Of a stretch of DNA of 64,000 nt, positions 1-64,000 are shown one piece after another. The notes beneath the pieces were generated by a model that saw only the letters and a program-made list of their open reading frames with translations, did not search any database and was not told the origin of the DNA. A program made the translations under genes and the position numbers. Numbering within the stretch: position 1 is the stretch's first letter; every line of letters starts with the position of its first letter. The DNA lies in NCBI RefSeq assembly GCF_019355055.1, contig NZ_CP048411.1, positions 2,817,501 through 2,881,500 on the forward strand, read 5' to 3'. This DNA comes from Pseudomonas sp. MTM4 (GTDB taxonomy: Bacteria; Pseudomonadota; Gammaproteobacteria; Pseudomonadales; Pseudomonadaceae).

Positions 1-425
1 TTCTGCGGCTGCCCCTTGATCGCCCAGTAATGGCGCACCATGCGCAGCACGGTGTCGTTGGCCTCGGAGCCCGAGCCGGTGAAGAACACGTGATTCATGC
101 CCTCGGGAGCGATCTCGGCGATCGCCTTGGCCAAGGCTAAGGCCGGCGGGTGAGCGGTCTGGAAGAACAGGTTGTAGTACGGCAGCTCGCGCATCTGCCG
201 GGTCGCGGCCTCGACCAGTTCCTCACGGCCATAACCCAGGTTGACGCACCAGAGCCCGGCCATGGCATCGAGGATCTTGTGGCCTTCGCTATCCCAGAGA
301 TAAACCCCCTCGCCACGGGTAATGATGCGCGTGCCCTTGGCGTTGAGCGCCTTGAAGTCGGTGAACGGCGGCAGATGGTGGTCGCGGCTCAGGGCTTGCC
401 ATTGCAGGGTTTGCGAATCGCTCAT
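1..425 (-). CDS. spuC: Putrescine-pyruvate aminotransferase, N-terminal part (runs off left edge)
   Basis: Class III PLP-dependent aminotransferase. SpuC moves the amino group of putrescine (or gamma-glutamylated polyamines) to pyruvate. The protein starts MSDSQTLQWQALSRDHHLPP, and the visible 141 residues carry the N-terminal features of omega-aminotransferases: GxYLWDSEGHKILDAMAGLW, the LPYYNLFF stretch and the FTGSGSEAND cofactor-phosphate loop. The lysine that binds PLP lies outside the window. It is the last visible gene of a leftward spuA-spuB-spuC run, the same order as P. aeruginosa PA0297-PA0299. The 113-bp gap to spuB holds a pyrimidine-rich then purine-rich inverted stretch (about 470-515) that could be a hairpin. 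Family is certain; the symbol rests on residues plus synteny. Confidence 0.88.
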   Translation of the reverse strand, partial: MSDSQTLQWQALSRDHHLPPFTDFKALNAKGTRIITRGEGVYLWDSEGHKILDAMAGLWCVNLGYGREELVEAATRQMRELPYYNLFFQTAHPPALALAKAIAEIAPEGMNHVFFTGSGSEANDTVLRMVRHYWAIKGQPQ

Positions 426-538
426 CGGGCACCTCGTTTCAAATGGTTTTATGGTGCTTGCCGTTGCAAAACACCCCTCACCCCCACCCTCTTCCCACAA
501 GGGGAGAGGGAGCTGCTATGGCGTGGCTTCCAGCTTCT

Positions 539-1897
539 TTAAACCGACAACATCAAAAATTCCCGCTCCCATGAGCTGATCACCCGGTGATAGTTCTCCT
601 GCTCGGCGCGCTTGACCGCGACGTAGCCGGTGATGAATTTCGGGCTCAGGTATTTGACCAGCTCGCGGCAGTTCTCCATGCGTTCCAGCGCGGCTTCCAG
701 GGTCAGCGGCAGGCGCAGGTTGCGGCGCTCGTAGCCGCGGCCCTTGACCGGGGGACTCGGGTTCAGCCCTTCGACCATGCCGATGTAACCGCACAGGAGG
801 CTGGCGGCGATGGCTAGATAAGGATTGGCGTCGGCACCCGGCAGGCGGTTTTCGACGCGGCGGTTCTGCGGGTCAGAATCCGGCACGCGCAAGCCCACGG
901 TGCGGTTTTCCTCGCCCCACTCGACGTTCACCGGCGCCGAGGTATCGGGCAGGAACCGGCGGAACGAATTGACGTTGGGCGCGAACATCGGCAGTAGCTC
1001 GGGAATGTATTTCTGTAGGCCACCAACGTGGTGCAGGAACAGCTGGCTCATGGAGCCATCGGCGTTGGAAAACACGTTACGCCCGGTTTCGATGTCCACC
1101 ACACTCTGGTGCAGGTGCATGGCGCTGCCCGGCTCGCCGGTCATCGGCTTGGCCATGAATGTGGCAGCGACGTTGTGCTTGAGCGCCGCCTCGCGCATGG
1201 TGCGCTTGAACACCAGTATCTGGTCGGCCAGGTGCAGCGCCTCGCCGTGACGGAAGTTGATTTCCATCTGCGCGGTGCCTTCCTCGTGGATCAGCGTGTC
1301 CAGGTCCAGCCCCTGGGCCTCACACCAGTCATACATGTCTTCGAACAGCGGGTCGAATTCGTTGGCCGCGTCGATGGAGAACGATTGGCGGCCGGTCTCC
1401 TGACGTCCAGAACGGCCGATGGGTGGCTGGAACGGAAGGTCCGGGTCTTCGCAACGCTTGGTCAGGTAGAACTCCATCTCCGGCGCAACGATGGGCTGCC
1501 AGCCACGATCAGCGTACATCTTCAGAACGCGCTTGAGAATGTTGCGCGGCGAGATCTCGATGGGGTTGCCCATCTTGTCGTAGGTATCGTGGATCACCTG
1601 CGCGGTCGGCTCGATAGCCCAGGGCACCAGGAACACCGCGTCGGGATCGGGGCGGCAGAACATGTCGATGTCCGCCGGATCGAGCAGCTCGTAGTAAATG
1701 TCGTCTTCGACGTAGTCGCCAGTGACGGTCTGCAACAGCACGCTCTCGGGCAGGCGCATGCCGCGCTCGTCGAGGAACTTGTTGGTCGGTGAAATCTTGC
1801 CGCGGGCGATGCCGGTCAGGTCGCTGATCAGGCATTCCACTTCTGTAATCTTGCGTTCTTTGAGCCAGCCGGTGAGCTGGTCGAGCGTGCTAGTCAT
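539..1897 (-). CDS. spuB: Gamma-glutamylpolyamine synthetase, glutamine synthetase family
   Basis: 452 aa, glutamine-synthetase fold. Enzymes of this clade ligate glutamate to putrescine, spermidine or related amines, the first step of gamma-glutamylated polyamine catabolism in the cytoplasm. Visible family signatures: an N-terminal beta-grasp part with LISDLTGIARGK near residue 25, the metal-site segment VAPEMEFYL, GSAMHLHQS in the catalytic barrel, and NRxVENRLPGADANPYLA near the C terminus. The ATG at 1897 (MTSTLDQLTGWLKERK) is preferred; the frame stays open 24 codons upstream, but that part has no family resemblance. It lies between spuA and spuC. A second paralogue, spuI, lies divergently at 2941. 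Physiological amine preference cannot be read from sequence. Confidence 0.88.
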   Translation of the reverse strand: MTSTLDQLTGWLKERKITEVECLISDLTGIARGKISPTNKFLDERGMRLPESVLLQTVTGDYVEDDIYYELLDPADIDMFCRPDPDAVFLVPWAIEPTAQVIHDTYDKMGNPIEISPRNILKRVLKMYADRGWQPIVAPEMEFYLTKRCEDPDLPFQPPIGRSGRQETGRQSFSIDAANEFDPLFEDMYDWCEAQGLDLDTLIHEEGTAQMEINFRHGEALHLADQILVFKRTMREAALKHNVAATFMAKPMTGEPGSAMHLHQSVVDIETGRNVFSNADGSMSQLFLHHVGGLQKYIPELLPMFAPNVNSFRRFLPDTSAPVNVEWGEENRTVGLRVPDSDPQNRRVENRLPGADANPYLAIAASLLCGYIGMVEGLNPSPPVKGRGYERRNLRLPLTLEAALERMENCRELVKYLSPKFITGYVAVKRAEQENYHRVISSWEREFLMLSV

Positions 1898-1941
1898 GAT
1901 GACCTCAGAGTTGATGAAACGAGCGCCGGACCGGCCTGCGC

Positions 1942-2688
1942 TCAGCGCCGTCCCGCGCGTTCCTGGCAAGCGCGGGCAAAGCCCTGGAACAACGCCAGGT
2001 AATAAGGGTGCTCATGCACCTTCCATTCAGGATGCCATTGGACGCCGAGCGCGAAGGTCTGCGCCGCCTCGACGGAAAACGCCTCGATCAGCCCATCCGG
2101 CGCCAATGCCTCGATGCGCAGCCCCTCGCCAAGGCGCTCGACACCCTGGCCGTGCACCGAATTGACTTCCAGATGCAGCGGCAACCCGAGACGCTCCAGC
2201 AAGCCACCGGGTTGCACGTGCAGTGGATGACTGAGCCCGTACTGGATGTCGATCGGGTCTTCGGCGCGCTCGCGATGATCGGCATAGGGGCCGGCCTCGT
2301 GCACCTTCTGATGCAGACTGCCGCCAAACGCCACGTTCATTTCCTGAAAACCGCGACAGACGCCGAACACCGGAATGCCGGCATCTACCGCAGCGCGGAT
2401 CAGGGGCAGGGTCAGCTGGTCACGGGGAGGATCGTGTGGCGTGCCTTCGGCACTGGCCGACCCGCCATAATGATGAGGCTCGACGTTCGATGGCGAGCCG
2501 GTGAAGAGCAGGCCGTCTACGCTATCGAGTAGAGCTGTCGGATCGATGAGGTCACCCAGCGCCGGGATGACCAGAGGCAAGCCGGCGACCGCTGCGGCAC
2601 GCAGGTATTTGTCACCGGCAATATGGAAGCTGTGGTGGCCGATCTGCCTGGTACAGGCGGAAACGCCGATCAATGGCACGCGAGGCAT
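1942..2688 (-). CDS. spuA: Gamma-glutamyl-polyamine-derived product hydrolase, class I glutamine amidotransferase-like (PuuD/SpuA)
   Basis: Peptidase C26 / class I glutamine amidotransferase-like hydrolase, 248 aa from the ATG at 2688 (MPRVPLIGVSACTRQIG). PuuD-type enzymes remove the gamma-glutamyl group from gamma-glutamyl-GABA, or in the spu context from the oxidised glutamylpolyamine product. The nucleophile elbow FGVCRGFQEMN with its cysteine, and the His/Glu pair of GVQWHPEW, are all present. A GACGAG stretch lies about 8 bp before this ATG; an in-frame ATG 30 bp upstream (2718) would add MSTLLKDEYH and cannot be excluded. First gene of the leftward spuABC set, divergent from spuI. Confidence 0.86.
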   Translation of the reverse strand: MPRVPLIGVSACTRQIGHHSFHIAGDKYLRAAAVAGLPLVIPALGDLIDPTALLDSVDGLLFTGSPSNVEPHHYGGSASAEGTPHDPPRDQLTLPLIRAAVDAGIPVFGVCRGFQEMNVAFGGSLHQKVHEAGPYADHRERAEDPIDIQYGLSHPLHVQPGGLLERLGLPLHLEVNSVHGQGVERLGEGLRIEALAPDGLIEAFSVEAAQTFALGVQWHPEWKVHEHPYYLALFQGFARACQERAGRR

Positions 2689-2940
2689 GTGATACTCGTC
2701 TTTCAGAAGGGTGCTCATCGGAGAGTAGTCTTGTTCATTTTTATAGACAATAGCCGACCCGGCGTCCTTCCGAAAGCAAACGCAGCGCCGTGAAAATTTT
2801 TCCGGCAGTGCCCCAAAACCGCCCTTAATGGGCATTCATGGGGCGTTTTGAGGCGCTATTGACAGCGACTTGGCTTTCCGATTGACTCCAAGACATGTTG
2901 TTTGATGATTGAAATTTTTAACAATTAAGGTGTTTTCATC
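2689..2940. promoter_or_regulatory. Divergent spuA/spuI control region with imperfect dyad
   Basis: Intergenic region between the divergent spuA and spuI starts. An imperfect inverted repeat has arms CAAAACCGCCC (2814-2824) and GGGGCGTTTTG (2840-2850), 9 of 11 positions complementary, which could be a regulator site. A TTGACA hexamer lies at 2859-2864, facing spuI, but I see no convincing -10 at the standard distance. The 60 bp before spuI are AT-rich. The operator role is inference. Confidence 0.4.
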
Positions 2941-4317
2941 ATGCTTCCGCCGCCGCGTGCCGTTCAGCTCAATGAAGCGAACGCGTTTCTGAAAGAACAC
3001 CCGGAGGTCCAGTACGTCGACCTGCTGATCGCAGACATGAACGGTGTCGTGCGAGGCAAGCGCATCGAACGCGCCAGCCTGCATAAGGTGTATGAAAAAG
3101 GCATCAACCTCCCCGCCTCGCTATTCGCGCTCGACATCAATGGCATCACCGTGGAAAGCACCGGGCTCGGGATGGACATCGGCGACTCGGACCGGACCTG
3201 CTTCCCCATTCCCAACACCCTGAGCAACGAGCCCTGGCAGAAGCGCCCCACCGCGCAGCTGCTGATGACCATGCACGAGCGCGACGGCTCGCCTTTTTTC
3301 GCCGACCCACGCGAAGTGCTGCGCCAGGTCGTCAGCAAGTTCGACGAGCTGGGCCTGACCATCTGTGCGGCCTTCGAGCTGGAGTTCTATCTGATCGATC
3401 AGGAGAACGTGAATGGCCGTCCGCAGCCGCCGCGCTCGCCCATTTCCGGCAAGCGCCCGCAGTCGACCCAGGTCTACCTGATCGACGATCTGGACGAATA
3501 CGTCGACTGCCTGCAGGACATTCTCGAGGGCGCGAAGGAACAGGGCATTCCTGCCGACGCTATCGTCAAAGAAAGCGCTCCGGCGCAGTTCGAAGTCAAC
3601 CTCCATCACGTCGCCGATCCGATCAAGGCCTGCGATTACGCCGTGCTGCTCAAGCGCCTGATCAAGAACATCGCCTATGACCATGAGATGGACACCACCT
3701 TCATGGCTAAGCCCTACCCGGGCCAGGCTGGGAACGGACTGCACGTGCACATCTCGTTGCTCGACAAGAATGGCAACAATATCTTCGCCACCGACAATCC
3801 GCTGGAGAGCGAAACCCTGCGTCATGCCATCGGCGGTATCCAGCAGACCATGGCGGCGTCGATGGCCTTCCTCTGCCCCAACGTCAACTCCTACCGCCGC
3901 TTTGGCGCTCAGTTCTACGTACCGAATGCGCCGTGCTGGGGCCTGGACAACCGCACCGTAGCGCTACGCGTGCCGACCGACAGCGCGGATTCAGTACGCA
4001 TCGAGCATCGCGTCGCCGGGGCGGATGCCAACCCTTACCTACTGTTGGCCAGCGTTCTCGCCGGCGTTCATCACGGCCTGACCAACAAGATCGCACCCGA
4101 CCAGCCGATCGAAGGCAACTCCTACGAGCAGGTCGAACCGAGCCTGCCCTCCAACCTGCGCGACGCCCTGCGCGAGCTGGATGACAACGAAATCATGGCC
4201 CGCTACATCAGCCCGGAGTACATCGACATCTTCGTGGCCTGCAAAGAAAGCGAACTGGCCGAATTCGAGCATTCGATCTCCGATCTCGAATACAACTGGT
4301 ACCTGCATACGGTCTAA
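2941..4317 (+). CDS. spuI: Glutamate-putrescine ligase (gamma-glutamylpolyamine synthetase)
   Basis: 458 aa glutamine-synthetase-family enzyme starting MLPPPRAVQLNEANAFLKEH. It ligates glutamate to putrescine or other polyamines using ATP. Signatures: LIADMNGVVRGKR near residue 30, AAFELEFYLI around residue 142 (metal-binding glutamates), GNGLHVHISL around residue 262, and RIEHRVAGADANPYL around residue 352. Divergent from spuABC exactly as PA0296 is in P. aeruginosa, which supports the symbol over plain glnA; true GlnA is longer and carries the adenylylation tyrosine loop, not seen here. A REP-type inverted repeat lies about 40 bp downstream. Confidence 0.88.
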   Translation: MLPPPRAVQLNEANAFLKEHPEVQYVDLLIADMNGVVRGKRIERASLHKVYEKGINLPASLFALDINGITVESTGLGMDIGDSDRTCFPIPNTLSNEPWQKRPTAQLLMTMHERDGSPFFADPREVLRQVVSKFDELGLTICAAFELEFYLIDQENVNGRPQPPRSPISGKRPQSTQVYLIDDLDEYVDCLQDILEGAKEQGIPADAIVKESAPAQFEVNLHHVADPIKACDYAVLLKRLIKNIAYDHEMDTTFMAKPYPGQAGNGLHVHISLLDKNGNNIFATDNPLESETLRHAIGGIQQTMAASMAFLCPNVNSYRRFGAQFYVPNAPCWGLDNRTVALRVPTDSADSVRIEHRVAGADANPYLLLASVLAGVHHGLTNKIAPDQPIEGNSYEQVEPSLPSNLRDALRELDDNEIMARYISPEYIDIFVACKESELAEFEHSISDLEYNWYLHTV

Positions 4318-4360
4318 AAGCTGGAAGCCGATCAAAGCGCTGGCGGGCAGAGAAGTAATC

Positions 4361-4429
4361 GTAGGGTGGGCTTCAGCCCACCAAGTCGGCCCCACCGAGG
4401 TGTCGGCGGTGGGCTGAAGCCCACCCTAC
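4361..4429. repeat. REP-like inverted pair, GTAGGGTGGGCTTCAGCCCAC family
   Basis: Two copies of a 22-bp unit in perfect inverted orientation (4361-4382 and 4408-4429), separated by 25 bp. Each unit is itself a hairpin (TGGGCTtcAGCCCA). The same unit recurs with TTT/AAA instead of TTC/GAA at 34010-34067 and 34189-34210. Likely a repetitive extragenic palindrome and possible transcription barrier after spuI. Confidence 0.8.
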
Positions 4430-4569
4430 GGCGGTCCGGCCCACCTACAGCCTCACTGAAGCGTTAGCGCCACGGTTTTCGTTCTGCCTCCAGCGCCTTT
4501 ATCGTCTTTTCCAAACTTCACGCCTAAAATCCACTCCATTTCTAAACGCCCCAATTCCGCGAGGCCGCC

Positions 4570-5448
4570 ATGTCCCGTACCGTTACCGTTGCCGCCACCC
4601 AAATGGCCTGTTCCTGGGATCGCCAGGCGAACATCACCAACGCCGAGAAGCTGGTTCGTGAAGCCGCCGCCAAGGGCGCGCAGGTGATCCTGATCCAGGA
4701 GCTGTTCGAAACCCCTTACTTCTGCCAGAAACCCAATCCCGAATATCTGCAGCTGGCTACCAGCGTGGAAGAAAACCCGGCGATCCAGCATTTCCAGAAG
4801 ATCGCCGCCGAGCTGCAGGTGGTGCTGCCGATCAGCTTTTTCGAAGTCGCCGGCCGCGCACGCTTCAACTCCATCGCCATCATCGACGCCGATGGCAAGG
4901 TGCTGGGCGTCTACCGCAAGAGCCACATCCCCGACGGTCCTGGCTATCACGAGAAGTACTACTTCAACCCCGGCGACACTGGTTTCAAGGTCTGGAACAC
5001 CCGCTACGCCAAGATCGGCGTGGCCATTTGCTGGGATCAGTGGTTCCCCGAAACCGCGCGCAGCATGGCACTGATGGGCGCCGAGCTGCTGTTCTACCCC
5101 ACCGCCATCGGCAGCGAGCCGCATGACCCGAACATCACCTCGCGCGACCATTGGCAGCGCGTCCAGCAGGGCCACGCCGGCGCCAACCTGATGCCGCTGA
5201 TCGCCAGCAACCGCGTCGGCACCGAAGAGCAGGACGGCTACGACATCACCTTCTACGGTTCCTCGTTCATTGCCGACCAGTTCGGTGCCAAGGTCGAGGA
5301 AATGGACAAGACCACCGAAGGCGTGCTGGTGCACGAGTTCGACCTGGACCAGCTGGAGCACATCCGCAGCGCCTGGGGCGTATTCCGCGACCGTCGGCCA
5401 AACCTGTACAGCCCGATCAAGACCCTGGACGGCTCGCTGGAGTCCTGA
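4570..5448 (+). CDS. aguB: N-carbamoylputrescine amidase
   Basis: 292 aa carbon-nitrogen hydrolase (nitrilase superfamily). It hydrolyses N-carbamoylputrescine to putrescine, CO2 and ammonia, the second step of the agmatine deiminase route. The catalytic triad is visible: Glu in [11 protein letters not shown] (about residue 43), Lys in [18 protein letters not shown] (about residue 118), and Cys154 in [11 protein letters not shown]. Length and start ([17 protein letters not shown]) match the family. Followed at 110 bp by aguA, an aguBA operon as in P. aeruginosa PA0293-PA0292. The TetR repressor gene aguR that adjoins the operon in P. aeruginosa is not present here. Confidence 0.93.
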
Positions 5449-5466
5449 CCGAACAATTGACCCATC

Positions 5467-5530
5467 GTGGGAACGAGTTTGCTCGCGAACGCGCCTGCAA
5501 GGCCGCATTCGCAAGCAGGCCCGCTCCTAC
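5467..5530. repeat. Pseudomonas-type REP/BIME inverted repeat between aguB and aguA
   Basis: Imperfect inverted arms of the common pseudomonad REP type: a left arm near 5467-5489 (GTGGGAACGAGTTTGCTCGC) and a right arm near 5508-5530 (GCAAGCAGGCCCGCTCCTAC). It sits inside the aguB-aguA gap, so it may modulate the message between them. Confidence 0.6.
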
Positions 5531-5557
5531 AGGCCGCGCTCTCTACGGAAAAGATCG

Positions 5558-6673
5558 ATGACAACCCTGACCACCACGCCTCGCGCCGACGACTTCCATA
5601 TGCCCGCCGAATGGGCGCCGCACAACCAGACCTGGATGGTCTGGCCGCAGCGTCCGGATAACTGGCGCGACCAGGGCACGCCGGCGCAGGCGGCTTTCAC
5701 CGCTGTGGCAAAGGCCATAGCACGCTTCGAGCCGGTCACCGTCTGCGCCACCGCCGAGCAATACATGGCCGCACGAGAGCAACTCGATGACCCGCGCATT
5801 CGGCTGGTGGAAATCAGCAGCGATGACGCCTGGGTCCGCGATACGGGGCCGACCTTTTTGGTCAACGGCAAGGGCGGACTGCGTGGCGTCGACTGGACGT
5901 TCAACGCCTGGGGCGGCCTCGAGGGCGGGCTGTACGACAACTGGCAGCGCGACGACGAAGTGGCGCGTAAGATTCTCGAAATCGAGCGCTGCGACCGCTA
6001 CCGCACCGAGGGTTTCGTACTGGAAGGCGGTTCGATTCACGTCGACGGCGAAGGTACCCTGATCACCACCGAGGAGTGCCTGCTCAACCGCAATCGCAAC
6101 CCGCAGCTGTCCCGTGAGCAAATCGAAGCGGTCCTGGCCGATTACCTGGCGATCGATAAGGTCATCTGGCTGCCGCACGGGCTGTACAACGACGAAACCG
6201 ACGGTCACGTGGACAATTTCTGCTGCTTCGTTCGCCCAGGTGAAGTACTGCTGGCCTGGACCGATGATCGCGACGACCCCAACTACGAGCGCTGCCAGGC
6301 GGCTATGCACGTGCTGGAGCAGGCCCGTGATGCCTGGGACCGCAAGCTCGTGGTGCACAAGATGCCGATCCCTGGCCCGCTGCATGCCACCGAGCAGGAA
6401 TGCGCTGGTGTGGTGCCGCTGATCGGCAGTCAGCCGCGCGATCCGTCGATTCGCCTGGCCGGCAGCTACGTGAACTTCCTGATCGTCAACGGGGGCATCA
6501 TCGCGCCGTCTTTCGACGATCCGATGGACGCCGAAGCAGAAGCTATCCTCAGCCGGATCTTTCCCAATCATCAGGTGGTGATGGTACCGGGCCGCGAGAT
6601 CCTGCTCGGCGGCGGCAACATCCACTGCATCACTCAGCAGCAACCGGCGGCCTCGAGCCAAACGCCGGTGTAA
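5558..6673 (+). CDS. aguA: Agmatine deiminase
   Basis: 371 aa, peptidyl-arginine-deiminase-like fold. Converts agmatine to N-carbamoylputrescine and ammonia in the cytoplasm. The ATG at 5558 gives [20 protein letters not shown], followed by [15 protein letters not shown], typical of the family; the reading frame is open far upstream into aguB but without resemblance. Catalytic motifs: [10 protein letters not shown] (about residue 93), [11 protein letters not shown] (about 158), HVDNFCCF (about 216) and the nucleophile Cys357 in [13 protein letters not shown]. Acts directly before AguB; its putrescine product feeds the spu enzymes encoded upstream. Confidence 0.94.
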
Positions 6674-6730
6674 CGCACCCGAGCTGTCCGTGCCGCCGAC
6701 ACGGGCAGCGCCTGAAGGAGCTTGCAAGCC

Positions 6731-7408
6731 GTGCAATACAAAGCCTTTCTGCTGTGCCTGCTGCTAGCGCCAACTGTGCAGGCCATCGAAGCCTATTCCT
6801 GCCGCAACGGCTTCTTTCCTGCATTCGCCGGTCAGGTGCGACCCGCAGAGGTTATTGCTGACGCCAACTCGCGCGTGCACTTCAGGGACGACGCCGTTGG
6901 CTGCCCCGAAGATGAATCCTGCATACGCAAGGCCTATCTCGTGGACGGCGACAAACTCTTGGTCGGCAATCATTCCGATGGCTGGGCCTGCGTATGGTAC
7001 TTCGGCGAAAAGCGCGAATTCGTAGGCTGGTTGCCAGCACGCAATCTTGAAATCGACACTGCTTCGACGCCTCCCGCAGTGCAGGACTGGATTGGTCGCT
7101 GGCTGCCCACCGCCGGCGGCAACAGCATCGTCATTTCTCGAGCCTCGGCCAGCGGGTCGCTTGCGCTCGTAGGCGAGGCGATCTGGCAGGGCGGCGTGAA
7201 TAGTTATGGCGAGCCGGTTGTCCACGTCGGCGCCTTCGAAGGTCAAGCACAACCCTCCGGTGATCTGCTGAGAATTGCCGAGAGTGCGGAAGAATATGCC
7301 TGCCGCGTCACCCTGCAGTACGTCGCAGCGAACCTCGTAGTGACCGACAACAGCCGCTGCGGCGGCCTCAACGTTCGCTTCGATGACGTCTACCGCAAAG
7401 CGCCCTGA
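6731..7408 (+). CDS. Secreted hypothetical protein, cysteine-containing
   Basis: 225 aa from a GTG start. GAAGGAG at 6714-6720 is 10 bp before GTG 6731 and only 1 bp before an upstream TTG, which decides the start. The N terminus (VQYKAFLLCLLLAPTVQA, then IEAYSC) is a classical signal peptide, so the product is likely periplasmic. Several cysteines (YSCRNGFF, GCPEDESC, ACVWYFGE, EEYACRV, SRCGG) could form disulfides. A central GEKREFVGWLPARNLE segment resembles SH3-like domains of secreted proteins, but I do not recognise a family. It follows aguA by 57 bp and may be co-transcribed; no functional link is evident. Confidence 0.72.
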   Translation: MQYKAFLLCLLLAPTVQAIEAYSCRNGFFPAFAGQVRPAEVIADANSRVHFRDDAVGCPEDESCIRKAYLVDGDKLLVGNHSDGWACVWYFGEKREFVGWLPARNLEIDTASTPPAVQDWIGRWLPTAGGNSIVISRASASGSLALVGEAIWQGGVNSYGEPVVHVGAFEGQAQPSGDLLRIAESAEEYACRVTLQYVAANLVVTDNSRCGGLNVRFDDVYRKAP

Positions 7409-7671
7409 CGCGCTTTTCGCCGTCTGCCATCGCTAGCTTGAAAGCCAAACGATCTGGTCTAGAGTTGAGGTCTTCTTGGCATGTGGCGCAAGTCATGTTG
7501 GGCATCACCAACGACCAGACCATAGGGGCCGCGATCGCTCTGCACGAAGTCCAATGAACACGGCGTGCCGCTCAGCCGGACAAATGATGTGATGGGCAAC
7601 CCAACGTCCCCGAGGTCAACCCTGGCCGAGCCGCAGATTTTCGAGCAGCAAACCAACAATCAGGAACGAAC

Positions 7672-8052
7672 ATGTCCTTACCAACCAAGTTGCGATACCT
7701 GTCCCTCATCAGCGCCGCCATGCTGATCAGTCTTCCGAGCCTGGCTCAGCAGCCGACTAATCCAATGATGGCGAACATGAACGCACAGCTAGCGAAACTG
7801 GGCGGCACGATGCAGGTCACGGCAGAGGTCTGTGGCGGCTATACGGACGAACAGCTGGTCGAGCATAAACAGCAGCAGAAAGATCATCTGACGCGCAATG
7901 GCATGGATGCGGCCAGCTTCGACAAGGACTTCGATGCCGGTGTCAAACAGGGCAAAGCGAAATGGGACAGCATCCCGGCATCCGAACGGCAGGCCAAGTG
8001 CGACGAATTCAAACAGCAGATGGAGGAACTGGCGCAGCAGTTCACCCGTTGA
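7672..8052 (+). CDS. Small secreted hypothetical protein
   Basis: 126 aa. The N-terminal signal peptide (MSLPTKLRYLSLISAAMLIS, ending LPSLAQQ) predicts export to the periplasm. The mature part is hydrophilic, rich in Gln, Lys and Asp and mostly helical, with one cysteine in AEVCGGYTDEQL and another in RQAKCDEFKQQ, spaced as if for one disulfide across a helical hairpin. GGAACGAAC precedes the ATG. No family recognised. The 263 bp upstream contains no convincing gene. Confidence 0.68.
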   Translation: MSLPTKLRYLSLISAAMLISLPSLAQQPTNPMMANMNAQLAKLGGTMQVTAEVCGGYTDEQLVEHKQQQKDHLTRNGMDAASFDKDFDAGVKQGKAKWDSIPASERQAKCDEFKQQMEELAQQFTR

Positions 8053-8098
8053 TGGCTGATAGGTGACCGGTCCGATGGCGCCGGCCCGCGCCATTGAC

Positions 8099-9097
8099 TC
8101 AGGCCATGATCACCTGGTTCTTGCCCAGACGTTTGGCGGTGTACATGGCTGCATCGGCACGGGCGAACAGCGCACCGAGATCCGGATCGCCGGCCCTGAG
8201 GCAGGTCACGCCGAGGCTGATGGTAACTCCGAAGCGCTGGCCGTCGGTGGTAGTGAACACCAGCCGCTGCACCTCCCGCTGCAGGCGTTCGGCGATCTGC
8301 TCGGCGAGGTCCGGCTTGCAGCCCGGCAGCAGCAAGGCGAACTCTTCACCACCGATGCGACCGAACAGATCGCCACGCCGCAGCACGGACGAGCCGCATT
8401 CGGCGACGCGCTGCAGCACCTGATCGCCCATCTGATGGCCATGGGTATCGTTGATCCGCTTGAAGTCGTCGATGTCCAACAGCTGAAACGCCAACGGAGT
8501 GGCGTATTGCCGGGCTAGGTCGAACTCGCGCTTGGCGCACTCGAAGAAGTAGCGGCGGTTGCTGCTCTGGGTTAAGACATCGACGGTGGCCAGGCGCTGC
8601 AGTTCGCCTTCGAGCTGTTTCTTATCGGTAATGTCTTCGGCGATCCCAACGATGATGGGCCCATGCGCGCTGTCGACGTTACGCGCGATGAAGCATTTGT
8701 CGCTCAGCCAGCGCAACTGGCCGTCACCACGAATGATGCGGTACTCGCGCTCTTCGATGGCGCCCTTTTCGAGCACGTCGGTCAGGCCCTGCTGTGCATA
8801 TTCCAGATCGTCCGGGTAGATGCTGTTGCGCCACTCGCCGAAGTCCGCCAGCAACAGCGCAGCCGAGCGCCCGAATATCTGTTCGTAGGCCGGGCTGACA
8901 TAGACCATCCGCTGAGCCTGCGAGTCGTACGCCCAGAGCACCGCATTGACTGCACTCATCAACGTACTGAATAGCTGTTCGCGCTCGCTCAAGCGCTCGA
9001 CTTCGGCCCGGGCATGCATCAACGCCAAAAGCGTCTGCCCTTCGGTCGGGGGAAGGATGCCAACCCCTTTTTCACTTCGCTGCTTCACCAGAGTCAT
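8099..9097 (-). CDS. PAS domain diguanylate cyclase
   Basis: 332 aa. A PAS fold occupies residues 45-160 (AVLWAYDSQ, VYVSPAYEQIFGRS, IVGIAEDITDKKQ), followed by a GGDEF domain. The active-site motif GGEEF is at 249-253, and an RxxD inhibitory site (RRGD, 240-243) lies exactly five residues before it, so active c-di-GMP synthesis with product inhibition is expected. No transmembrane segment. The ATG at 9097 (MTLVKQRSEKGVG) is chosen over a longer frame lacking domain content. The position near desA and aguA matches PA0290 of P. aeruginosa. Sensory ligand unknown. Confidence 0.88.
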   Translation of the reverse strand: MTLVKQRSEKGVGILPPTEGQTLLALMHARAEVERLSEREQLFSTLMSAVNAVLWAYDSQAQRMVYVSPAYEQIFGRSAALLLADFGEWRNSIYPDDLEYAQQGLTDVLEKGAIEEREYRIIRGDGQLRWLSDKCFIARNVDSAHGPIIVGIAEDITDKKQLEGELQRLATVDVLTQSSNRRYFFECAKREFDLARQYATPLAFQLLDIDDFKRINDTHGHQMGDQVLQRVAECGSSVLRRGDLFGRIGGEEFALLLPGCKPDLAEQIAERLQREVQRLVFTTTDGQRFGVTISLGVTCLRAGDPDLGALFARADAAMYTAKRLGKNQVIMA

Positions 9098-9238
9098 ACC
9101 TGCGTTCCCAAACGAGCGCCAGGTACCGGCGGGGGCCCGCTGAGCAGCTGTCGCTAAAGCACCAGAATGCTGTTGAGAGAACGCCGGTAGAGCAAAGTTC
9201 CAGCTGGCGCAATTACCGCTAATTGCGCCGATCAATGG

Positions 9239-10429
9239 TCATCCGTGGGCGACCGCAGGCCTGAGCGAATAGGTTCGCAGATGCTCGGCGAATTCACGCA
9301 GCGACTGGATGCCGCTGGCTTCGGCCTCCTGCACCCACTGCTTGATCGCCGCGAGCATCTCGTGACCATTGGCGCTGGTGCGAGTCCAGATCTGTTGCAG
9401 CGCCAGGCGCTGTTCGTAGATCACCCGCAGCGACTGGCTCTGCTCGAGGATCACCTCGATGCGCGCCTGTTGCTCATGCTGCAAAAGGCTCGGTTCGCGG
9501 GATAGCAGCCGCTTGGCACGGCGGAACTGATGGCGCACCGATGCATCGGCGCGTTGCAGTTCAAGGCGCACCAGCGGTTTGATCACCAGCTTTCGATACT
9601 GCGCCATGATTTGGAAACGGTTGTTGAGAATCGCCATGGCGCTGTCCATGTCCAGCTGATGCTTGGGCGTGACGCGGTGTGCGATGGGCGCGGTGCGGTT
9701 CACCTTCGCCAACCCGAACAGGCTGAATAGCTTGATCCAGGCCCAGCCCATGTCGAACTCCCACTTGCGCACCGACAGCTTGGCCGAGTTCGGGTAGGTA
9801 TGGTGATTGTTGTGCAGTTCCTCGCCTCCGATGAGGATGCCCCAGGGCACGAGGTTGGTCGCCGCGTCGCGGCATTCGAAGTTGCGATAGCCCACGGCAT
9901 GCCCTAGCCCATTGACTACCCCGGCGGCCCAGAGCGGAATCCAGATCATCTGCACCGCCCAGACGGTCAGGCCGATCACGCCGAACAGGGCCAGGTCGAG
10001 GCCGAGCATCAAGACGATACCGAGGTTGGGAAAGCGCGAGTACAGGTTGCGCTCGATCCAGTCGTCCGGGCAGTTCTTGCCATAGATGCGCAGGGTTTCC
10101 TCGTTTTTCGCCTCTTCCATATACAGCTCGGCACCGCGCCGCAGCACCGTGCCCAGTCCCTTCTGTACCGGGCTGTGCGGATCGTCGGACGTTTCGCATT
10201 TGGCGTGGTGTTTGCGGTGAATGGCGGTCCACTCGCGGGTGTTCATTGCTGTGGTCAGCCACAGCCATAAACGGAAAAAGTGCTTGAGGCCCGCGTTCAG
10301 CTCGAGCGAGCGGTGTGCCGAATAACGGTGCAGGTAGACCGTGACGGCAACGATAGTCACGTGAGTCAGAAGCAACGTGGCCGCAACCACCTGCCAAGCC
10401 GAGAGGTCGAGAAAACCGGTGTACCACAT
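9239..10429 (-). CDS. desA: Membrane fatty-acid desaturase (delta-9 type)
   Basis: 396 aa integral membrane di-iron desaturase. It inserts a cis double bond into acyl chains, raising membrane fluidity. All three histidine boxes are present: HRYSAH (about residue 34), HRKHH (about residue 71) and HNNHH (about residue 206), with hydrophobic spans between them. A C-terminal charged helical extension (about residues 270-396) is typical of the pseudomonad enzymes. Lies by the PA0290-like cyclase as desA (PA0286) does in P. aeruginosa; DesB is a related alternative. Divergent from the sensor kinase at 10717. I see no clear DesT-type operator. Confidence 0.86.
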   Translation of the reverse strand: MWYTGFLDLSAWQVVAATLLLTHVTIVAVTVYLHRYSAHRSLELNAGLKHFFRLWLWLTTAMNTREWTAIHRKHHAKCETSDDPHSPVQKGLGTVLRRGAELYMEEAKNEETLRIYGKNCPDDWIERNLYSRFPNLGIVLMLGLDLALFGVIGLTVWAVQMIWIPLWAAGVVNGLGHAVGYRNFECRDAATNLVPWGILIGGEELHNNHHTYPNSAKLSVRKWEFDMGWAWIKLFSLFGLAKVNRTAPIAHRVTPKHQLDMDSAMAILNNRFQIMAQYRKLVIKPLVRLELQRADASVRHQFRRAKRLLSREPSLLQHEQQARIEVILEQSQSLRVIYEQRLALQQIWTRTSANGHEMLAAIKQWVQEAEASGIQSLREFAEHLRTYSLRPAVAHG

Positions 10430-10716
10430 AGTGTTGAAGCCTCGCGGTGTAAGTTCCGATCCGCAGCCGCGAATCTGTTTGCATTATCTACTCTGCCTAA
10501 CTGGAGAAGCGTCCGCCTGTCGTCCGGCGTTTATTTTTCGTTTCGGCATCTGACAGAAAAAGCCCACGCGGCCGATACTCCAGTCGATCCCATCTACCAA
10601 GCAACAGATGTAGCATAAGGCCATCATTTGTTTCGCCTCCCTATTTGGCACTGCTTGCAGTACCGGACAGGTAGCGCGTCGCAGCACGCCCACGCAGTAC
10701 GGTGCTCAGAATCGTC

Positions 10717-13665
10717 ATGAAAGCCATCCCCCACCCCACCGACCCGCGTTGGATATTCGGCCTCGGCAGCCTGCTTCTCGCGTTGCTGTTCGGTGGCCTT
10801 GCCATTAATGATCATCAGGCGCGCGATGCCGTCTGGACGCTGCAGACGGCGCAGCAGGGCGAACTCCAGGCATTGGCGTTGCGCAGCGCTCAGCAGGGAC
10901 TGGAAGAGCAGGCCCGGTTGATCGCCAGTGCCTTGAGCGCCAGTCCGGGGACGCTTCGGCTGGTTCGCCAGGCTGACCGTGCCGTGAAGGCCGGAGCTCA
11001 GTGGGACGGCCCTCGACTGGCCCGGATCCGCGAGCAGTTGTTCAACTCGCTCACCCCGACCTGGACGGCCATGCAAGCCCACGGCGCGCTCCAGCTACAA
11101 CTGTATCTGGGCAAAACAGGCATGGCGCTGCTGCGCATGCAGGATCCCGACGCGTTCGGTGATGCGGTCGCCGACCGCCGCCCTATGCTCTACCAGGCAT
11201 TGACCCATGACCGGATCGTTTCCGGATTGGATATCGGTCGGCGTAGCGCGGGCAACCGGGCCATCGTGCCGATCCGCGCCAGCAGCAGCCCTGAAAGCGA
11301 AGTGATCGGTGCCTTGGAGGTGGGGTTCGGCATCCTTCCTAACCTGACCGAACTGGGTCACCAGCTGAACGCCGGCCTGGGCCTGCTGGTGAACCGAGAC
11401 GAGCTCAAGAGTGTGTTCTGGACGCCTCCAGTCGGGATTCAGCTGCAAGGCCTTCCCGGCTGGCTGCTCGACACCCATTCGGCGCCGCAGATCCTGCAGT
11501 GGGCGCAACAGCGTTCGCTGCCGGTGCCAGGGTCCGGACAAGCGCTGCGCCTGCTGGAGTCCGGCGGTCGCAGTTTCGTGCTCAATCAGGTGCCGCTGCA
11601 CGACGTCCGGGCGGAACACAATCCAGGGCGTCTGCCTTTCGCCGTTGCGCTGGTCTGGCGAGACATCACCCTGGCGCTGCGGGAGCAGCAGCAGGCCGAA
11701 CGCCGCATTCTGATCAAATGGGGACTGGCCTGGCTGACGACCGAAGTGCTGCTGTTGATACTGGCCTTCATGCTCCACCGCCGCGGCATCGTTCAGCGTA
11801 TCCATCGGATTCGCTCGACGCAGCAAGAGCGCAACCGCAAACGTCTGCTCGAGCGCGGCCAGAAAATCGCCAGCCTGCTGCCCGGCATGGTCTACCAACT
11901 GAAGCGCTCGCCGGAAGGCGCCTACAGCATGCTCTATGCCAGTGAGGGGTCGCGCGAGCTCTACGGAATAGAACCCGAGCAGCTGATCGAAGACGCACGC
12001 CATGCCTTCGCCGTGGTGTATGACCCTGATCGTCCCGCATTGCGCGCCGCGATAGAACGCTCGGCGGCCAACCTGGGCGGCGGCTCCACGCGCTACCGGA
12101 TCAACCACCGCGAAAAAGGGCTGATCTGGGTCGAAGTCAGGGCGACCGCCGAGCGCCTGCGTGACGGTTCGGTGCTCTGGCATGGCTTCATCGCCGATAT
12201 CACGCCCGTCATGAATACCGCGATCGCGCTCAGTGAAAGCGAGAGCCGCTTCCGCAGCATGGTCAGCAATCTGCCGGGTGTGGTCTACCGGCGTGACGGC
12301 GACGCTAATCGTACGATTCGTTATCTCAGCGACGGTATAGAGCGGCTGACGGGTTACCCGGCCAGCGATTTCCTTGCCCCCGGCACACGCCGGTTCAGCA
12401 GCCTGATCCACCCCGAAGATCGTGCCGGCCTGCAGGGCAGCGAAGCGGATCATTTCGAACGCACCTACCGGCTGATCAATGCGCGCGGCGAAACGCTCTG
12501 GGTGCAGGAAAACAGCCGCGCGCTTCGCGACGCCGACGGGCGCCTGCTGTGGTACGACGGCTTTATCTCGGATGTCAGTGCCCGTGCCCTGGCCGAGCGC
12601 GAGGCCAACGAGCGTGAACGCTACGTGCGCCTGCTGATCGCCAATGTCGTCGACGCGATCATCATCATCAACCAGCGCGGCCTGATCGAAACCTTCAACC
12701 ACGCCGCCGAACGCACCTTCGGCTATAGCGAAGAGCAAGTGCTCGGGCGCAACCTGTCGATGCTGATGCCCGAGCCGCACCGCGCCGCTCACGATGGCTA
12801 TCTCGAGGACTACGAGCGCCGCGGCGAAGGCCGCAGCCTGGAGCAGAACCGCGAATTGCAGGGGGTACGCCGCAATGGCGAGCGGTTCACCATCGAATTG
12901 CGTGTCTCGGAAATCAGCCATCGAGGCGAACGCAAGTTCATCGGCCTGGTGCGCGACATCACCGAGCGCAAGCGCATCGAGCAGATGAAAAGCGAGTTCG
13001 TCTCCATCGTCAGCCACGAGCTGCGCACGCCGCTGACGTCGATTTCCGGCGCCCTGGGGCTGATCAACGGCGGTGCCGTCGGCGAGGTCCCGCCAGCGAT
13101 CGGGCAGTTGCTCGGCATCGCGCAACAGAACAGCCAGCGCCTCGGCCTGCTGATCGATGACTTGCTAGACATGGAGAAGCTGATCGCCGGCCAGATGAAC
13201 TTCCAGCTGCAGACCCAGCCTCTGGCGCCGTTGCTCGAAGACTCGCTTCGCTCGAATCAGGGCTACGCTGAACAACACCGGGTGCGTCTGGAATTGGGCG
13301 AGCAGGTGGATGTGCGGGTGTCGGTGGATGAGCATCGCCTGCAGCAGGTGCTGGCGAACTTGCTCTCCAACGCAGCGAAATTCTCGCCGACTGGCGAAGT
13401 CGTAGTCTTGAGTAGCAGCCGTCGGGGCGATCAGGTCCGCGTGAGCGTCCGTGACGTTGGCCCAGGTATTCCGCAGACGTTTCGGCAGCGGATTTTCCAG
13501 AAGTTTTCCCAAGCCGATTCCTCCGACACCCGCCAGAAAGGCGGTACCGGCCTTGGCCTGGCGATCAGCAAGGAGCTGATCGAGCACATGCACGGACGCA
13601 TCGGTTTCGATTCTGAACTGGGCCAGGGTGCCTGCTTCTGGTTCGAACTGCCTGTTCAGGATTAG
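10717..13665 (+). CDS. Membrane sensor histidine kinase: double-Cache, three PAS, HisKA, HATPase
   Basis: 982 aa. TM1 about residues 13-32, a periplasmic Cache-like sensor region 40-325 (QLQLYLGKTGMALLRMQDPD, VGALEVGFGI-type segments), TM2 about 331-353, three PAS/PAC units (about 385-500, 505-625, 635-750), then HisKA with His767 in SIVSHELRTPLTSI and an HATPase domain with NAAKFSPTGE, DVGPGIP and GGTGLGLAISKELIEHM. No receiver domain, so it probably phosphorylates the stand-alone regulator encoded next. First gene of the ten-gene signalling/exopolysaccharide set; divergent from desA. ATG 10717 is chosen; a GTG 15 bp upstream is in frame. Signal unknown, though Cache domains usually bind small extracellular molecules. 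Confidence 0.88.
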   Translation: MKAIPHPTDPRWIFGLGSLLLALLFGGLAINDHQARDAVWTLQTAQQGELQALALRSAQQGLEEQARLIASALSASPGTLRLVRQADRAVKAGAQWDGPRLARIREQLFNSLTPTWTAMQAHGALQLQLYLGKTGMALLRMQDPDAFGDAVADRRPMLYQALTHDRIVSGLDIGRRSAGNRAIVPIRASSSPESEVIGALEVGFGILPNLTELGHQLNAGLGLLVNRDELKSVFWTPPVGIQLQGLPGWLLDTHSAPQILQWAQQRSLPVPGSGQALRLLESGGRSFVLNQVPLHDVRAEHNPGRLPFAVALVWRDITLALREQQQAERRILIKWGLAWLTTEVLLLILAFMLHRRGIVQRIHRIRSTQQERNRKRLLERGQKIASLLPGMVYQLKRSPEGAYSMLYASEGSRELYGIEPEQLIEDARHAFAVVYDPDRPALRAAIERSAANLGGGSTRYRINHREKGLIWVEVRATAERLRDGSVLWHGFIADITPVMNTAIALSESESRFRSMVSNLPGVVYRRDGDANRTIRYLSDGIERLTGYPASDFLAPGTRRFSSLIHPEDRAGLQGSEADHFERTYRLINARGETLWVQENSRALRDADGRLLWYDGFISDVSARALAEREANERERYVRLLIANVVDAIIIINQRGLIETFNHAAERTFGYSEEQVLGRNLSMLMPEPHRAAHDGYLEDYERRGEGRSLEQNRELQGVRRNGERFTIELRVSEISHRGERKFIGLVRDITERKRIEQMKSEFVSIVSHELRTPLTSISGALGLINGGAVGEVPPAIGQLLGIAQQNSQRLGLLIDDLLDMEKLIAGQMNFQLQTQPLAPLLEDSLRSNQGYAEQHRVRLELGEQVDVRVSVDEHRLQQVLANLLSNAAKFSPTGEVVVLSSSRRGDQVRVSVRDVGPGIPQTFRQRIFQKFSQADSSDTRQKGGTGLGLAISKELIEHMHGRIGFDSELGQGACFWFELPVQD

Positions 13666-13672
13666 GGTTTGT

Positions 13673-13705
13673 TGACGTTTCGTTCGCGACCGTGACGAAA
13701 CGTCA
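13673..13705. promoter_or_regulatory. Perfect 10-bp inverted repeat between kinase and response regulator
   Basis: TGACGTTTCG (13673-13682) and CGAAACGTCA (13696-13705) are exact inverse complements around a 13-nt spacer, directly after the kinase stop codon. There is no T-tract, so an operator or RNA-processing hairpin is as likely as a terminator. Confidence 0.55.
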
Positions 13706-13819
13706 GCAGATGCTGGTGATGACAGGCTATTTTTTCATTGTGCCGCGTCAGTCGGCGGGCAAGCTGGCACACTGCTCGCCTGATCGTTCGCAAGGCGCAT
13801 TGGCCGACGGAGGCACCGC

Positions 13820-14206
13820 ATGACCGAGCTGAAACGGATACTCCATGTCGAGGACGATCCTTCCATACAGGCGGTGACGAAAGTCGCACTGGAAGCCATC
13901 GGCGGCTATCAGGTACGGTCTTGCTCGTCCGGCCTGCAGGCGCTGGAGGAGGTCGAAGAGTTCGATCCCCACTTCATTCTGCTCGATGTGATGATGCCCG
14001 GTATGGGCGGCGCCGAAACCCTGACCCGGCTCAGCGAGCGGATCGACCTGACTCAGGTACCGGTCGCCTTCATGACCGCCAAGGTCCAGCCGGGGGAAAT
14101 AGAACATTTGCGCAAGCTCGGCGCGCGCGACGTGATTATCAAACCCTTCGATCCGATGCGCTTGGCCAGCCAGATTCGCGCAATCTGGGATTCCGGTCGC
14201 GCATGA
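13820..14206 (+). CDS. Single-domain response regulator
   Basis: 128 aa CheY-like receiver without output domain. Acidic pocket VEDDPS near residue 10, phospho-acceptor Asp56 in ILLDVMMPGMGG, the conserved Thr/Ser segment FMTAK, and Lys in DVIIKPFDP. The stop overlaps the next kinase start by 4 bp (ATGA), so the two are translationally coupled. GGAGG lies upstream of the ATG. Most likely a phospho-relay partner of the flanking kinases or the HPt protein at 17032. Confidence 0.9.
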   Translation: MTELKRILHVEDDPSIQAVTKVALEAIGGYQVRSCSSGLQALEEVEEFDPHFILLDVMMPGMGGAETLTRLSERIDLTQVPVAFMTAKVQPGEIEHLRKLGARDVIIKPFDPMRLASQIRAIWDSGRA

Positions 14207-16653
14207 GTCGACGGCGTCCAGCCCTCAAACAAGTGAGACAGGTCAGCCAGATGGAGCCACCGAAAGCGATGCCGGCACCCTCGCCACCGCGCGAGCTGTC
14301 TCGACTCGCCGCGCTGTTGCGTTACGAGATTCTCGACACGCCAGATGAATCCGCCTTCGACGATTTCACCCAACTGGCCTCGTATATTTGCGACACACCG
14401 ATCGCGCTGATCTCGCTGGTCGACGACCATCGTCAGTGGTTCAAAAGCCGCCTCGGTCTGGACGTCAGCGAAACCCCTCGCGGCATTTCCTTCTGCACCC
14501 ACACCATCGAGGGTGACGGCCTTTTCGAAGTCCATGACGCACAACGGGACCAGCGCTTTCGCCACAACCCGCTGGTGACCGGCGAGCCGCACATCCGCTT
14601 CTATGCCGGCGCGCCGCTAACCACGCCGGATGGCTACAACCTCGGCACTCTGTGCGTGATCGACCGGCAACCGCGCCGCCTGAGCGAAGGCCAGCGCGAC
14701 GCATTGATGCGCCTGAGTCGGCAGATCATGCGCTTGTTCGAGGAACGTCTGCAGGGGCACCGCTACGCCGAGCAGGCGGCGCTGCACCAGGCCCTGCTCA
14801 ACAGCGCCGCCAGTGCGATGGTGCTGACCACCGCTGACGGCCGAATTTCGGGCGTCAACCCGACCGCCGAGCGCCTGTTCGGGTATTCCGAGCGGATGCT
14901 GATCGACCGCTCACTGACCACGGCACTGTTCCCGCTGGATGCCCTGGTCCGACGCGCCGCCATTCTCAGCAACGAACTGGGTGAGACCGTCGAGCCGGGA
15001 TTTGCCGTGCTCATCGCGCCGCTGATCGAAGGGCGGCGTGAAATGCGTGAGTGGCGTCTGTTGCACCGAAACGGCAACAGCGTGCCGGTGCTGCTGAACG
15101 TCTCGGCGATCCATGACGAACACGAACAGCTGCACGGTTATATCGTCAGCGCCTATGACCTGGCCCATCAGGAGAACCTGCAGCTACGTCTGCAGCAGAT
15201 CGCCGCGCAGGTACCGGGCCTGCTGTTCCAGTTCTGCTGGCGCCCCGACGGCAGCAGCTCGTTTCCCTATCTCAGCGAAGGGCTCGAGGACATCTACGGA
15301 TTGAGTGCCGCCGAAATGGCACCGAGCATCGCGCCGATCTATTCCCGGGTTCATCTGGATGATCGCGCGCGCGTGCTGGCGAGCATACGACATGCCGCCG
15401 CTACCCTGACGCCCTGGCATTTCGAGCACCGCATCGACCACCCGCGCAAAGGCGTCATCTGGGTCGAGGCGCGCGCCACGCCGATGCGCCAGGCGGATGG
15501 TTCTGTGCTCTGGCACGGTCTGGTGACCGATATCACCGAACGCAAGGCCGAGCAGACCGAACTGGACAAACAGCAGGAAATGAACCGACGCCTGCTCGAA
15601 GCGCTGTCCGAAGCCGTGGTGGCCTGCGATGCCGAAGGCAACCTGACGCTGTTCAACAATACCGCGCGGCTCTGGCATGGCCTGGACGCAGCGCAGCTCT
15701 CACCGGAACAGTGGCCGGAGTATTACCGCCTCTTTCAGGCGGACGGCGTGACGCCGATGCCCTATGACCAGGTCCCGCTGCTGCGTGCGCTGCGTGGCGA
15801 ACGCATCCGCAACCAGGAGATGACGATCGTAGTGCACGGCACGGCCCGGCACGTGCTGGCCAATGCCGATCCGATGTTCGCATCCGACGGCCAGCAGAAT
15901 GGCGCGGTAGTGGTGCTGCACGACATCACCGAGCGCAAGCAGGTCGAGATTCTGCAGCGCGACTTCGTCTCGACCGTCAGCCACGAGCTGCGCACGCCAC
16001 TGACCTCCATTACCGCCTCGCTGGGGCTGATCTGTGGCGAGATCGTCGGCGAGGTGCCCGCGCATCTGCAGGAGCTGTTGGACATCGCTCACCAGAACAG
16101 CAAGCGCCTGAGTGCGCTGATCGACGACCTGCTGGATATCGACAAGCTCTATGCCGGCAAGATGCGTTTCGAGATGCAGCGGCAACCCTTGCAACCGTTG
16201 CTGGAGCAGGCGCTGCGCAGCAACCAGGGCTACGCCGAGAGCTACACTGTCAGTATCGAGTTGGGGAGCTGCCCGGCCGTGTCGATTGAGGTCGACACGA
16301 TGCGTCTGGAGCAGGTATTGAGCAACCTGCTGTCCAACGCCGCCAAGTATTCTCCGCCCGGCGAAACCATCGAGTTATGGGCCGAAACGGTCGATGATGC
16401 CAAGGTGCGTGTCAGCGTGCGCGACAAGGGGCCGGGGATCGCCGATACCTTCCGCGAGCGCATATTTAGCAAGTTCGCTCAGGCGGATTCGTCGGACACG
16501 CGCCAGCAAGGCGGCACCGGCCTTGGCCTGGCCATCAGCAAGGAGCTGATCGAGCATATGCACGGACAGATCGGTTTCGACTCGATACCCGGCGCAGGCG
16601 CCTGCTTCTGGTTCGAGTTGCCTTGCTATCCGCCGCAGGAGACTCGGCTGTGA
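14203..16653 (+). CDS. Cytoplasmic GAF-PAS-PAS-PAS histidine kinase
   Basis: 816 aa with no membrane span. GAF domain about residues 30-180 (YEILDTPDESAFDDFTQLAS and ISFCTHTI are typical of GAF sensor kinases), three PAS/PAC units about 193-310, 328-445 and 458-575, HisKA with His594 in TVSHELRTPLTSI, and HATPase with NAAKYSPPGE, DKGPGIA and GGTGLGLAISKELIEHM. The ATG at 14203 overlaps the upstream regulator stop; ATG 14251 (MEPPKAMPAP) is a plausible alternative. The last 270 residues closely resemble those of the 10717 kinase, suggesting duplication within the locus. Confidence 0.87.
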   Translation: MSRRRPALKQVRQVSQMEPPKAMPAPSPPRELSRLAALLRYEILDTPDESAFDDFTQLASYICDTPIALISLVDDHRQWFKSRLGLDVSETPRGISFCTHTIEGDGLFEVHDAQRDQRFRHNPLVTGEPHIRFYAGAPLTTPDGYNLGTLCVIDRQPRRLSEGQRDALMRLSRQIMRLFEERLQGHRYAEQAALHQALLNSAASAMVLTTADGRISGVNPTAERLFGYSERMLIDRSLTTALFPLDALVRRAAILSNELGETVEPGFAVLIAPLIEGRREMREWRLLHRNGNSVPVLLNVSAIHDEHEQLHGYIVSAYDLAHQENLQLRLQQIAAQVPGLLFQFCWRPDGSSSFPYLSEGLEDIYGLSAAEMAPSIAPIYSRVHLDDRARVLASIRHAAATLTPWHFEHRIDHPRKGVIWVEARATPMRQADGSVLWHGLVTDITERKAEQTELDKQQEMNRRLLEALSEAVVACDAEGNLTLFNNTARLWHGLDAAQLSPEQWPEYYRLFQADGVTPMPYDQVPLLRALRGERIRNQEMTIVVHGTARHVLANADPMFASDGQQNGAVVVLHDITERKQVEILQRDFVSTVSHELRTPLTSITASLGLICGEIVGEVPAHLQELLDIAHQNSKRLSALIDDLLDIDKLYAGKMRFEMQRQPLQPLLEQALRSNQGYAESYTVSIELGSCPAVSIEVDTMRLEQVLSNLLSNAAKYSPPGETIELWAETVDDAKVRVSVRDKGPGIADTFRERIFSKFAQADSSDTRQQGGTGLGLAISKELIEHMHGQIGFDSIPGAGACFWFELPCYPPQETRL

Positions 16654-17039
16654 GGCCATTGCAGCGGATTCTCCACGTCGAGGATGTGCCATCCATTCAG
16701 GTGGTGACCCGCATCGCCCTGGAGAAGCTCGGCGGCTTCGAGGTGCTCAGCTGCGCGTCCGGGCAGGAGGCGCTGGCGCGCGCCCAGCGGTTCGCGCCAG
16801 ACATGATTCTGCTCGATGTGATGCTGCCGCAGATGGGCGGCCTGGAGCTGCTGCGCCAGCTCTCGTCATTGCTCGATCTGCAGCACACACCGGTCGTGTT
16901 GCTGACCGGGCAGCAGGAAGAGCCCGCCAGCCCTGCCGAGCTGCGCCAACTCGGCGTGCGCAAGCTGCTGAGAAAGCCCTTCGATCCCCTGCAACTGTCC
17001 GCACAATTAAAAGACGTATGGAATGCCGAACATGAGTGA
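16650..17039 (+). CDS. Single-domain response regulator
   Basis: 129 aa receiver. GTG start at 16650 overlapping the kinase stop (GTGA), with AGGAG at 16637-16641. Phospho-acceptor Asp56 in ILLDVMLPQMGG; LLTGQ and LRKPFDPLQL supply the conserved Thr and Lys. The leading RILHVEDVPSIQ resembles the regulator at 13820 (RILHVEDDPSIQ), so these two are likely duplicates; the pocket here has VEDVP in place of VEDDP, a possible change in metal binding. Coupled to the HPt-cyclase gene that starts inside its 3' end. Confidence 0.88.
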   Translation: MRPLQRILHVEDVPSIQVVTRIALEKLGGFEVLSCASGQEALARAQRFAPDMILLDVMLPQMGGLELLRQLSSLLDLQHTPVVLLTGQQEEPASPAELRQLGVRKLLRKPFDPLQLSAQLKDVWNAEHE

Positions 17040-18669
17040 CAGCGCCCGCGAAGCGCTGCAAAGCCAATTGCAGGCGCTGAATGAGAAATTCGCCGAACGC
17101 CTGAGCGACGAGCTGGCGGAACTCGAGCACCTCGTCGAGCAGCTGTCGCAGGCTGACGAGCCGGAGCAACGCCGGCAGCGGATGCTCGACCTCCATGAAC
17201 GCTTGCATCGCCTTGCCGGCACCGCGGGCACCTTCGGTTTCACCGCGCTGGGGCAGCGGTCACGGTTGCTGGAGCAGAGCGCGGACGGCTGGCTGCAAGC
17301 CGCTAACCCCGATCCGCAGCTGCTTGTCGAGTTCGCCCAGACGGTTCGCCAGCTGGCCACCAATGCACCGCTCAGCGACTCGGCCAGCACCCCGTTCGAT
17401 CAGCCCGAAGCGCACGAACCGCCTGCCGCTCATCGCGTCTACCTGCTCGAAAGCGATCCCGCGGCGGGCCAGGAGATGTGCCAAACCCTCGGCAACTTTG
17501 GCTACGAGGTGCTGCTGTTTCAGGAAATCGCCTTGTTGCGAACGGCCATGAACGGACAGCTGCCGAACGCCCTCATCATCAGCCGGCACGATGGCGAACT
17601 CGAGCAGGTGAGCGCACTGCAGCAGACCCTGGAATCGCCGCTGCCGCTACTGGTGATCGATCATCGCGAGGATTTCGCCAGCCAGTTGGCCGCCGTACGG
17701 GCGGGTGCAAAGGGCTACTTCACGCGCCCAGTGGATGTCACACGGCTGGAAAATCGCCTCGAAAATTGCCTCAATCTACAGCTGAACGAGCCCTATCGCG
17801 TGCTTATCATCGACGACGACGTCGATCTGGCCGCTCGTTACAGCCTCGTACTGCGTAACTCGCAAATGCTGGTGCAGACCCTGACCGATCCCGGCGAGCT
17901 GTTCGAGGTCATGCGCATGTTCAACCCGGAAATCCTCTTGCTCGACGTCAACATGCCAGAGCTCTCCGGCCCGGAGCTGGCGCAGATCATCCGCCTGAAC
18001 GACGATTGGCTACGGGTGACCATCATCTATCTGTCGGCCGAAACCGACGTCAATCGGCAAATGGCGGCCTTGCTCAAGGCCGGCGACGATTTCATCACCA
18101 AACCCATCAGCGACAACGCGCTGATCGCCGCCGTATTCTCCCATGCCCAGCGCGCCCGATCGCTGAGCACGGCGCTTTCACGCGACAGCCTGACTGGACT
18201 GCTCAAGCACGCCGACATAAAGGAGCATGTGGCCCTGGAAGTGGAGCGCTCGCTGCGCAGCGGCAATCCGGCCAGCGTGGTGATGCTCGACCTCGACCAC
18301 TTCAAGCAGGTCAACGACCAGTACGGCCATGCCGCCGGTGACAACGTGATCCGCTCGCTGGCCAATCTGATGCACCAACGGTTGCGCCGCATCGACAGCC
18401 TGGGCCGCTACGGCGGCGAGGAGTTCGTAGCGGTACTGCCCAACTGTACCGCTGAGCAGGCACGGCAGATTTTCGACGAGATCCGCCAGCGCTTCGCGGA
18501 GCTGCGCTTCCACGCGGGCGAGCGGACATTCAACGTCACACTCAGCGCCGGCATCAGCGCCACCGATGGCCATGCGAGCGCCAGCACCTTGTTGGAGCAC
18601 GCCGACCAAGCGCTCTATGCTGCCAAGCACAAGGGCCGCAACCGGATCAAAATCGCCCAGCCGAAGTGA
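17032..18669 (+). CDS. HPt - receiver - receiver - GGDEF diguanylate cyclase
   Basis: 545 aa. HPt-like helical domain about residues 10-100 with the phospho-histidine context LHRLAGTAGTFGF; a degenerate receiver about 130-245, where the usual acceptor Asp is replaced (ALIISRHDG); an intact receiver about 255-375 (LIIDDD, LLLDVNMPELSG, KPIS); then GGDEF with GGEEF at 461-465 and an RxxD inhibitory site (RRID) five residues before it. c-di-GMP output is therefore probably set by phospho-relay from the kinases around it. ATG 17032 is favoured (GGA 9 bp upstream); ATG 17023 is in frame. Overlaps the upstream regulator by 8 bp. Confidence 0.88.
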   Translation: MSDSAREALQSQLQALNEKFAERLSDELAELEHLVEQLSQADEPEQRRQRMLDLHERLHRLAGTAGTFGFTALGQRSRLLEQSADGWLQAANPDPQLLVEFAQTVRQLATNAPLSDSASTPFDQPEAHEPPAAHRVYLLESDPAAGQEMCQTLGNFGYEVLLFQEIALLRTAMNGQLPNALIISRHDGELEQVSALQQTLESPLPLLVIDHREDFASQLAAVRAGAKGYFTRPVDVTRLENRLENCLNLQLNEPYRVLIIDDDVDLAARYSLVLRNSQMLVQTLTDPGELFEVMRMFNPEILLLDVNMPELSGPELAQIIRLNDDWLRVTIIYLSAETDVNRQMAALLKAGDDFITKPISDNALIAAVFSHAQRARSLSTALSRDSLTGLLKHADIKEHVALEVERSLRSGNPASVVMLDLDHFKQVNDQYGHAAGDNVIRSLANLMHQRLRRIDSLGRYGGEEFVAVLPNCTAEQARQIFDEIRQRFAELRFHAGERTFNVTLSAGISATDGHASASTLLEHADQALYAAKHKGRNRIKIAQPK

Positions 18670-18816
18670 TCGCTGCGCCGGGGCGCGCGAACCGCTGCAT
18701 GGCGATCGACTCTAACTAAAACTGCCTGAAGCTGGCGATTGGGTATCTTCACGCCGAATGCTGCGAACCCACTCGCCGCGACACTGACAAACGTTACCGG
18801 CGAAAGGAGCTCCGCT

Positions 18817-21687
18817 TTGCCTGCAAAGCCCGCGACAAGCTGGCATTCACTCGCTTTCCTGGTCGCTTTCGTTCTGCTCGTCGCACTCGGCTGGCAAGGC
18901 AAGCGCAGTCAGGAAGCGCTGCTGGAAGCCAACCAGTCGGTCAACCACAGCCTGGAAGTCATCACGGCTACCCAGGCGATACTGTCGTCGCTGCAGGATA
19001 TCGAGACCGGCGTTCGTGGCTTCGTTCTAACCGGCGAGCGCACCTACCTGGAGCCCTACGAGCGCGGCCTGATGCAGCTGGAGCAGCATCGCCGCAGGCT
19101 ACAGATGCTCACCCGCGATTCCACATACCCCGCCCCGCCATGGTTCGACCGGCTCGACGAAAAAATAGCCGAGCGCCTGCTGATCGCCGCCGACAATATC
19201 CAGACGCGCCGTGATACCGGCTTGCAAACCGCAGCCGCCTACCTCGCGCAAGCCGGGGGCAAAGAGGTCATGGATCAGCTCCGAGTATTGCTCACCGCGG
19301 TGGAACAACACGAGCGCCGTCACCTCGCCGCGGGCAACCGCGCCGTGGCCGAGACCGTCGAGCACAACCGGCAATTCGCGCTGATCGGCAGTTTGCTGGT
19401 GGTCATCCTGTTTCTCGCCGCCATGTGGTCGGTCCGGCGCAATCTACGGCTGCGCCAGGCGCTGACGGTCAAGGCGCAAGCCGGCGAGGCGCGCCTGGGC
19501 GCGCTGTTGCAAGCGATTCCGGACAACCTCTACGCCGTTGATGACGCGCATCGGGTATCTGCCCTGTCCCAGCCGAACGACAGGCGCGGCCCATCGCCTG
19601 GGGCAATCGAGCCATTGCTGGCAGGGTTGCTGCCGCAGGCGGACGACGCTCCGAAGCTGCGCCATACAACCTGGTGCGAGCTCGAACGGCAACGGATATT
19701 CGAGGTACGGCTGGCGCCTACCGGGCTCGGCGACCACTTGGCCATCGCCCGCGACATCACCGAACTGCAGCGCAGCCGGGATACCCTCGAAGATCAAAAG
19801 ACCTACATGCGACGGGTCGCCGATACCAATGAAAACCTGATTTTCGTACGCGACGAGACTGGCCGCTTCGTGCTCTGCAACCGCGCGTTTTCCGCTCTGC
19901 TCGATTATTCACCCGAAGCCATCGAGCAGCATCGAGCCGACGAGATTACCGGCGCACAGCTGTTGTTGCCGCTATTGCAAGGCGAAACCGAACTGTTGAG
20001 CGGCGGCGGCGAGTTGCGTATCACCGAAGTGAACATCACCGATGTGCACGGCCACGAGCGCTGGCTGCAAGTGGTCAAGCGGCCCATGACGATGACCAAT
20101 GGCGCCTGCCATATCGTTACCGTTGCGGTCGATATTTCGCTGCGCAGACGCGTGGAACAGATGAAGGGTGAGTTCATCTCTACCGTCAGCCATGAATTGC
20201 GCACGCCGCTGACCGCCATTCGCGGCGCGCTGGGCATGCTGGTCGGCGGCGTGGCCGGTGAGATCGGTGAGGGCGCGCGGCCTTTGCTGGATATCGCGCA
20301 CAAGAACAGCGAGCGTCTGGTACGCCTCATCAACGACATTCTCGACATCGAAAAGCTCGAAGCGGGGCATCTGTCGTTCCACTACAGCCGCTGCGATGTA
20401 CGCGCGCTGTTAGAACAGACCCTGCTGGATCTCAAGCCATACGGCGATGACTATGGCGTCGGCCTGGCGCTCGTGGTCCCGGACGACACCGGGCCGATCG
20501 AGGCGACCGTCGACCCGGACAGATTCGCCCAGGTGATGGCCAATCTGCTGTCCAACGCGATCAAACATTCGCCTCACGGCGGCGTGGTCAGCGTCGATCT
20601 GCATCGCGACGGCAGTGACCTGGAGATCGGTATCCAGGATCAGGGACAGGGCATCCCGGAAAGCTTCCGCTCACGCATATTCGAACGTTTCGCTCAGGCC
20701 GATTCGTCCGATACGCGCCAGCGCGGCGGCACCGGGCTGGGGCTGGCGATCACCCGTTCGCTGGTACAGCAGATGCACGGACAGATCGGCTTCGACTCGC
20801 AAGAGGGCCAGGGCACGCGGTTCTGGCTGCGACTGCCGTTGCCGCCGCACCAGCCCGCGAGCCCGCCTGCGGCACTCCAGCCAATATCGGCCACCAGTGC
20901 ACAGCGTTCCGCGGCTCGCATTCTGGTACTCGAACCCGATGCGCCCGCTGCCGAACAGCTGGCCAATGCGCTGCAACACCATGGCTACTCGACCCTGATC
21001 GCTGAGACAGCAGTCCAGGCTCGCGACCTGCTGGCCGTATACAGCATCCAGGCCCTGACCTTGAGCCCCGCGCTGAGCGATGAGAACAGCATTGCCTTTC
21101 TGCACAACTTGCGCAGCCAGAGCGCCTATCGCCACCTGCCGGTGCTCATCGTCAGCCTGCAACCCCAGCGGCGCGACAATGACGACGGCGCGCTGCGCGG
21201 CGGCGCAGTGGGCGTGATCGACTGGCTGCACAAGCCGATCGACCCATCGCGGGTGATGGAGGTGGTTCGCGCCTGCCTGGATACCAGCGACGCTCGCCCG
21301 CGGATTCTGCACGTCGAGGACGACGAGGATCTGCGCATATTGCTGGCACGGCAGATCGCGCCGCTGGACATTGATCTGCAGGGCGCGGCCACCCTGGCCG
21401 AAGCCCGCGAGCGAATCGCCGCGCAACGCTACGACCTGGCGATCATCGACCTGATGTTGCCCGACGGTAACGGCAGCGAGCTCTTCGATCAGCTGGCCAA
21501 AACCGTCCCACCCCCGCCGGTCATCATCTTTTCCGCGCTGGACTCGCCTGTGCATGACAGTCGCCTGGCCATGCGCCAGCTGATCAAATCGCGCCACGAC
21601 GGCCACGAGTTGGCCAACCTGATCCAGCACATGCTCCAACACTGGCCACCTGGCCATACTTCCGATTCTGACGAGGTCAACGCATGA
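18817..21687 (+). CDS. Hybrid histidine kinase: CHASE3, PAS, HisKA, HATPase, two receivers
   Basis: 956 aa from a TTG start: GAAAGGAG at 18802-18809 is 7 bp before TTG 18817 and there is no ATG nearby. TM1 about residues 10-30, periplasmic CHASE3 about 35-185 (ILSSLQDIETGVRGFVLTGE is the hallmark), TM2 about 187-206, a PAS region about 325-440, HisKA with His459 in TVSHELRTPLTAI, and HATPase ending GGTGLGLAITRSLVQQMHG. Receiver 1 (about 700-815) lacks the acceptor Asp (ALTLSPALSDEN), while receiver 2 (about 828-945) is intact (HVEDDEDL, AIIDLMLPDGNG). A degenerate receiver before an intact one repeats the design of the 17032 cyclase. Coupled (ATGA) to the next regulator. Confidence 0.88.
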   Translation: MPAKPATSWHSLAFLVAFVLLVALGWQGKRSQEALLEANQSVNHSLEVITATQAILSSLQDIETGVRGFVLTGERTYLEPYERGLMQLEQHRRRLQMLTRDSTYPAPPWFDRLDEKIAERLLIAADNIQTRRDTGLQTAAAYLAQAGGKEVMDQLRVLLTAVEQHERRHLAAGNRAVAETVEHNRQFALIGSLLVVILFLAAMWSVRRNLRLRQALTVKAQAGEARLGALLQAIPDNLYAVDDAHRVSALSQPNDRRGPSPGAIEPLLAGLLPQADDAPKLRHTTWCELERQRIFEVRLAPTGLGDHLAIARDITELQRSRDTLEDQKTYMRRVADTNENLIFVRDETGRFVLCNRAFSALLDYSPEAIEQHRADEITGAQLLLPLLQGETELLSGGGELRITEVNITDVHGHERWLQVVKRPMTMTNGACHIVTVAVDISLRRRVEQMKGEFISTVSHELRTPLTAIRGALGMLVGGVAGEIGEGARPLLDIAHKNSERLVRLINDILDIEKLEAGHLSFHYSRCDVRALLEQTLLDLKPYGDDYGVGLALVVPDDTGPIEATVDPDRFAQVMANLLSNAIKHSPHGGVVSVDLHRDGSDLEIGIQDQGQGIPESFRSRIFERFAQADSSDTRQRGGTGLGLAITRSLVQQMHGQIGFDSQEGQGTRFWLRLPLPPHQPASPPAALQPISATSAQRSAARILVLEPDAPAAEQLANALQHHGYSTLIAETAVQARDLLAVYSIQALTLSPALSDENSIAFLHNLRSQSAYRHLPVLIVSLQPQRRDNDDGALRGGAVGVIDWLHKPIDPSRVMEVVRACLDTSDARPRILHVEDDEDLRILLARQIAPLDIDLQGAATLAEARERIAAQRYDLAIIDLMLPDGNGSELFDQLAKTVPPPPVIIFSALDSPVHDSRLAMRQLIKSRHDGHELANLIQHMLQHWPPGHTSDSDEVNA

Positions 21688-22073
21688 GTGATTCCGGCAC
21701 CCAGCGCATTCTGATGGTGGAGGACGAGGAGGATATCGCCTTCCTCATCCGTTTCATGCTCGAGCGGCACGGATTCACCGTCGAACATGCCGCAGATGGT
21801 CGCCAGGCCATCGAAAAGATCACTGCCTCGGCGCCACCCGACCTGACCCTGATGGATATCATGCTGCCCTACCACGACGGTCTCGAACTGATCGAACGGC
21901 TGCGGGCGCAACCTGGCTGGGACCGCGTGCCAGTGCTGATGCTTACCGCCAAGGCCCGCGAAGTGGACATCGTTCGGGCGCTGGAGCTGGGCGCCGATGA
22001 TTACGTGACCAAGCCCTTCCAGCCGGAGGAGCTGCTGGCGCGTATCCGCCGCCTGTTAAGGAGGCCGCGATGA
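21684..22073 (+). CDS. Single-domain response regulator
   Basis: 129 aa OmpR-like receiver without a DNA-binding domain. MVEDEED pocket, Asp58 in LMDIMLPYHDG, MLTAKA and YVTKPF motifs. More canonical than the two upstream regulators, and its C terminus (PEELLARIRRLLRRPR) stops where an OmpR family linker would begin, so it looks derived from a truncated OmpR-type regulator. Start and stop overlap both neighbours by 4 bp. Confidence 0.9.
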   Translation: MSDSGTQRILMVEDEEDIAFLIRFMLERHGFTVEHAADGRQAIEKITASAPPDLTLMDIMLPYHDGLELIERLRAQPGWDRVPVLMLTAKAREVDIVRALELGADDYVTKPFQPEELLARIRRLLRRPR

Positions 22074-23200
22074 AACGACTGGCTCTTTTGGTAACCGTTT
22101 CCCTGCTGCCATCGCTGGCGATCGCCGATCTTTCCACTGCCCAGCGCCAGGTCGAGGCGCAGCAGTTCGATGCTGCCGAGGCGACCCTACAAGCTCATCT
22201 GGCACACCAGCCCGACGACAGCGAAGCGCAATTTCTGCTGGCACGCGTGCTCGCCTGGCAGGGCGCGCCCGAGCAGGCACTGCCGCTGTATGAAAGGCTG
22301 CTGCAACGCGCCCCAGACAATGCCGACTACCTGCTCGGTCAGGGCCAGGCGCTGCTTTGGGCCGGACGGCCGCAGAGGGCATTGATCTCGCTGGAGCGGG
22401 CAGCGGAGACAGCGCCAGATTACGTCGAGGTCCAACAGGTGATGCAGCAGGCACGTGCCGCGTTGACTTCACCGGTTACCGCCACCGCGCCAGCTGCTAC
22501 TGCGCCGACCCAGCGACGCCACGAGCTCGAATTGTCGGCCCGCCAGGACTGGCTAGACAGCGGCTTCGACAACTGGCGCAGCCAGCGTCTGGATTACGCC
22601 TCGACGCAACCGGAAGGCCTCGGCTGGTACGGCGCGCTACTGCGCGAGCAACGTTTCGGCGAATGGGACCAGGGCGCCGAAGCCGGCGCGGTAATCCCGC
22701 TGGACGAAAACTGGACGCTGCAATCGGAGATTGGCTATCAGCCATCGCCTTACTTCCTGCCTGAGTGGCACGCCGATGTCCGTCTGCAACGGCGCCTACC
22801 AGCCGGCTTTCTCGGTGCCGCCAGCATTCGGCGTACCGAGTACGAAACGACCCGAGTCGATCGTCTGGCCCTTAGCGCCGAGCGTTACTGGAACTCCTGG
22901 CGCGCCGGTTACACGCTGAACGTCACCGACGTGGCCAACGCAGGAACGCCGATCGGTCACGATCTGGCATTGGATTACTACTACGCTGGGCTCAGCTATG
23001 CCGGCCTTCGCCTGACGGTCGGCGAGGAAGAAGCTGTCGAGGAGCAGCAGCTGATTACCAGCGATGTGCGTGCCATCAGCCTGCAAGGCCGCCATTGGCT
23101 GGACCGCCACTGGGCGCTGTCCTGGGAGCTCGGCCACCACCGCCAGGGTGACTACTACACGCGCCGCTGGCTGCAACTCGGTCTGCGGCATGCTTTTTGA
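22070..23200 (+). CDS. TPR plus YaiO-type outer-membrane beta-barrel protein
   Basis: 376 aa. Signal peptide MKRLALLVTVSLLPSLAIA; TPR-like helices about residues 22-135 (AQFLLARVLAWQGAPEQALP and ADYLLGQGQALLWAGRPQRA are tandem units); a Pro/Thr/Ala linker about 140-152; then about 220 residues of alternating aromatic strands ending LQLGLRHAF. A terminal Phe is the usual outer-membrane barrel signature. This layout matches YaiO-like proteins and the TPR-barrel exporters of synthase-dependent polysaccharides. Directly upstream of the HEAT and glycosyltransferase genes, so an outer-membrane role for the secreted polymer is the best inference. Confidence 0.82.
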   Translation: MKRLALLVTVSLLPSLAIADLSTAQRQVEAQQFDAAEATLQAHLAHQPDDSEAQFLLARVLAWQGAPEQALPLYERLLQRAPDNADYLLGQGQALLWAGRPQRALISLERAAETAPDYVEVQQVMQQARAALTSPVTATAPAATAPTQRRHELELSARQDWLDSGFDNWRSQRLDYASTQPEGLGWYGALLREQRFGEWDQGAEAGAVIPLDENWTLQSEIGYQPSPYFLPEWHADVRLQRRLPAGFLGAASIRRTEYETTRVDRLALSAERYWNSWRAGYTLNVTDVANAGTPIGHDLALDYYYAGLSYAGLRLTVGEEEAVEEQQLITSDVRAISLQGRHWLDRHWALSWELGHHRQGDYYTRRWLQLGLRHAF

Positions 23201-24314
23201 GTTCGTGGCGAACTGCCCGACCTGGCTCTGCGAATCGCCGCGCCAGGCGTGGCGGGCGGTCTGGCCGGAAGATGCCATGCTGCAATTGGCGCTTTACTGT
23301 GCGCTAGGCTTGGCCGGGCTCACCTTGCTGGTGATGCTGCAGGTACTGCTGCTGGGCGAGGTGGCCCGCCGGCGCTCAGCGCGACGGCAACAGTTCAACG
23401 ACCAATGGCGTCCTTTTTTCGCCCTTTGCAGCCTCGGCGATACGCTGCCCGAGCCTTTGCCTGTGCTACCACGCGGTCGCCAGCTGTGGTTTTTGCTGCA
23501 ATGGAACCGCACCCAGCTTCAATTGCGCGGCGCGGCGCGGGAGCGGATGAATCGTGCGCTGGTCGCGCTGAACATGGACCGTAGGGCGCTGGCACTGCTA
23601 CGCGGGCGCGTGCAGCGCAAACTGATCGGCCTGACCTGCCTGCGCCATCTGGCCGACCCGGCCCACTGGGAGGCGGTGCAGCCATTACTCATGAGTCGCA
23701 ACATGATCGTCTCGCTGGCCGCGGCGCAGACGCTGATCGCCATGGACGCCGCCCGCGCGATGCATCTGATCCTGCCCGCCGCCGCGGCACGTCCCGACTG
23801 GGCGCTGCCACGTCTGGCCAACCTTTGCCAGCAAGCCGGCGAACAGGCCGTCACCACGCCGCTGCTGATCACGCTGTCGAGCTCCGAAGACCCGCGCCGC
23901 GAGCGGCTGATCCCGCTGCTGGTCCATGGCGATCCCCGCCATGCGGCGCCCTGGGCACGGGTACGACTCGAAGAGGACTCCGCGCCGGAGCAGCTGCAGA
24001 TCGCGTTGCGCTGCCTTTGCGAACTGGGCGATCCGCGTGACCGTCCCCTGCTGCTACGCGCGCTCAGGCACAGCCACGCCGATGTTCGGCTGGGGGCACT
24101 GCAAGCGCTGCACAAGCAGGCGCGCGATGACGACAGCGAGCTGTTCCTGCCCCTGCTTGGCGATCACAGCTGGTGGGTCCGTCAAACCGCTGCGGACTGT
24201 CTGGCAACGCTGCCACGCAACACGCCCGAACGGCTCCAAGCGCTGCTCGCGCAGGTGGAAGATCGCTACGGACAGGACGCACTGCGCCGTGCTATCGCCG
24301 AGGTGCGCCGATGA
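23190..24314 (+). CDS. Membrane-anchored HEAT-repeat protein
   Basis: 374 aa. One strong transmembrane helix about residues 35-53 (LALYCALGLAGLTLLVMLQV), then a cytoplasmic alpha-solenoid with HEAT-like units (LIGLTCLRHLADPAHWEAVQ, ALRCLCELGDPRDRPLLLRA, VRLGALQALHKQARDDDSE, VRQTAADCLATLP). ATG 23190 overlaps the barrel gene by 11 bp; ATG 23277 (MLQLALYCALG), with GGAAG upstream, would place the membrane helix at the N terminus and is a good alternative. HEAT proteins are scaffolds; sitting between barrel and synthase genes, it may assemble or gate the synthase. Specific family not recognised. Confidence 0.78.
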   Translation: MLFEFVANCPTWLCESPRQAWRAVWPEDAMLQLALYCALGLAGLTLLVMLQVLLLGEVARRRSARRQQFNDQWRPFFALCSLGDTLPEPLPVLPRGRQLWFLLQWNRTQLQLRGAARERMNRALVALNMDRRALALLRGRVQRKLIGLTCLRHLADPAHWEAVQPLLMSRNMIVSLAAAQTLIAMDAARAMHLILPAAAARPDWALPRLANLCQQAGEQAVTTPLLITLSSSEDPRRERLIPLLVHGDPRHAAPWARVRLEEDSAPEQLQIALRCLCELGDPRDRPLLLRALRHSHADVRLGALQALHKQARDDDSELFLPLLGDHSWWVRQTAADCLATLPRNTPERLQALLAQVEDRYGQDALRRAIAEVRR

Positions 24315-25711
24315 GCATCGACTGGCTGTGGTGGTTGCAATTGGGCTTCATCCTCTATTTCCTGCTGCTCAACGGCATGTATCTGCTGCTTAACCTGCTA
24401 TCGATGGTCAGCCTGACGAGCTACATCCGTCAGCGCGCCGAAACCGGGGAGATCGCGCCTTATCTCGGCGTCGAGCCGCCGGTCTCGATACTGATGCCAG
24501 CATTCAACGAGGAAGCGACGATCCGTACCTCGGTGCGGTCGATGCTGCAGCTGCAGTACCCAGAATTCGAAGTCGTGGTCATCAACGATGGTTCGAAGGA
24601 CAACACCCTGGCCGTGCTGATCGACGAGTTCGAACTGGTGCCGCATCCCGAGCCGCTTCGCCAGGCCGTGGCCCATCAGCCGGTGCAGGCCATCTATCGC
24701 TCGCGGCGCTACGCCAATTTACGGGTAATCGACAAAGCCAACGGCGGCAAGGCCGACGCGCTGAATGCGGGCATCAATGCCGCGCGGTACGGGTTGTTCT
24801 GTGGCGTCGATGCCGACTCCATTCTCCAGCGCGACAGCCTGCTGCGGGTGGTCCAGCCCTTTCTCGAAGACGAGCGCACCATCGCCGCGGGCGGCACCGT
24901 GCGCATTGCCAACGGCTCGCAGGTACGCGGCGGCTTCCTGATCCGCGCTGGACTGCCAAGCAACTGGCTGGCGCGCTTTCAGATCGTCGAATACCTGCGT
25001 GCCTTTCTCTTCGGTCGCCTCGGCTGGTCGCCGATGAACGCGGTACTGATCATCTCAGGAGCCTTCGGCCTGTTCGACCGCGAGCGGGTCATGGCGGTTG
25101 GCGGCTATCGCACCGACACGGTCGGCGAGGACATGGAGCTGGTGGTGCGGCTGCATCGTTACCATCGCGAGCGACGCATTCCCTACCGCATCCGCTATCT
25201 GCCCGACCCGATCTGCTGGACGGAGTGCCCGGAAGACATCGGCACCCTTGGCCGCCAGCGCAGCCGCTGGCAGCGCGGGTTGGCAGAGAGTCTTGGCCGT
25301 CACGCGCGCCTCGCTTTCAGCCGGCGCGGGGGTACACCGGGGTGGCTGGCCTGGCCGTTCATGGCACTGTTCGAATGGCTGGGACCGCTGATCGAGGTGG
25401 TCGGCTACGGTTTCATGATCAGCGGGTTCGTACTCGGGGTGGTGTCCTACCCGGCGTTGGCTGCTTTCCTGCTGGTGGCCATCGGCATGGGCATCCTGCT
25501 GTCAGTCAATGGCCTGCTGCTGGAAACCATGTCGTTCCGCGTCTACGAACGTCGCCGCGATATGCTGCGGCTGTTCATCATGGCCGTGCTGGAAAACTTC
25601 GGTTATCGCCAGTTGAACACACTCTGGCGTTGCCGCGGGCTGTGGCAATGGTTTTCACGACGCAAACATCAGTGGGGCGCAATGCGCCGCAGCGGGCGCT
25701 GGGGGCAGTAG
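24311..25711 (+). CDS. Processive family-2 membrane glycosyltransferase (exopolysaccharide synthase-like)
   Basis: 466 aa. N-terminal membrane span about residues 8-35, GT2 catalytic domain, and three or more C-terminal spans after residue 345. All processive GT2 markers are present: Asp93 in VINDGS, Asp167/Asp169 in GVDADS, GED at 272-274 and QRSRW at 316-320 (QxxRW). This is the arrangement of PgaC, hyaluronan and cellulose-type synthases. No PilZ domain, so c-di-GMP control would have to act elsewhere. No dedicated deacetylase or modification gene is adjacent. Polymer identity cannot be deduced. Overlaps the HEAT gene (ATGA), last gene of the run. Confidence 0.9.
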   Translation: MSIDWLWWLQLGFILYFLLLNGMYLLLNLLSMVSLTSYIRQRAETGEIAPYLGVEPPVSILMPAFNEEATIRTSVRSMLQLQYPEFEVVVINDGSKDNTLAVLIDEFELVPHPEPLRQAVAHQPVQAIYRSRRYANLRVIDKANGGKADALNAGINAARYGLFCGVDADSILQRDSLLRVVQPFLEDERTIAAGGTVRIANGSQVRGGFLIRAGLPSNWLARFQIVEYLRAFLFGRLGWSPMNAVLIISGAFGLFDRERVMAVGGYRTDTVGEDMELVVRLHRYHRERRIPYRIRYLPDPICWTECPEDIGTLGRQRSRWQRGLAESLGRHARLAFSRRGGTPGWLAWPFMALFEWLGPLIEVVGYGFMISGFVLGVVSYPALAAFLLVAIGMGILLSVNGLLLETMSFRVYERRRDMLRLFIMAVLENFGYRQLNTLWRCRGLWQWFSRRKHQWGAMRRSGRWGQ

Positions 25712-25823
25712 TCAGCTGGAAGCGAATAGACTGGCGCGGGGCTGAACAACGTCCAAGGTTTGCCTACATAGCCTGAAGGCTACTGCTCAGCTTCATGTGC
25801 GGTCACGGTTCACCGATCCACGG

Positions 25824-25857
25824 CAGCAGGGTGGATGTAGCGACATCCACCCTGCTG
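25824..25857. terminator. 15-bp perfect hairpin between convergent genes
   Basis: CAGCAGGGTGGATGT (25824-25838) and its exact complement (25843-25857) around an AGCG loop. It lies between the rightward glycosyltransferase and leftward kauB ends, so it probably serves as a bidirectional terminator or is a REP unit; no T-tract on either side. Confidence 0.6.
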
Positions 25858-25894
25858 GCATCTGGCTTCCCGCTTCAAGCTACCAGTTGCTCCA

Positions 25895-27388
25895 TCAAAG
25901 CTTTATCCACGTCGCCTTCAGCTCGGTGTACTTATCGAAGGCATGCAGCGACTTGTCGCGGCCATTGCCGGACTGCTTGAAGCCACCGAACGGCGCGGTC
26001 ATGTCGCCGCCGTCGTACTGGTTGACCCAGACGCTGCCAGCCCGCAGTGCTTTGGCCGTCAAATGCGCCTTGGACAGATCCGCCGTCCACACCGCCGCGG
26101 CGAGGCCATACGGGGTGTCGTTGGCAATGGCGACGGCTTCGGCCGCCGTATCGAAGGTGATCACCGACAGCACCGGGCCGAAGATTTCCTCCTGAGCGAT
26201 CTTCATCGCGTTGCTAACGCCATCGAAGATGGTCGGCTCGACATACAGCCCGCCGGTGTCTTCCAGGGTCCGCTGACCGCCGATTAGCACTTGTGCGCCA
26301 TCGTTGCGACCGGCTTCGATGTAGCCGAGCACGGTATCCAGTTGCTGGGTATCGACCAGCGCGCCGACATTGGTCGCCGGATCCAGCGGGTTGCCCGGCT
26401 TCCAACCCTTGAGCGCCTCGACCACCATCGGCAGGAAGCGCTCCTTGACCGAACTTTCCACCAGCAGCCGCGAGCCGGCGGTACAGACCTCGCCCTGGTT
26501 GAAGGCGATGGCGCTCGCTGCCGAACGCGCCGCCGCCGCCAGGTCCGGCGCGTCGGCGAACACGATGTTCGGGCTCTTGCCGCCGGCCTCCAGCCAGACG
26601 CGCTTCATATTCGATTCGCCAGCGTAGATCATCAATTGCTTGGCGACCCGCGTGGAGCCGGTGAACACCAGCGTATCGACATCCATGTGCAGCGCCAGCG
26701 CCTTGCCCACGGTGTGACCGTAGCCCGGCAGCACGTTGAGCACGCCGGCTGGAATGCCCGCCTCGATCGCCAATTGCGCCATGCGGATCGCACTGAGCGG
26801 CGATTTCTCGGAGGGCTTGAGCACCACCGAATTGCCGGTGGCCAGCGCCGGGCCGAGCTTCCAGCAGGCCATCATCAACGGGAAGTTCCACGGCACGATG
26901 GCCGCCACCACACCGACCGGCTCGCGGGTGACCAGCCCTAGCTGGTCGTGCGGAGTCGCCGCCACCTCATCGTAGATCTTGTCGATCGCCTCGCCGCTCC
27001 AGCGCAGCGCCCGCGCCGCACCCGGAATATCCACGCCCAGCGCATCGCTGATCGGCTTGCCCATATCGAGGGTTTCCAGCAATGCCAGCTCTTCGGCGTT
27101 GGCTTCGAGCAGGTCGGCGAAGCGGATCATCACCGCCTTGCGCTTGGCCGGAGCCAGGCGCGACCAGACACCCGATTCGAAGGCCATCCGCGCGCTGAGC
27201 ACGGCGCGGTCGGCATCGGCTTCGTCGCAGCTCGCCACTTGCGCCAGTACGCGACCATCGACCGGGCTGATGCAATCGAAACTGGCGGCAGCACTGGATG
27301 CGGTGTATTCGCCCTGAATGAAGGCCCGGCCTTCGATGCGCAGGTCGCGGGCACGCTGTTGCCAATCGGCGAGTGTCAGGGTGGTCAT
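25895..27388 (-). CDS. kauB: Gamma-aminoaldehyde dehydrogenase (KauB/PauC/PuuC type)
   Basis: 497 aa NAD(P)+-dependent aldehyde dehydrogenase. It oxidises 4-guanidinobutyraldehyde, 4-aminobutyraldehyde or the gamma-glutamyl aldehyde arising from polyamine deamination. Motifs: PWNFPLMMACWKLGPALATG, FTGSTRVAK, general base Glu in LEAGGKSPN (about residue 267), and nucleophile Cys in FNQGEVCTAGSR (about residue 301). Length and the adjacent divergent aminotransferase match PA5312-PA5313 of P. aeruginosa. Functionally follows the spu and agu genes earlier in the window. Substrate range is inferred from synteny. Confidence 0.87.
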   Translation of the reverse strand: MTTLTLADWQQRARDLRIEGRAFIQGEYTASSAAASFDCISPVDGRVLAQVASCDEADADRAVLSARMAFESGVWSRLAPAKRKAVMIRFADLLEANAEELALLETLDMGKPISDALGVDIPGAARALRWSGEAIDKIYDEVAATPHDQLGLVTREPVGVVAAIVPWNFPLMMACWKLGPALATGNSVVLKPSEKSPLSAIRMAQLAIEAGIPAGVLNVLPGYGHTVGKALALHMDVDTLVFTGSTRVAKQLMIYAGESNMKRVWLEAGGKSPNIVFADAPDLAAAARSAASAIAFNQGEVCTAGSRLLVESSVKERFLPMVVEALKGWKPGNPLDPATNVGALVDTQQLDTVLGYIEAGRNDGAQVLIGGQRTLEDTGGLYVEPTIFDGVSNAMKIAQEEIFGPVLSVITFDTAAEAVAIANDTPYGLAAAVWTADLSKAHLTAKALRAGSVWVNQYDGGDMTAPFGGFKQSGNGRDKSLHAFDKYTELKATWIKL

Positions 27389-27588
27389 GGGGCGTCCTCG
27401 GTAACAGTCGAATAATCAGAAAGGCACCCTAAACCAGCGGCGCCAGCCCTATCAATATTTTTTACGCAGGCGCGGCTTTTGCCTTGTTTTGTTCGATTTA
27501 TTAAACATAGACTCGCCGATGCCGCTGTGCGTCTGCAATGACGTCGCGTTACAGCATAGTCGTCAAACCTGCCCTTCCGGAGCTAGTC

Positions 27589-28917
27589 ATGGCTAACGAT
27601 CTGCACCCCGCCACCTCTGCCGAACATTTCTGGATGCCTTTCACCGCCAATCGCCAGTTCAAGGGCAGCCCGCGCCTGCTGGAGCGCGCCGAAGGCATGT
27701 ACTACACCGACAGCGACGGTCGGCAGGTGATCGATGGAACGGCGGGGCTTTGGTGCTGCAATGCCGGTCATGGGCGCCGGGAAATCACCGAGGCGGTGAG
27801 CAGGCAGATCGCTCAGATGGATTTCGCGCCGACCTTTCAGATGGGTCATCCACTGCCCTTCGAGCTGGCCGAACGTTTGGCGCAGATCAGCCCGACCGGG
27901 CTCAACCGGGTATTCTTCACCAACTCCGGGTCCGAGTCGGCCGACACCGCACTGAAAGTCGCCCTGGCCTATCAACGTGCTATCGGCCAGGGCAGCCGCA
28001 CCCGGTTGATCGGTCGTGAGTTGGCCTATCACGGCGTCGGCTTTGGCGGCATTTCGGTCGGCGGCATGGGCAACAACCGCAAGGCGTTCGGCAATTCGCT
28101 GCTACCGGGCGTCGATCATCTGCCGCATACGCTGGATCTGCAGCGCAACGCATTCAGCCGTGGTCTGCCGCAACATGGCGCCGAGAAAGCCGATGAGCTG
28201 GAGCGGCTGGTCACGCTGCATGGCGCGGAAAACATTGCCGCCGTGATCGTCGAACCCATGTCTGGCTCGGCGGGCGTGATACTGCCGCCGGTGGGCTATC
28301 TGCAGCGCCTGCGCGAGACCACCGCCAGGCACGGCATCCTGCTGATCTTCGACGAGGTGATCACCGGTTTCGGCCGCATCGGTGAGGCCTTCGCCGCCCA
28401 GCGCTGGGGCGTCACGCCGGACATCATTACCTGCGCCAAGGGCCTGACCAATGGTGCGATTCCAATGGGCGCGGTGCTGGTTTCCGAACAGATTCACGAT
28501 GCTTTCATGCAGGGCCCGGAAAGCGTCATCGAGTTCTTCCACGGCTACACCTATTCGGGCCACCCGGTGGCCTGCGCCGCGGCCCTGGCGACTCTGGAGA
28601 TTTATCAGCGGGAAAATCTGTTCCAGAAAGCCATTGAGATGGAGCGCTACTGGCAGGATGCGCTGTTCAGCCTGCAGGAGCTGCCGAACGTGACCGACAT
28701 CCGTACCGCGGGGCTGGTTGGCGGTATTCAGTTCGCCACCCATGTCGATGGCGTTGGCAAGCGCGGCTACGAGGTGTTCCGTCAGTGCTTCGAGGATGGT
28801 CTGCTGGCCCGCGCCAGTGGCGACACCATCGCTCTGTCACCGGCGCTGATCGTCGAGCGCGAACACATCGACGCGATGATCGAACGCCTCGCCGATGCGA
28901 TCCGCAAGGCTGCCTGA
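27589..28917 (+). CDS. Omega-amino acid : pyruvate aminotransferase (class III)
   Basis: 442 aa PLP enzyme from ATG 27589 (MANDLHPATSAEHFWMPFTA) with GGAG about 6 bp upstream; the frame opens 51 bp earlier without family resemblance. Motifs: FTNSGSESADTALK, YHGVGFGGISVGGM, the cofactor Asp in LIFDEVITGFGRIG, and the PLP lysine in TCAKGLTNGAIPMG (about residue 285). The HFWMPFTANRQF opening is typical of beta-alanine/omega-amino acid:pyruvate transaminases. Divergent from kauB, as PA5313 is from PA5312. Likely transaminates GABA, beta-alanine or related amines; exact donor uncertain. Confidence 0.88.
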   Translation: MANDLHPATSAEHFWMPFTANRQFKGSPRLLERAEGMYYTDSDGRQVIDGTAGLWCCNAGHGRREITEAVSRQIAQMDFAPTFQMGHPLPFELAERLAQISPTGLNRVFFTNSGSESADTALKVALAYQRAIGQGSRTRLIGRELAYHGVGFGGISVGGMGNNRKAFGNSLLPGVDHLPHTLDLQRNAFSRGLPQHGAEKADELERLVTLHGAENIAAVIVEPMSGSAGVILPPVGYLQRLRETTARHGILLIFDEVITGFGRIGEAFAAQRWGVTPDIITCAKGLTNGAIPMGAVLVSEQIHDAFMQGPESVIEFFHGYTYSGHPVACAAALATLEIYQRENLFQKAIEMERYWQDALFSLQELPNVTDIRTAGLVGGIQFATHVDGVGKRGYEVFRQCFEDGLLARASGDTIALSPALIVEREHIDAMIERLADAIRKAA

Positions 28918-29140
28918 CAGACGCCGAAGCGAATGGCCCGACACGTCATGCTGGGTTTGTAGGCGGGCCGGCCTCAGTGCAAAAGCGCTGCTTCGCCGGC
29001 ACACCTGCGCCCGTTCGCCGCAAGGGCGCACCTCTCACAAAACGATACGGTGAGTGCTTGTTGCCTTTGTGGGAGGCCCGCCCTCGGGGCGAAGCTTTTT
29101 GGCTTCCTGGCAGCCTGAACAAAGCAACACGCCAAAACGA

Positions 29141-29168
29141 AAAAACCCGCCGAGTGGCGGGTTTTTCC
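29141..29168 (-). terminator. Rho-independent terminator of rpmB-rpmG
   Basis: Read leftward: a hairpin AAACCCGCC-act-CGGCGGGTTT followed by TTTTCG, 17 bp past the rpmG stop. GC-rich stem with T-tract on the minus strand. The REP-like stretch at about 29066-29100 lies further down. Confidence 0.85.
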
Positions 29169-29184
29169 TTCAAGGGCCGATCAA

Positions 29185-29340
29185 TTACTTGATCTTGGCT
29201 TCCTTGTACATCACGTGCTTGCGCACGACAGGATCGAATTTCTTGATTTCGAGCTTGTCGGGGGTGGTGCGCTTGTTCTTGTCGGTGGTGTAGAAGTGGC
29301 CGGTACCGGCGCTGGACACCAAACGGATCAGGTCACGCAT
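29185..29340 (-). CDS. rpmG: 50S ribosomal protein L33
   Basis: 51 aa, basic: [20 protein letters not shown], then [23 protein letters not shown] and KEAKIK. Exact usual length of L33 in pseudomonads. Second gene of the rpmB-rpmG operon, 11 bp after L28. This is the cysteine-free form (no CxxC zinc motif), so it is the zinc-independent type. AAGGAGAAC immediately precedes its ATG. Confidence 0.97.
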
Positions 29341-29351
29341 GATAGTTCTCC

Positions 29352-29588
29352 TTAAACCTTTTCGCCGCGAGCGCGGAGTTCAGCCAGAACGGCGTCGATG
29401 CCGCGCTTGTCGATAACGCGCATGCCTTTGGCAGTCAGGCGCAGACGTACGAAGCGGTTCTCGGACTCGACCCAGAAGCGATGATGCTGCAGGTTCGGAA
29501 GAAAACGACGACGGGTTTTGTTGTTCGCGTGGGAAATGTTGTTCCCGGTTACCGGACCCTTACCGGTAACTTGACAGACTCTCGACAT
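29352..29588 (-). CDS. rpmB: 50S ribosomal protein L28
   Basis: 78 aa: [40 protein letters not shown], ending [10 protein letters not shown]. Full length and canonical. Only one cysteine in the N-terminal region, so zinc binding is unlikely. Heads the rpmB-rpmG operon; its promoter should lie within 29589-29700. Confidence 0.97.
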
Positions 29589-30126
29589 GCCTCAGCCCTC
29601 TAAAACCACATGCCCAACCCGGCATGGGTTGGCCGCTTGAATTCACTTGTCTTTTGGCGCTCAGCGCCACGTTTCGTTGGGGTCTTACCGGCTACGCAGC
29701 AAGCGAAGAAACCGGGCCCCTAGAAAAGAGCGCTGCTTTATATCAGAAAGCCCCCCGAGCAACAAGCGCGGTGTGGCTTTTCTGTCTCTCGCATTCGGGC
29801 TGGAGACCGAGCAGGCCCGGCATCGACGGCATACATCGCCGTTCGTCGCTTTTCGCCGGCTGCCACTCAGTTATATAGATAGAAGTCGCTCGGCGAATAC
29901 CATCTAGGAACCAGCGGCCCGCCTGTTCCAGTCAACTCTAGTAGCCGCCAAGCGTTTTCCATGAAAAACGAACCATTGTTTTACTGTGCGGAATGCAAGA
30001 TCGCTTTAATGAGCTACTATGGAATAAGCTTCCTACAACCAGACGCACCGGGCCGCGCTGCCGGCCATCAAGGCTATCTGCTATCGTTCGCGCCCGCTGC
30101 CCACTACTAGACAGACCGACATCACC
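29589..30126. promoter_or_regulatory. rpmB / iclR divergent intergenic region with candidate IclR box
   Basis: 538 bp without a credible gene. It must hold the leftward rpmB promoter and the rightward promoter of the IclR gene. At 29978-29994 lies GTTTTACTGTGCGGAAT, one of three related sites in the window (see 32496 and 38862) with consensus TTyyGC-N3-GCrrAA. A palindrome-like GTTTTCCATGAAAAAC lies at about 29954-29969. In P. aeruginosa radC adjoins rpmB; it is absent here, so the core gene order breaks at this point. Confidence 0.5.
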
Positions 30127-30909
30127 ATGAGCGACATTGAAGACACCGAGACCCCCAAGGACCGCAAATTCGTCGAGGCCCTGTCTCGCGGGCTGGATGT
30201 GCTGCGCGCCTTCACCCACGGCTCGGTAGTGATGGGCAATCAGGATATCGCACGCATCACCGGGCTGCCCAAGCCCACGGTGTCGCGCATGACCTACACG
30301 CTGACCAAGCTCGGCTATCTGAGCTACTCGCAGCAATTAGAGAAGTATCAACTCGACTCTGGGGTGCTGGCCCTGGGTTATGCCTACGTATCCAATCTGC
30401 GCGTGCGTCAGCTGGCCAAGCCGTACATGGATGAGTTCTCTCGCCGCACCAACACCTCCGTAGGCCTGACCTGCCGCGACCGGCTGTCGATGATCTACAT
30501 CGAAAATTGCCGCCCCGCCGAGGTTTCGACGCTGCGTATGGACGCCGGTGTGCGCCTGCCGCTAGCCACCACCGCAGCGGGCAGGGCCTTTCTCGCCGCC
30601 ACGCCGGAAAAGGAACGTGAGCACCTGATGGCGGCGCTGGAAACCAAGTATGGCGAAGACTGGCCAACAATGAAGCAGTCGCTGGAAGTGTCCTTCGAGG
30701 AATACCGCCAGCATGGGTTCTGCCTGTCTCTGGGCGACTGGGACCGCAACGTTAAAGCCGCTGGCGTGCCACTGCATCTGGCCGACGGCAGCGTCATGGC
30801 GCTGACCTGCGGTGCCCCCTCATTCCAACTCAGCGAAGAAACCCTCAGGGGTTCGCTGGCGCACCAGCTGGAAATGCTGGCTCGCGATATCGAAAGCCTC
30901 GGCGTCTGA
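30127..30909 (+). CDS. IclR-family transcriptional regulator
   Basis: 260 aa. Winged HTH about residues 15-75 (FVEALSRGLDVLRAFTHGS, NQDIARITGLPKPTVSRMTY) and a C-terminal effector-binding domain about 90-255 (LRMDAGVRLPLATTAAGRAF, with LAKPYMDEFSRRTNTSVGLT). These proteins bind a carboxylate or CoA-related ligand and control a nearby catabolic operon. A shared dyad occurs before this gene, before the MFS permease (32625) and before the beta-oxidation operon (38807), suggesting autoregulation and control of both. Convergent with the TetR gene. Confidence 0.9.
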   Translation: MSDIEDTETPKDRKFVEALSRGLDVLRAFTHGSVVMGNQDIARITGLPKPTVSRMTYTLTKLGYLSYSQQLEKYQLDSGVLALGYAYVSNLRVRQLAKPYMDEFSRRTNTSVGLTCRDRLSMIYIENCRPAEVSTLRMDAGVRLPLATTAAGRAFLAATPEKEREHLMAALETKYGEDWPTMKQSLEVSFEEYRQHGFCLSLGDWDRNVKAAGVPLHLADGSVMALTCGAPSFQLSEETLRGSLAHQLEMLARDIESLGV

Positions 30910-30923
30910 CCCGCACCGACGCG

Positions 30924-31502
30924 CTAGGCCTTGACGCTCGCCCAGGCAATCTCGGCGAGCAGTTCGCGACAATCGGCCAGGGCGGTGCGTGAACGCCCGG
31001 CCAGCCAATTGCGCGCCATGTCGTGACAGGGTCCGATCACCACCGCTAGAAAGCAGTCGCCCGGCATTCGGCGAAAGGCGCCGCTTTCACGGTGGCGGCG
31101 CAGGATCGCACCGACCCGCTCGCCATGGGCCTGGTTGACCTCTCGCAACCGCTCGCCCATCTCGCCCGCCTCGACCCGCCCACGGTTGTGCAGGACGAAG
31201 CGCGCCCAGTTCGGATTCGCCACCACCCAGTCGATATAGCAGGTGACGAACAGCTTGATGCAGGCTTCGGCATCCAGCGTTTCGATCAGCCCTGCTTCCA
31301 ACAGCGCGGCGTACTCACCGATGCCTTCAAGATAAAGCGCGGCGATGATCCGCTCGCGATTGCCGAAATGATGATAGAGGCTGCCGATGCTGGCGCCGGA
31401 GCGATCGCGGATCATCTCGATGGTGGTGGCTTCAACTCCATGTTCGGTAAAGCAGGCCAGCGCGGCCTGAAGGATTTCCTGTTTGCGGCTACTACGGGCC
31501 AT
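30924..31502 (-). CDS. TetR-family transcriptional regulator
   Basis: 192 aa. N-terminal HTH about residues 8-55 (KQEILQAALACFTEHGVEAT, IRDRSGASIGSLYHHFGNRE) is textbook TetR; the ligand domain contains LRRHRESGAFRRMPGDCFLA. Divergent from the alpha/beta-hydrolase gene with 92 bp between; a 17-bp palindrome at 31514-31530 is the likely operator, so it probably represses itself and the hydrolase. Ligand unknown. Confidence 0.9.
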   Translation of the reverse strand: MARSSRKQEILQAALACFTEHGVEATTIEMIRDRSGASIGSLYHHFGNRERIIAALYLEGIGEYAALLEAGLIETLDAEACIKLFVTCYIDWVVANPNWARFVLHNRGRVEAGEMGERLREVNQAHGERVGAILRRHRESGAFRRMPGDCFLAVVIGPCHDMARNWLAGRSRTALADCRELLAEIAWASVKA

Positions 31503-31513
31503 CCGGACTCCAG

Positions 31514-31530
31514 CTAGAATATTTTTCTAG
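31514..31530. promoter_or_regulatory. Palindrome CTAGAA-N5-TTCTAG, candidate TetR operator
   Basis: CTAGAATATTTTTCTAG, a perfect 6-bp dyad 11 bp upstream of the TetR start and 64 bp before the hydrolase gene. Position and symmetry suit a TetR-family operator; inference only. Confidence 0.55.
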
Positions 31531-31594
31531 AATTACTTTCTGCCGTTCGTATACTGCACCGATCCAGGCCATACAAAAAGACCGGAGAATAAAC

Positions 31595-32479
31595 ATGGCG
31601 ACGATACAGACTGAGGCGCGCACCATCGACAACGGCAACGGCCATCTGATTTTCAGCTACTGGTACCGCCCAGCCGGCACGCCACGCGGCGCCGTGCTGG
31701 TCGCACCGGCAATGGCCGTCGAGCAGCGCTTTTACGCCGATTTCGCCGGCTGGCTCGCCGAGCAGGGCTTTCTGGCGGTCACCTTCGACTACCTCGGCAC
31801 GGGTCTGTCCCGCCGGGTTCCACTGCGCCAGCTCGACGTGGACGTGCTCGACTGGGCCCGCCATGACGCCAGCGCGGTACTGGCAGAAGTCGCCGAAGCG
31901 GCCAGCGATCTGCCGCTGTACTGGATCGGCCATAGCGTCGGCGCGCAAATCCTGCCCTTGGTGAAGGGCCATGAGCGGCTCACCCGCATCGTCACCATCG
32001 CCGCGGGTAGCGGTTATTGGCGAGAGAACAGCCCACAGATTCGTCGCAAGGCCTGGTTACTCTGGCATGGCCTGGCGCCGGTTCTCACCGCGCTGGCCGG
32101 GTATTTTCCCGGTGGCCGGATTGGCGCGGTCGGTGACCTGCCCGCCGGGGTGATCCGTCAGTGGCGCCGCTGGTGCCTACATCCTGAATATCTGGTCGGC
32201 GTCGAGGGCGATCCCGTGCGCCACGCCTTCGACGCCGTGCGGACGCCGCTGACGTCGTTGTCGTTCACCGACGACGAGATGATGTCGGCACGCAATACCG
32301 AGTCGTTGCACGGCTTCTACACATCCGCGCCGAAGAACCTGCGACGGATCGCTCCAAGCGAGATCGGCGTGGATCGCATCGGCCATTTCGGCTTTTTCCG
32401 CAAATCCTTCGCACCAACCCTGTGGTTACGCTGGTTGTTGCCAGAGCTAGCACCTGAGGAAAGCCGGACGGTGGCCTAA
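31595..32479 (+). CDS. Alpha/beta-fold serine hydrolase
   Basis: 294 aa. The nucleophile elbow GHSVG (about residue 112, YWIGHSVGAQ) and strand GAVLVAPAMAVEQRFYADFA with FDYLGTGLSR mark an alpha/beta hydrolase of the UCP037442/YheT-like group. Candidate acid in SFTDDEMM and catalytic His in RIGHFGFFRKSF. No signal peptide, so cytoplasmic. Divergent from and probably repressed by the TetR regulator. Substrate not identifiable; esterase or lipase-like activity is the default. The next gene (MFS, 146 bp) has its own IclR-type box. Confidence 0.82.
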   Translation: MATIQTEARTIDNGNGHLIFSYWYRPAGTPRGAVLVAPAMAVEQRFYADFAGWLAEQGFLAVTFDYLGTGLSRRVPLRQLDVDVLDWARHDASAVLAEVAEAASDLPLYWIGHSVGAQILPLVKGHERLTRIVTIAAGSGYWRENSPQIRRKAWLLWHGLAPVLTALAGYFPGGRIGAVGDLPAGVIRQWRRWCLHPEYLVGVEGDPVRHAFDAVRTPLTSLSFTDDEMMSARNTESLHGFYTSAPKNLRRIAPSEIGVDRIGHFGFFRKSFAPTLWLRWLLPELAPEESRTVA

Positions 32480-32495
32480 CGCAGCAAACCGTATG

Positions 32496-32512
32496 TTTTG
32501 CACTGCGGAACG
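32496..32512. promoter_or_regulatory. Candidate IclR box upstream of MFS gene
   Basis: GTTTTGCACTGCGGAAC, pseudo-palindromic (TTTTGC-act-GCGGAA). Matches the site before the IclR gene (29978) at 13 of 17 positions and that before the beta-oxidation operon (38862) at 13 of 17. It lies 113 bp before the MFS start codon. Confidence 0.5.
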
Positions 32513-32624
32513 ACACGACCATATTTCGAAACATATATAGGGCTTATTGAACTTGCCGGACGGCTGAACTCCGACGACATTTGAGGTGCGCTGATTACAG
32601 CCATCCATCAATTCGGAGCCTGCC

Positions 32625-33962
32625 ATGGACAACAACAATAATGGCTACCCCTCGAGCACCCGCGCCTGGATAACGGTCGCGATCCTGATGCTCGCCTACG
32701 TCCTGTCCTTCGTCGACCGGCAGATTCTCAACCTGCTGGTCGAGCCGATCCGTCGCGATCTCGACATCACCGACACCCATATGAGCCTGCTGATGGGCTT
32801 CTCCTTCGCAGTGTTCTATACCATCTGCGGCGTGCCCATCGGACGCCTGGCCGATCGCAAGAGCCGGCGCGGCATCATCGCCGTTGGCGTGCTGATCTGG
32901 AGCCTGATGACCGCGCTGTGCGGCACCGCCCGGACGTTCTGGCAATTTCTGGTGTTCCGCATCGGCGTGGGCGTCGGCGAGGCCGCGTTGTCACCCTCGG
33001 CTTACTCGTTGATCGCAGACAGCTTCCCGCCCAAGCTACGCGGCACCGCGATGAGCGTCTACTCGATGGGCATCTACATCGGCTCGGGGCTGGCCTTTCT
33101 GCTCGGCGGATTGGTGGTCAAGTTCGCCTCGGCGCAGGGCGATGTGCTGCTGCCGATCATCGGCATGGTCCGCCCGTGGCAGTTGATCTTCCTCGTGCTC
33201 GGTGCGGCCGGAGTGCTGTTCACCGCCGTACTGTTGTTGATCCGCGAGCCGTCGCGCAAGGGTGTCGGCGCCGGGGTCGAGGTGCCGCTGAGCGAAGTGG
33301 CCGGCTACATCAAACAGAACCGTCGCACCGTGCTCTGCCACAACTTCGGCTTCGCCTGCCTGGCCTTCGCGGCCTATGGCAGTTCGGCGTGGATACCGAC
33401 CTTCTTCATTCGCACCTACGGCTGGTCGGCCAGCGACGTCGGCGTGCTTTACGGCTCCGTGGTGGCGGTGGCCGGCTCGCTGGGCATCATCGCCGGCGGG
33501 CGGCTGTCCGATCTGCTGCACCGCCGCGGTTACCGCGACGCGCCGCTACGGGTGGGCATCATCTCCGCCGCGCTAACCCTGCCGCTTAACTTCGCCTACC
33601 TCGCCGGCAGCGGCGAACTGGCGCTGGCCCTGATCGCCCTGCACGTCTTCACCATTGCGATGCCCTTTGGCGTCGGCCCGGCAGCGATCCAGGAAATCAT
33701 GCCCAACTCCATGCGCGGCCAAGCCTCGGCGGTGTACTTGTTCGTCATCACCATGGTCGGCCTCGGCATCGGCCCGACCGCGGTGGCGCTGGGTACCGAC
33801 TTCGTCTTCGGCGACGACAACGCCCTGCGCTACTCGCTGCTGATCGTCACCGGCATCGCCCTGGTCGGCGCCATGATCCTGCTAGGCCTAGGCCTCAAGC
33901 ACTACCGCGGCAGCCTGGACCGGCTGCAGGAGTGGAAGCCGCAGAGTACGAGCCACACCTGA
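32625..33962 (+). CDS. MFS transporter, spinster/sugar-phosphate-like
   Basis: 445 aa with about twelve hydrophobic spans. The N-terminal stretch ILMLAYVLSFVDRQILNLLV, the A-loop GRLADRKSRR and GVGEAALSPSAYSLIADSFP (motif C region) are typical of the spinster-type major facilitator group often found with catabolic genes for acids, terpenoids or sterol-like compounds. Sits between a TetR/hydrolase pair and an acyl-CoA dehydrogenase operon, and shares the IclR-type box, so it probably imports the substrate that the beta-oxidation enzymes degrade. Confidence 0.87.
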   Translation: MDNNNNGYPSSTRAWITVAILMLAYVLSFVDRQILNLLVEPIRRDLDITDTHMSLLMGFSFAVFYTICGVPIGRLADRKSRRGIIAVGVLIWSLMTALCGTARTFWQFLVFRIGVGVGEAALSPSAYSLIADSFPPKLRGTAMSVYSMGIYIGSGLAFLLGGLVVKFASAQGDVLLPIIGMVRPWQLIFLVLGAAGVLFTAVLLLIREPSRKGVGAGVEVPLSEVAGYIKQNRRTVLCHNFGFACLAFAAYGSSAWIPTFFIRTYGWSASDVGVLYGSVVAVAGSLGIIAGGRLSDLLHRRGYRDAPLRVGIISAALTLPLNFAYLAGSGELALALIALHVFTIAMPFGVGPAAIQEIMPNSMRGQASAVYLFVITMVGLGIGPTAVALGTDFVFGDDNALRYSLLIVTGIALVGAMILLGLGLKHYRGSLDRLQEWKPQSTSHT

Positions 33963-34009
33963 TCCAGGCGGCGATTTACATCCGCTACATTCAGGCGCAG
34001 AACCATACC

Positions 34010-34067
34010 GTAGGGTGGGCTTTAGCCCATCGCCAGCGAGCCATTGGTGGGCTAAAGCCCACCCTAC
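34010..34067. repeat. REP-like inverted pair
   Basis: GTAGGGTGGGCTTTAGCCCA (34010-34029) and its exact inverse (34048-34067) with an 18-bp spacer. Same family as the pair at 4361-4429, with TTT in the loop. Confidence 0.8.
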
Positions 34068-34135
34068 GAAAGCGCCGCTCGCGTCTGAACTTGTGCCGGC
34101 CCGCGTCATATCGCCGATACAACTCGCCGGCATGC

Positions 34136-34210
34136 CCGGCGGGCGGCGGGTTACACCCGCCCTACATGCTCGGGCGCAGAACCACATCGTAGGGTGGGCT
34201 TTAGCCCACC
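34136..34210. repeat. Further REP-like units
   Basis: A hairpin GGCGGGTTACACCCGCC in 34145-34161 ending CCTAC, followed by a single direct copy of the GTAGGGTGGGCTTTAGCCCA unit at 34189-34210. Together with 34010-34067 they fill the gap between the convergent MFS and acyl-CoA dehydrogenase genes. Confidence 0.65.
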
Positions 34211-34306
34211 GCCCGTAAGCCATTGGTGGCGCCACTCAATGTCATACAAGTTGCTGGAAAGCAAAACCGGGCCAATGGCCCGGTCGCGTGTACTGTAACT
34301 AGCGGC

Positions 34307-35449
34307 TTACGCCACCTGCATCAACTTCGCGTACGCCTTCAGATGATGGTCGTCATCACCGAACTGGTGGGAGATCATCACTAGGCGCTTGGCGTGATGG
34401 GCGAGGTTGTATTCCCAGGTCATGCCGATGCCGCCGTGCAGCTGGATCGCTTCTTCGGCGACCTTGCGTGCGGCGCGGGCGCAGATGTACTTGGCGGCGG
34501 CGATGATGCGACGCCGGTCGTCGTTGTCTTCACCATCAGCGAAGGTTGCGGCAAGGATCGCCATGCTGGTGGCCTGTTCCAACTCGGTCTGCATGTCCAC
34601 CATGCGGTGCTGCAGCACCTGGAACTTGCCGATCGGTACGCCGAACTGCTTGCGCGTCTTCAGGTAGTCGAGGGTCAGCTTGCAGGCTTCATCCATGCTG
34701 CCCAGCGCATCGGCGCACTGCGCGGCGATGGCGCGGCCCTGCTGGTAGCGCAGCGCCGGCAGCGCACTGCCGATCTCGCCGAGCACGGCGTCGGCCGTGA
34801 CCTGAACGTTGTCGAGAAACAGTTCGCAGCCCTTGCGCCCGTCGATGGTCGGGTAGACGCGGCGGCTGACGCCCTGGGCATTCGGGTCGACGAGGAACAG
34901 GCTGATCCCGGCTTCGTCGCGGCTGTCGCCGGAGGTGCGCGCAGAGACGATGATCTGCCCGGCGCTGTGCCCACCGATCACCACGGCCTTGCGGCCGGAC
35001 AAGCGATAGCCGCCATCGACCGCTTCGGCACGGGTCTGCACGTCGTTGAGGTTGTAGTGGCTCTGCGGCTCTTCGAACGCCACCGCCAATTGCAACGAGC
35101 CAGCAGCTACCTGCGGCAGCAAATCCTGCTTCTGCGCGTCGCTGCCCAGCTGATTGAGCAACCCGCCGCCGAAGATCACCGATTGCAGGTAGGGTTCCAG
35201 CGTCAGGCCCCGACCCAGTTCGGTCATGACCAGCATGGCTTCCACGCCGCCGCCACCAAAGCCGCCGATCTCTTCGGCAAACGGCACGGCCGTCAGGCCC
35301 AGCTCGCCCAGTTGCGACCAGAACTCGGCGGAGAAGCCCAACTCCGATTCGCTGAATTTCTCGCGCTGCTCGAACGGGTAGGCGTCGCGCACCAGGCGCG
35401 CCGCGGTGTCTTGCAGCATTTGCTGCTCTTCACTCAGTTTGAAGTCCAT
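34307..35449 (-). CDS. Acyl-CoA dehydrogenase family protein
   Basis: 380 aa flavoprotein. Starts MDFKLSEEQQMLQDTAARLV; FGGGGVEAMLVMTELGRGLT and the C-terminal QLHGGIGMTWEYNLAHHAKR are family signatures. The segment corresponding to the FAD-binding MTEP.AGSD loop is weak (EEPQSHYNLND), as in the smaller partner of two-subunit acyl-CoA dehydrogenases. The preceding gene encodes a canonical member, so the pair may form a hetero-oligomer, as described for side-chain and sterol-acid dehydrogenases. Last gene of the fadB-like/ACAD/ACAD operon. Confidence 0.87.
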   Translation of the reverse strand: MDFKLSEEQQMLQDTAARLVRDAYPFEQREKFSESELGFSAEFWSQLGELGLTAVPFAEEIGGFGGGGVEAMLVMTELGRGLTLEPYLQSVIFGGGLLNQLGSDAQKQDLLPQVAAGSLQLAVAFEEPQSHYNLNDVQTRAEAVDGGYRLSGRKAVVIGGHSAGQIIVSARTSGDSRDEAGISLFLVDPNAQGVSRRVYPTIDGRKGCELFLDNVQVTADAVLGEIGSALPALRYQQGRAIAAQCADALGSMDEACKLTLDYLKTRKQFGVPIGKFQVLQHRMVDMQTELEQATSMAILAATFADGEDNDDRRRIIAAAKYICARAARKVAEEAIQLHGGIGMTWEYNLAHHAKRLVMISHQFGDDDHHLKAYAKLMQVA

Positions 35450-35461
35450 TGCGGTGCCCCC

Positions 35462-36658
35462 TTACAGCTCGAGAATCATCTTCGAGACGATGTTCTTCTG
35501 GATTTCGTTGGAGCCGCCGAAGATCGACAGCTTGCGCATGTTGAAGTAGTCCCCTGCAATAGACGCGCTGTAATCGGCGTGCAGCAGCTCGCCGTCGTAG
35601 TCCAGCTGCAGCTCCTCGTCGAGGAATGGCAGCGCATACGGGCCGATGACTTTGCGCAACAGATGGGTGATCGCCTGGCGGATCTCGGTGCCCTTGACCT
35701 TGAGGATCGAGGACTCGGCACCGGGCACGCCGCCCTCCTTCGCTGCCGCGAGGATGCGCAGGGTGCTCATCTCGATGGCCATCAGCTGCATTTCGACTTC
35801 CGCAACCTGGGCACGGAACAGCGGGTCTTCGAGCATTGGTTTGCCGTCGCAGACGTCCTTCATGGCGATGCGCTTGAGATGTGCCAGCGCCGCCTTCGAC
35901 GCGCCGATGCCGGCCAGGCCTGTGCGCTCGTGGGTCAAAAGGTACTTGGCGCAAGTCCAGCCCTGGTTTTCCTGGCCGACGAGGTTTTCCACCGGCACGC
36001 GGACGTTGTCGAAGAAAACTTCGTTAACTTCGTGATCGCCGTCCAGGGTGATGATCGGCCGCACGCTGATGCCCGGCGTGCTCATGTCGATCAACAGGAA
36101 GCTGATGCCGCGCTGCTGTTGGGCTTCCGGATCGGTACGCACCAGGCAAAAGATCCAATCGGCGTGCTGGCCGAGGGTGGTCCAGGTCTTCTGGCCGTTG
36201 ACGACATAGTGGTCGCCGTCACGCACGGCGCGGGTCTTCAGGCTCGCCAGATCGGAACCGGCACCCGGCTCGGAATAGCCCTGGCACCACCAGTCGGTGC
36301 CATCGAGGATGCGCGGCAGGTAGTGATCCTTCTGCTGCTGGGTGCCGAACTTGATGATCACCGGGGCGACCATGTTGACGCCGAACGGCACACTACGCGG
36401 CGCACCGAAGGCGGCGCATTCCTCGTCGAAAATGTGCTTCTCGACCGGGCCCCAGGTGGTCCCGCCCAGCTCCACCGGCCAGCCCGGCGCGTACCAGCCG
36501 CGCTTGACCAGAATCTGCTGCCAGCGCTGGTGGTCTTCTTTGGACATGTGCTTGCCGAGCTTGACCTTGGCGGCGATGTCCGCGGGCAGCTCGTTTGTCA
36601 GGAAGGCGCGCACTTCATCGCGGAAGGCGAGCTCTTCGGCCGTGTAGTTGACGTTCAT
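35462..36658 (-). CDS. Acyl-CoA dehydrogenase
   Basis: 398 aa. ATG 36658 (MNVNYTAEELAFRDEVRAFL). Contains WPVELGGTTWGPVEKHIFDE, the FAD loop GYSEPGAGSDLASLKTRAVR, VNGQKTWTT, and the C-terminal SIFGGSNEIQKNIVSKMILE. Catalyses alpha,beta-dehydrogenation of an acyl-CoA with electrons to ETF. The 12-bp gap to the next ACAD and 43 bp from the fadB-like gene indicate one operon. Chain-length preference cannot be read. Confidence 0.9.
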   Translation of the reverse strand: MNVNYTAEELAFRDEVRAFLTNELPADIAAKVKLGKHMSKEDHQRWQQILVKRGWYAPGWPVELGGTTWGPVEKHIFDEECAAFGAPRSVPFGVNMVAPVIIKFGTQQQKDHYLPRILDGTDWWCQGYSEPGAGSDLASLKTRAVRDGDHYVVNGQKTWTTLGQHADWIFCLVRTDPEAQQQRGISFLLIDMSTPGISVRPIITLDGDHEVNEVFFDNVRVPVENLVGQENQGWTCAKYLLTHERTGLAGIGASKAALAHLKRIAMKDVCDGKPMLEDPLFRAQVAEVEMQLMAIEMSTLRILAAAKEGGVPGAESSILKVKGTEIRQAITHLLRKVIGPYALPFLDEELQLDYDGELLHADYSASIAGDYFNMRKLSIFGGSNEIQKNIVSKMILEL

Positions 36659-36701
36659 GGGAAGGTCCTCATGGTGCGTTCGGATTGCAGGCGGGCGGTG
36701 C

Positions 36702-38807
36702 TCATTGCCCGGCCTGCCATTCGGTGAAGGTGCGGCCTTCGGCGGCCAGTTTTTCCAGCAGCGGCGCTGGCTTCCACCAGTCGCCGCAACGTGCGTGCAG
36801 TTCCTTGACCCGCGCCAGCACCTTGTCCAGGCCAACGCTGTCGGCGTAGTACATCGGGCCGCCACGGAAGGCCGGGAAGCCGTAACCGTTGAGGTAGATG
36901 ATGTCGATGTCGCTGGAACGCTGAGCGACGCCTTCCTCGAGGATTTTCGCGCCCTCGTTGACCAGCGCGTAGATGGTCCGCTCGATGATGTACTGCTCGT
37001 CCAGCTCGCGGCGCTCGATGCCCTTTTCGCTGGAGGCAGCTTCGAGCATAGGCGCCAACTCGGGATTCTCCAGCGGCGTGCGGTTGCCCGGCTCATAGCG
37101 GTAATAGCCGGTTCCGGTCTTTTGCCCCAGCATGCCGGCTTCGCAGAGCTTGTCCGAAACGGTCGGGAAATCGCGGTCCGCCGGCAGAAAAGCGCGCTGA
37201 CGCTTGCGGATCGCCTGGCCGATGTCGAGGCCCGACAGATCGCGCATGGCGAACGGCCCCATGGCCATGCCGAAATTGCGCAGCGCGCCGTCAACTTGCT
37301 GCGGCGTGGCGCCCTCTTCCAGCAGGAACTCCGCCTCGCGGCCGTACTGGAAGACCATGCGATTGCCGACGAAGCCATCGCAGACGCCGACCACCACCGA
37401 GACTTTCTTCAGCTTCTTCCCGATGGCCATGGCAGTGGCGAGCACCTCGTGGCTGGTCTTCTCGCCGCGCACCACTTCCAGCAAGCGCATGACGTTGGCC
37501 GGGCTGAAGAAGTGCAGCCCGACCACGTCTTCGGGTCGTTTGGTGAAGGCGGCGATGGCGTTCAGGTCCAGCGATGAGGTGTTCGAAGCGAGAACCGCAC
37601 CGGGCTTGCACACCGCGTCCAGCTGTTCGAAAACCTGCTGCTTGACGCCCATCTCCTCGAACACGGCTTCGACCACTACGTCGACGTCGGCCAGCGCGCC
37701 GTACTCAGTGACACCGGTGACCAGCGCGAGGCGCTTTTCCATCGCTTCCTCGGTGAGACTGCCGCGCTTGACGCTGGCCGCGTAGGTATCACGAGCCCGC
37801 TGCAGGCCGCGCTGCAGCGCTTCTTCATTGATCTCCAGCAGCTTCACCGGCACACCGGCGTTGGCGAAGCACAGGGCAATACCGACACCCATGGTGCCGC
37901 CGCCGATCACCGCGGCGGTATTGATCGACCGCGGTTTCACATCGGATGGCAGATCGTTGATCTTGCTTGCCTGACGCTCGGAAAAGAAAGAATGGATCAG
38001 CGCGCCGCGTTGCGGCGAGTTCAGGCATTCGGCAAATAACTCACGCTCGCGCTTGAGGCCTTCGGCCAGCGGCAGCTTCGTCGCAGCCTCGACTGCCGCG
38101 ATGCAACGCAGCGGCGAGAACAGCCCCGGCATGCGCTTGGCCACTTCGGCGTGCTTGGCGCGGATCAGCGCCTCGTTGTCGGCGTTTTCCAGACCGCGCG
38201 TCTGTTCACCGCTGCGGCGCGGGGCGCGGCCTTCTTCGACCATGCGACGAGCATAGGCCAGACCGGCGCCTCTCAGGTCGCCTTCGAATACCTCATCGAC
38301 GATGTGGTGCTCCACCGCCTCAGCGGCGCCAATCGGCGTGCCGCTGACGATCATGTCCAGCGCCTTGGCGACCCCGGCCAGACGCGGCAGTCGCTGCGTA
38401 CCGCCAGCGCCGGGCAGCAGCCCCAGCTTCACTTCCGGCAACCCAACCTTGGCGTCGCGGCGTGCGATGCGGTAATGACAGCCCAATGCGACTTCCAACC
38501 CGCCACCCAGGGCGGTGCCATGAATAACCGCAACGCTGGGCTTGCTGCTGCTTTCGATAACCTCGATCACCTCCGGCAGGCTCGGCGCCTGCGGCGGCTT
38601 GCCGAATTCCTTGATATCGGCGCCGGCGATAAAGGTGTTGCCTTCGCAGACCAGCACGACGGCGCGAACCTGCGCGTCCGCTTCGGCGCTTTGAAACGCC
38701 TGCAGCAGCCCTTGGCGCACGACATGGCTGAGCGCGTTGACCGGGGGGTTGTTGACCGTGATCAGAGCAATCTCGCCCTGAAGTTCGAGCCGTACGACAT
38801 CCGTCAT
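36702..38807 (-). CDS. Bifunctional enoyl-CoA hydratase / 3-hydroxyacyl-CoA dehydrogenase (FadB-like)
   Basis: 701 aa. N-terminal crotonase domain about residues 1-190 with oxyanion-hole segments IAGADIKEF and [14 protein letters not shown] and catalytic Glu region in [20 protein letters not shown]; Rossmann NAD domain about 295-475 ([20 protein letters not shown]), [17 protein letters not shown] with the catalytic His, and C-terminal 3HCDH domains about 480-695 ([16 protein letters not shown]). Performs two beta-oxidation steps. No thiolase or CoA ligase gene is adjacent, so those must be elsewhere. An IclR-type dyad lies 55 bp upstream. Confidence 0.9.
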
Positions 38808-38861
38808 GGCAGGCCTCCGCTTGTGAAATGATGAATTGGATTTGTTATTTCACGGAATCTT

Positions 38862-38878
38862 GTTTCGCACAGCAGAAT
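38862..38878. promoter_or_regulatory. Candidate IclR box upstream of beta-oxidation operon
   Basis: GTTTCGCACAGCAGAAT, with core dyad TTTCGC-aca-GCAGAA, 55 bp before the leftward fadB-like start. Shares 13 of 17 positions with the MFS-upstream site. The rest of the 346-bp gap (38808-39153) holds only a terminator (below). Confidence 0.5.
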
Positions 38879-39101
38879 AATAGACTCATTTCTGCATGTC
38901 GAGAGACTGGTGACAATCGCTTCAGCTGGCAACCGCCATAACTGCCTAGCGCACCGGACGTCGTCTTTTCGCCTGTTTTCGCACCTAATCGATGCGCCAG
39001 CGAGACTCACGCGTCAACGCGACCTGCTGATGACAGCAGACAAAACCGCCACTGGGTGCCGCCAGCTCAAGATATTGACCAGCGGGATAAGCCGCCATAA
39101 A

Positions 39102-39137
39102 CAAAAAGGAGCCAGTCCCGAACGGGAACTGGCTCCT
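39102..39137 (-). terminator. Rho-independent terminator after gabD
   Basis: Read leftward: AGGAGCCAGTTCCCG and its near-complement around a short loop, followed by TTTTTG. Strong stem with T-tract, 17 bp past the gabD stop codon. Confidence 0.88.
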
Positions 39138-39153
39138 CGTGATACCGCTAGTT

Positions 39154-40602
39154 TTACAGCCCCAGGCAGAGGTACTTGATCTCCAGATAATCCTCGATGC
39201 CGTACTTCGAGCCTTCGCGCCCCAATCCGGACGACTTCACGCCGCCGAACGGCGCCACCTCGGTGGAGATCATTCCGGTGTTGATGCCGATCATCCCCGA
39301 CTCGATGGCCTCAGCCACGCGGAACACGCGGCCCAGGTCACGGGCGTAAAAGTACGCGGCCAAGCCGAACTCGGTGTCGTTGGCCAGGGCGATGCCCTCA
39401 GCCTCATCCTCGAAGCGGAACAGCGGCGCCAGCGGCCCGAAGGTTTCCTCTTTGGCCACCTTGGCGCCGTGCGGCACATTGACCATTAATGTCGGTTCGA
39501 AATAGCTACCGCCCATCTGATGCGCCTTGCCGCCGGTGAGCACCTTGGCGCCATTGGCGACGGCATCCTCTATGTGCTCCCTGACCTTAGCCGCCGCGCG
39601 GTCGTCAATCAGCGGGCCGATGTCGGTGCCCTCTTCTAGCCCATTGCCGACTTTCAGTTTCTCCACCGCGGCCTGGAATTTCTTGGCGAACTCGTCGTAC
39701 ACACCGTTCTGCACATAGATGCGGTTGACGCAGACGCAGGTCTGCCCGGCGTTACGGTATTTGGACTGCATTGCGCCCTTCACCGCCTCATCGAGATCAG
39801 CATCGTCGAACACCAGGAACGGTGCGTTGCCGCCCAGTTCCAGCGAGACCTTCTTGATGCCCGGTGCGCACTGAGCCATCAGCTTGGCGCCGACTTCAGT
39901 GGAGCCAGTAAAGGTAATCTTGCGCACGGTCGGGTTGGCGGTCAGCTCGTCGCCGATATCGCCGGCCGAACCGGTGATGACACTGAATACGCCTTTGGGA
40001 ATGCCGGCACGCTCAGCCAACTCGGCCAACGCCAACGCAGAGAACGGCGTCTGGCTGGCGGGCTTGACCACCATGGTGCAACCCGCCGCGAGAGCCGGGC
40101 CGGCCTTGCGGGTGATCATCGCCGCCGGGAAATTCCACGGCGTGATGGCAGCTGTGACGCCAATCGGCTGCTTGATGACGATGATGCGCTTGTCTTTTTG
40201 ATGCCCAGGAATGGTGTCGCCATAGATGCGCTTGGCCTCTTCGGCGAACCACTCGATAAAGGATGCGGCATAGGCGATCTCGCCCTTGGACTCGGCCAGC
40301 GGCTTGCCCTGCTCCAGCGTCATCAGCCGGCCCAGATCGTCCTGATTCTCCATCATCAGCTCGAACCAGCGCCGCAGCTTCTGCGAGCGCTCCTTGGCGG
40401 TCAGATCACGCCAGGCCGGCAGCGCGCGCTCGGCCGCTTCGATGGCACGGCGTGTTTCGGCGGCCCCCATCTTCGGCACCGTACCGAGGATTTCGCCGCT
40501 GGCCGGGTTGTTTACCTTGATCGTCTCGCCGCTGTCGGCGTCCTGCCAGCTGCCATCTATATAAGCCTGCTGACGGAACAGAGCGGTATCTTTGAGTTGC
40601 AT
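39154..40602 (-). CDS. gabD: Succinate-semialdehyde dehydrogenase
   Basis: 482 aa from ATG 40602 (MQLKDTALFRQQAYIDGSWQ), matching the usual GabD length. Motifs: TPWNFPAAMITRKAGPALAA, FTGSTEVGAK, general base Glu in VSLELGGNAPF (about residue 254), nucleophile Cys in NAGQTCVCVNRIY (about residue 288), and PFGGVKSSGLGREG. Oxidises succinate semialdehyde to succinate, the final step of GABA and hence polyamine catabolism begun by genes at the window start. gabT is not adjacent. Downstream strong terminator. Confidence 0.92.
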   Translation of the reverse strand: MQLKDTALFRQQAYIDGSWQDADSGETIKVNNPASGEILGTVPKMGAAETRRAIEAAERALPAWRDLTAKERSQKLRRWFELMMENQDDLGRLMTLEQGKPLAESKGEIAYAASFIEWFAEEAKRIYGDTIPGHQKDKRIIVIKQPIGVTAAITPWNFPAAMITRKAGPALAAGCTMVVKPASQTPFSALALAELAERAGIPKGVFSVITGSAGDIGDELTANPTVRKITFTGSTEVGAKLMAQCAPGIKKVSLELGGNAPFLVFDDADLDEAVKGAMQSKYRNAGQTCVCVNRIYVQNGVYDEFAKKFQAAVEKLKVGNGLEEGTDIGPLIDDRAAAKVREHIEDAVANGAKVLTGGKAHQMGGSYFEPTLMVNVPHGAKVAKEETFGPLAPLFRFEDEAEGIALANDTEFGLAAYFYARDLGRVFRVAEAIESGMIGINTGMISTEVAPFGGVKSSGLGREGSKYGIEDYLEIKYLCLGL

Positions 40603-40929
40603 GGCAGTCTCCTTCGAGCCGGCAGATGCTGCCGGGAAATGGACCAAGGCCGTTGGCCGAAAGGGGCGATCCGCAGCGGGCACCGCCTGACCTCTGTCAG
40701 AGCGAAAGGCAACCTCATGGTTCCTGCCGAGACGCACGCCGTTTGATATCTCGAACGAATCCTAGTGGTGTGTAGCTGTGCGCAGCAACACCATGTTCAA
40801 AAAAACTAACGCCTGATAGATCAGCCTGATGACCCAGCACGCCATGGCAGCCTCGTCCCAACCATGGCGCCAGCCGCCGAGCCGCCATGGACGGCTGCGG
40901 GCGACATGCGTATGATTGCGCCCCGCAAC

Positions 40930-40971
40930 GCACCAGTAGCTCAGCTGGATAGAGTACTGCCCTCCGAAGGC
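40930..40971 (+). pseudogene. tRNA-Arg 5'-half relic
   Basis: 42 nt matching the 5' half of the intact tRNA-Arg(CCG) 103 bp downstream, from the acceptor strand through the anticodon loop and into the 3' side of the anticodon stem, with one mismatch inside that stretch; homology then stops (next bases AATACTCACC). In the anticodon stem the relic has CTGCC/GGCAA against CCGCC/GGCGG: the C28-G42 pair has become T-A, a compensatory change, so it may come from a different tRNA allele. No T-arm or 3' acceptor strand, so not functional. Confidence 0.75.
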
Positions 40972-41032
40972 AATACTCACCGAGTTGAGAAGGGTGTCAG
41001 CTAATGGTCAAATAGACCGCCGCAACACATGC

Positions 41033-41109
41033 GCACCAGTAGCTCAGCTGGATAGAGTACCGCCCTCCGAAGGCGGGGGTCGTGGGTTCGAATCCCGCCT
41101 GGTGCGCCA
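41033..41109 (+). tRNA. tRNA-Arg (anticodon CCG)
   Basis: 77 nt with encoded CCA. Acceptor stem GCACCAG pairs with CTGGTGC, discriminator G. D-arm GCTCAGCTGGATAGAGT, anticodon stem CCGCC/GGCGG with loop CTCCGAA (anticodon CCG at 41067-41069), T-arm CGTGGGTTCGAATCCCGC. Marks the left edge of the accessory region; tRNA 3' ends are common integration sites, and an integrase gene lies 3.5 kb downstream. I did not find a second copy of its 3' end in the window. Confidence 0.95.
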
Positions 41110-41467
41110 TATCTCTTTGTTTTATAAACTTTTTTATAAAGCTCAAGCCGATTCAAATCTCGTGCTGGCCCACTCCTGCACGAACCTCCCGATGTCGGCC
41201 GTCAGACGCGACGAGCACTGCCCTGGCCACCGTTTTTGGCTGTATTTCGGGCTGTGCCAATTCTGTGCCTATACCGTGCCGCATCCTCTGACGGAGTGCC
41301 ATCCCTTGCCACCTGCACGAGCACTAGCTCATCGCGCGACGCACATACGCTCAAAACAGCCGCGCTGCACTCAGCCGAATTCAGAAGCTCAGCCCTTACC
41401 CCACAAACGTAGCTCCCGATCCAGACCATGGAAAACGCAGCAAGTGATAAGACAGCTGAACATAATC
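41110..41467. other. Island left flank, no credible gene
   Basis: 358 bp between the tRNA and the first IS3 element. It begins with an AT-rich stretch (TTTATAAACTTTTTTATAAA) directly after the CCA end, as often seen inside integrated elements, then mixed-composition sequence with only short frames on both strands that look accidental. Confidence 0.5.
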
Positions 41468-41529
41468 TGAATCGCCCCTAGTTTCGTAGACACCTCCAGG
41501 CCTCATAATACGGCCCACTAGGAGGAGTC

Positions 41530-41808
41530 ATGAGCAACCCGCGTTATCCCGAATAATTCAAAATCGAAGCAGTCAAACAGGTGACCGAACGAGGTCTGCC
41601 AGTGGCGGAGGTAGCTGCTCGTTTGGGCATGTCGACCCACAGCCTGTATGCCTGGGTTAAGCGCTACAGCAAGCCCCAAGAGCGGCGCGCGCAAGAGGAC
41701 GATCAGCAAGCTGAGCTGCGTCGTCTTCGTACCGAACTCAAGCGCGTGACCGAAGAGCGAGACATCCTAAAAAAGGCCGCCGCGTACTTTGCCAAGGAGT
41801 GCGGCTGA
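41530..41808 (+). pseudogene. IS3 orfA with in-frame stop codon
   Basis: HTH-containing OrfA: reads MSNPRYPE, then TAA at 41554-41556 (where Glu is usual), then FKIEAVKQVTERGLPVAEVA and STHSLYAWVKRY, ending in a leucine-zipper-like helix (LRRLRTELKRVTEERDILKK). Translation could restart at GTG 41581, losing the first HTH helix. The AAAAAAG motif at 41769-41775 is the expected -1 frameshift site, and the -1 frame is open from there into orfB. GGAGG precedes the ATG. Confidence 0.85.
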
Positions 41809-42680
41809 AGTACGCCTTCATCAACCAGCTATCCGCTGACTATTCGGTTCGCCGCCTGTGCCTGACGCTGAAAGTACATGCCAGTGGTTACTACGCGTGG
41901 CTGGCTGAACCGAAGTCGGCACGAGCCAAGGATGATCAACGCCTGCTTGGACTGATTAAGCACGCGTGGCTAGAGAGCGGCGGTGTGTACGGCTACCGCA
42001 AAATCCACGACGACCTGCGTGAGCCTGGAGAAGCATGCGGCAAGCATCGTGTTGCTCGACTGATGCGCTTGGAAGGGCTGCGCTCACAGACAGGGTATCG
42101 TCGCCGACCGGGCCGCTATGGTGGTAAGCCTCCAGCGGCTTCACCGAATCATCTGGAGCGCCGATTCAATGTCACCGAACCCAACAAGGTCTGGGTCACG
42201 GACATCACCTTCATCCGCACCTATGAGGGCTGGTTGTATTTGGCGGTGGTGCTCGATCTGTTCTCGCGGCAGGTAATCGGTTGGTCAATGAAACCGCAGA
42301 TGACCAGCGACCTGGCTATTGATGCGTTGCTGATGGCAGTTTGGCGGCGTAAGCCAAAGCAGGAAGTGATGATTCACTCAGATCAGGGGAGCCAGTTCAG
42401 CAGCGGCGACTGGCAGAGCTTCCTGAAAGCCAACAACTTGCTTGGCAGCATGTGTCGGCGCGGCAATTGCCATGACAACGCAGTAGCGGAAAGCTTTTTC
42501 CAGCTGCTGAAGCGGGAACGGATCAGGCGAAAAATCTATAGCACCAGGCAGGACGCACGCGCTGATGTGTTCGACTACATCGAGATGTTTTACAACCCAA
42601 AACGCCGACACGGTTTCAACAACCAGCTGTCACCAGTAGAGTTTGAGAAGCGACATTTACTGAGCCTGGGAAGTGTCTAA
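41799..42680 (+). CDS. IS3-family transposase OrfB (DDE)
   Basis: Up to 293 aa in the -1 frame relative to orfA; normally made as an OrfAB fusion. N-terminal HTH_21-like region (VYGYRKIHDDLREPGEACGK), then rve integrase core with the DDE triad: Asp in VWVTDITFI, Asp in MIHSDQGSQFSS, Glu in NAVAESFFQLLKRE, followed by the usual FNPKRRH-type ending (MFYNPKRRHGFNNQLSPVEF). Intact, though the orfA nonsense codon should prevent normal fusion synthesis. Confidence 0.93.
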   Translation: MRLKYAFINQLSADYSVRRLCLTLKVHASGYYAWLAEPKSARAKDDQRLLGLIKHAWLESGGVYGYRKIHDDLREPGEACGKHRVARLMRLEGLRSQTGYRRRPGRYGGKPPAASPNHLERRFNVTEPNKVWVTDITFIRTYEGWLYLAVVLDLFSRQVIGWSMKPQMTSDLAIDALLMAVWRRKPKQEVMIHSDQGSQFSSGDWQSFLKANNLLGSMCRRGNCHDNAVAESFFQLLKRERIRRKIYSTRQDARADVFDYIEMFYNPKRRHGFNNQLSPVEFEKRHLLSLGSV

Positions 42681-42824
42681 GAAATCCGGGGCGATTCAAT
42701 CTTCATCGCCATTCTCCCAAGGGGTAATTAAACATGAATCCGCATAACACGCAAGATTACAGCTGTACGTATATGCGCCCGGCACGAGTTATAACTGAAT
42801 GTAGTGTTTGAGGAATTGAAAAAA

Positions 42825-43019
42825 GCGGCGTATCTGGTTGATTGTTAGTCGCCAAACAAATCAGCCAGATACGCCGCCATGAATAAGCCATTGACCGACC
42901 TGCTGCGCCAAGGAGCGCGAGACCTGATCCAGCGGGCTGTGGAAGCTATGCTGGTGGCTGGCCTATTTGAGACCAGCCCCGCCGTCACCAACCGACACAA
43001 TAGGCCTACTTATGGTTAG
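42825..43019 (+). pseudogene. IS256-like transposase N-terminal remnant with hairpin
   Basis: A 46-codon frame from ATG 42879 (MNKPLTDLLRQGARDLIQRA, VEAMLVAGLFETS) resembles the start of IS256/mutator-family transposases (LLRQGARELIQQAVEAEL-type), then ends within about 20 unrelated residues. Directly upstream is an inverted repeat, GCGGCGTATCTGG (42825-42837) against CCAGATACGCCGC (42866-42878). Short and similarity is from memory, so moderate confidence. Overlaps the 3' end of the next leftward gene. 42702-42824 shows nothing else. Confidence 0.45.
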
Positions 43020-43701
43020 GCGCCATATAGGCCTCAATGACCTTCATTCCCACATAAAACACGCTAGCCGGGTGAGTGACTCGCAGCGCTGATCCGTCGC
43101 GAAATTTGTACACTTGGTAAAATTCTTGCTCCCCACGTCCCCATAAAAACTGTGAATCTAAGTACCCCCATTCAAATTCTGCTGACCGAACTTTTTCGCT
43201 CACTAAGATCTCGATCTCCTCTCGTGGGAGACCATCTGTTGCAGCCAGAATCCTGTATGCATCAAGGGGCTGCAGCTCACGCGCCCGGTTAGCCCTAAGC
43301 GCCTCCTGAGCACTCTTGACGTCTTGCCCCATAAAGCAGCCCAGCCACTCGCACGGCCCTTCGAGATAGGAGATCATCCATAAATCTCCATCCGCATCAC
43401 GCCAAAGCTGCGAACGGCTAGAGCATCTGTCCTGCCCAGGCTCTACTGATGTCAGACTGAACGGCAGGACCAAGCCGGTTCCATATGGCGATTCCCATCC
43501 TCTACACAAGGTAACGCCTAGCCTGCCAGACCGCCCGGGGAAGAATTCAGTGTGCCCATTTTCCAGTATCATACCGCGCTCCTTATATCGGTAACCGTTA
43601 CTCCCTCCAGCATAAGCGACTGAAATTTCTGAGCAGCCGAAGTCGTTGCACTTACTCCAACCTAGGCTGAGCAGAGCCGCTGGCCTAAGCATGCCCTTCA
43701 T
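43006..43701 (-). CDS. Hypothetical protein, island cargo
   Basis: 231 aa, no family recognised. No signal peptide or obvious membrane span. Rich in Gly, Trp and Tyr, with several cysteines (SKCNDFGCSE, TLCRGW, GPCEWLGCFMG) and a C-terminal EQEFYQVYKFRDGSALRVTH that looks beta-rich. Its ATG overlaps the stop of the upstream CARF-like fragment (ATGA), implying co-translation. Its 3' end overlaps the IS256 remnant, so the natural C terminus may have been changed. Composition is lower in GC than the core. Could be an effector or immunity-type protein; undetermined. Confidence 0.55.
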   Translation of the reverse strand: MKGMLRPAALLSLGWSKCNDFGCSEISVAYAGGSNGYRYKERGMILENGHTEFFPGRSGRLGVTLCRGWESPYGTGLVLPFSLTSVEPGQDRCSSRSQLWRDADGDLWMISYLEGPCEWLGCFMGQDVKSAQEALRANRARELQPLDAYRILAATDGLPREEIEILVSEKVRSAEFEWGYLDSQFLWGRGEQEFYQVYKFRDGSALRVTHPASVFYVGMKVIEAYMAPNHK

Positions 43702-44066
43702 AGCGAACCGCCAGGGCTGAGCAGAATGGAGAGCTGATTGGCGGAAGTATTCAGCCGCTTTAAATGCTGACTGGCGGCCTGGTAGATCTCGCCGAAATGA
43801 ACGGGGGAAGACAGGAAAAAGTAATGCGCGGTGATGGGTACATCGACCTGCTGGCGCAGCCAGGCCAGGTAGGGCTCCACTAGCTCGGAGGGGTATGAGC
43901 AGAGCAGTTCGACGCTATCGAAGGACACCGTGTTCAGCGTCGCCAGAATCGGGCCTGCCTCAGCACCTGCAACTGCCTTGAGATCATTCCCGCCAACCCA
44001 GCTGGCCAATACGCACTGCTTCTTTACCACTGTCCCTGTACTCCCGACCTCCCTATTGCCCATCAA
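43698..44066 (-). pseudogene. N-terminal CARF/RtcR-like sensor domain fragment
   Basis: 122 aa. VVKKQCVLASWVGGNDLKAV, GPILATLNTVSFDSVELLCS, LRQQVDVPITAHYFFLSSPV and HFGEIYQAASQHLKRL resemble the ligand-sensing N-terminal domain of RtcR-like sigma-54 activators, which continue LSPGTPAMxAVW. Here the match stops at LLSPG followed by GSL and a stop, so the AAA+ and DNA-binding domains are missing. Best read as a truncated regulator, now coupled to the 231-aa unknown gene. Recognition is from memory of the family, not a search. Confidence 0.45.
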
Positions 44067-44246
44067 CGGGCAGGAGAAAAAATGTGCTCTGGTTCGCGCC
44101 TTGGATAGTAACCAATACGCTGATCCGGGTCTTTAACTGCCTGACTGGATGTTCAAGTTGCGCTTTGCCGACAGTGGAACCGTTGATCCAAACGCAGCTC
44201 GGCGGGTGAATGGATCACGCTCGCCGCTGCCAGGGGGAGAACAATG

Positions 44247-44266
44247 AAGGGGCCTTTCGGCCCCTT
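44247..44266 (-). terminator. Hairpin terminator downstream of integrase operon
   Basis: AAGGGGCC-TTTC-GGCCCCTT perfect 8-bp stem just past the leftward 94-aa gene; read leftward it is followed by CATTGTT. Short T content, but well placed. 44067-44246 otherwise holds nothing I can call. Confidence 0.6.
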
Positions 44267-44272
44267 CTGCAC

Positions 44273-44557
44273 TTAGTTAGCCAATAAGCTTTCAAGCTTC
44301 TCGATCAGAAAGTCCAGCGGGCTACGGCCCTCCAGGCGCTTTTCGAACACTTCGTTGCGGTGGTAGGCGACCCAGGTCTCGAGGGCATGCCGGTTATCCT
44401 TCTCGTAGCCGGAGCCGAGGACGCAGATAAGCTCGGTGCCATGGGGGTTCTCAAGGTAGTGACTCATAGCTGAAGCCAGATGCTTGAGGTACTTATGCTC
44501 GCGGGCCTCCATAGATGGATGCAGAGGGGTCACGTTGTCGCATTTGATCAGTTTCAT
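44273..44557 (-). CDS. Small hypothetical protein downstream of integrase
   Basis: 94 aa: MKLIKCDNVTPLHPSMEARE, HKYLKHLASAMSHYLENPHG, ending LDFLIEKLESLLAN. Soluble, helical, no known domain. 11 bp after the integrase stop with GAGGAGTTCC before its ATG, so probably co-transcribed with xis-int. Function unknown. Confidence 0.6.
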   Translation of the reverse strand: MKLIKCDNVTPLHPSMEAREHKYLKHLASAMSHYLENPHGTELICVLGSGYEKDNRHALETWVAYHRNEVFEKRLEGRSPLDFLIEKLESLLAN

Positions 44558-44568
44558 GATGGAACTCC

Positions 44569-45729
44569 TCAGGCCTTGAGATTGGCTTTGATCAGGTTGT
44601 CGAAGGCACTGCCATCACGGCGGGTCAGGTTGGGCACATAGCGCGAATAGACACGGAACAGCATCTCGGTGGTGGTATGCCCCATCTGCCGGGCGATCCA
44701 CTCCGGGTTTTCACCAGCCGCCAACCACAGGGTCGCGGCTGTATGACGAGTTTGGTAGGGGCGCCGCCGCCGCAACCCCAGGTGCCGCAGCAGCGGGTAC
44801 CAAACCCGGTCGTTGATGTTGCGGTATGCGTGCGGCGTACCTTCGCGGGTGCAGAAGACGAACTGCCCACTGCCGGTTTTCTCGCGATGGCCGATGAGCG
44901 CCTGATAAACCGGCTCGGACATATCGATCTCACGCTGCGAACCGTCGTTCTTGGTGTAGTCGAGCTTGCCGCCCACCCAGGTCTCACGGATCAAAATCTG
45001 CCGCCGCTGAAAGTCGACGTACTTCCACTGCAAACCATCAATTTCGGCCGTCCGCATGCCGGTGAAGAAACGCACCGTGTAGTAGTTGCGGAAATCGTCA
45101 CGCACTGTGCCGAGGATCTGCAGCACCTCATCCAGAGTGAAGGGCTCCACGTCTGTCTTGGGGACTTTCAGTGATTTGATGTTGAGGTATGGCGAGGTAA
45201 ACTCGAAGCGGTCAGCTGCCTCACTAAGGATCATGCGCAATGGCGTCATGATGTGGTTGATTCGCGTCGCTGTCAGACTCTGACCTTTCTGCCCGGGGAC
45301 TTTGCCGAGTGCCGAGCGGAATGACAGAAGTTCTGCTTTGGTGATGGCGCTGACCTCTTTCTTAGCGAACTCAGGCAGCAAATGCTTATCAAGGGTAAGG
45401 CGCACGGTTTTGGCGTGCGTATCACGCCATTCGACCCTCATCTCCTCAAACCACAGTTCTGCAAAATCCTTGAACAGTGGTGTTTTCAGCGATGCACAGC
45501 CAGCCTGCAGCCGACTGATCTCTAGCACTTTGCTGCTTTGGGGGAAGTAGGTGGCGTAGTCGAAGCTCCCAAGGGTAATTTCCGCTTCGATGCGCTCCAG
45601 GATCTTCTCGAGCTTTTTCCGGTTAGCGGGCGTATCAGGCAGCGTGGTCTGCTCGCGGCAGCGCTGATCCAGGTAGGTGAAGTCAAAGAACAACTTCTCG
45701 TTGTCGGCGCGGGCACGAATCTTACCCAT
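44569..45729 (-). CDS. Tyrosine recombinase, phage/ICE integrase
   Basis: 386 aa from ATG 45729 (MGKIRARADNEKLFFDFTYL). N-terminal Arm-DNA-binding domain about 1-65 (DUF3596-like), SAM-like core-binding domain about 90-185, and catalytic domain with Arg in FTGMRTAEI, HxxR in YQTRHTAATLWL, His in MGHTTTEM and nucleophile Tyr in YSRYVPN. Complete. Overlaps the excisionase-like gene by 8 bp. Probably the integrase of an element attached at the upstream tRNA-Arg, although two ISs and cargo now lie between. Confidence 0.92.
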   Translation of the reverse strand: MGKIRARADNEKLFFDFTYLDQRCREQTTLPDTPANRKKLEKILERIEAEITLGSFDYATYFPQSSKVLEISRLQAGCASLKTPLFKDFAELWFEEMRVEWRDTHAKTVRLTLDKHLLPEFAKKEVSAITKAELLSFRSALGKVPGQKGQSLTATRINHIMTPLRMILSEAADRFEFTSPYLNIKSLKVPKTDVEPFTLDEVLQILGTVRDDFRNYYTVRFFTGMRTAEIDGLQWKYVDFQRRQILIRETWVGGKLDYTKNDGSQREIDMSEPVYQALIGHREKTGSGQFVFCTREGTPHAYRNINDRVWYPLLRHLGLRRRRPYQTRHTAATLWLAAGENPEWIARQMGHTTTEMLFRVYSRYVPNLTRRDGSAFDNLIKANLKA

Positions 45730-45955
45730 GGCAGATGCCCCCGCCGGCCATAGGAACCAGCCCGGAAGTCCGCGAGAATTTCTGCATGTCTTCTTCGACG
45801 GCTTCCCAGATGAAAAGGATCTTGCGGCCGCCAAAGGGGCGGAAGTAGTGGATCCCCTCGAGCAGGACTGAATCTTTCAAGCGATTACGGATGGTGCGCG
45901 CGTCGTACTTCATGCGCGTGGCCAACTCTTCGGTAGTCAGGTATGTGTGAGACAT
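45722..45955 (-). CDS. Excisionase-like MerR/AlpA-type HTH protein
   Basis: 77 aa: MSHTYLTTEELATRMKYDAR, TIRNRLKDSVLLEGIHYFRP, then GGRKILFIWEAVEEDMQKF. A winged-helix excisionase (DUF3987/HTH_17-like) with the typical basic recognition helix and a HYFRPFGGRKILF wing. Immediately upstream of and overlapping int, the usual xis-int order. Directs excision rather than integration, by inference. Confidence 0.75.
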   Translation of the reverse strand: MSHTYLTTEELATRMKYDARTIRNRLKDSVLLEGIHYFRPFGGRKILFIWEAVEEDMQKFSRTSGLVPMAGGGICHG

Positions 45956-45996
45956 GGCTATGCCCTCTCTGCTAAATTGAACGTCAGCGGATTCTT

Positions 45997-46087
45997 ATGA
46001 GCTTCTGAAAACTCATAATGATCTCCTGCAGATCAATATAACGCTCATTTTGAGCTTTGCAAGGGCAAAATGATCTTCTGAAGATCA
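45997..46087. promoter_or_regulatory. Repeated operators between xis and XRE regulator genes
   Basis: Two near-identical palindromes, TGATCTCCTGCAGATCA (46019-46035) and TGATCTTCTGAAGATCA (46071-46087), centred 52 bp apart; the second extends to a 10-bp arm dyad. Two further dyads intervene or flank: ATGAG...CTCAT (45997-46016) and GCTCATTTTGAGC (46043-46055). The array covers both divergent promoters, so the XRE protein is the likely binder. Confidence 0.7.
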
Positions 46088-46103
46088 TTTTTCGGAGATT
46101 AGA

Positions 46104-46316
46104 ATGGTCAAGTGCCATTTATCTCGCTTACTGGGCGAGCGGAAGCTGAAAATCAGTGACGTAGTCAGGGACACAGGGATGAATCGCGGAACCCTCACGC
46201 GGCTCTATCACGAGACCGCGCAGCGGGTGGAGCTCAAGGACCTAGAAACGATCTGCCAGTACCTGAACTGCCAGGTGGGCGATTTGCTGGAACTGCAGGA
46301 TGATCCGGAGGGCTGA
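46104..46316 (+). CDS. XRE/Cro-type HTH regulator
   Basis: 70 aa single-domain Cro/CI-like DNA-binding protein: HLSRLLGERKLKISDVVRDT, GMNRGTLTRLYHETAQRVEL, LETICQYLNCQVGDLLEL (a classical HTH_26 protein). Divergent from xis-int across the operator array; convergent with the 1037-aa gene. Likely the switch regulator of the integrase module. Confidence 0.85.
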   Translation: MVKCHLSRLLGERKLKISDVVRDTGMNRGTLTRLYHETAQRVELKDLETICQYLNCQVGDLLELQDDPEG

Positions 46317-46328
46317 ATGCCCACCCTT

Positions 46329-49300
46329 TCATGCTCGGAAATGCCAGTCGATCGAAGTCATCAGAAAGAGGTAGCGCAATGCTGCGCCGGAATGATGGTT
46401 CCTTTCCTGATCAGTGAAACCCGCACCTGTAAGGCGTAGCCTAGCGCGGATCCCGAGGTGCATATTCTCAACAAGCCTGTTCTCGGGCACCTGCTCTATA
46501 AACTTCAAACGGGGCTTCCGTAACACTTTTCGCCAAAGGCTTTTGGTTCGCTTGGGTGTGCGCTCATCGTAAATGATGAACTCAATATCGGCAGAAGGAA
46601 TGCGCAGCTCAGACAGCACCCATAGGTACTCTCGAACGCTCTGCTCATCCTGCCCAGAGTGGAATCGCAGCGTGGTATCGCTCGCCCAGCAGCGCTCGAC
46701 GAAGTCATCCAGAACCCTGTTAGTTTTTGCCTTATATCTGCCGTCAAGCAATCGGTAGAGCCGGTCAGCGTAGGCAGCTACGCCAGCTAAACCTCCGTGT
46801 CTGGGCGGCCTGGGCACCAGCTCAACTTTACCGTTCGGGTCGCAAGTCGCCGAACCGCTAAGGCGGTGCTTACCAAGCTGACGGATATACCTTGCCCGCT
46901 CCAGCATGGCCGATCGATCCGCATCGGAAAACTCCACCCAGTCCATGTTGACCGACTGTCCTGATGCTTCCGCGTACGCTTGGTATGCGAGCATGGACGA
47001 GATGTCATTCATCCTTGTCAGAGCCCTCCCTTCGCCATTCGATTCTATGGGGCTCATCGGGTAGCTGACTTTGCGACGTTTACTGCGTTTGTATACCCCG
47101 ATACGACCGATGATGCGCCGCATATGGCGGATCTCAGCTGGCAACCCTGGCGCAGCCAAATCTTCTGGCTTACTTGGCAGGCTGACCCCGGCAATTTTTG
47201 CGATGACATGGCCAGGGGGCCAAAACTTGGGCTCCCATTGCCAGCACAACGCCGATAGCCAAGACATGCAGTGCACATAGTGCAGCAGCGACGTCTTGGG
47301 GCTCGCATGGCCGAGCACAGCGCTGGTGATATGGATTACACGGCGGGTGGCGGCTTTCCGGGAATGGAAAAACGCATTATTTAACCTTTCTGCATCCAGC
47401 AACCACGCCATCGTCTGAGATTGCTCACCGAAGAGAAGTCGAGCGTTCTCGCATGCCCCTAACGCTGTGGCGGCCAGCTTGAAGGTGAGCCAGGTTGCAG
47501 CCGAGTGCCGCAGGTGGTGGTAGTGCATATCGGAGCATCTTGTAACCCGGCGGAGGGAGGCATGAATTGCAGGTAACAAGGTGGATTCGGAAACCCATCG
47601 TGTCTGCAGCTCGGGGATACAGAACAGAAATTCCGAATATGGACTTTTCTCCTCTTCGTCATCACGCAACCGCGCCAGGCGCTCTATCAGCTGCAGCTCA
47701 TCTGGCTCGAGCAACACATGGAGTGGCAGCGTACGCGTTGAGTTGCGCGTTTTGAGCGCACGCTGAGAATGGGGGCGAATATGCAGAGCCGCGGGAAGGT
47801 TGAGCGCGGTTCGCTGCTCAGCCGATAGCGGCTTCAGGTTCGGATGCCGTCTACGCAGTGCAGCTGCACGTGCGGCAGAGAGCGTCGGTAACTGCAGATC
47901 GCGGCGCAGCAACTTCAGCGACTCATTACGCCGCAATCCCAGTCGGTATCCGAAAATCACCACAGCCTGCGCGACCATAGCAATACGCGGTGAGCGATGG
48001 CTTAGCGGGCCTGTGGCCAGGTCTCGCAGCACCTGACGATATTGCTCTTCATTGATGATCTGGGCATCAACGAACTGAGGCGTTTTCCCAATACCCAATG
48101 CGGCATAGGGGCTGATTGGTGGATAGGAGAAGCTGTTTTGCAGGTATCCATGAAACTCCAGCAGGCCCTTGGCTAGGTTTCTCCTCATTGGCGCCGTGGG
48201 TTGTACCTCCAGCAGCGTTTCATACAACTCCTCTAACGCGTCCGGCGGAACATCTAGAATCGACCCAACAGACAGCAAATTGTCCAATCCTATACCGACG
48301 TCTCTAACATAGTTGGCAACCGTTTTGGACTGCAAAGGGTTGCCATAGAACGAGCGGCCATGAAGCAGAAACGATGCCCAACCGGTGATCAATTCTTCTA
48401 GCGTCGTAGGTACCTGCTCAACCTCCAGTACCGAAACCCGTCCTCTACGGACCTGCCGACATAACGTCGTCAGCCATCCCGGAACTCGTTGTTCGGGCCT
48501 ACCCAGCCGATGCTTTTTACGTTTGCTTTTTTGTTCATGATTTGAAGACGATCTGTCACCTTGCAGATGCAGCCATGAGTCCGCCAAGACAGAATGCGTC
48601 ACGTAACCGTATCTGGTGGTGTAATTGATCAACAGCTGCGGTAGCTGCGTTTGGCGCTTGATACGCAGCAGCTCAAACAGTCGACTGAGAGACGCGGGTT
48701 GGCTCTGATTATCTACCCCACCTACGGCCAATGCCGCCTGAATACAGTGAAGTTTTCCGTCCCTCTTGGACAGATAAGGTCTCAATTCACTTAGATCTGG
48801 AGCGCAACGGGACAACAGTGCCAGTGTCATCGGATCTGGGAACCATTGCCTACTCTCAGCCTCGGATTGCCCACGGATTGAAAGCTTGAGCCGGAACTCT
48901 GGTATCCCAGATACCCAAATAATCTGACCTACATCAAGCTGGGTCAGCGCATTTAGCTGGGGGATGTCCATCAGCGCGCCATAGTAGGCGGCGCTCAGCA
49001 GGAGTAGCCCAACCCGGCAGTGGGGGGTGAGTTGCTCCAGGTCGTGTCTCAGCGCCCGTTCCAGCGAATCGATCACGTCTCGACTGGCTGAGATGTTCTC
49101 TGCTGTATACAAGTCGGGATTGATTGGATTTGCGGGACGCCGCGTGTCGATCGCTATGTGGGCAAGCGGCAGGCTCGGGTTGAATCGCCGCGCCCGGCTT
49201 GTTACGTCTCGCAGTGCATTGCGTAATGTCGAGCTTTCAAGCTGATTCTCAAGCTCCCGCATCTTTTCGACAGGAAAATTTCTCAGCGAACGTTTACCGC

Positions 49301-49442
49301 AGAGCCATTCTCCGATGACATTGTTGGAGTCTCTGCAGCGCTCCTTGAGCGTCTGAAGAAATTCGCTCTTCCATTCTGGATCGTATTTTTCAGGACTCCA
49401 AATTGCTGACAGCATTTCCTCAGAAAGGGTCGAAATGGTCAT
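46329..49442 (-). CDS. Giant tyrosine recombinase-like protein (1037 aa)
   Basis: 1037 aa, far longer than ordinary integrases (300-450). The catalytic core lies around residues 490-730: Arg in FGYRLGLRRNESLKLL, HLRHSAATWLTFKL (HxxR box), LGHASPKTS and candidate nucleophile Tyr in LLHYVHCMSWL, so all core elements are present. A 490-residue N-terminal region with SAM-like segments (SKTVANYVRDVGIGLDNLL) precedes it, and about 300 unassigned residues follow. A basic patch (KSKRKKHRLGRPEQR) near residue 305 may bind DNA. Starts 4 bp inside the 833-aa gene (ATGA), so the two are coupled. Resembles multi-recombinase mobile modules (RIT, Tn554, gamma-mobile-trio) in concept; I cannot assign it to any. 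Confidence 0.75.
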   Translation of the reverse strand: MTISTLSEEMLSAIWSPEKYDPEWKSEFLQTLKERCRDSNNVIGEWLCGKRSLRNFPVEKMRELENQLESSTLRNALRDVTSRARRFNPSLPLAHIAIDTRRPANPINPDLYTAENISASRDVIDSLERALRHDLEQLTPHCRVGLLLLSAAYYGALMDIPQLNALTQLDVGQIIWVSGIPEFRLKLSIRGQSEAESRQWFPDPMTLALLSRCAPDLSELRPYLSKRDGKLHCIQAALAVGGVDNQSQPASLSRLFELLRIKRQTQLPQLLINYTTRYGYVTHSVLADSWLHLQGDRSSSNHEQKSKRKKHRLGRPEQRVPGWLTTLCRQVRRGRVSVLEVEQVPTTLEELITGWASFLLHGRSFYGNPLQSKTVANYVRDVGIGLDNLLSVGSILDVPPDALEELYETLLEVQPTAPMRRNLAKGLLEFHGYLQNSFSYPPISPYAALGIGKTPQFVDAQIINEEQYRQVLRDLATGPLSHRSPRIAMVAQAVVIFGYRLGLRRNESLKLLRRDLQLPTLSAARAAALRRRHPNLKPLSAEQRTALNLPAALHIRPHSQRALKTRNSTRTLPLHVLLEPDELQLIERLARLRDDEEEKSPYSEFLFCIPELQTRWVSESTLLPAIHASLRRVTRCSDMHYHHLRHSAATWLTFKLAATALGACENARLLFGEQSQTMAWLLDAERLNNAFFHSRKAATRRVIHITSAVLGHASPKTSLLHYVHCMSWLSALCWQWEPKFWPPGHVIAKIAGVSLPSKPEDLAAPGLPAEIRHMRRIIGRIGVYKRSKRRKVSYPMSPIESNGEGRALTRMNDISSMLAYQAYAEASGQSVNMDWVEFSDADRSAMLERARYIRQLGKHRLSGSATCDPNGKVELVPRPPRHGGLAGVAAYADRLYRLLDGRYKAKTNRVLDDFVERCWASDTTLRFHSGQDEQSVREYLWVLSELRIPSADIEFIIYDERTPKRTKSLWRKVLRKPRLKFIEQVPENRLVENMHLGIRARLRLTGAGFTDQERNHHSGAALRYLFLMTSIDWHFRA

Positions 49443-51940
49443 TTAGCCTCCTTAACTAGGTGGCTGTTGCGAACCATCCAACCGAGCTCTCTCATCAGCG
49501 GCAATAAATACGCATGGAGGCTCTGGACATAAGCGCCAGGACAAAAGCTTGAGAACGACTCTTGGGGCGCCTCGCCATGCAGCCAGTGCCCCATGAATGC
49601 GGCAAGCGTTTCAGGCGGGCACCCACGCTCTGCGAGCTCGGTCCTCAGCAACTTGCGGAAACCGTTCACTGGATGGGGTGTAAAACCAACCACCTGCCGC
49701 ATATATGCGTCGATATGTGACGGACGGATTTCCTCGTAGTACAGCCGATTGTCATCAGCAAACCACAGGAAAAAACCGGACCTAGGAGGAGTCTGTGCAG
49801 GTAGGCCGTATTTGAACTTCACACGAATTGCACAGCAGTGCGCGTCGTATGCCTCTAGCTGCCGACGCAGTAGCTCAGGCATCACTACCAGACGGCTCAT
49901 GTGACCGTCATCTGCGCCTTTATCGCCCAGTGCGCCGTGGCCACTTCGTTGCTCGAACTCTTCCACTGCTTTTAGCGGGTTGCGGATGGCTCGACACGCG
50001 GTCGCCATTAGGAACATGAGGATGGTCCAGAGCGTCAGGCAGTTGTGCCAATGAATCAGCTCTTGAATATCTTTTCGTGGGCGTTTGCGCAGCACTGCGA
50101 GCAATGCTTCAAGATTGTTTTTCACAGCGCTAAGTTTCAGACAATTTCGGGCACCAACCGCCATCTCTGAAGAGCTAATGACGTTAGTAACTGGCGCCTC
50201 CAAACCTACTGTGCCGTAAATAGCGGTTAATACATTTCGCACTGAATGACAATAGAGGCTGCGTAGGTGATCAACGCTGTATTGGGTGTAATAAAGCGCA
50301 GTATTAGCCGACAGGCAAGGCAGCCCGGACAACATCGTGGCCGCAACCACATCGTGTGTATCGGTGATTATTTGGCGATGTAAATAGGAACGAATCTTGT
50401 GAACTGTATATCGCGGGTCACCTCCCCCCAATTCTTTCAAGAGGACACGAACTTCGCTCTCAATTTTCTTAACTTTCCCGGCAAATACGGCCGTTCCGGT
50501 CGTAGATGGCAGCGCTCTGACTCCCAATACTAACGTCGCGGCTCCCACCATATCCGGTACTGAAACTGCCGCCCCCCTCTTTCGAACCGTTTCAGGGGGC
50601 AGTTGCTCCTCCGCAGCGTAATCTGGTGTAGGTATTAAAAACCTGAACTCAGCAGACTCCAAGTCTTTAGCAGGTATAAGCTCAAACGCCACCCGCGGGC
50701 GCGCGCCGCCCTCAGAGATCTGTAGTTTTGTGCAATCCTCAAGTGACCTGCCGAACCAGAGCATGAGATGTAGGGCGAGTAGCGCCTCCATGCGCGTACG
50801 GATGCCTACCTGCTCTGGCAGTGGCGCTGTGCGGAACCGCTCCCGGCACTGCAGAAATTCATCAGTGACGCTGAACAGGAGATTTGCTAATTCGGGCAAC
50901 GTCAGCAGGTTGAATCCGAACGGTAAGAACTGCCGAGCGCGGGCAATATGGGCGAGGATTCCCTGATGGCTGAGCAACTCGGCGACATAGGGCCTGACTT
51001 CGCCGCCGGTATCGATCAAACAGAGTTCATCTGGCGCAGTGATTTCGCCGTCGGGCAATTCTTCGTCGAAATCATGGTCTAACCGTGGAACAACAAAACT
51101 AATATGGCCTGGCAGTAGATCGGGATCGTCCGGATCATCAAGAGGGAACTTGGTTACCCCTTGACTTACTACCACACCTAATCCGGAGCGGACTGGCATC
51201 CTGCCTCGATGATTGCCACCACCACCACGACGCTCAGGTGGCTGATCGCCCCCGCAATAACGAACTAGCCGGGTAACAGCAGGAAAGGCATCAGCATGGA
51301 CGTCGACTGAAATACTGGGATCGAAAACTGTGCAGCTCCGCATAAATATGGCTGGACTAGACCAAATATTTAGCTCTGCAGGGACGGTCAGTAGTTCCTT
51401 CGCGCAAAGCGTACGCAGCTTGAGATATGCATTGTATTTCTGGCCGCGAAGGTCCGATGCACCAGAGCTCTCCTGATGCGCCACCAGTAGCTGTCCTACA
51501 AGCCGGTAGTAATCTGGCGCGCCATCAACATCGGCCGGCTCATGCCATAACATTGCATACGGGAAAGCGTAATCCTGGACGCCCTGTCCAATGATTGGAT
51601 TACGCCTGCGCGCCTCATCTCCGGAAAAAAAACGAGGGCCCAGGGCTGAGATGAACCGCGGATTGCTCCTATTAGAAATTATCCAGTGACACTCATGCCG
51701 CCAGACCACGGGATCAAAATCACCGACGAACAGAACCGGCGGCTTTTCCATTTCATTCAGCGCGTTTAACAACCCTTGGATTATTCGGGGAAAATCTATG
51801 AGCTGAGGATGAGCATCTATAAATTTCAGAATCTCTGTTATGACAGTTACGTCACGCCCGGACCCTGCTGCCAGCTGTAGCAGCTCTTTGAATGTGGTTT
51901 CGCAGCCGGCATCCCTTGGCTGGCTTAGTGAGTTCGACAT
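49439..51940 (-). CDS. Large divergent tyrosine recombinase-like protein (833 aa)
   Basis: 833 aa. C-terminal 200 residues look like a divergent tyrosine recombinase: Arg in LMATACRAIRNPLKA (about residue 648), a box NGFRKLLRTELAERG where the expected His of HxxR is Asn (about 760), AAFMGHWLHGE (about 783) and Tyr in PGAYVQSLHAYLL (about 803). The N-terminal 600 residues are unassigned; a Gly/Arg-rich segment (PERRGGGGNHRGR) sits near residue 238. It may be a catalytically altered partner of the 1037-aa protein, with which it is translationally coupled. First gene of the leftward pair, divergent from the four-HTH protein. Function inferred from motifs only. Confidence 0.65.
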   Translation of the reverse strand: MSNSLSQPRDAGCETTFKELLQLAAGSGRDVTVITEILKFIDAHPQLIDFPRIIQGLLNALNEMEKPPVLFVGDFDPVVWRHECHWIISNRSNPRFISALGPRFFSGDEARRRNPIIGQGVQDYAFPYAMLWHEPADVDGAPDYYRLVGQLLVAHQESSGASDLRGQKYNAYLKLRTLCAKELLTVPAELNIWSSPAIFMRSCTVFDPSISVDVHADAFPAVTRLVRYCGGDQPPERRGGGGNHRGRMPVRSGLGVVVSQGVTKFPLDDPDDPDLLPGHISFVVPRLDHDFDEELPDGEITAPDELCLIDTGGEVRPYVAELLSHQGILAHIARARQFLPFGFNLLTLPELANLLFSVTDEFLQCRERFRTAPLPEQVGIRTRMEALLALHLMLWFGRSLEDCTKLQISEGGARPRVAFELIPAKDLESAEFRFLIPTPDYAAEEQLPPETVRKRGAAVSVPDMVGAATLVLGVRALPSTTGTAVFAGKVKKIESEVRVLLKELGGGDPRYTVHKIRSYLHRQIITDTHDVVAATMLSGLPCLSANTALYYTQYSVDHLRSLYCHSVRNVLTAIYGTVGLEAPVTNVISSSEMAVGARNCLKLSAVKNNLEALLAVLRKRPRKDIQELIHWHNCLTLWTILMFLMATACRAIRNPLKAVEEFEQRSGHGALGDKGADDGHMSRLVVMPELLRRQLEAYDAHCCAIRVKFKYGLPAQTPPRSGFFLWFADDNRLYYEEIRPSHIDAYMRQVVGFTPHPVNGFRKLLRTELAERGCPPETLAAFMGHWLHGEAPQESFSSFCPGAYVQSLHAYLLPLMRELGWMVRNSHLVKEAK

Positions 51941-52304
51941 CAGCTAGTCCTATCGTGTGAGTACTAGCTAATAGTGCTAAGCCGAAGTCCCCCAATTCGG
52001 GCATGCCATGGAAATCCAGAAGCTGGTTCTGATTTTTCAGAATCGGCTGACACCACACCTGGTTTTCCGCGCATGCGCGGAAAACCAGGTCGATACGCCG
52101 AGTATTCTCACACGGATTCCGCGCATGCGCGGGTTGGAAGCGCTGCAGCTTCCAAAGTCGAGGCCATCCCCCTCCAGGCACTAGACATAGGGCCGCCCGC
52201 TCACTATTCGATAATATTTTCGGTGCCTAGGCATATCGAACTGGAATCGGTGCACTTGCTCTGAGCACTACCTCATAGAGCGGTGAATTTCTCGCCTGCT
52301 CAAA
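51941..52304. promoter_or_regulatory. Palindrome-rich divergent region, candidate recombination/operator site
   Basis: Contains a perfect 34-bp palindrome at 52057-52090 (17-bp arms, no loop, core CCGCGCATGCGCGG), a second copy of that 14-bp core at 52119-52132 centred 52 bp away, an 8-bp-arm hairpin at 52134-52155 (TTGGAAGC/GCTTCCAA), and TTCTGA-TTTT-TCAGAA at 52029-52044. It separates the recombinase pair from the HTH-repeat gene and could be the binding or crossover site of either. Confidence 0.7.
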
Positions 52305-52319
52305 ATGGAGGAAATGCAC

Positions 52320-52877
52320 ATGCGTAAAAGCGACTGGAAAGCCCAGGTCGGCCAGTTCAGCGACCGCGAAATAGCGAGGAGGTTTGGGGTGGGAGCGACT
52401 ACCGTCCGCCGGTATCGAAAGGCCAACGGTATCGCCGAATTCAGCTTCAAGCTAGAACTTACACAATCGCTGATTGAGCGGCTGGCAGTACAGACGGACT
52501 ACAGCCTATCCAAAGACCTCGGTATTCCCGCAAAAAGCATTAAGGAGGCTCGAACTGAGTTTGGTATTCCGGAGCCAAAACCCCTCCGGCCTAAGTTCCA
52601 ACCACTTGAGGAAATTTGGAACGAGCAAACGATTGCGCTTCTTGGCACTATGCCCGACTACGAGTTAGCCGATAGGCTAAAAGTTAGTAACTACCCGATC
52701 AAATCCAAACGAAAAGAGCTGGGAATAAAAGCGTTTGAAAAACCATATCCAAAAATCACTGCTAAAATTGCAGCCGAGTTTGGTTTGACCTCTGACCGAA
52801 TTTTAGCCGAGCGCCTAGGCGTTTCCCCAAGCTATATCCGTAGGGCGAGACTCAGATGGTTGGCAAAAGACGAATGA
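52320..52877 (+). CDS. Four-fold helix-turn-helix repeat protein
   Basis: 185 aa. GGAGGA at 52307-52312 is 7 bp before ATG 52320; ATGs at 52305 and 52314 are too close to it. Four similar HTH units occupy about residues 14-40, 59-84, 111-138 and 157-180: each reads roughly DxxIAxRLGVxxxxIRxxRxxxGI (for example REIARRFGVGATTVRRYR and RILAERLGVSPSYIRRAR). Basic C terminus. A protein with four DNA-reading heads suits the repeated palindromes upstream. Divergent from the giant recombinases; likely regulator or accessory factor. Followed by an IS3 element at 70 bp, so downstream neighbours may have been displaced. Confidence 0.7.
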   Translation: MRKSDWKAQVGQFSDREIARRFGVGATTVRRYRKANGIAEFSFKLELTQSLIERLAVQTDYSLSKDLGIPAKSIKEARTEFGIPEPKPLRPKFQPLEEIWNEQTIALLGTMPDYELADRLKVSNYPIKSKRKELGIKAFEKPYPKITAKIAAEFGLTSDRILAERLGVSPSYIRRARLRWLAKDE

Positions 52878-52986
52878 CCTGTATAATTTCCATTAACTAG
52901 CTAACCCCAAAGCGCCGTATATTATGCTTTGCATAGCGGCGCGACTATGAATCGCCCCGGGTTTTGTGGAGGCCGTTTCGTTTAAG

Positions 52987-53832
52987 TCAGGCCGCCATGG
53001 CCTGACCTGCTTGTTGCTGGTGGAAGTTTGCCTCAGCCTCCGCAGGCGGGATATATCCGATTGAGCTCAGCAGGCGTTGGTGGTTGTACCAGTGCACCCA
53101 TTTCAAAGTCGCCATTTCGACGGCTTCGCGGCTCTTCCATGACTGACGGTAAATCAGCTCGGCCTTGTACAACCCGTTGATGGTTTCGGCCAAGGCGTTG
53201 TCGTAGCTGTCTCCCTTGCTGCCAACCGAAGGCTCAATGCCGGCCTCTGCCAGCCGTTCGGTATAGCGGATCGAGACGTACTGGCTTCCACGGTCGCTGT
53301 GATGGATCAGACCACCCGAGCAATGCGGCTGACGGGCATACAAGGCTTGCTCTAGGGCATCCAGTACGAAGTCTGTCTTCATGCTGGTACTGACTCGCCA
53401 GCCGACGATCCGCCGTGCAAAGACGTCGATCACGAACGCCACGTACAGCCAGCCCTGCCAGGTCGATACATAGGTGAAGTCCGACACCCACAACTGGTTC
53501 GGGCGGTCGGCATGGAACTGGCGTTGGACACGATCCAGCGGGCAAAGGGCCTTGTCGCCGGCCACCGTTGTCTGCACGATCTGGCCACGTCTAATGCCCT
53601 GCAATCCGGCCCGACGCATTAACCGCTCCACCGTGCATCTGGCGACCTCGATGCCTTCTCGCCGCAGCTGCTTCCAGACCTTCACCGCGCCATAGCACTG
53701 CATATTGGCATCCCACACTCGCTGGATTTCCAGGGTCAATGCGTCATCGCGCTGAGCACGACAACAGCGCAGTGCCGGGTTGCGCTGTTGAGCCACGTGC
53801 CTGCGGTAACCGGACGGGGCGATCTGCAACAC
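52987..53832 (-). CDS. IS3-family transposase OrfB (DDE), copy 2
   Basis: 281 aa visible from an internal start (LQIAPSGYRRHVAQQRNPAL); the same frame is open further upstream (AFVDQHRDRLGVESICRV) and overlaps the end of orfA, so the real product is an OrfAB fusion by -1 frameshift. DDE motifs: Asp in LWVSDFTYVSTW, Asp in LIHHSDRGSQYVS, Glu in NALAETINGLYKAE; ends with WYNHQRLLSSIGYIPPAEAE. Intact. Confidence 0.93.
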   Translation of the reverse strand: MLQIAPSGYRRHVAQQRNPALRCCRAQRDDALTLEIQRVWDANMQCYGAVKVWKQLRREGIEVARCTVERLMRRAGLQGIRRGQIVQTTVAGDKALCPLDRVQRQFHADRPNQLWVSDFTYVSTWQGWLYVAFVIDVFARRIVGWRVSTSMKTDFVLDALEQALYARQPHCSGGLIHHSDRGSQYVSIRYTERLAEAGIEPSVGSKGDSYDNALAETINGLYKAELIYRQSWKSREAVEMATLKWVHWYNHQRLLSSIGYIPPAEAEANFHQQQAGQAMAA

Positions 53833-53885
53833 GCGGCAGATCGACTCGACCCCGAGACGGTCACGATGCTGATCGACAAACGCCC

Positions 53886-54209
53886 TCAGGACTTGGTGCG
53901 GCGGTCGAGCTCCGCCTGGGCAAAATACGCACTGGCCAGGCGCAATATCTCGTTTGCCTTACGCAGTTCGCGGTTTTCGCGCTCTAGGGCTCTGATGCGC
54001 TCGCGCTCTTCACTGGTCTGACCGGGGCGCTGCCCCGCATCGGTCTGCTGGCGACGAATCCAGCCATGCAGGGTTTGCGCGGCACAGCCAATCTTCGGAG
54101 CGATGGCCTCAATGGCTGCCCACTCGGACGGATAGTCGTTCAGGTGTTCCAGAACCATGCGCACAGCACGCTCACGGACTTCAGGGGAGTAGGTAGTAGT
54201 CTTTCTCAT
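53886..54209 (-). CDS. IS3-family transposase OrfA, copy 2
   Basis: 107 aa: [23 protein letters not shown] in [20 protein letters not shown], and C-terminal coiled coil [20 protein letters not shown]. Intact, with orfB in the -1 frame just past it; I could not identify the slippery heptamer. Confidence 0.92.
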
Positions 54210-54358
54210 GGCCTCATCTTCTCAAGAGTTGAGGCCTCCACGAAACCCGGGGTGATTCACTATCAGGTTATCCAGCCCTCTTCAGGAGCACCTAGTTTAA
54301 AAATTAGCGCCCTGGCTTATGCAGGTACAGTGCATCCATTAATGTCGAGGCAGTTTTA

Positions 54359-54580
54359 ATGAAGATCAAGCCGATTCGTACTGATGGCGACCTAGCTACC
54401 GCTTTGGCGCTTATGGAGCAACTGTGGGGTGCCCCGATCGGTACGCCAGAGAGTGATGCGCTAGAAGCGCTCGCAGCGTTGATCGAGAAATATGAAGACG
54501 AACACTATCCGATCCCACCTTCTGATCCCGTCGAGGCCATCAGATTCCGAATGGAACAGCATGGGCTCGGAGTGATCTAG
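54359..54580 (+). pseudogene. Truncated HigA-type antitoxin
   Basis: 73 aa: MKIKPIRTDGDLATALALME, then GTPESDALEALAALIEKYED and HYPIPPSDPVEAIRFRMEQH. This is the N-terminal dimerisation half of HigA-like antitoxins; the frame stops (GLGVI) just where the Cro/CI HTH domain should begin. No HigB toxin frame remains upstream, where IS3 copy 2 ends 100 bp away. Probably non-functional, though truncated antitoxins can still bind a toxin. Confidence 0.75.
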
Positions 54581-55184
54581 CGCTCCCTGGGTATTCGCTC
54601 CAACCGACGCCATCCAGCCGCGCGAATCCCGCAATCGACAAGATGCTAGAAGCCTAGGGTTCGTAAGCCTCGCGATGGAGTAACAGGCTGATCACGACGT
54701 CCGTGATGACATCCATTTGATGTTCTCACTTCAAAGCAACCTACGGCTGCTTTCGGCCAAAAGCTGCCTGTCGTTGAGTGCAATTTTTGACTCATGGCTG
54801 CCAGCAACGGCAGCAGTTAAAATGCTCAGAGACGATCACTCAACGAGCAATAGACCTAGTTTGTTCGACCGAGCTAGATTAGTAAAAGCTCTTTCACTTT
54901 TTGCTTGATTTCAGCAGGGCTTTCTTCAAATCCGTATTTACCGGCATTATCTTTAGAAGAGTTATATCCCAAGAAATAACCATTGTATTGAAAGTAGTTA
55001 GTGTCAATTTTTCGCCTGCTTGGCTTGCCTTTTTCCAGCATATCCAGAAGCGTTTTTAAGTGTGAGCGTGTTAGCCAGAATTTTAGAAGTAATCCGCTCC
55101 CTAGCATTCAGTGCCGATCATTGGAGCTGCTTGAAAGCCCAAGGCCTAGCTCAGGGCTAGTCGTCTACACCAGTTCCGCTATGT
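54581..55184. other. Degenerate, AT-richer segment with one doubtful small ORF
   Basis: 604 bp with no confident gene. On the minus strand 54874-55107 encodes 77 aa (ends KQKVKELLLI, contains NYFQYNGYFLGYNSSKDNAG), AT-rich and of plausible composition but unrecognised; it could be a fragment of a small cargo protein. The rest looks like junction debris between the HigA fragment and the Tn3 remnant. Confidence 0.4.
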
Positions 55185-55361
55185 ATGCTGAAGGGGGCCC
55201 AACCACTCTACCTGACCAGCAACCTCAAGCGCTTCGGCGAATTCAACCTCAAGCTAAACCGGCCACCGGAGCCCTGGATCAAGGACTCGGTGTTCCAACA
55301 AGCTGCCGGCTCGCTGCGGGTGATCAGACCTAGCCAGCTAGATACCGAGAAAACGCCATGA
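55185..55361 (+). pseudogene. tnpA: Tn3-family transposase TnpA, C-terminal remnant
   Basis: 58 codons open only from about 55161. LYLTSNLKRFGEFNLKLNRP followed by PEPWIKDSVFQQ resembles the extreme C terminus of Tn3-family transposases (LSPYxxxHIxRFGxYxLDL..PEP). The remaining ~940 residues are gone. Its stop overlaps the tnpC start (ATGA), so the original tnpA-tnpC coupling is kept. Confidence 0.55.
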
Positions 55362-55720
55362 TCAACATTCCTCCCGCATCCTTCCGCCTTACACCGTACG
55401 GCGAAGTGGACGCCGTGGCGTTGGAAAACCTGCGCGACAGCTTCGACACCTCTCAACTGCTCCGGCTGGTTGATCGCTTGGACGTCTGCTTGGTGGAACT
55501 GGGTGGAATCACCTCCATTCGCGACGAGCTACTGAGATTGCATGCGATGGCTCTGACGATAGTTGAGGGCATCGCTCTTACGGTGCCTGCCGAGAGTGCT
55601 TGTATCTGGACAGAAGCCCAATCTCTACAGATGGATCTTGAGGCACTGGTTTCTTGGGCGCGCTCCGCTCAGCTCATCATTGCGCCGCTGATCAATCTTG
55701 CTCCACAGCACGAGGCATGA
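55358..55720 (+). CDS. tnpC: TnpC, post-transcriptional regulator of Tn3-family transposase
   Basis: 120 aa: ASFRLTPYGEVDAVALENLR, FDTSQLLRLVDRLDVCLVEL, GGITSIRDELLRLHAMALTI. Matches the small TnpC protein of the Tn4651/Tn4652 subgroup, which lowers transposase level after transcription. Intact but orphaned, since tnpA is deleted except for its tail. Helical, soluble. Marks the border of a former Tn3-type transposon; I could not find its terminal inverted repeat. Confidence 0.65.
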   Translation: MINIPPASFRLTPYGEVDAVALENLRDSFDTSQLLRLVDRLDVCLVELGGITSIRDELLRLHAMALTIVEGIALTVPAESACIWTEAQSLQMDLEALVSWARSAQLIIAPLINLAPQHEA

Positions 55721-55745
55721 GCGCTCTCGCCGATTTCGACGAGGC

Positions 55746-56705
55746 TCAACTGTTTCTGACCATGGCTGGAATCGCCCGTAAGTAGATCAATTCACCAATC
55801 AGTTCTACGAGTGTCTGAGTAATCACAGCCGCCGCGGCCAGCGCGCGAATGGACTCCGGGAGCGCTAGGGCCAGGGGAAGCACTACAAGCGAGTTGCGAG
55901 TGCCTGAGCTAAAGGCCACTGCCCGTGCGGCAGAAGCCTCCAAGCCAAATAGCCGGGAGCTGAGTACGCCGAGGGCCGGAGCGAGTAGTAGAAACGCTCC
56001 GTATACCGGAAGCAACGGCGCCAGGATGTCGAGTTGGTACACGACAGCCGCGATCTGCGAACCCACCACCACGATTAGAACCAGGGCCATTGCAGGCACT
56101 GGCAGCCAGGCCCAACCTGCGCTCCATGCGCGAAGCAGCAGAGATCGGCGTCCGCCAAATTCGGTGAGCACAGCCGCTACCAAGGGTAGGACGATCAGTA
56201 ACAGGAAGGCTTCTGCGAAGGGCCACAGCTCGATCACTGTGCCGGCTTCGGGGCCAAGGATTAGCCGCAAGTAGAGGGGCAGCAGCAGAAGCTGGAGCAA
56301 CAGCAGCAATGGCGTCGCCGCGAGCACCAGACGAGAGTCCCCTTTGCCCAGGTGGGTGAAGACCACCACGTAATCGATACAAGGCGTCAGCAGGACAAGC
56401 AGCGCGCCGACCAACAAGGCCTTGTTCGATGAGAGCGGCCACGTCACCAGCCACACCATCAATGGCACCAATAGGAAGTTGGCCAGCAACAAGGCACCGA
56501 CGAAGCGGCGGTTGGCAAAAGCTTCTCGCAGCTCCAAAAAAGGAATCTGCAGAAACATGGCATACATCAGCACGGCAATCGCCGGTGTGATGGCCATGGC
56601 CGTCAGTCCGGTGAATTGCGCAGAGCTCAGGCCTGCAATGGCAGCGGCCACCACCGCCGCGAAATAAAATGCTATCTGGTGTTCTTCCAGCCAGTCCCGC
56701 GACAT
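55746..56705 (-). CDS. Arsenic resistance protein, ACR3/bile acid:sodium symporter superfamily
   Basis: 319 aa from ATG 56705 (MSRDWLEEHQIAFYFAAVVA) with GGGAAG upstream. About ten membrane helices. Signature elements: LLTPCIDYVVVFTHLGKGDS (Cys in the fourth helix region, as in ACR3-type arsenite carriers) and AFSSGTRNSLVVLPLALALP. Likely exports arsenite or a related anion across the inner membrane; a different solute is possible because no arsC or arsR adjoins it. Divergent from the dsb gene pair. The frame extends 270 bp upstream without resemblance. Confidence 0.78.
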   Translation of the reverse strand: MSRDWLEEHQIAFYFAAVVAAAIAGLSSAQFTGLTAMAITPAIAVLMYAMFLQIPFLELREAFANRRFVGALLLANFLLVPLMVWLVTWPLSSNKALLVGALLVLLTPCIDYVVVFTHLGKGDSRLVLAATPLLLLLQLLLLPLYLRLILGPEAGTVIELWPFAEAFLLLIVLPLVAAVLTEFGGRRSLLLRAWSAGWAWLPVPAMALVLIVVVGSQIAAVVYQLDILAPLLPVYGAFLLLAPALGVLSSRLFGLEASAARAVAFSSGTRNSLVVLPLALALPESIRALAAAAVITQTLVELIGELIYLRAIPAMVRNS

Positions 56706-56914
56706 CTGATATCTTCCCTTGTTGCGCAAGGGCGACATTCTCCCACTGGCATCGGATTTAACCCAGCGTTGAGGCTGGTTGCTTTTCGCTTTGCCGTTGG
56801 GCGAAGTCCGCAACGGTCCTAACAAGTCCTGCCGATAAGAGGATGCATGATGTTTCGAAATAACTGGATGGCGGGTCTGAGGCAAGTGCTCGCCATCGCC
56901 AGGAGTTAACCGCA

Positions 56915-57349
56915 ATGAATCCTCAACCTTCAGGCATGCCCTGGAACCTGCTGCTGCTAACCTGGCTGGTCGCACTGGTATCGACCCTGTCCGCGCTGTT
57001 CATTGGTGAGGTGATGGGCCAGGCACCCTGCGTGTTGTGCTGGTTCCAGCGTGCCTTCATGTTTCCGCTGGCGGTGATCCTGGCCATCGCCTGCTACCGC
57101 TCGGATTTCACCGTCTGGCACTATGCCCTGCCGCTGACCGCTATCGGTGCGGCACTGGCATTTGTTCACACGCTGCTCTATGCAGGGCTGATTCCACAGC
57201 CGATCCAGCCCTGCACGGCCACTGGTCCATCCTGCTCAGGCGCCGGAATGACCCTCTTCGGCGTGGTGCCCCTGCCGGCACTCGCCTTGTTCGCTTTTAT
57301 CCTTATCGCCATCCTGCTCATAATCATCCGTCGGAGAACCACCCCATGA
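56915..57349 (+). CDS. DsbB/BdbC-like disulfide bond formation protein
   Basis: 144 aa with four membrane spans. First periplasmic CxxC in APCVLCWFQR (about residues 39-42) and a second cysteine pair in QPCTATGPSCSG. This is the quinone-linked oxidase that recharges a DsbA-like partner, here encoded next and overlapping by 4 bp. Short BdbC type rather than housekeeping DsbB. AGGAG lies 14 bp before the ATG. Accessory Dsb pairs often travel with metal-resistance or mobile DNA. Confidence 0.88.
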   Translation: MNPQPSGMPWNLLLLTWLVALVSTLSALFIGEVMGQAPCVLCWFQRAFMFPLAVILAIACYRSDFTVWHYALPLTAIGAALAFVHTLLYAGLIPQPIQPCTATGPSCSGAGMTLFGVVPLPALALFAFILIAILLIIIRRRTTP

Positions 57350-58026
57350 ATCGCCGTTCCGTGGTCCTGATCGTCAGTGTCGTGATCCTGGCCGTCTTTG
57401 CTGCCGCCGCATTCTTCTATTCCCCCTCGCAATCGCCTCAACAGGCCCAGGCTCCCGGTTCGACAGCCCAAGAGACCGCGACACAACCCAAACAGAACGG
57501 CGGCCAGTTGGTTCGCTTCCACTCACCAGTGTTCGGCCCGGCGCAAGCGCCAGTGACCATCGTCGAATTCTTTGACCCTTCCTGCGAGGCATGCCGCGCC
57601 TTCCACCCCTATGTGAAGCAGATCCTCGCCGAGAACCCGGAAGACGTGCGTTTGGTGCTGCGCTATGTACTGTTCCATCAAGGCTCCGAAGAGGTGGCGC
57701 GAATGCTGGAGGCGGCGCGTAAGCAAAATCTCCATGAACAAGTGTTGGGGGCTGTGCTGGAAGCCCAACCCGGTTGGCACGACGACCCCAAGGTAACGCA
57801 GGCATGGGCTGCTGCAGAGCGCGTCGGTTTGAACTTGGAACAGGCCCGCCAGGACATGCATACGCCTGGCGTCAACGCCGTGCTGGAAACGGACATGCAG
57901 GACGTTAAAGCCGTTGGGGTTCGTGGCACGCCGACTTTTTTTGTCAATGGTCGTGCGCTCAGCGAGTTTGGCCCGGAGCCGCTGCGCCAGTTGGTGAACA
58001 GCGAAGTGGCCAAGGCACGAGAATGA
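57346..58026 (+). CDS. DsbA/BdbD-like thiol:disulfide oxidoreductase
   Basis: 226 aa. N-terminal signal anchor (NRRSVVLIVSVVILAVFAAA), low-complexity linker with Gln and Pro, then a thioredoxin fold with CEAC active site in FFDPSCEACRAFHP and cis-Pro in GVRGTPTFFVNGRAL. Periplasmic, presumably tethered to the inner membrane. Overlaps the DsbB-like gene (ATGA), so the two form an oxidant-carrier pair. Confidence 0.9.
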   Translation: MNRRSVVLIVSVVILAVFAAAAFFYSPSQSPQQAQAPGSTAQETATQPKQNGGQLVRFHSPVFGPAQAPVTIVEFFDPSCEACRAFHPYVKQILAENPEDVRLVLRYVLFHQGSEEVARMLEAARKQNLHEQVLGAVLEAQPGWHDDPKVTQAWAAAERVGLNLEQARQDMHTPGVNAVLETDMQDVKAVGVRGTPTFFVNGRALSEFGPEPLRQLVNSEVAKARE

Positions 58027-58030
58027 CACT

Positions 58031-58492
58031 ATGAGCGCGCTGGAAAACCGCGTGCCACCGCTGCTCGTGGCCGGCCTGATCGCTGTGCTGATGGGTTTGT
58101 CGGGAACCAAATTGCCGGGTTTCGAACTGGCATGGACCGCGCGCCTGACCTTCGCTTTGCCAATACTGCTCCTGGGGCTCGGCGTGTGCCTCGCCGGCGT
58201 CCTGTCGTTTCGCCGCGCGCGTACTACGGTTAATCCATTGCAGCCGCAGCAGGCTTCTGCATTAGTGGAGGCTGGCATCTACCGGTACAGCCGCAACCCC
58301 ATGTACTTAGGCTTTGCCATTATCCTGGCGGCTTGGGCGCTGGTCTTGGCCTCGCCTCTAACCCTGCTTGGCGTAGTTGCTTTCGTGCTGTACATGAACC
58401 GTTTCCAGATCCCAGCCGAAGAGTGGGCGCTGGAAACATTGTTCGGCGAATCATTTGCCCGCTACCGTGCACGAGTCCGCCGCTGGCTCTGA
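58031..58492 (+). CDS. Isoprenylcysteine methyltransferase-like membrane protein
   Basis: 153 aa with four or five membrane helices. The cofactor-binding signature of the ICMT/PEMT family is clear: GIYRYSRNPMYLGFAIILAA and LFGESFARYRARVRRW. NPLQPQQASALV before it is also typical. In bacteria these small methyltransferases often sit with metal-efflux or Dsb genes; substrate unknown. 4 bp after the DsbA-like stop, so same operon. Confidence 0.85.
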   Translation: MSALENRVPPLLVAGLIAVLMGLSGTKLPGFELAWTARLTFALPILLLGLGVCLAGVLSFRRARTTVNPLQPQQASALVEAGIYRYSRNPMYLGFAIILAAWALVLASPLTLLGVVAFVLYMNRFQIPAEEWALETLFGESFARYRARVRRWL

Positions 58493-58706
58493 GCGTCCGC
58501 GGCGGTAGCGACTGGCGGGGCTTGCTCGTCGCGGCAGCCTGCCGAAGGTGCCACGACCTAGCCTGATCTCCTCGTGACGAGCTGCTTTGGCCACATGCCG
58601 CTAGCATGTCTCTGGTCGAAGACATAGCGCCAACGAGTGATGTCGCAAGTTCACTCCGTTGATATCGAGATAACTGTCTAGCAACAGCGGTGAGCGCAAA
58701 GCAGGC

Positions 58707-59627
58707 TTATGCTTCGCTGCGATGACTGTCGGCCTGCCTGGTGTCGATACAAACACTGCCGTCTAGCTCCATTTCAAGTGTCGAGTGGCTGACTTTGAAT
58801 CGCTCATGAAGTACACGTTTTAAATCAGTCTTCACTCGTTCAATTTCGGGCAGGCTAGCCTTCTTGATGACAACGTGAGCTTCCAATGCAGTTGAATGTT
58901 CGGCAATTTCCCAGACATGTACGTGGTGAACACTCACAACGTCGTCCACTTGCTCCATGACATTGATTATATCAGTGATGGAAACTCCTTCTGGTGCGCC
59001 CTCCATTAACAAGTGAATGGTTTTAGGTAGCATGCTAAAGCCCTGCCATAGCACGTAACCAGCAATCATCAGCGTCAGTACAGTATCTGTCCAATACCAG
59101 TCATACAGAAGGATTAATGTTCCGGCAATAATAACACCGACGGAGGCCAGCGCATCCGACACATTGTGCAAGAATGCCGCCTTTATATTCATGCTATTCT
59201 TAGACATTGTGTAGGTGAGCAAGGCCGTGACGACATCTACAATCAAGGCTATTCCCGCCACCACGACCACTGTCCATCCTTCAATGGGCTGTGGGGCAAA
59301 AAACCGACCTATAGCTTCGTAGATGAGGTAGAGACCAACGATAATCAGCGTGACCAAGTTAATCAAAGCCGCTATGGTTTCACTGCGTCGGTAGCCGAAG
59401 GTTTTAAAAGCATCTGGCGGTTTGCGACCGATTTTACGTGCGATGAGCGCAATAACCAGTGATGCGGCATCGCTCAAGTTATGTAGCGCGTCAGCTATGA
59501 GCGATAAACTGCCAGAAAGTATTCCTCCAACAACTTGTGCCAGAGTTAGCACAGTATTAACGCCAATGGCAGCGATTAAACGCTTATCGCCTATGGCTTC
59601 GGTGTTATGGTTATGTTCGTGAGCCAT
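58707..59627 (-). CDS. czcD: CDF family divalent metal cation transporter (CzcD/ZitB-like)
   Basis: 306 aa, six membrane helices plus a C-terminal cytoplasmic domain. His-rich N terminus (MAHEHNHN). Metal site motifs HNLSDAASL (helix 2) with upstream LIADALHN, and HNVSDALASVGV (helix 5); the cytoplasmic VDDVVSVHHVHVWEIAEHST stretch is characteristic. Exports Zn, Co or Cd by proton antiport. Lower GC than the core, fitting an acquired metal island. Divergent from the PtrA-like gene. CzcD is preferred over DmeF because of the His/Asp pattern, but specificity is not proven. Confidence 0.88.
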   Translation of the reverse strand: MAHEHNHNTEAIGDKRLIAAIGVNTVLTLAQVVGGILSGSLSLIADALHNLSDAASLVIALIARKIGRKPPDAFKTFGYRRSETIAALINLVTLIIVGLYLIYEAIGRFFAPQPIEGWTVVVVAGIALIVDVVTALLTYTMSKNSMNIKAAFLHNVSDALASVGVIIAGTLILLYDWYWTDTVLTLMIAGYVLWQGFSMLPKTIHLLMEGAPEGVSITDIINVMEQVDDVVSVHHVHVWEIAEHSTALEAHVVIKKASLPEIERVKTDLKRVLHERFKVSHSTLEMELDGSVCIDTRQADSHRSEA

Positions 59628-59860
59628 TGGTTTTTAACCGTCCTTAAATAACATAAGACAAGGATAGGGAGCCCAAAAAAGTAATAGATAATACTAGCAC
59701 CAATACCATCTGGCCTTCCAAACCACACTGACAGAAATGCGACCACTCTCAAGCGAGTTCGTGCATTATCGTCTGAAACTTGCCGATAACTGGCCGATCC
59801 CTCTCAAACGTTAAACGACGTTGCTCGCTAATGATAGATGATGCGGCGTCAATCCGAAGA

Positions 59861-59878
59861 TGACAAAATTGTAATCTT
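59861..59878. promoter_or_regulatory. CopR/CzcR-type box
   Basis: TGACAAAATTGTAATCTT resembles the binding site of heavy-metal OmpR-type regulators (TGACA-N4-TGTAAT). Lies between the divergent CDF and PtrA-like genes, 225 bp before the latter. Suggests metal induction; no copRS/czcRS gene in the window. Confidence 0.5.
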
Positions 59879-59970
59879 CCAATCATTCTTTTCGTAGGAT
59901 AGGCCCTTGCAGATTGGTGCGCCTCGGTGCTGACATGACGAAGCAAGGCGCTCATGTCACCGCGCAATGG

Positions 59971-59999
59971 AAGCATTACATTTCAATAATGTAATGCTT
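59971..59999. promoter_or_regulatory. Perfect 12-bp hairpin/dyad
   Basis: AAGCATTACATT (59971-59982) and exact complement (59988-59999), loop TCAAT. No T-tract. AT-rich symmetrical site about 105 bp before the PtrA-like start; could be an operator for a metal-sensing repressor. The rest of 59628-60103 holds no gene I can support. Confidence 0.5.
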
Positions 60000-60103
60000 G
60001 GCTCATGCTGCTGTTAACTTCAATCACGCAAAATTCATTCGAACCTGCAGGGCTCAGCGAGAAAGCTCAGCAAGCCACCTTTGAATTTAGCGAGGACTGC
60101 CCT

Positions 60104-60334
60104 ATGAATCTGTTGAAAGCTATTGTTGTTGGTTTGGTAATCTGCGGCTCCGCATTGTCTTATGCAGAAGATGGTTACGACCGCTCAATTAAATTTAATG
60201 AAAAATTCCGAGCAGATCAAAAACGAATTCACGGAACCGAATCCGCCAAACGAAAAATAGACGAATTACAGATTAAGGATACCCGCCAAGATCAGAACAA
60301 TACGGAAAGCAAGAAAGAAACCAAAGCTGACTAA
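60104..60334 (+). CDS. Small secreted PtrA-like (metal co-regulatory) protein
   Basis: 76 aa from ATG 60104, with GAGG 9 bp upstream. Signal peptide MNLLKAIVVGLVICGSALSY-A, mature part very hydrophilic: DRSIKFNEKFRADQKRIHG, ending ESKKETKAD. Resembles the N-terminal domain of PtrA-type periplasmic peptides induced by copper or other metals. Context (CopR-type box, CDF exporter, RND pump) agrees. Strong terminator follows at 70 bp. Confidence 0.6.
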   Translation: MNLLKAIVVGLVICGSALSYAEDGYDRSIKFNEKFRADQKRIHGTESAKRKIDELQIKDTRQDQNNTESKKETKAD

Positions 60335-60402
60335 CCGCTTCATATCTGAACGATATTCGCCTCCGGCAGCTTCCAATCTCCTTTGGAAGCAGTTGCACTC
60401 TA

Positions 60403-60425
60403 AGCGCCCTTCGGGGCGCTTTTTT
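60403..60425 (+). terminator. Rho-independent terminator
   Basis: AAGCGCCC-TTC-GGGGCGCTT with a following T-tract to 60425. Closes the PtrA-like transcript. Confidence 0.9.
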
Positions 60426-60458
60426 GTTTCCATAACTTGCCCGCAACATCGCTACCAG

Positions 60459-60715
60459 CGAATCGCCCGGAATTTATATAAGCCGTTTCGTTTAAGTCAG
60501 GCCGCCATTGCCTGATCTGTTGTTATTAGCCTTCGCAAGGATCATGTCCGAGTGAGCTGAACAGACGCTGTGGCGTACAGCGCACCCATGTCTGGGTCGC
60601 TATCTCAAAGGCCTCACGGTTCGCCCATGATTGACGGTGTCAGCTCGGCCTTGCACAGCCCGCTGATCGTTCCAGCCAGGGCTTTGTCGTAGCTATCGCC
60701 CTTTGCTGCCGACCG
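60459..60715 (-). pseudogene. Decayed IS3 fragment (relative of copy 2)
   Basis: Aligns with the left end of IS3 copy 2 (from 52949): a degenerate terminal repeat GAATCGCCCGG near 60460, then GCCGTTTCGTTTAAGTCAGG and the 3' end of orfB through GCTCGGCCTTGCACAGCC and TTGTCGTAGCTATCGCCCTT, with many substitutions and short deletions. Similarity ends near 60715. The remaining orfB, orfA and far repeat are absent. 60716-60917 shows nothing. Confidence 0.8.
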
Positions 60716-60917
60716 GGGCAGGTCAGTCGCTGTTTGCATAATCCTTCGTCAGCTCACCGTGGGTGAAAGCCATCAGGTCAAGGACGCGTATGTAGCGAAA
60801 GTCATACGCACTAAGCGCTGAGCAATTTTTTATTTACCGCTTAGATGCATCAGACTGCGCCACAAAGGCTGTGCTGTCCGCTGCGCCGCTAATGAAACTG
60901 CGCTCCGATAATTAACG

Positions 60918-60951
60918 CGCCCCGTTCTCGCTAGCTAGCAAGAACGGGGCG
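60918..60951 (-). terminator. Hairpin after RND pump gene
   Basis: CGCCCCGTTCT (60918-60928) and exact complement (60941-60951) around a 12-nt loop. Located 22 bp past the leftward pump stop codon; weak T content downstream on that strand (CGTTAATT). Confidence 0.65.
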
Positions 60952-60972
60952 TTGTGTGCCGCCATCCAATCT

Positions 60973-63900
60973 CTAGCTTGTTCTGTCAGCGGCCAACGCG
61001 ATTTCTTGCTCCTCCAATTCGTCTTCGCGTCGATGAGCCATCTGGTAGAGCAACGGCAAAACTAATAGCGTTAGCACCGTTGAGGAGAGAATCCCCCCGA
61101 TCACCACCGTCGCAAGGGGACGTTGTACCTCTGCACCGGTACCCACATTCAAGGCCATTGGAACGAACCCGAGTGAAGCCACTAAGGCTGTCATCAATAC
61201 CGGTCGTAGCCGGGTAAGGGCACCTTCGCGGATCGCAGTGTCCAGAGGTAAACCTTGCTCCCGTAGGCTACGGATGAAGGAGATCATTACCAGGCCATTT
61301 AGAACGGCGACGCCTGACAGAGCAATAAAGCCAACACCTGCTGAAATGGACAATGGGATATCTCTGAGCCACAGCGCAACAATGCCTCCGGTGAGCGCAA
61401 ATGGAATCCCTGTAAAGACCAACAAACCGTCTTTGACATTGTTGAACATCATGAAAAGCAGAATGAAGACCAGGAGCAGCGCCACGGGGACGACAATCTG
61501 CAGCCGCTTCGTTGCCGATTCAAGCTGCTCAAAGGTACCGCCCCAGTCGATCCAATAACCTGCCGGGATATCTACCTGGGCCTGGATTTTCTGTTCTGCC
61601 TCAGATACGAATGATCCAATGTCACGACCACGGACGTTTGCACTGACGACAATTCGCCGTTTCCCTTCTTCTCTACTGATCTGATTCGGACCGGGGGCCA
61701 AATCCAGGGTGGCCACCTCGCCGAGGGGGATATAACTTATGGTGCTGTTTAATTCCCTTGGAAGGGCAATTGGAAGCCGCTCAATTGCGGCGAGATCGCT
61801 GCGTATCTCGTCCGGTAAACGAACCACGATATCGAAACGCCGATCTCCTTGAAACAAGGTGCCTGCCTCTCGGCCACCGATAGCTACTGCAACCGCTTGC
61901 TGGACGGTATCTAGACTCAGGCCGTATCGTGCGATCTGATCGCGATCGATATCAATCGTGAGCATGGGAAGGCCAGTCGTCTGCTCGACCGTAACCTCTG
62001 AAGCGCCTGGTACTTGTCCTAGCACCTCGGATACTTCCGCCGCCGTGCTGTTAAGAACGTCCATGTCATCACCATAGATTTTCACGGCTACCGCGGCACG
62101 AACTCCGGAAATCAGCTCGTTGAAACGCAGCTGAATCGGCTGGGAAAACTCGTAGTTATTGCCCGGCAACTCAGCGGCGGATGCTTGCACCTCGCTTAAG
62201 AGCTGATTACGCGACTTGCCTGGATCCGGCCACTGTTCTTGTGGCTTCAGCATGACGTACCCGTCAGAGATATTTGGAGGCATAGCATCCGATGCCACTT
62301 CCGCAGTGCCAGTTCGCGCAAATATGCGTTCAATCTCCGGAAACTCATCCATAAGCTTTCGCTCCAGCTGCTGCTGCATCTCTACAGACTGACTAAGACT
62401 GGTAGCTGGTACACGAAGGGCTTGGATAGCGAAGTCTCCCTCGTTGAGGCTAGGCACGAATTCACTGCCCATACGTGACCCTACGAGGCCAGAAAGTATG
62501 ACTACAACTACCGCAAAGGTGAGCACTGCTGGCTTGTTGGCCATTACCGCATCGAGCGCAGGTGCGTAGGCCCGTTTAGCATTGCGGATTAGAAAGTTTT
62601 CCTTTTCCGTAACCCGCTTACCGATAAAGAGCGCAACGGCCGCCGGGACGAACGTCACCGAAAGGATTATCGCCCCGAATAGCGCTGTCACTACGGTAAA
62701 CGCCATGGGCGTGAACATCTTACCTTCTACCCCTGTAAGGGCGAATATCGGCAGATACACGATCATAATGATCAGCTGCCCATACAATAGAGGCCGACGC
62801 ACTTCCTTTGCCGCAGCGAATACTTCATGAAGCCGTTCGGACAGTGTTAATGCCCGTCCGTGATGGGACTGAGCGTGTGCAAGTCGACGCACGCAGTTCT
62901 CAACAATCACCACGGCTCCATCGATAATGATGCCGAAATCCAATGCGCCTAGGCTCATCAGGTTGGCGCTGACCTGATTGGCTACCATGCCGGTGAACGT
63001 GAAGAGCATAGAAAGCGGTATCACAAGCGCGGTTAGGATCGCCGCCCGGATATTGCCTAAGAAGAGAAAAAGTATAACCACAACAAGAATGGCACCCTCA
63101 GTGAGGTTCTTCTTAACGGTGGATATAGCTTTGTCTACGAGTACAGTTCGATCGTAGACAGTAATTGCCTTTACGCCTTCCGGAAGCGAAAGGTTTATCT
63201 CTTTCATCTTGTCGTCGACAGCCCTTGAAACTACTCGGCTATTTTCACCGATAAGCATGAAGGCCGTACCTAGTACCACTTCGCGGCCATTCTCGGTGGC
63301 TGCGCCAGTGCGGAGCTCCTTTCCAACCTCGACCGTCGCAACGTCGCGGATACGCACTGGGGTACCGTCAACGTTGCTAATAAGGGTATCGCGGATGTCC
63401 TCCACAGACTGCATTTGTCCTGGAGCGCGAACAAGATACTGCTCGCCGCGCTTTTCAATATATCCGGCACCTAGATTGTTATTGTTTTGCTCAACCGCCT
63501 CGATCAAATCTTGTAGTGTTAGTCCAAACGACCGCAAAGTGTCTGGGTTGGGGGCGATCTGATATTCCTTTGCATATCCTCCGATCGTATTGATCTCAGT
63601 AACACCAGGTACATTTCGGACTTGCGGTTTGATGATCCAATCTTGAATCTCACGCAAGTCAGCAGGGGTATACGGCGTACCGTCCGATTTGGTGGCACCT
63701 TCCTCAGCTTCAACCGTCCAAAAATAGATTTCGCCAAGCCCAGTGGAAATAGGGCCAAGTGTTGGAGTGACGCCATCTGGGAGCTGATCTTTGGCCCCTC
63801 CCAGGCGCTCGTTCACAAGTTGGCGGGCAAAATAGATGTCAGTGCCTTCCTCAAAAATAACTGTGATCTGAGAAAGTCCATATCGAGACAAGGATCGTGT

Positions 63901-64000
63901 CTGCTCGAGCTTGGGCAGCCCAGCCATTACCGTCTCGAGCGGGTAGGTAATACGCTGCTCCACTTCCAGCGGGGAATAACCTGGCGCCGCAGTGTTGATT
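60973..64000 (-). CDS. czcA: CzcA/CusA-type heavy metal RND efflux pump (5' end beyond window)
   Basis: About 1008 residues visible; the frame continues past 64000 (INTAAPGYSPLEVEQRITYP is the usual region about 40 residues into CzcA/CusA). Inner-membrane proton-driven trimer that drives metal ions through a tripartite complex. Marker motifs: FGIIIDGAVVIVENCVRRLA (DFG/D in TM4 for proton relay; an HME signature), porter loops such as RDQIARYGLSLDTVQQAVAV, and GGIVALWLRDIPLSISAGVG. C terminus LADRTS-like and complete. The DGAVVIVENC segment fits the Zn/Co/Cd (CzcA) class more than Cu/Ag CusA, but I would not insist. czcB/czcC would lie to the right. Confidence 0.92.
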   Translation of the reverse strand, partial: INTAAPGYSPLEVEQRITYPLETVMAGLPKLEQTRSLSRYGLSQITVIFEEGTDIYFARQLVNERLGGAKDQLPDGVTPTLGPISTGLGEIYFWTVEAEEGATKSDGTPYTPADLREIQDWIIKPQVRNVPGVTEINTIGGYAKEYQIAPNPDTLRSFGLTLQDLIEAVEQNNNNLGAGYIEKRGEQYLVRAPGQMQSVEDIRDTLISNVDGTPVRIRDVATVEVGKELRTGAATENGREVVLGTAFMLIGENSRVVSRAVDDKMKEINLSLPEGVKAITVYDRTVLVDKAISTVKKNLTEGAILVVVILFLFLGNIRAAILTALVIPLSMLFTFTGMVANQVSANLMSLGALDFGIIIDGAVVIVENCVRRLAHAQSHHGRALTLSERLHEVFAAAKEVRRPLLYGQLIIMIVYLPIFALTGVEGKMFTPMAFTVVTALFGAIILSVTFVPAAVALFIGKRVTEKENFLIRNAKRAYAPALDAVMANKPAVLTFAVVVVILSGLVGSRMGSEFVPSLNEGDFAIQALRVPATSLSQSVEMQQQLERKLMDEFPEIERIFARTGTAEVASDAMPPNISDGYVMLKPQEQWPDPGKSRNQLLSEVQASAAELPGNNYEFSQPIQLRFNELISGVRAAVAVKIYGDDMDVLNSTAAEVSEVLGQVPGASEVTVEQTTGLPMLTIDIDRDQIARYGLSLDTVQQAVAVAIGGREAGTLFQGDRRFDIVVRLPDEIRSDLAAIERLPIALPRELNSTISYIPLGEVATLDLAPGPNQISREEGKRRIVVSANVRGRDIGSFVSEAEQKIQAQVDIPAGYWIDWGGTFEQLESATKRLQIVVPVALLLVFILLFMMFNNVKDGLLVFTGIPFALTGGIVALWLRDIPLSISAGVGFIALSGVAVLNGLVMISFIRSLREQGLPLDTAIREGALTRLRPVLMTALVASLGFVPMALNVGTGAEVQRPLATVVIGGILSSTVLTLLVLPLLYQMAHRREDELEEQEIALAADRTS

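What the first reader, a model, noticed from the sequence alone, without database searches (positions are those of the whole stretch)
46329..52877. Divergent module: two coupled giant tyrosine-recombinase-like proteins plus a four-HTH protein
An 833-aa and a 1037-aa protein overlap by 4 bp and both carry tyrosine-recombinase core motifs near or after the middle, embedded in about 600 and 490 residues of unassigned N-terminal sequence. The 1037-aa protein has R, HxxRH, GH and Y; the 833-aa one has Asn in place of the HxxR histidine. A divergent 185-aa protein with four HTH units completes a trio-like layout. It resembles RIT, Tn554 and gamma-mobile-trio modules in concept, but the sizes and the HTH-repeat partner do not match what I remember of these. 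It could be an unrecognised mobile-element engine.
Basis: partly seen in the sequence, partly recalled or inferred. Interest (0 to 1): 0.85.

Follow-up and report, generated by a model that had tools for sequence, protein, structure and literature searches.

The report
Paired giant recombinases of tRNA-Arg islands
Two large, translationally coupled DNA-recombining proteins (one apparently active, one a degenerate double-domain partner) sit beside an ordinary integrase in a mobile genomic island of Stutzerimonas, next to a small palindrome where related islands repeatedly switch from one sequence to another, which suggests an uncharacterised machine for reshuffling island modules.

Summary
TRb (1037 aa) and TRa (833 aa) overlap by 4 bp; a divergent 190-aa protein has four HTH units. 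TRb keeps the tyrosine-recombinase catalytic set (R504, K564, HxxR, H712, Y722; 93-94 of 94 sequences). The pair lies in an 86-kb tRNA-Arg(CCG) island with a classical Arm-type integrase (INT); sister islands carry Wadjet, type I R-M or Druantia genes. It is not gamma-mobile-trio (HMMs) and not SE (sequence). Beyond the finding, palindromes CCGCGCATGCGCGG lie upstream of TRa in many islands (2 or more in 11 of 21 TRa-positive genomes, 3 of 377 others). Homology between islands ends at these cores more often than chance (8 of 21 ends; 0 of 5000 random placements), and the HTH side, TR pair and INT side have reassorted independently. I read TRa/TRb as an exchangeable recombinase pair most likely acting at this palindrome; which enzyme acts there is inferred. 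Rivals: the pair helps INT move the island (SE/GInt-like), or the palindrome is an HTH190 operator.

The parts
40929..40971 (+). 5' half of the host tRNA-Arg gene, left outside the island (left edge of attL)
   Evidence: 43-nt repeat of the tRNA 5' half; 3' half at attR, G000:C1:2944599-2944648; uninterrupted site in L068/G025
41033..41109 (+). complete tRNA-Arg(CCG) carried at the island's left end
   Evidence: ARAGORN; comparison of attL and attR
44273..44557 (-). ORF94, frequent partner of INT
   Evidence: tblastn/phmmer in related loci
44569..45834 (-). INT: Arm-type tyrosine integrase (421 aa as listed; likely start Met36, 386 aa)
   Evidence: PF12167, PF22022, PF14659, PF00589; in 20 of 21 TRa-positive genomes of 398
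46104..46316 (+). XRE70, small HTH regulator between INT and TRb, opposite strand
   Evidence: sequence; PHROG transcription regulator
46329..49442 (-). TRb: 1037-aa tyrosine recombinase with complete catalytic set; core about 341-732
49439..51940 (-). TRa: 833-aa protein with two stretches of degenerate tyrosine-recombinase catalytic fold
52057..52090 (.). 34-bp perfect palindrome, core CCGCGCATGCGCGG at 52067-52080 (proximal to TRa)
52119..52132 (.). second palindromic core CCGCGCATGCGCGG (distal, HTH190 side)
52305..52877 (+). HTH190: divergent protein with four HTH units

Best explanation
The genes are a coupled two-recombinase module of a tRNA-Arg genomic island. SHOWN (by sequence comparison): an 86-kb island bounded by tRNA-Arg repeats, with an Arm-type integrase at its tRNA end; TRb keeps every catalytic residue; TRa and TRb are of the same type in each locus where both are held; the TR pair, the HTH190 side and the XRE-INT side have recombined independently; the left junction of these exchanges often lies at the palindrome CCGCGCATGCGCGG upstream of TRa. 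INFERRED: INT excises and integrates the island at tRNA-Arg; TRb cuts and rejoins DNA at the palindrome, with TRa as a non-catalytic or half-catalytic partner that binds and bridges sites; the outcome is exchange of what lies left of the site (HTH190 and cargo) against the TR/INT backbone of another island or circular form. HTH190 and XRE70 would be the regulators.
For: Catalytic set of TRb in 93-94 of 94 sequences; recombinase folds. TRa and TRb types match in 18 of the 18 loci that hold both. INT in 20 of 21 TRa-positive genomes against 18 of 377 TRa-negative (E<=1e-20 for TRa, 1e-60 for INT). Two or more exact cores in 11 of 21 TRa-positive genomes against 3 of 377 others, in those 11 mostly within 2 kb upstream of TRa; the own genome has the 16-mer only there. 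8 of 21 homology ends between islands lie within 6 bp of a core in both sequences; random mean 0.09, 0 of 5000 trials. L008 and L009 share 90.5% over 1573 bp, identical over the last 60 or more bases, up to the core, and are unrelated right after it, while L008 is 84-90% identical to L004/L005 from the core on. L011: XRE-INT region 96% identical to type-I L004 but TR pair 84% identical to type-II L217; L008: HTH190 gene 93% identical to type-II L009 but TR pair of type I.
Against: No recombination was observed and no circular junction could be tested. 10 of 21 TRa-positive genomes lack the exact core (for example G196, G187, G376). Alignments extend across a shared core by themselves, so breakpoints are located only to about 14-20 bp. 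13 of 21 homology ends are not at cores in both sequences. The right boundary of the TR exchange, about 70 bp before the TRb stop, has no such palindrome. Position 796 of TRa (candidate nucleophile) is Phe in the window and not Tyr in 12 of 68.
Confidence: 0.42

Rival explanations
1. INT, TRa and TRb together excise and integrate the whole island at tRNA-Arg, as the core genes of SEs and GInts do; the palindromes are regulatory sites, and the mosaics arose by ordinary recombination.
For: INT and the pair co-occur in 20 of 21 TRa-positive genomes, also when about 11 kb (L010/G070, L005) or 37 kb (L015) apart on the same contig. Catalytic recombinases plus a degenerate one is the pattern reported for SE and GInt, whose four core genes are reported as essential (PMC5385486 parts 1-2; PMC10214605 part 1 and passages).
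Against: INT looks self-sufficient (Arm-type, tRNA target). Of 20 further INT neighbourhoods (51-69% identity, several on short contigs) 15 show no TRa/TRb-like gene in the fetched stretch. In G087 and G155 INT and the pair lie on different contigs. No significant sequence relation to SE or GMT proteins. TR types are swapped without INT.
Confidence: 0.3
2. The palindrome is the operator of HTH190 (or a cruciform), and TR types were swapped by homology-assisted or illegitimate recombination using the long XRE-INT homology on one side and the conserved core as micro-homology on the other.
For: The core lies in the divergent promoter region of HTH190 and TRa; in Halopseudomonas one copy sits beside HTH190. 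Natural competence of P. stutzeri is recalled knowledge, from no call.
Against: HTH190 without core in L006, L014, L015 and G376; core without HTH190 nearby in L005 and L016. Repeated junctions at the same short core, also inside the site arrays of L017/L020.
Confidence: 0.17
3. TRa-TRb (with HTH190 or the upstream small ORF) is a separate mobile cassette nested in the islands and moves by itself.
For: TR pair exchanged as a block; in L017/L020 cores lie on both sides of the ORF-TRa-TRb-HTH190 block; related pairs on Acinetobacter and Sphingobium plasmids.
Against: The repeat listing of 40900-60500 (20 largest direct families and 25 longest inverted pairs) shows no repeat pair bounding TRa-TRb. 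INT is in the same genome in all Pseudomonadaceae cases checked except G226 (79% complete) and L012's genome (pair at a contig end).
Confidence: 0.08

Closest known systems
SE, strand-biased circularizing integrative elements (intA, tfp, intB, srap)
   Same: Several tyrosine recombinases, one of them catalytically degenerate (Tfp), in overlapping genes at one element end, plus a small protein
   Different: SE-6945 proteins are 408, 581, 720 and 135 aa in one run of genes; ours 386-421, 833 and 1037 aa with an opposite-strand gene between INT and TRb; no significant sequence match; reported SE targets are other loci, such as bcp (passages)
GInt (ginABCD)
   Same: Islands with three recombinases, one lacking a catalytic Arg; variable cargo; found in Pseudomonas, P. 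stutzeri included
   Different: ginABCD is one operon; 10-17-nt repeats, in genes such as an ABC transporter or ssb; ours has an Arm-type integrase, about 50-bp tRNA repeats and a TR pair that can lie far from INT. GInt sequences were not at hand to compare
Gamma-mobile-trio (GmtX, GmtY, GmtZ)
   Same: Two tyrosine recombinases plus a small protein in neighbouring or overlapping genes; defence cargo (recalled, not read)
   Different: No NCBIfam hit for our proteins; GmtY model 441 and GmtZ model 784 positions; GmtZ of L182 carries PF13009/PF14882; only weak profile scores
RIT and Tn554 elements
   Same: Sets of tyrosine recombinases acting together
   Different: RIT recombinases of the archetype are 315-410 aa, with 34-bp terminal repeats (passage); sizes here far larger; neither compared by sequence
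tRNA-integrated genomic islands with Arm-type integrases
   Same: INT, tRNA-Arg attL/attR, empty site in a relative
   Different: Extra giant recombinase pair and palindromic junction site; crossover in the anticodon loop and a complete island-borne tRNA gene

Membership tests
Tyrosine recombinase superfamily (TRb) | R...K...HxxR...H...Y and catalytic fold | tested here: met
Tyrosine recombinase superfamily (TRa) | catalytic fold | tested here: met
Tyrosine recombinase superfamily (TRa) | complete catalytic residues in one domain | tested here: not met
   second stretch has Asn759 for the HxxR His and Phe796 in the window; first stretch lacks the first Arg in 14 of 71 and has no GH His (positions assigned by eye)
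Gamma-mobile-trio | match to GmtX NF040692, GmtY NF040693, GmtZ NF047926 | tested here: not met
   no hit at E<=1 for TRa and TRb, and no Gmt model among the hits of HTH190 and INT; positive control passes on L181/L182. Against a 16-protein set the TRa profile scores one GmtZ at 6.2 bits, E 0.0016, TRb one GmtY at 2.9 bits: weak, shared fold at most
SE | homologues of IntA/Tfp/IntB/Srap | tested here: not met
   TRa, TRb and INT profiles against SE-6945 proteins: at most 2.3 bits, best E 0.025 in a 16-protein set (IntA only in part)
SE | intA-tfp-intB-srap gene run at one end | tested here: not met
   XRE70 on the opposite strand between INT and TRb; order differs
GInt | ginABCD operon of three integrases and a small protein | tested here: not met
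   INT separated from the pair by XRE70, and about 11 or 37 kb away in L010/G070, L005 and L015
GInt | sequence homology to GinA-D | not tested
   no GInt sequence at hand
RIT | three tandem recombinases of 315-410 aa | tested here: not met
   833 and 1037 aa; definition from a passage of PMC10214605
RIT | 34-bp terminal inverted repeats | tested here: inconclusive
   a 34-bp palindrome lies inside the island, not at its ends; no comparison with RIT ends made
Tn554 | TnpA-TnpB-TnpC homology | not tested
   no Tn554 sequence compared
tRNA genomic island with Arm-type integrase | Arm domain integrase beside a tRNA gene, attL/attR repeats, empty site | tested here: met
Integrative conjugative element | conjugation genes | not tested
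   island ORFs of 200 aa or more were only listed

The most novel reading that the evidence does not exclude
A new class of tyrosine-recombinase system: a giant catalytic recombinase (TRb) paired with a partner carrying two catalytic-fold stretches (TRa) that recombines palindromic, possibly hairpin-forming core sites (CCGCGCATGCGCGG) and so swaps the cargo side and the recombinase type of defence- and metal-resistance islands, while a separate tRNA integrase moves the whole island. Members would extend to Acinetobacter plasmids and Sphingobium.
Probability: 0.3. Interest if true: 0.82.

Novelty: new variant of a known kind. Interest (0 to 1): 0.62.

Why it matters
How islands acquire and exchange defence or resistance cargo next to a fixed integrase is poorly understood. 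A recombinase pair tied to a short, testable palindromic site would give a concrete mechanism and a simple reporter assay. The two-fold TRa would also be an unusual tyrosine-recombinase architecture (the listings showed no paper that I recognised as describing it) and a test case for how degenerate partners (Tfp, GinC) work.

Tried and rejected
GMT membership: rejected with HMMs and a positive control. SE membership: rejected by sequence. Profile-profile comparison gave no clear link between TRa, TRb and GMT (best: TRa second stretch against GmtZ, P 0.02), but it also failed to link TRb with INT (P 0.17) or the two TRa stretches with each other (P 0.49), so a negative there means little. Known RNA in the HTH190-TRa gap: two chance-level Rfam matches below gathering scores. 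Other palindromes upstream of TRa in core-less loci: no common one; G072 and L169 share TATATA-centred palindromes, not followed. Arm complementarity of the cores (26 distinct sites): above expectation at offset 2 (0.81 against 0.48) and offsets 6-11, below or equal at others, so a hairpin is only a possibility. HTH190 as constant member: rejected. The small ORF and Arm integrase of an Acinetobacter plasmid: no detectable relation to those of L015 and the window. Viral contigs: one close locus and two distant ones. The N- and C-terminal extensions of TRb were hardly tested by the fold comparison.
Full report
OBSERVATION. The window encodes TRb (1037 aa, 46329-49442, minus), TRa (833 aa, 49439-51940, minus; 4-bp overlap) and a divergent 190-aa protein with four HTH units (52305-52877, plus). 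They are real genes: 93, 70 and 38 homologous protein clusters at E<=1e-3 (in only the about 8000 candidates sharing most words were scored).

PROTEINS. TRb: Pfam Phage_integrase is below threshold for the window copy (E 1.4e-5) but matches 37 of 39 aligned relatives at E<=0.01. R504, K564, R645, H712 and Y722 are kept in 93-94 of 94 sequences. The AlphaFold model (mean pLDDT 80.9) matches core-binding plus catalytic domains at about 341-732; the N-terminal 340 and C-terminal 300 residues are unassigned. TRa: none of 30 members has a Pfam hit at E<=0.01. The model (mean pLDDT 74.9) aligns to tyrosine recombinases in two stretches, about 339-573 (29 of the 50 rows shown) and 596-820 (12 rows); 9 rows, the top one included, span parts of both, so the domains may be interleaved (Foldseek alone is weak, best E 4.7e-3; the two stretches show no sequence similarity). 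The first stretch keeps R517 (69 of 71) and Y551 (70 of 70 without gap) but has R398 in only 57 of 71 and no GH histidine. The second keeps R650, K674, N759, R762 (69 of 69) and H785 (67 of 68), while position 796, 11 residues after H785, is Tyr in 56 of 68 and Phe in the window. I therefore call TRa a degenerate recombinase with two catalytic folds. That a Tyr is supplied in trans is a speculation.

THE ISLAND. Next to a tRNA-Arg(CCG) (41033-41109) lies INT, an Arm-type integrase (PF12167), then XRE70, TRb, TRa and HTH190. The tRNA 3' half recurs at G000:C1:2944599-2944648. Comparing attL, attR and sister islands shows that the crossover lies in the anticodon loop, that the host tRNA is split (5' half at 40929-40971) and that the island carries a complete replacement tRNA gene. 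Of 30 loci of this site examined, L068 (G025) has both flanks next to each other (right flank 84% over 846 bp), an empty site; in seven others (L058, L059, L062, L063, L064, L069, L070) only the tRNA 3' half and at most about 110 bp beyond match. The island is therefore about 86 kb. From the listed ORFs it looks like a metal-resistance island (judged by eye). The segment 43472-52948 is 100% identical in G005, another genome of the genus, consistent with recent transfer. Sister islands carry Wadjet JetA, JetC and JetD and type I R-M genes (G095), type I R-M (L005) or a DruE protein (L018) (8 proteins scanned).

CO-OCCURRENCE. In 56 genomes of the genus, TRa occurs in 8 and INT in 9, the 8 among the 9; the ninth INT (G010) lies about 1 kb from a contig end. 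In 398 family genomes TRa (E<=1e-20) occurs in 21 and INT (E<=1e-60) in 38; 20 of the 21 have INT, in G087 and G155 on another contig, and G226 (79% complete) has none. Of ten genomes behind named loci (two of them already counted) 9 have INT at E<=1e-40; in L010/G070 and L005 it lies about 11 kb and in L015 about 37 kb from the pair on the same contig (contig identity by length). Against a strict link: of 20 fetched INT neighbourhoods from more distant INTs (51-69% identity), 5 had TRa/TRb-like genes and 15 did not, several on short contigs. In L015, L018/G187, G196, G182, G186, G376 (both modules), G072, G087, G226, L090 and L220 an ORF of 154-211 aa precedes TRa directly; whether these ORFs are homologous is not shown (those of L015 and L220 do not match), and the window lacks one. 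Related pairs occur on Acinetobacter plasmids (754 or 779 plus 1066 aa, or one 1561-aa protein) and in Sphingobium (306 plus 947 aa).

THE PALINDROME. Between TRa and HTH190 lie two copies of CCGCGCATGCGCGG, one inside a 34-bp perfect palindrome (52057-52090). The 16-mer TTCCGCGCATGCGCGG occurs nowhere else in the 4.69-Mb genome, and the window has 4 matches (2 sites, both strands) with up to 2 mismatches against 0.36 expected. Cores are found upstream of TRa in L004, L005, L008 (variants), L009, L011, L012, L013, L016, L017, L020, G095, G165, G182, G186, G043 and G048 (some of these are the same genome) and not in L006, L007 and L042 (TRa cut), L010, L014, L015, L018, L019, G196, G187, G376, G070, G072, G087, G155, G226 or the plasmids L089-L091. 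In 398 genomes, 11 of 21 TRa-positive ones have two or more exact cores, against 3 of 377 TRa-negative ones (24 of 377 have at least one).

JUNCTIONS. Pairwise BLAST of the upstream regions of 10 representatives gave 21 homology ends inside the gap; 8 lie within 6 bp of a core in both sequences (random placement: mean 0.09, 0 of 5000 trials reach 8), 9 in at least one (mean 2.8, 42 of 5000). The ends share loci and so are not independent, and a shared core lengthens an alignment by itself, so this locates the break only to the core and a few bases. The clearest case: L008 and L009 share 90.5% over 1573 bp, identical over the last 60 or more bases, up to the core and are unrelated after it, and L008 continues from the core like L004 and L005. 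Module comparisons disagree: L011 has an XRE-INT region 96% identical to L004 but a TR pair 84% identical to L217, whose INT region is only 83.9% identical; L008 has the HTH190 gene of L009 (93%) but a type-I TR pair (87.7% to L004, about 52% to type II). The other border of the exchange lies about 70 bp before the TRb stop, without palindrome. Within a locus, TRa and TRb are of the same type in 18 of 18 (the nineteenth locus, L009, ends before TRb).

MECHANISM. INT is enough to explain tRNA-Arg integration. The pair is kept catalytically competent (TRb), is exchanged as a cognate unit and sits beside a short palindrome where islands have been spliced. The simplest reading is a two-component recombinase acting at that palindrome, with HTH190 and XRE70 as regulators. 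That TRa/TRb and not INT, RecA or another enzyme made the junctions is inference. The rivals are given with their probabilities.

COMPARISON. Papers: GInt, PMC5385486, parts 1 and 2 of 6 and passages; SE, PMC10214605, part 1 of 10 and passages, and PMC9345347, passages; PMC8138268 and PMC9298801, passages; the GMT paper was not held, its gene set is known here from NCBIfam. The module resembles the SE/GInt group (catalytic plus degenerate recombinases) but fails the tested membership features of GMT, SE, GInt and RIT listed in the table. Searches for a description of this pair listed none that I recognised; that covers open-licence PMC papers only, seen as listings.

Noticed in passing
window 42785-43014 against G048:C1:4318926-4319155: A 230-bp segment with a 19-bp hairpin is inverted between this genome and G048 (100% identity), while G049 has the window's orientation; no inverted repeats of 8 bp or more found at its ends.
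   Followed up: partly
window 40929-41109; G043:C2:1256117-1256470: The island brings a complete tRNA-Arg(CCG) gene; G043 shows two leftover 5' tRNA fragments in tandem, as if insertions had accreted.
   Followed up: partly
G043:C2:1184477-1184806: A 110-residue INT remnant (88% identity) beside attR suggests an older or tandem element.
   Followed up: no
L123/L124 (G376:C1 10000-49999): Two different TRa/TRb modules lie within about 20 kb: one 24-26% and one 40-44% identical to the window's.
   Followed up: no
L089, L090, L091, L220: Plasmid-borne relatives: 754/779+1066 aa pairs in Acinetobacter, 306+947 aa in Sphingobium, and a single 1561-aa protein in A. indicus.
   Followed up: partly
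window 41468-42698 and 52948-54259: Two insertions with transposase ORFs of IS3 type (by eye) and 38- and 27-bp inverted ends flank the INT-TR-HTH module.
   Followed up: no
L017 8493-16333 and L020 3639-11690: Halopseudomonas loci have four cores upstream of TRa (L017: two exact, two with one mismatch; L020: three exact, one with one mismatch) plus one exact core beside HTH190; the homology pattern suggests a duplicated segment between cores in L020.
   Followed up: partly
window 44569-45834: Single stops reported inside several INT homologues (e.g. G010, G032, G044, G376, G070) are probably upstream of the true start: the ORF in L042 is 386 aa, fitting Met36.
   Followed up: partly
L131 (G072) and L169 (G115), upstream of TRa: Distant modules have their own palindromes (CAGCTATATATAGCTG; AGCAGCTATATATAGCTGCT), perhaps a type-specific counterpart of the core.
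   Followed up: no
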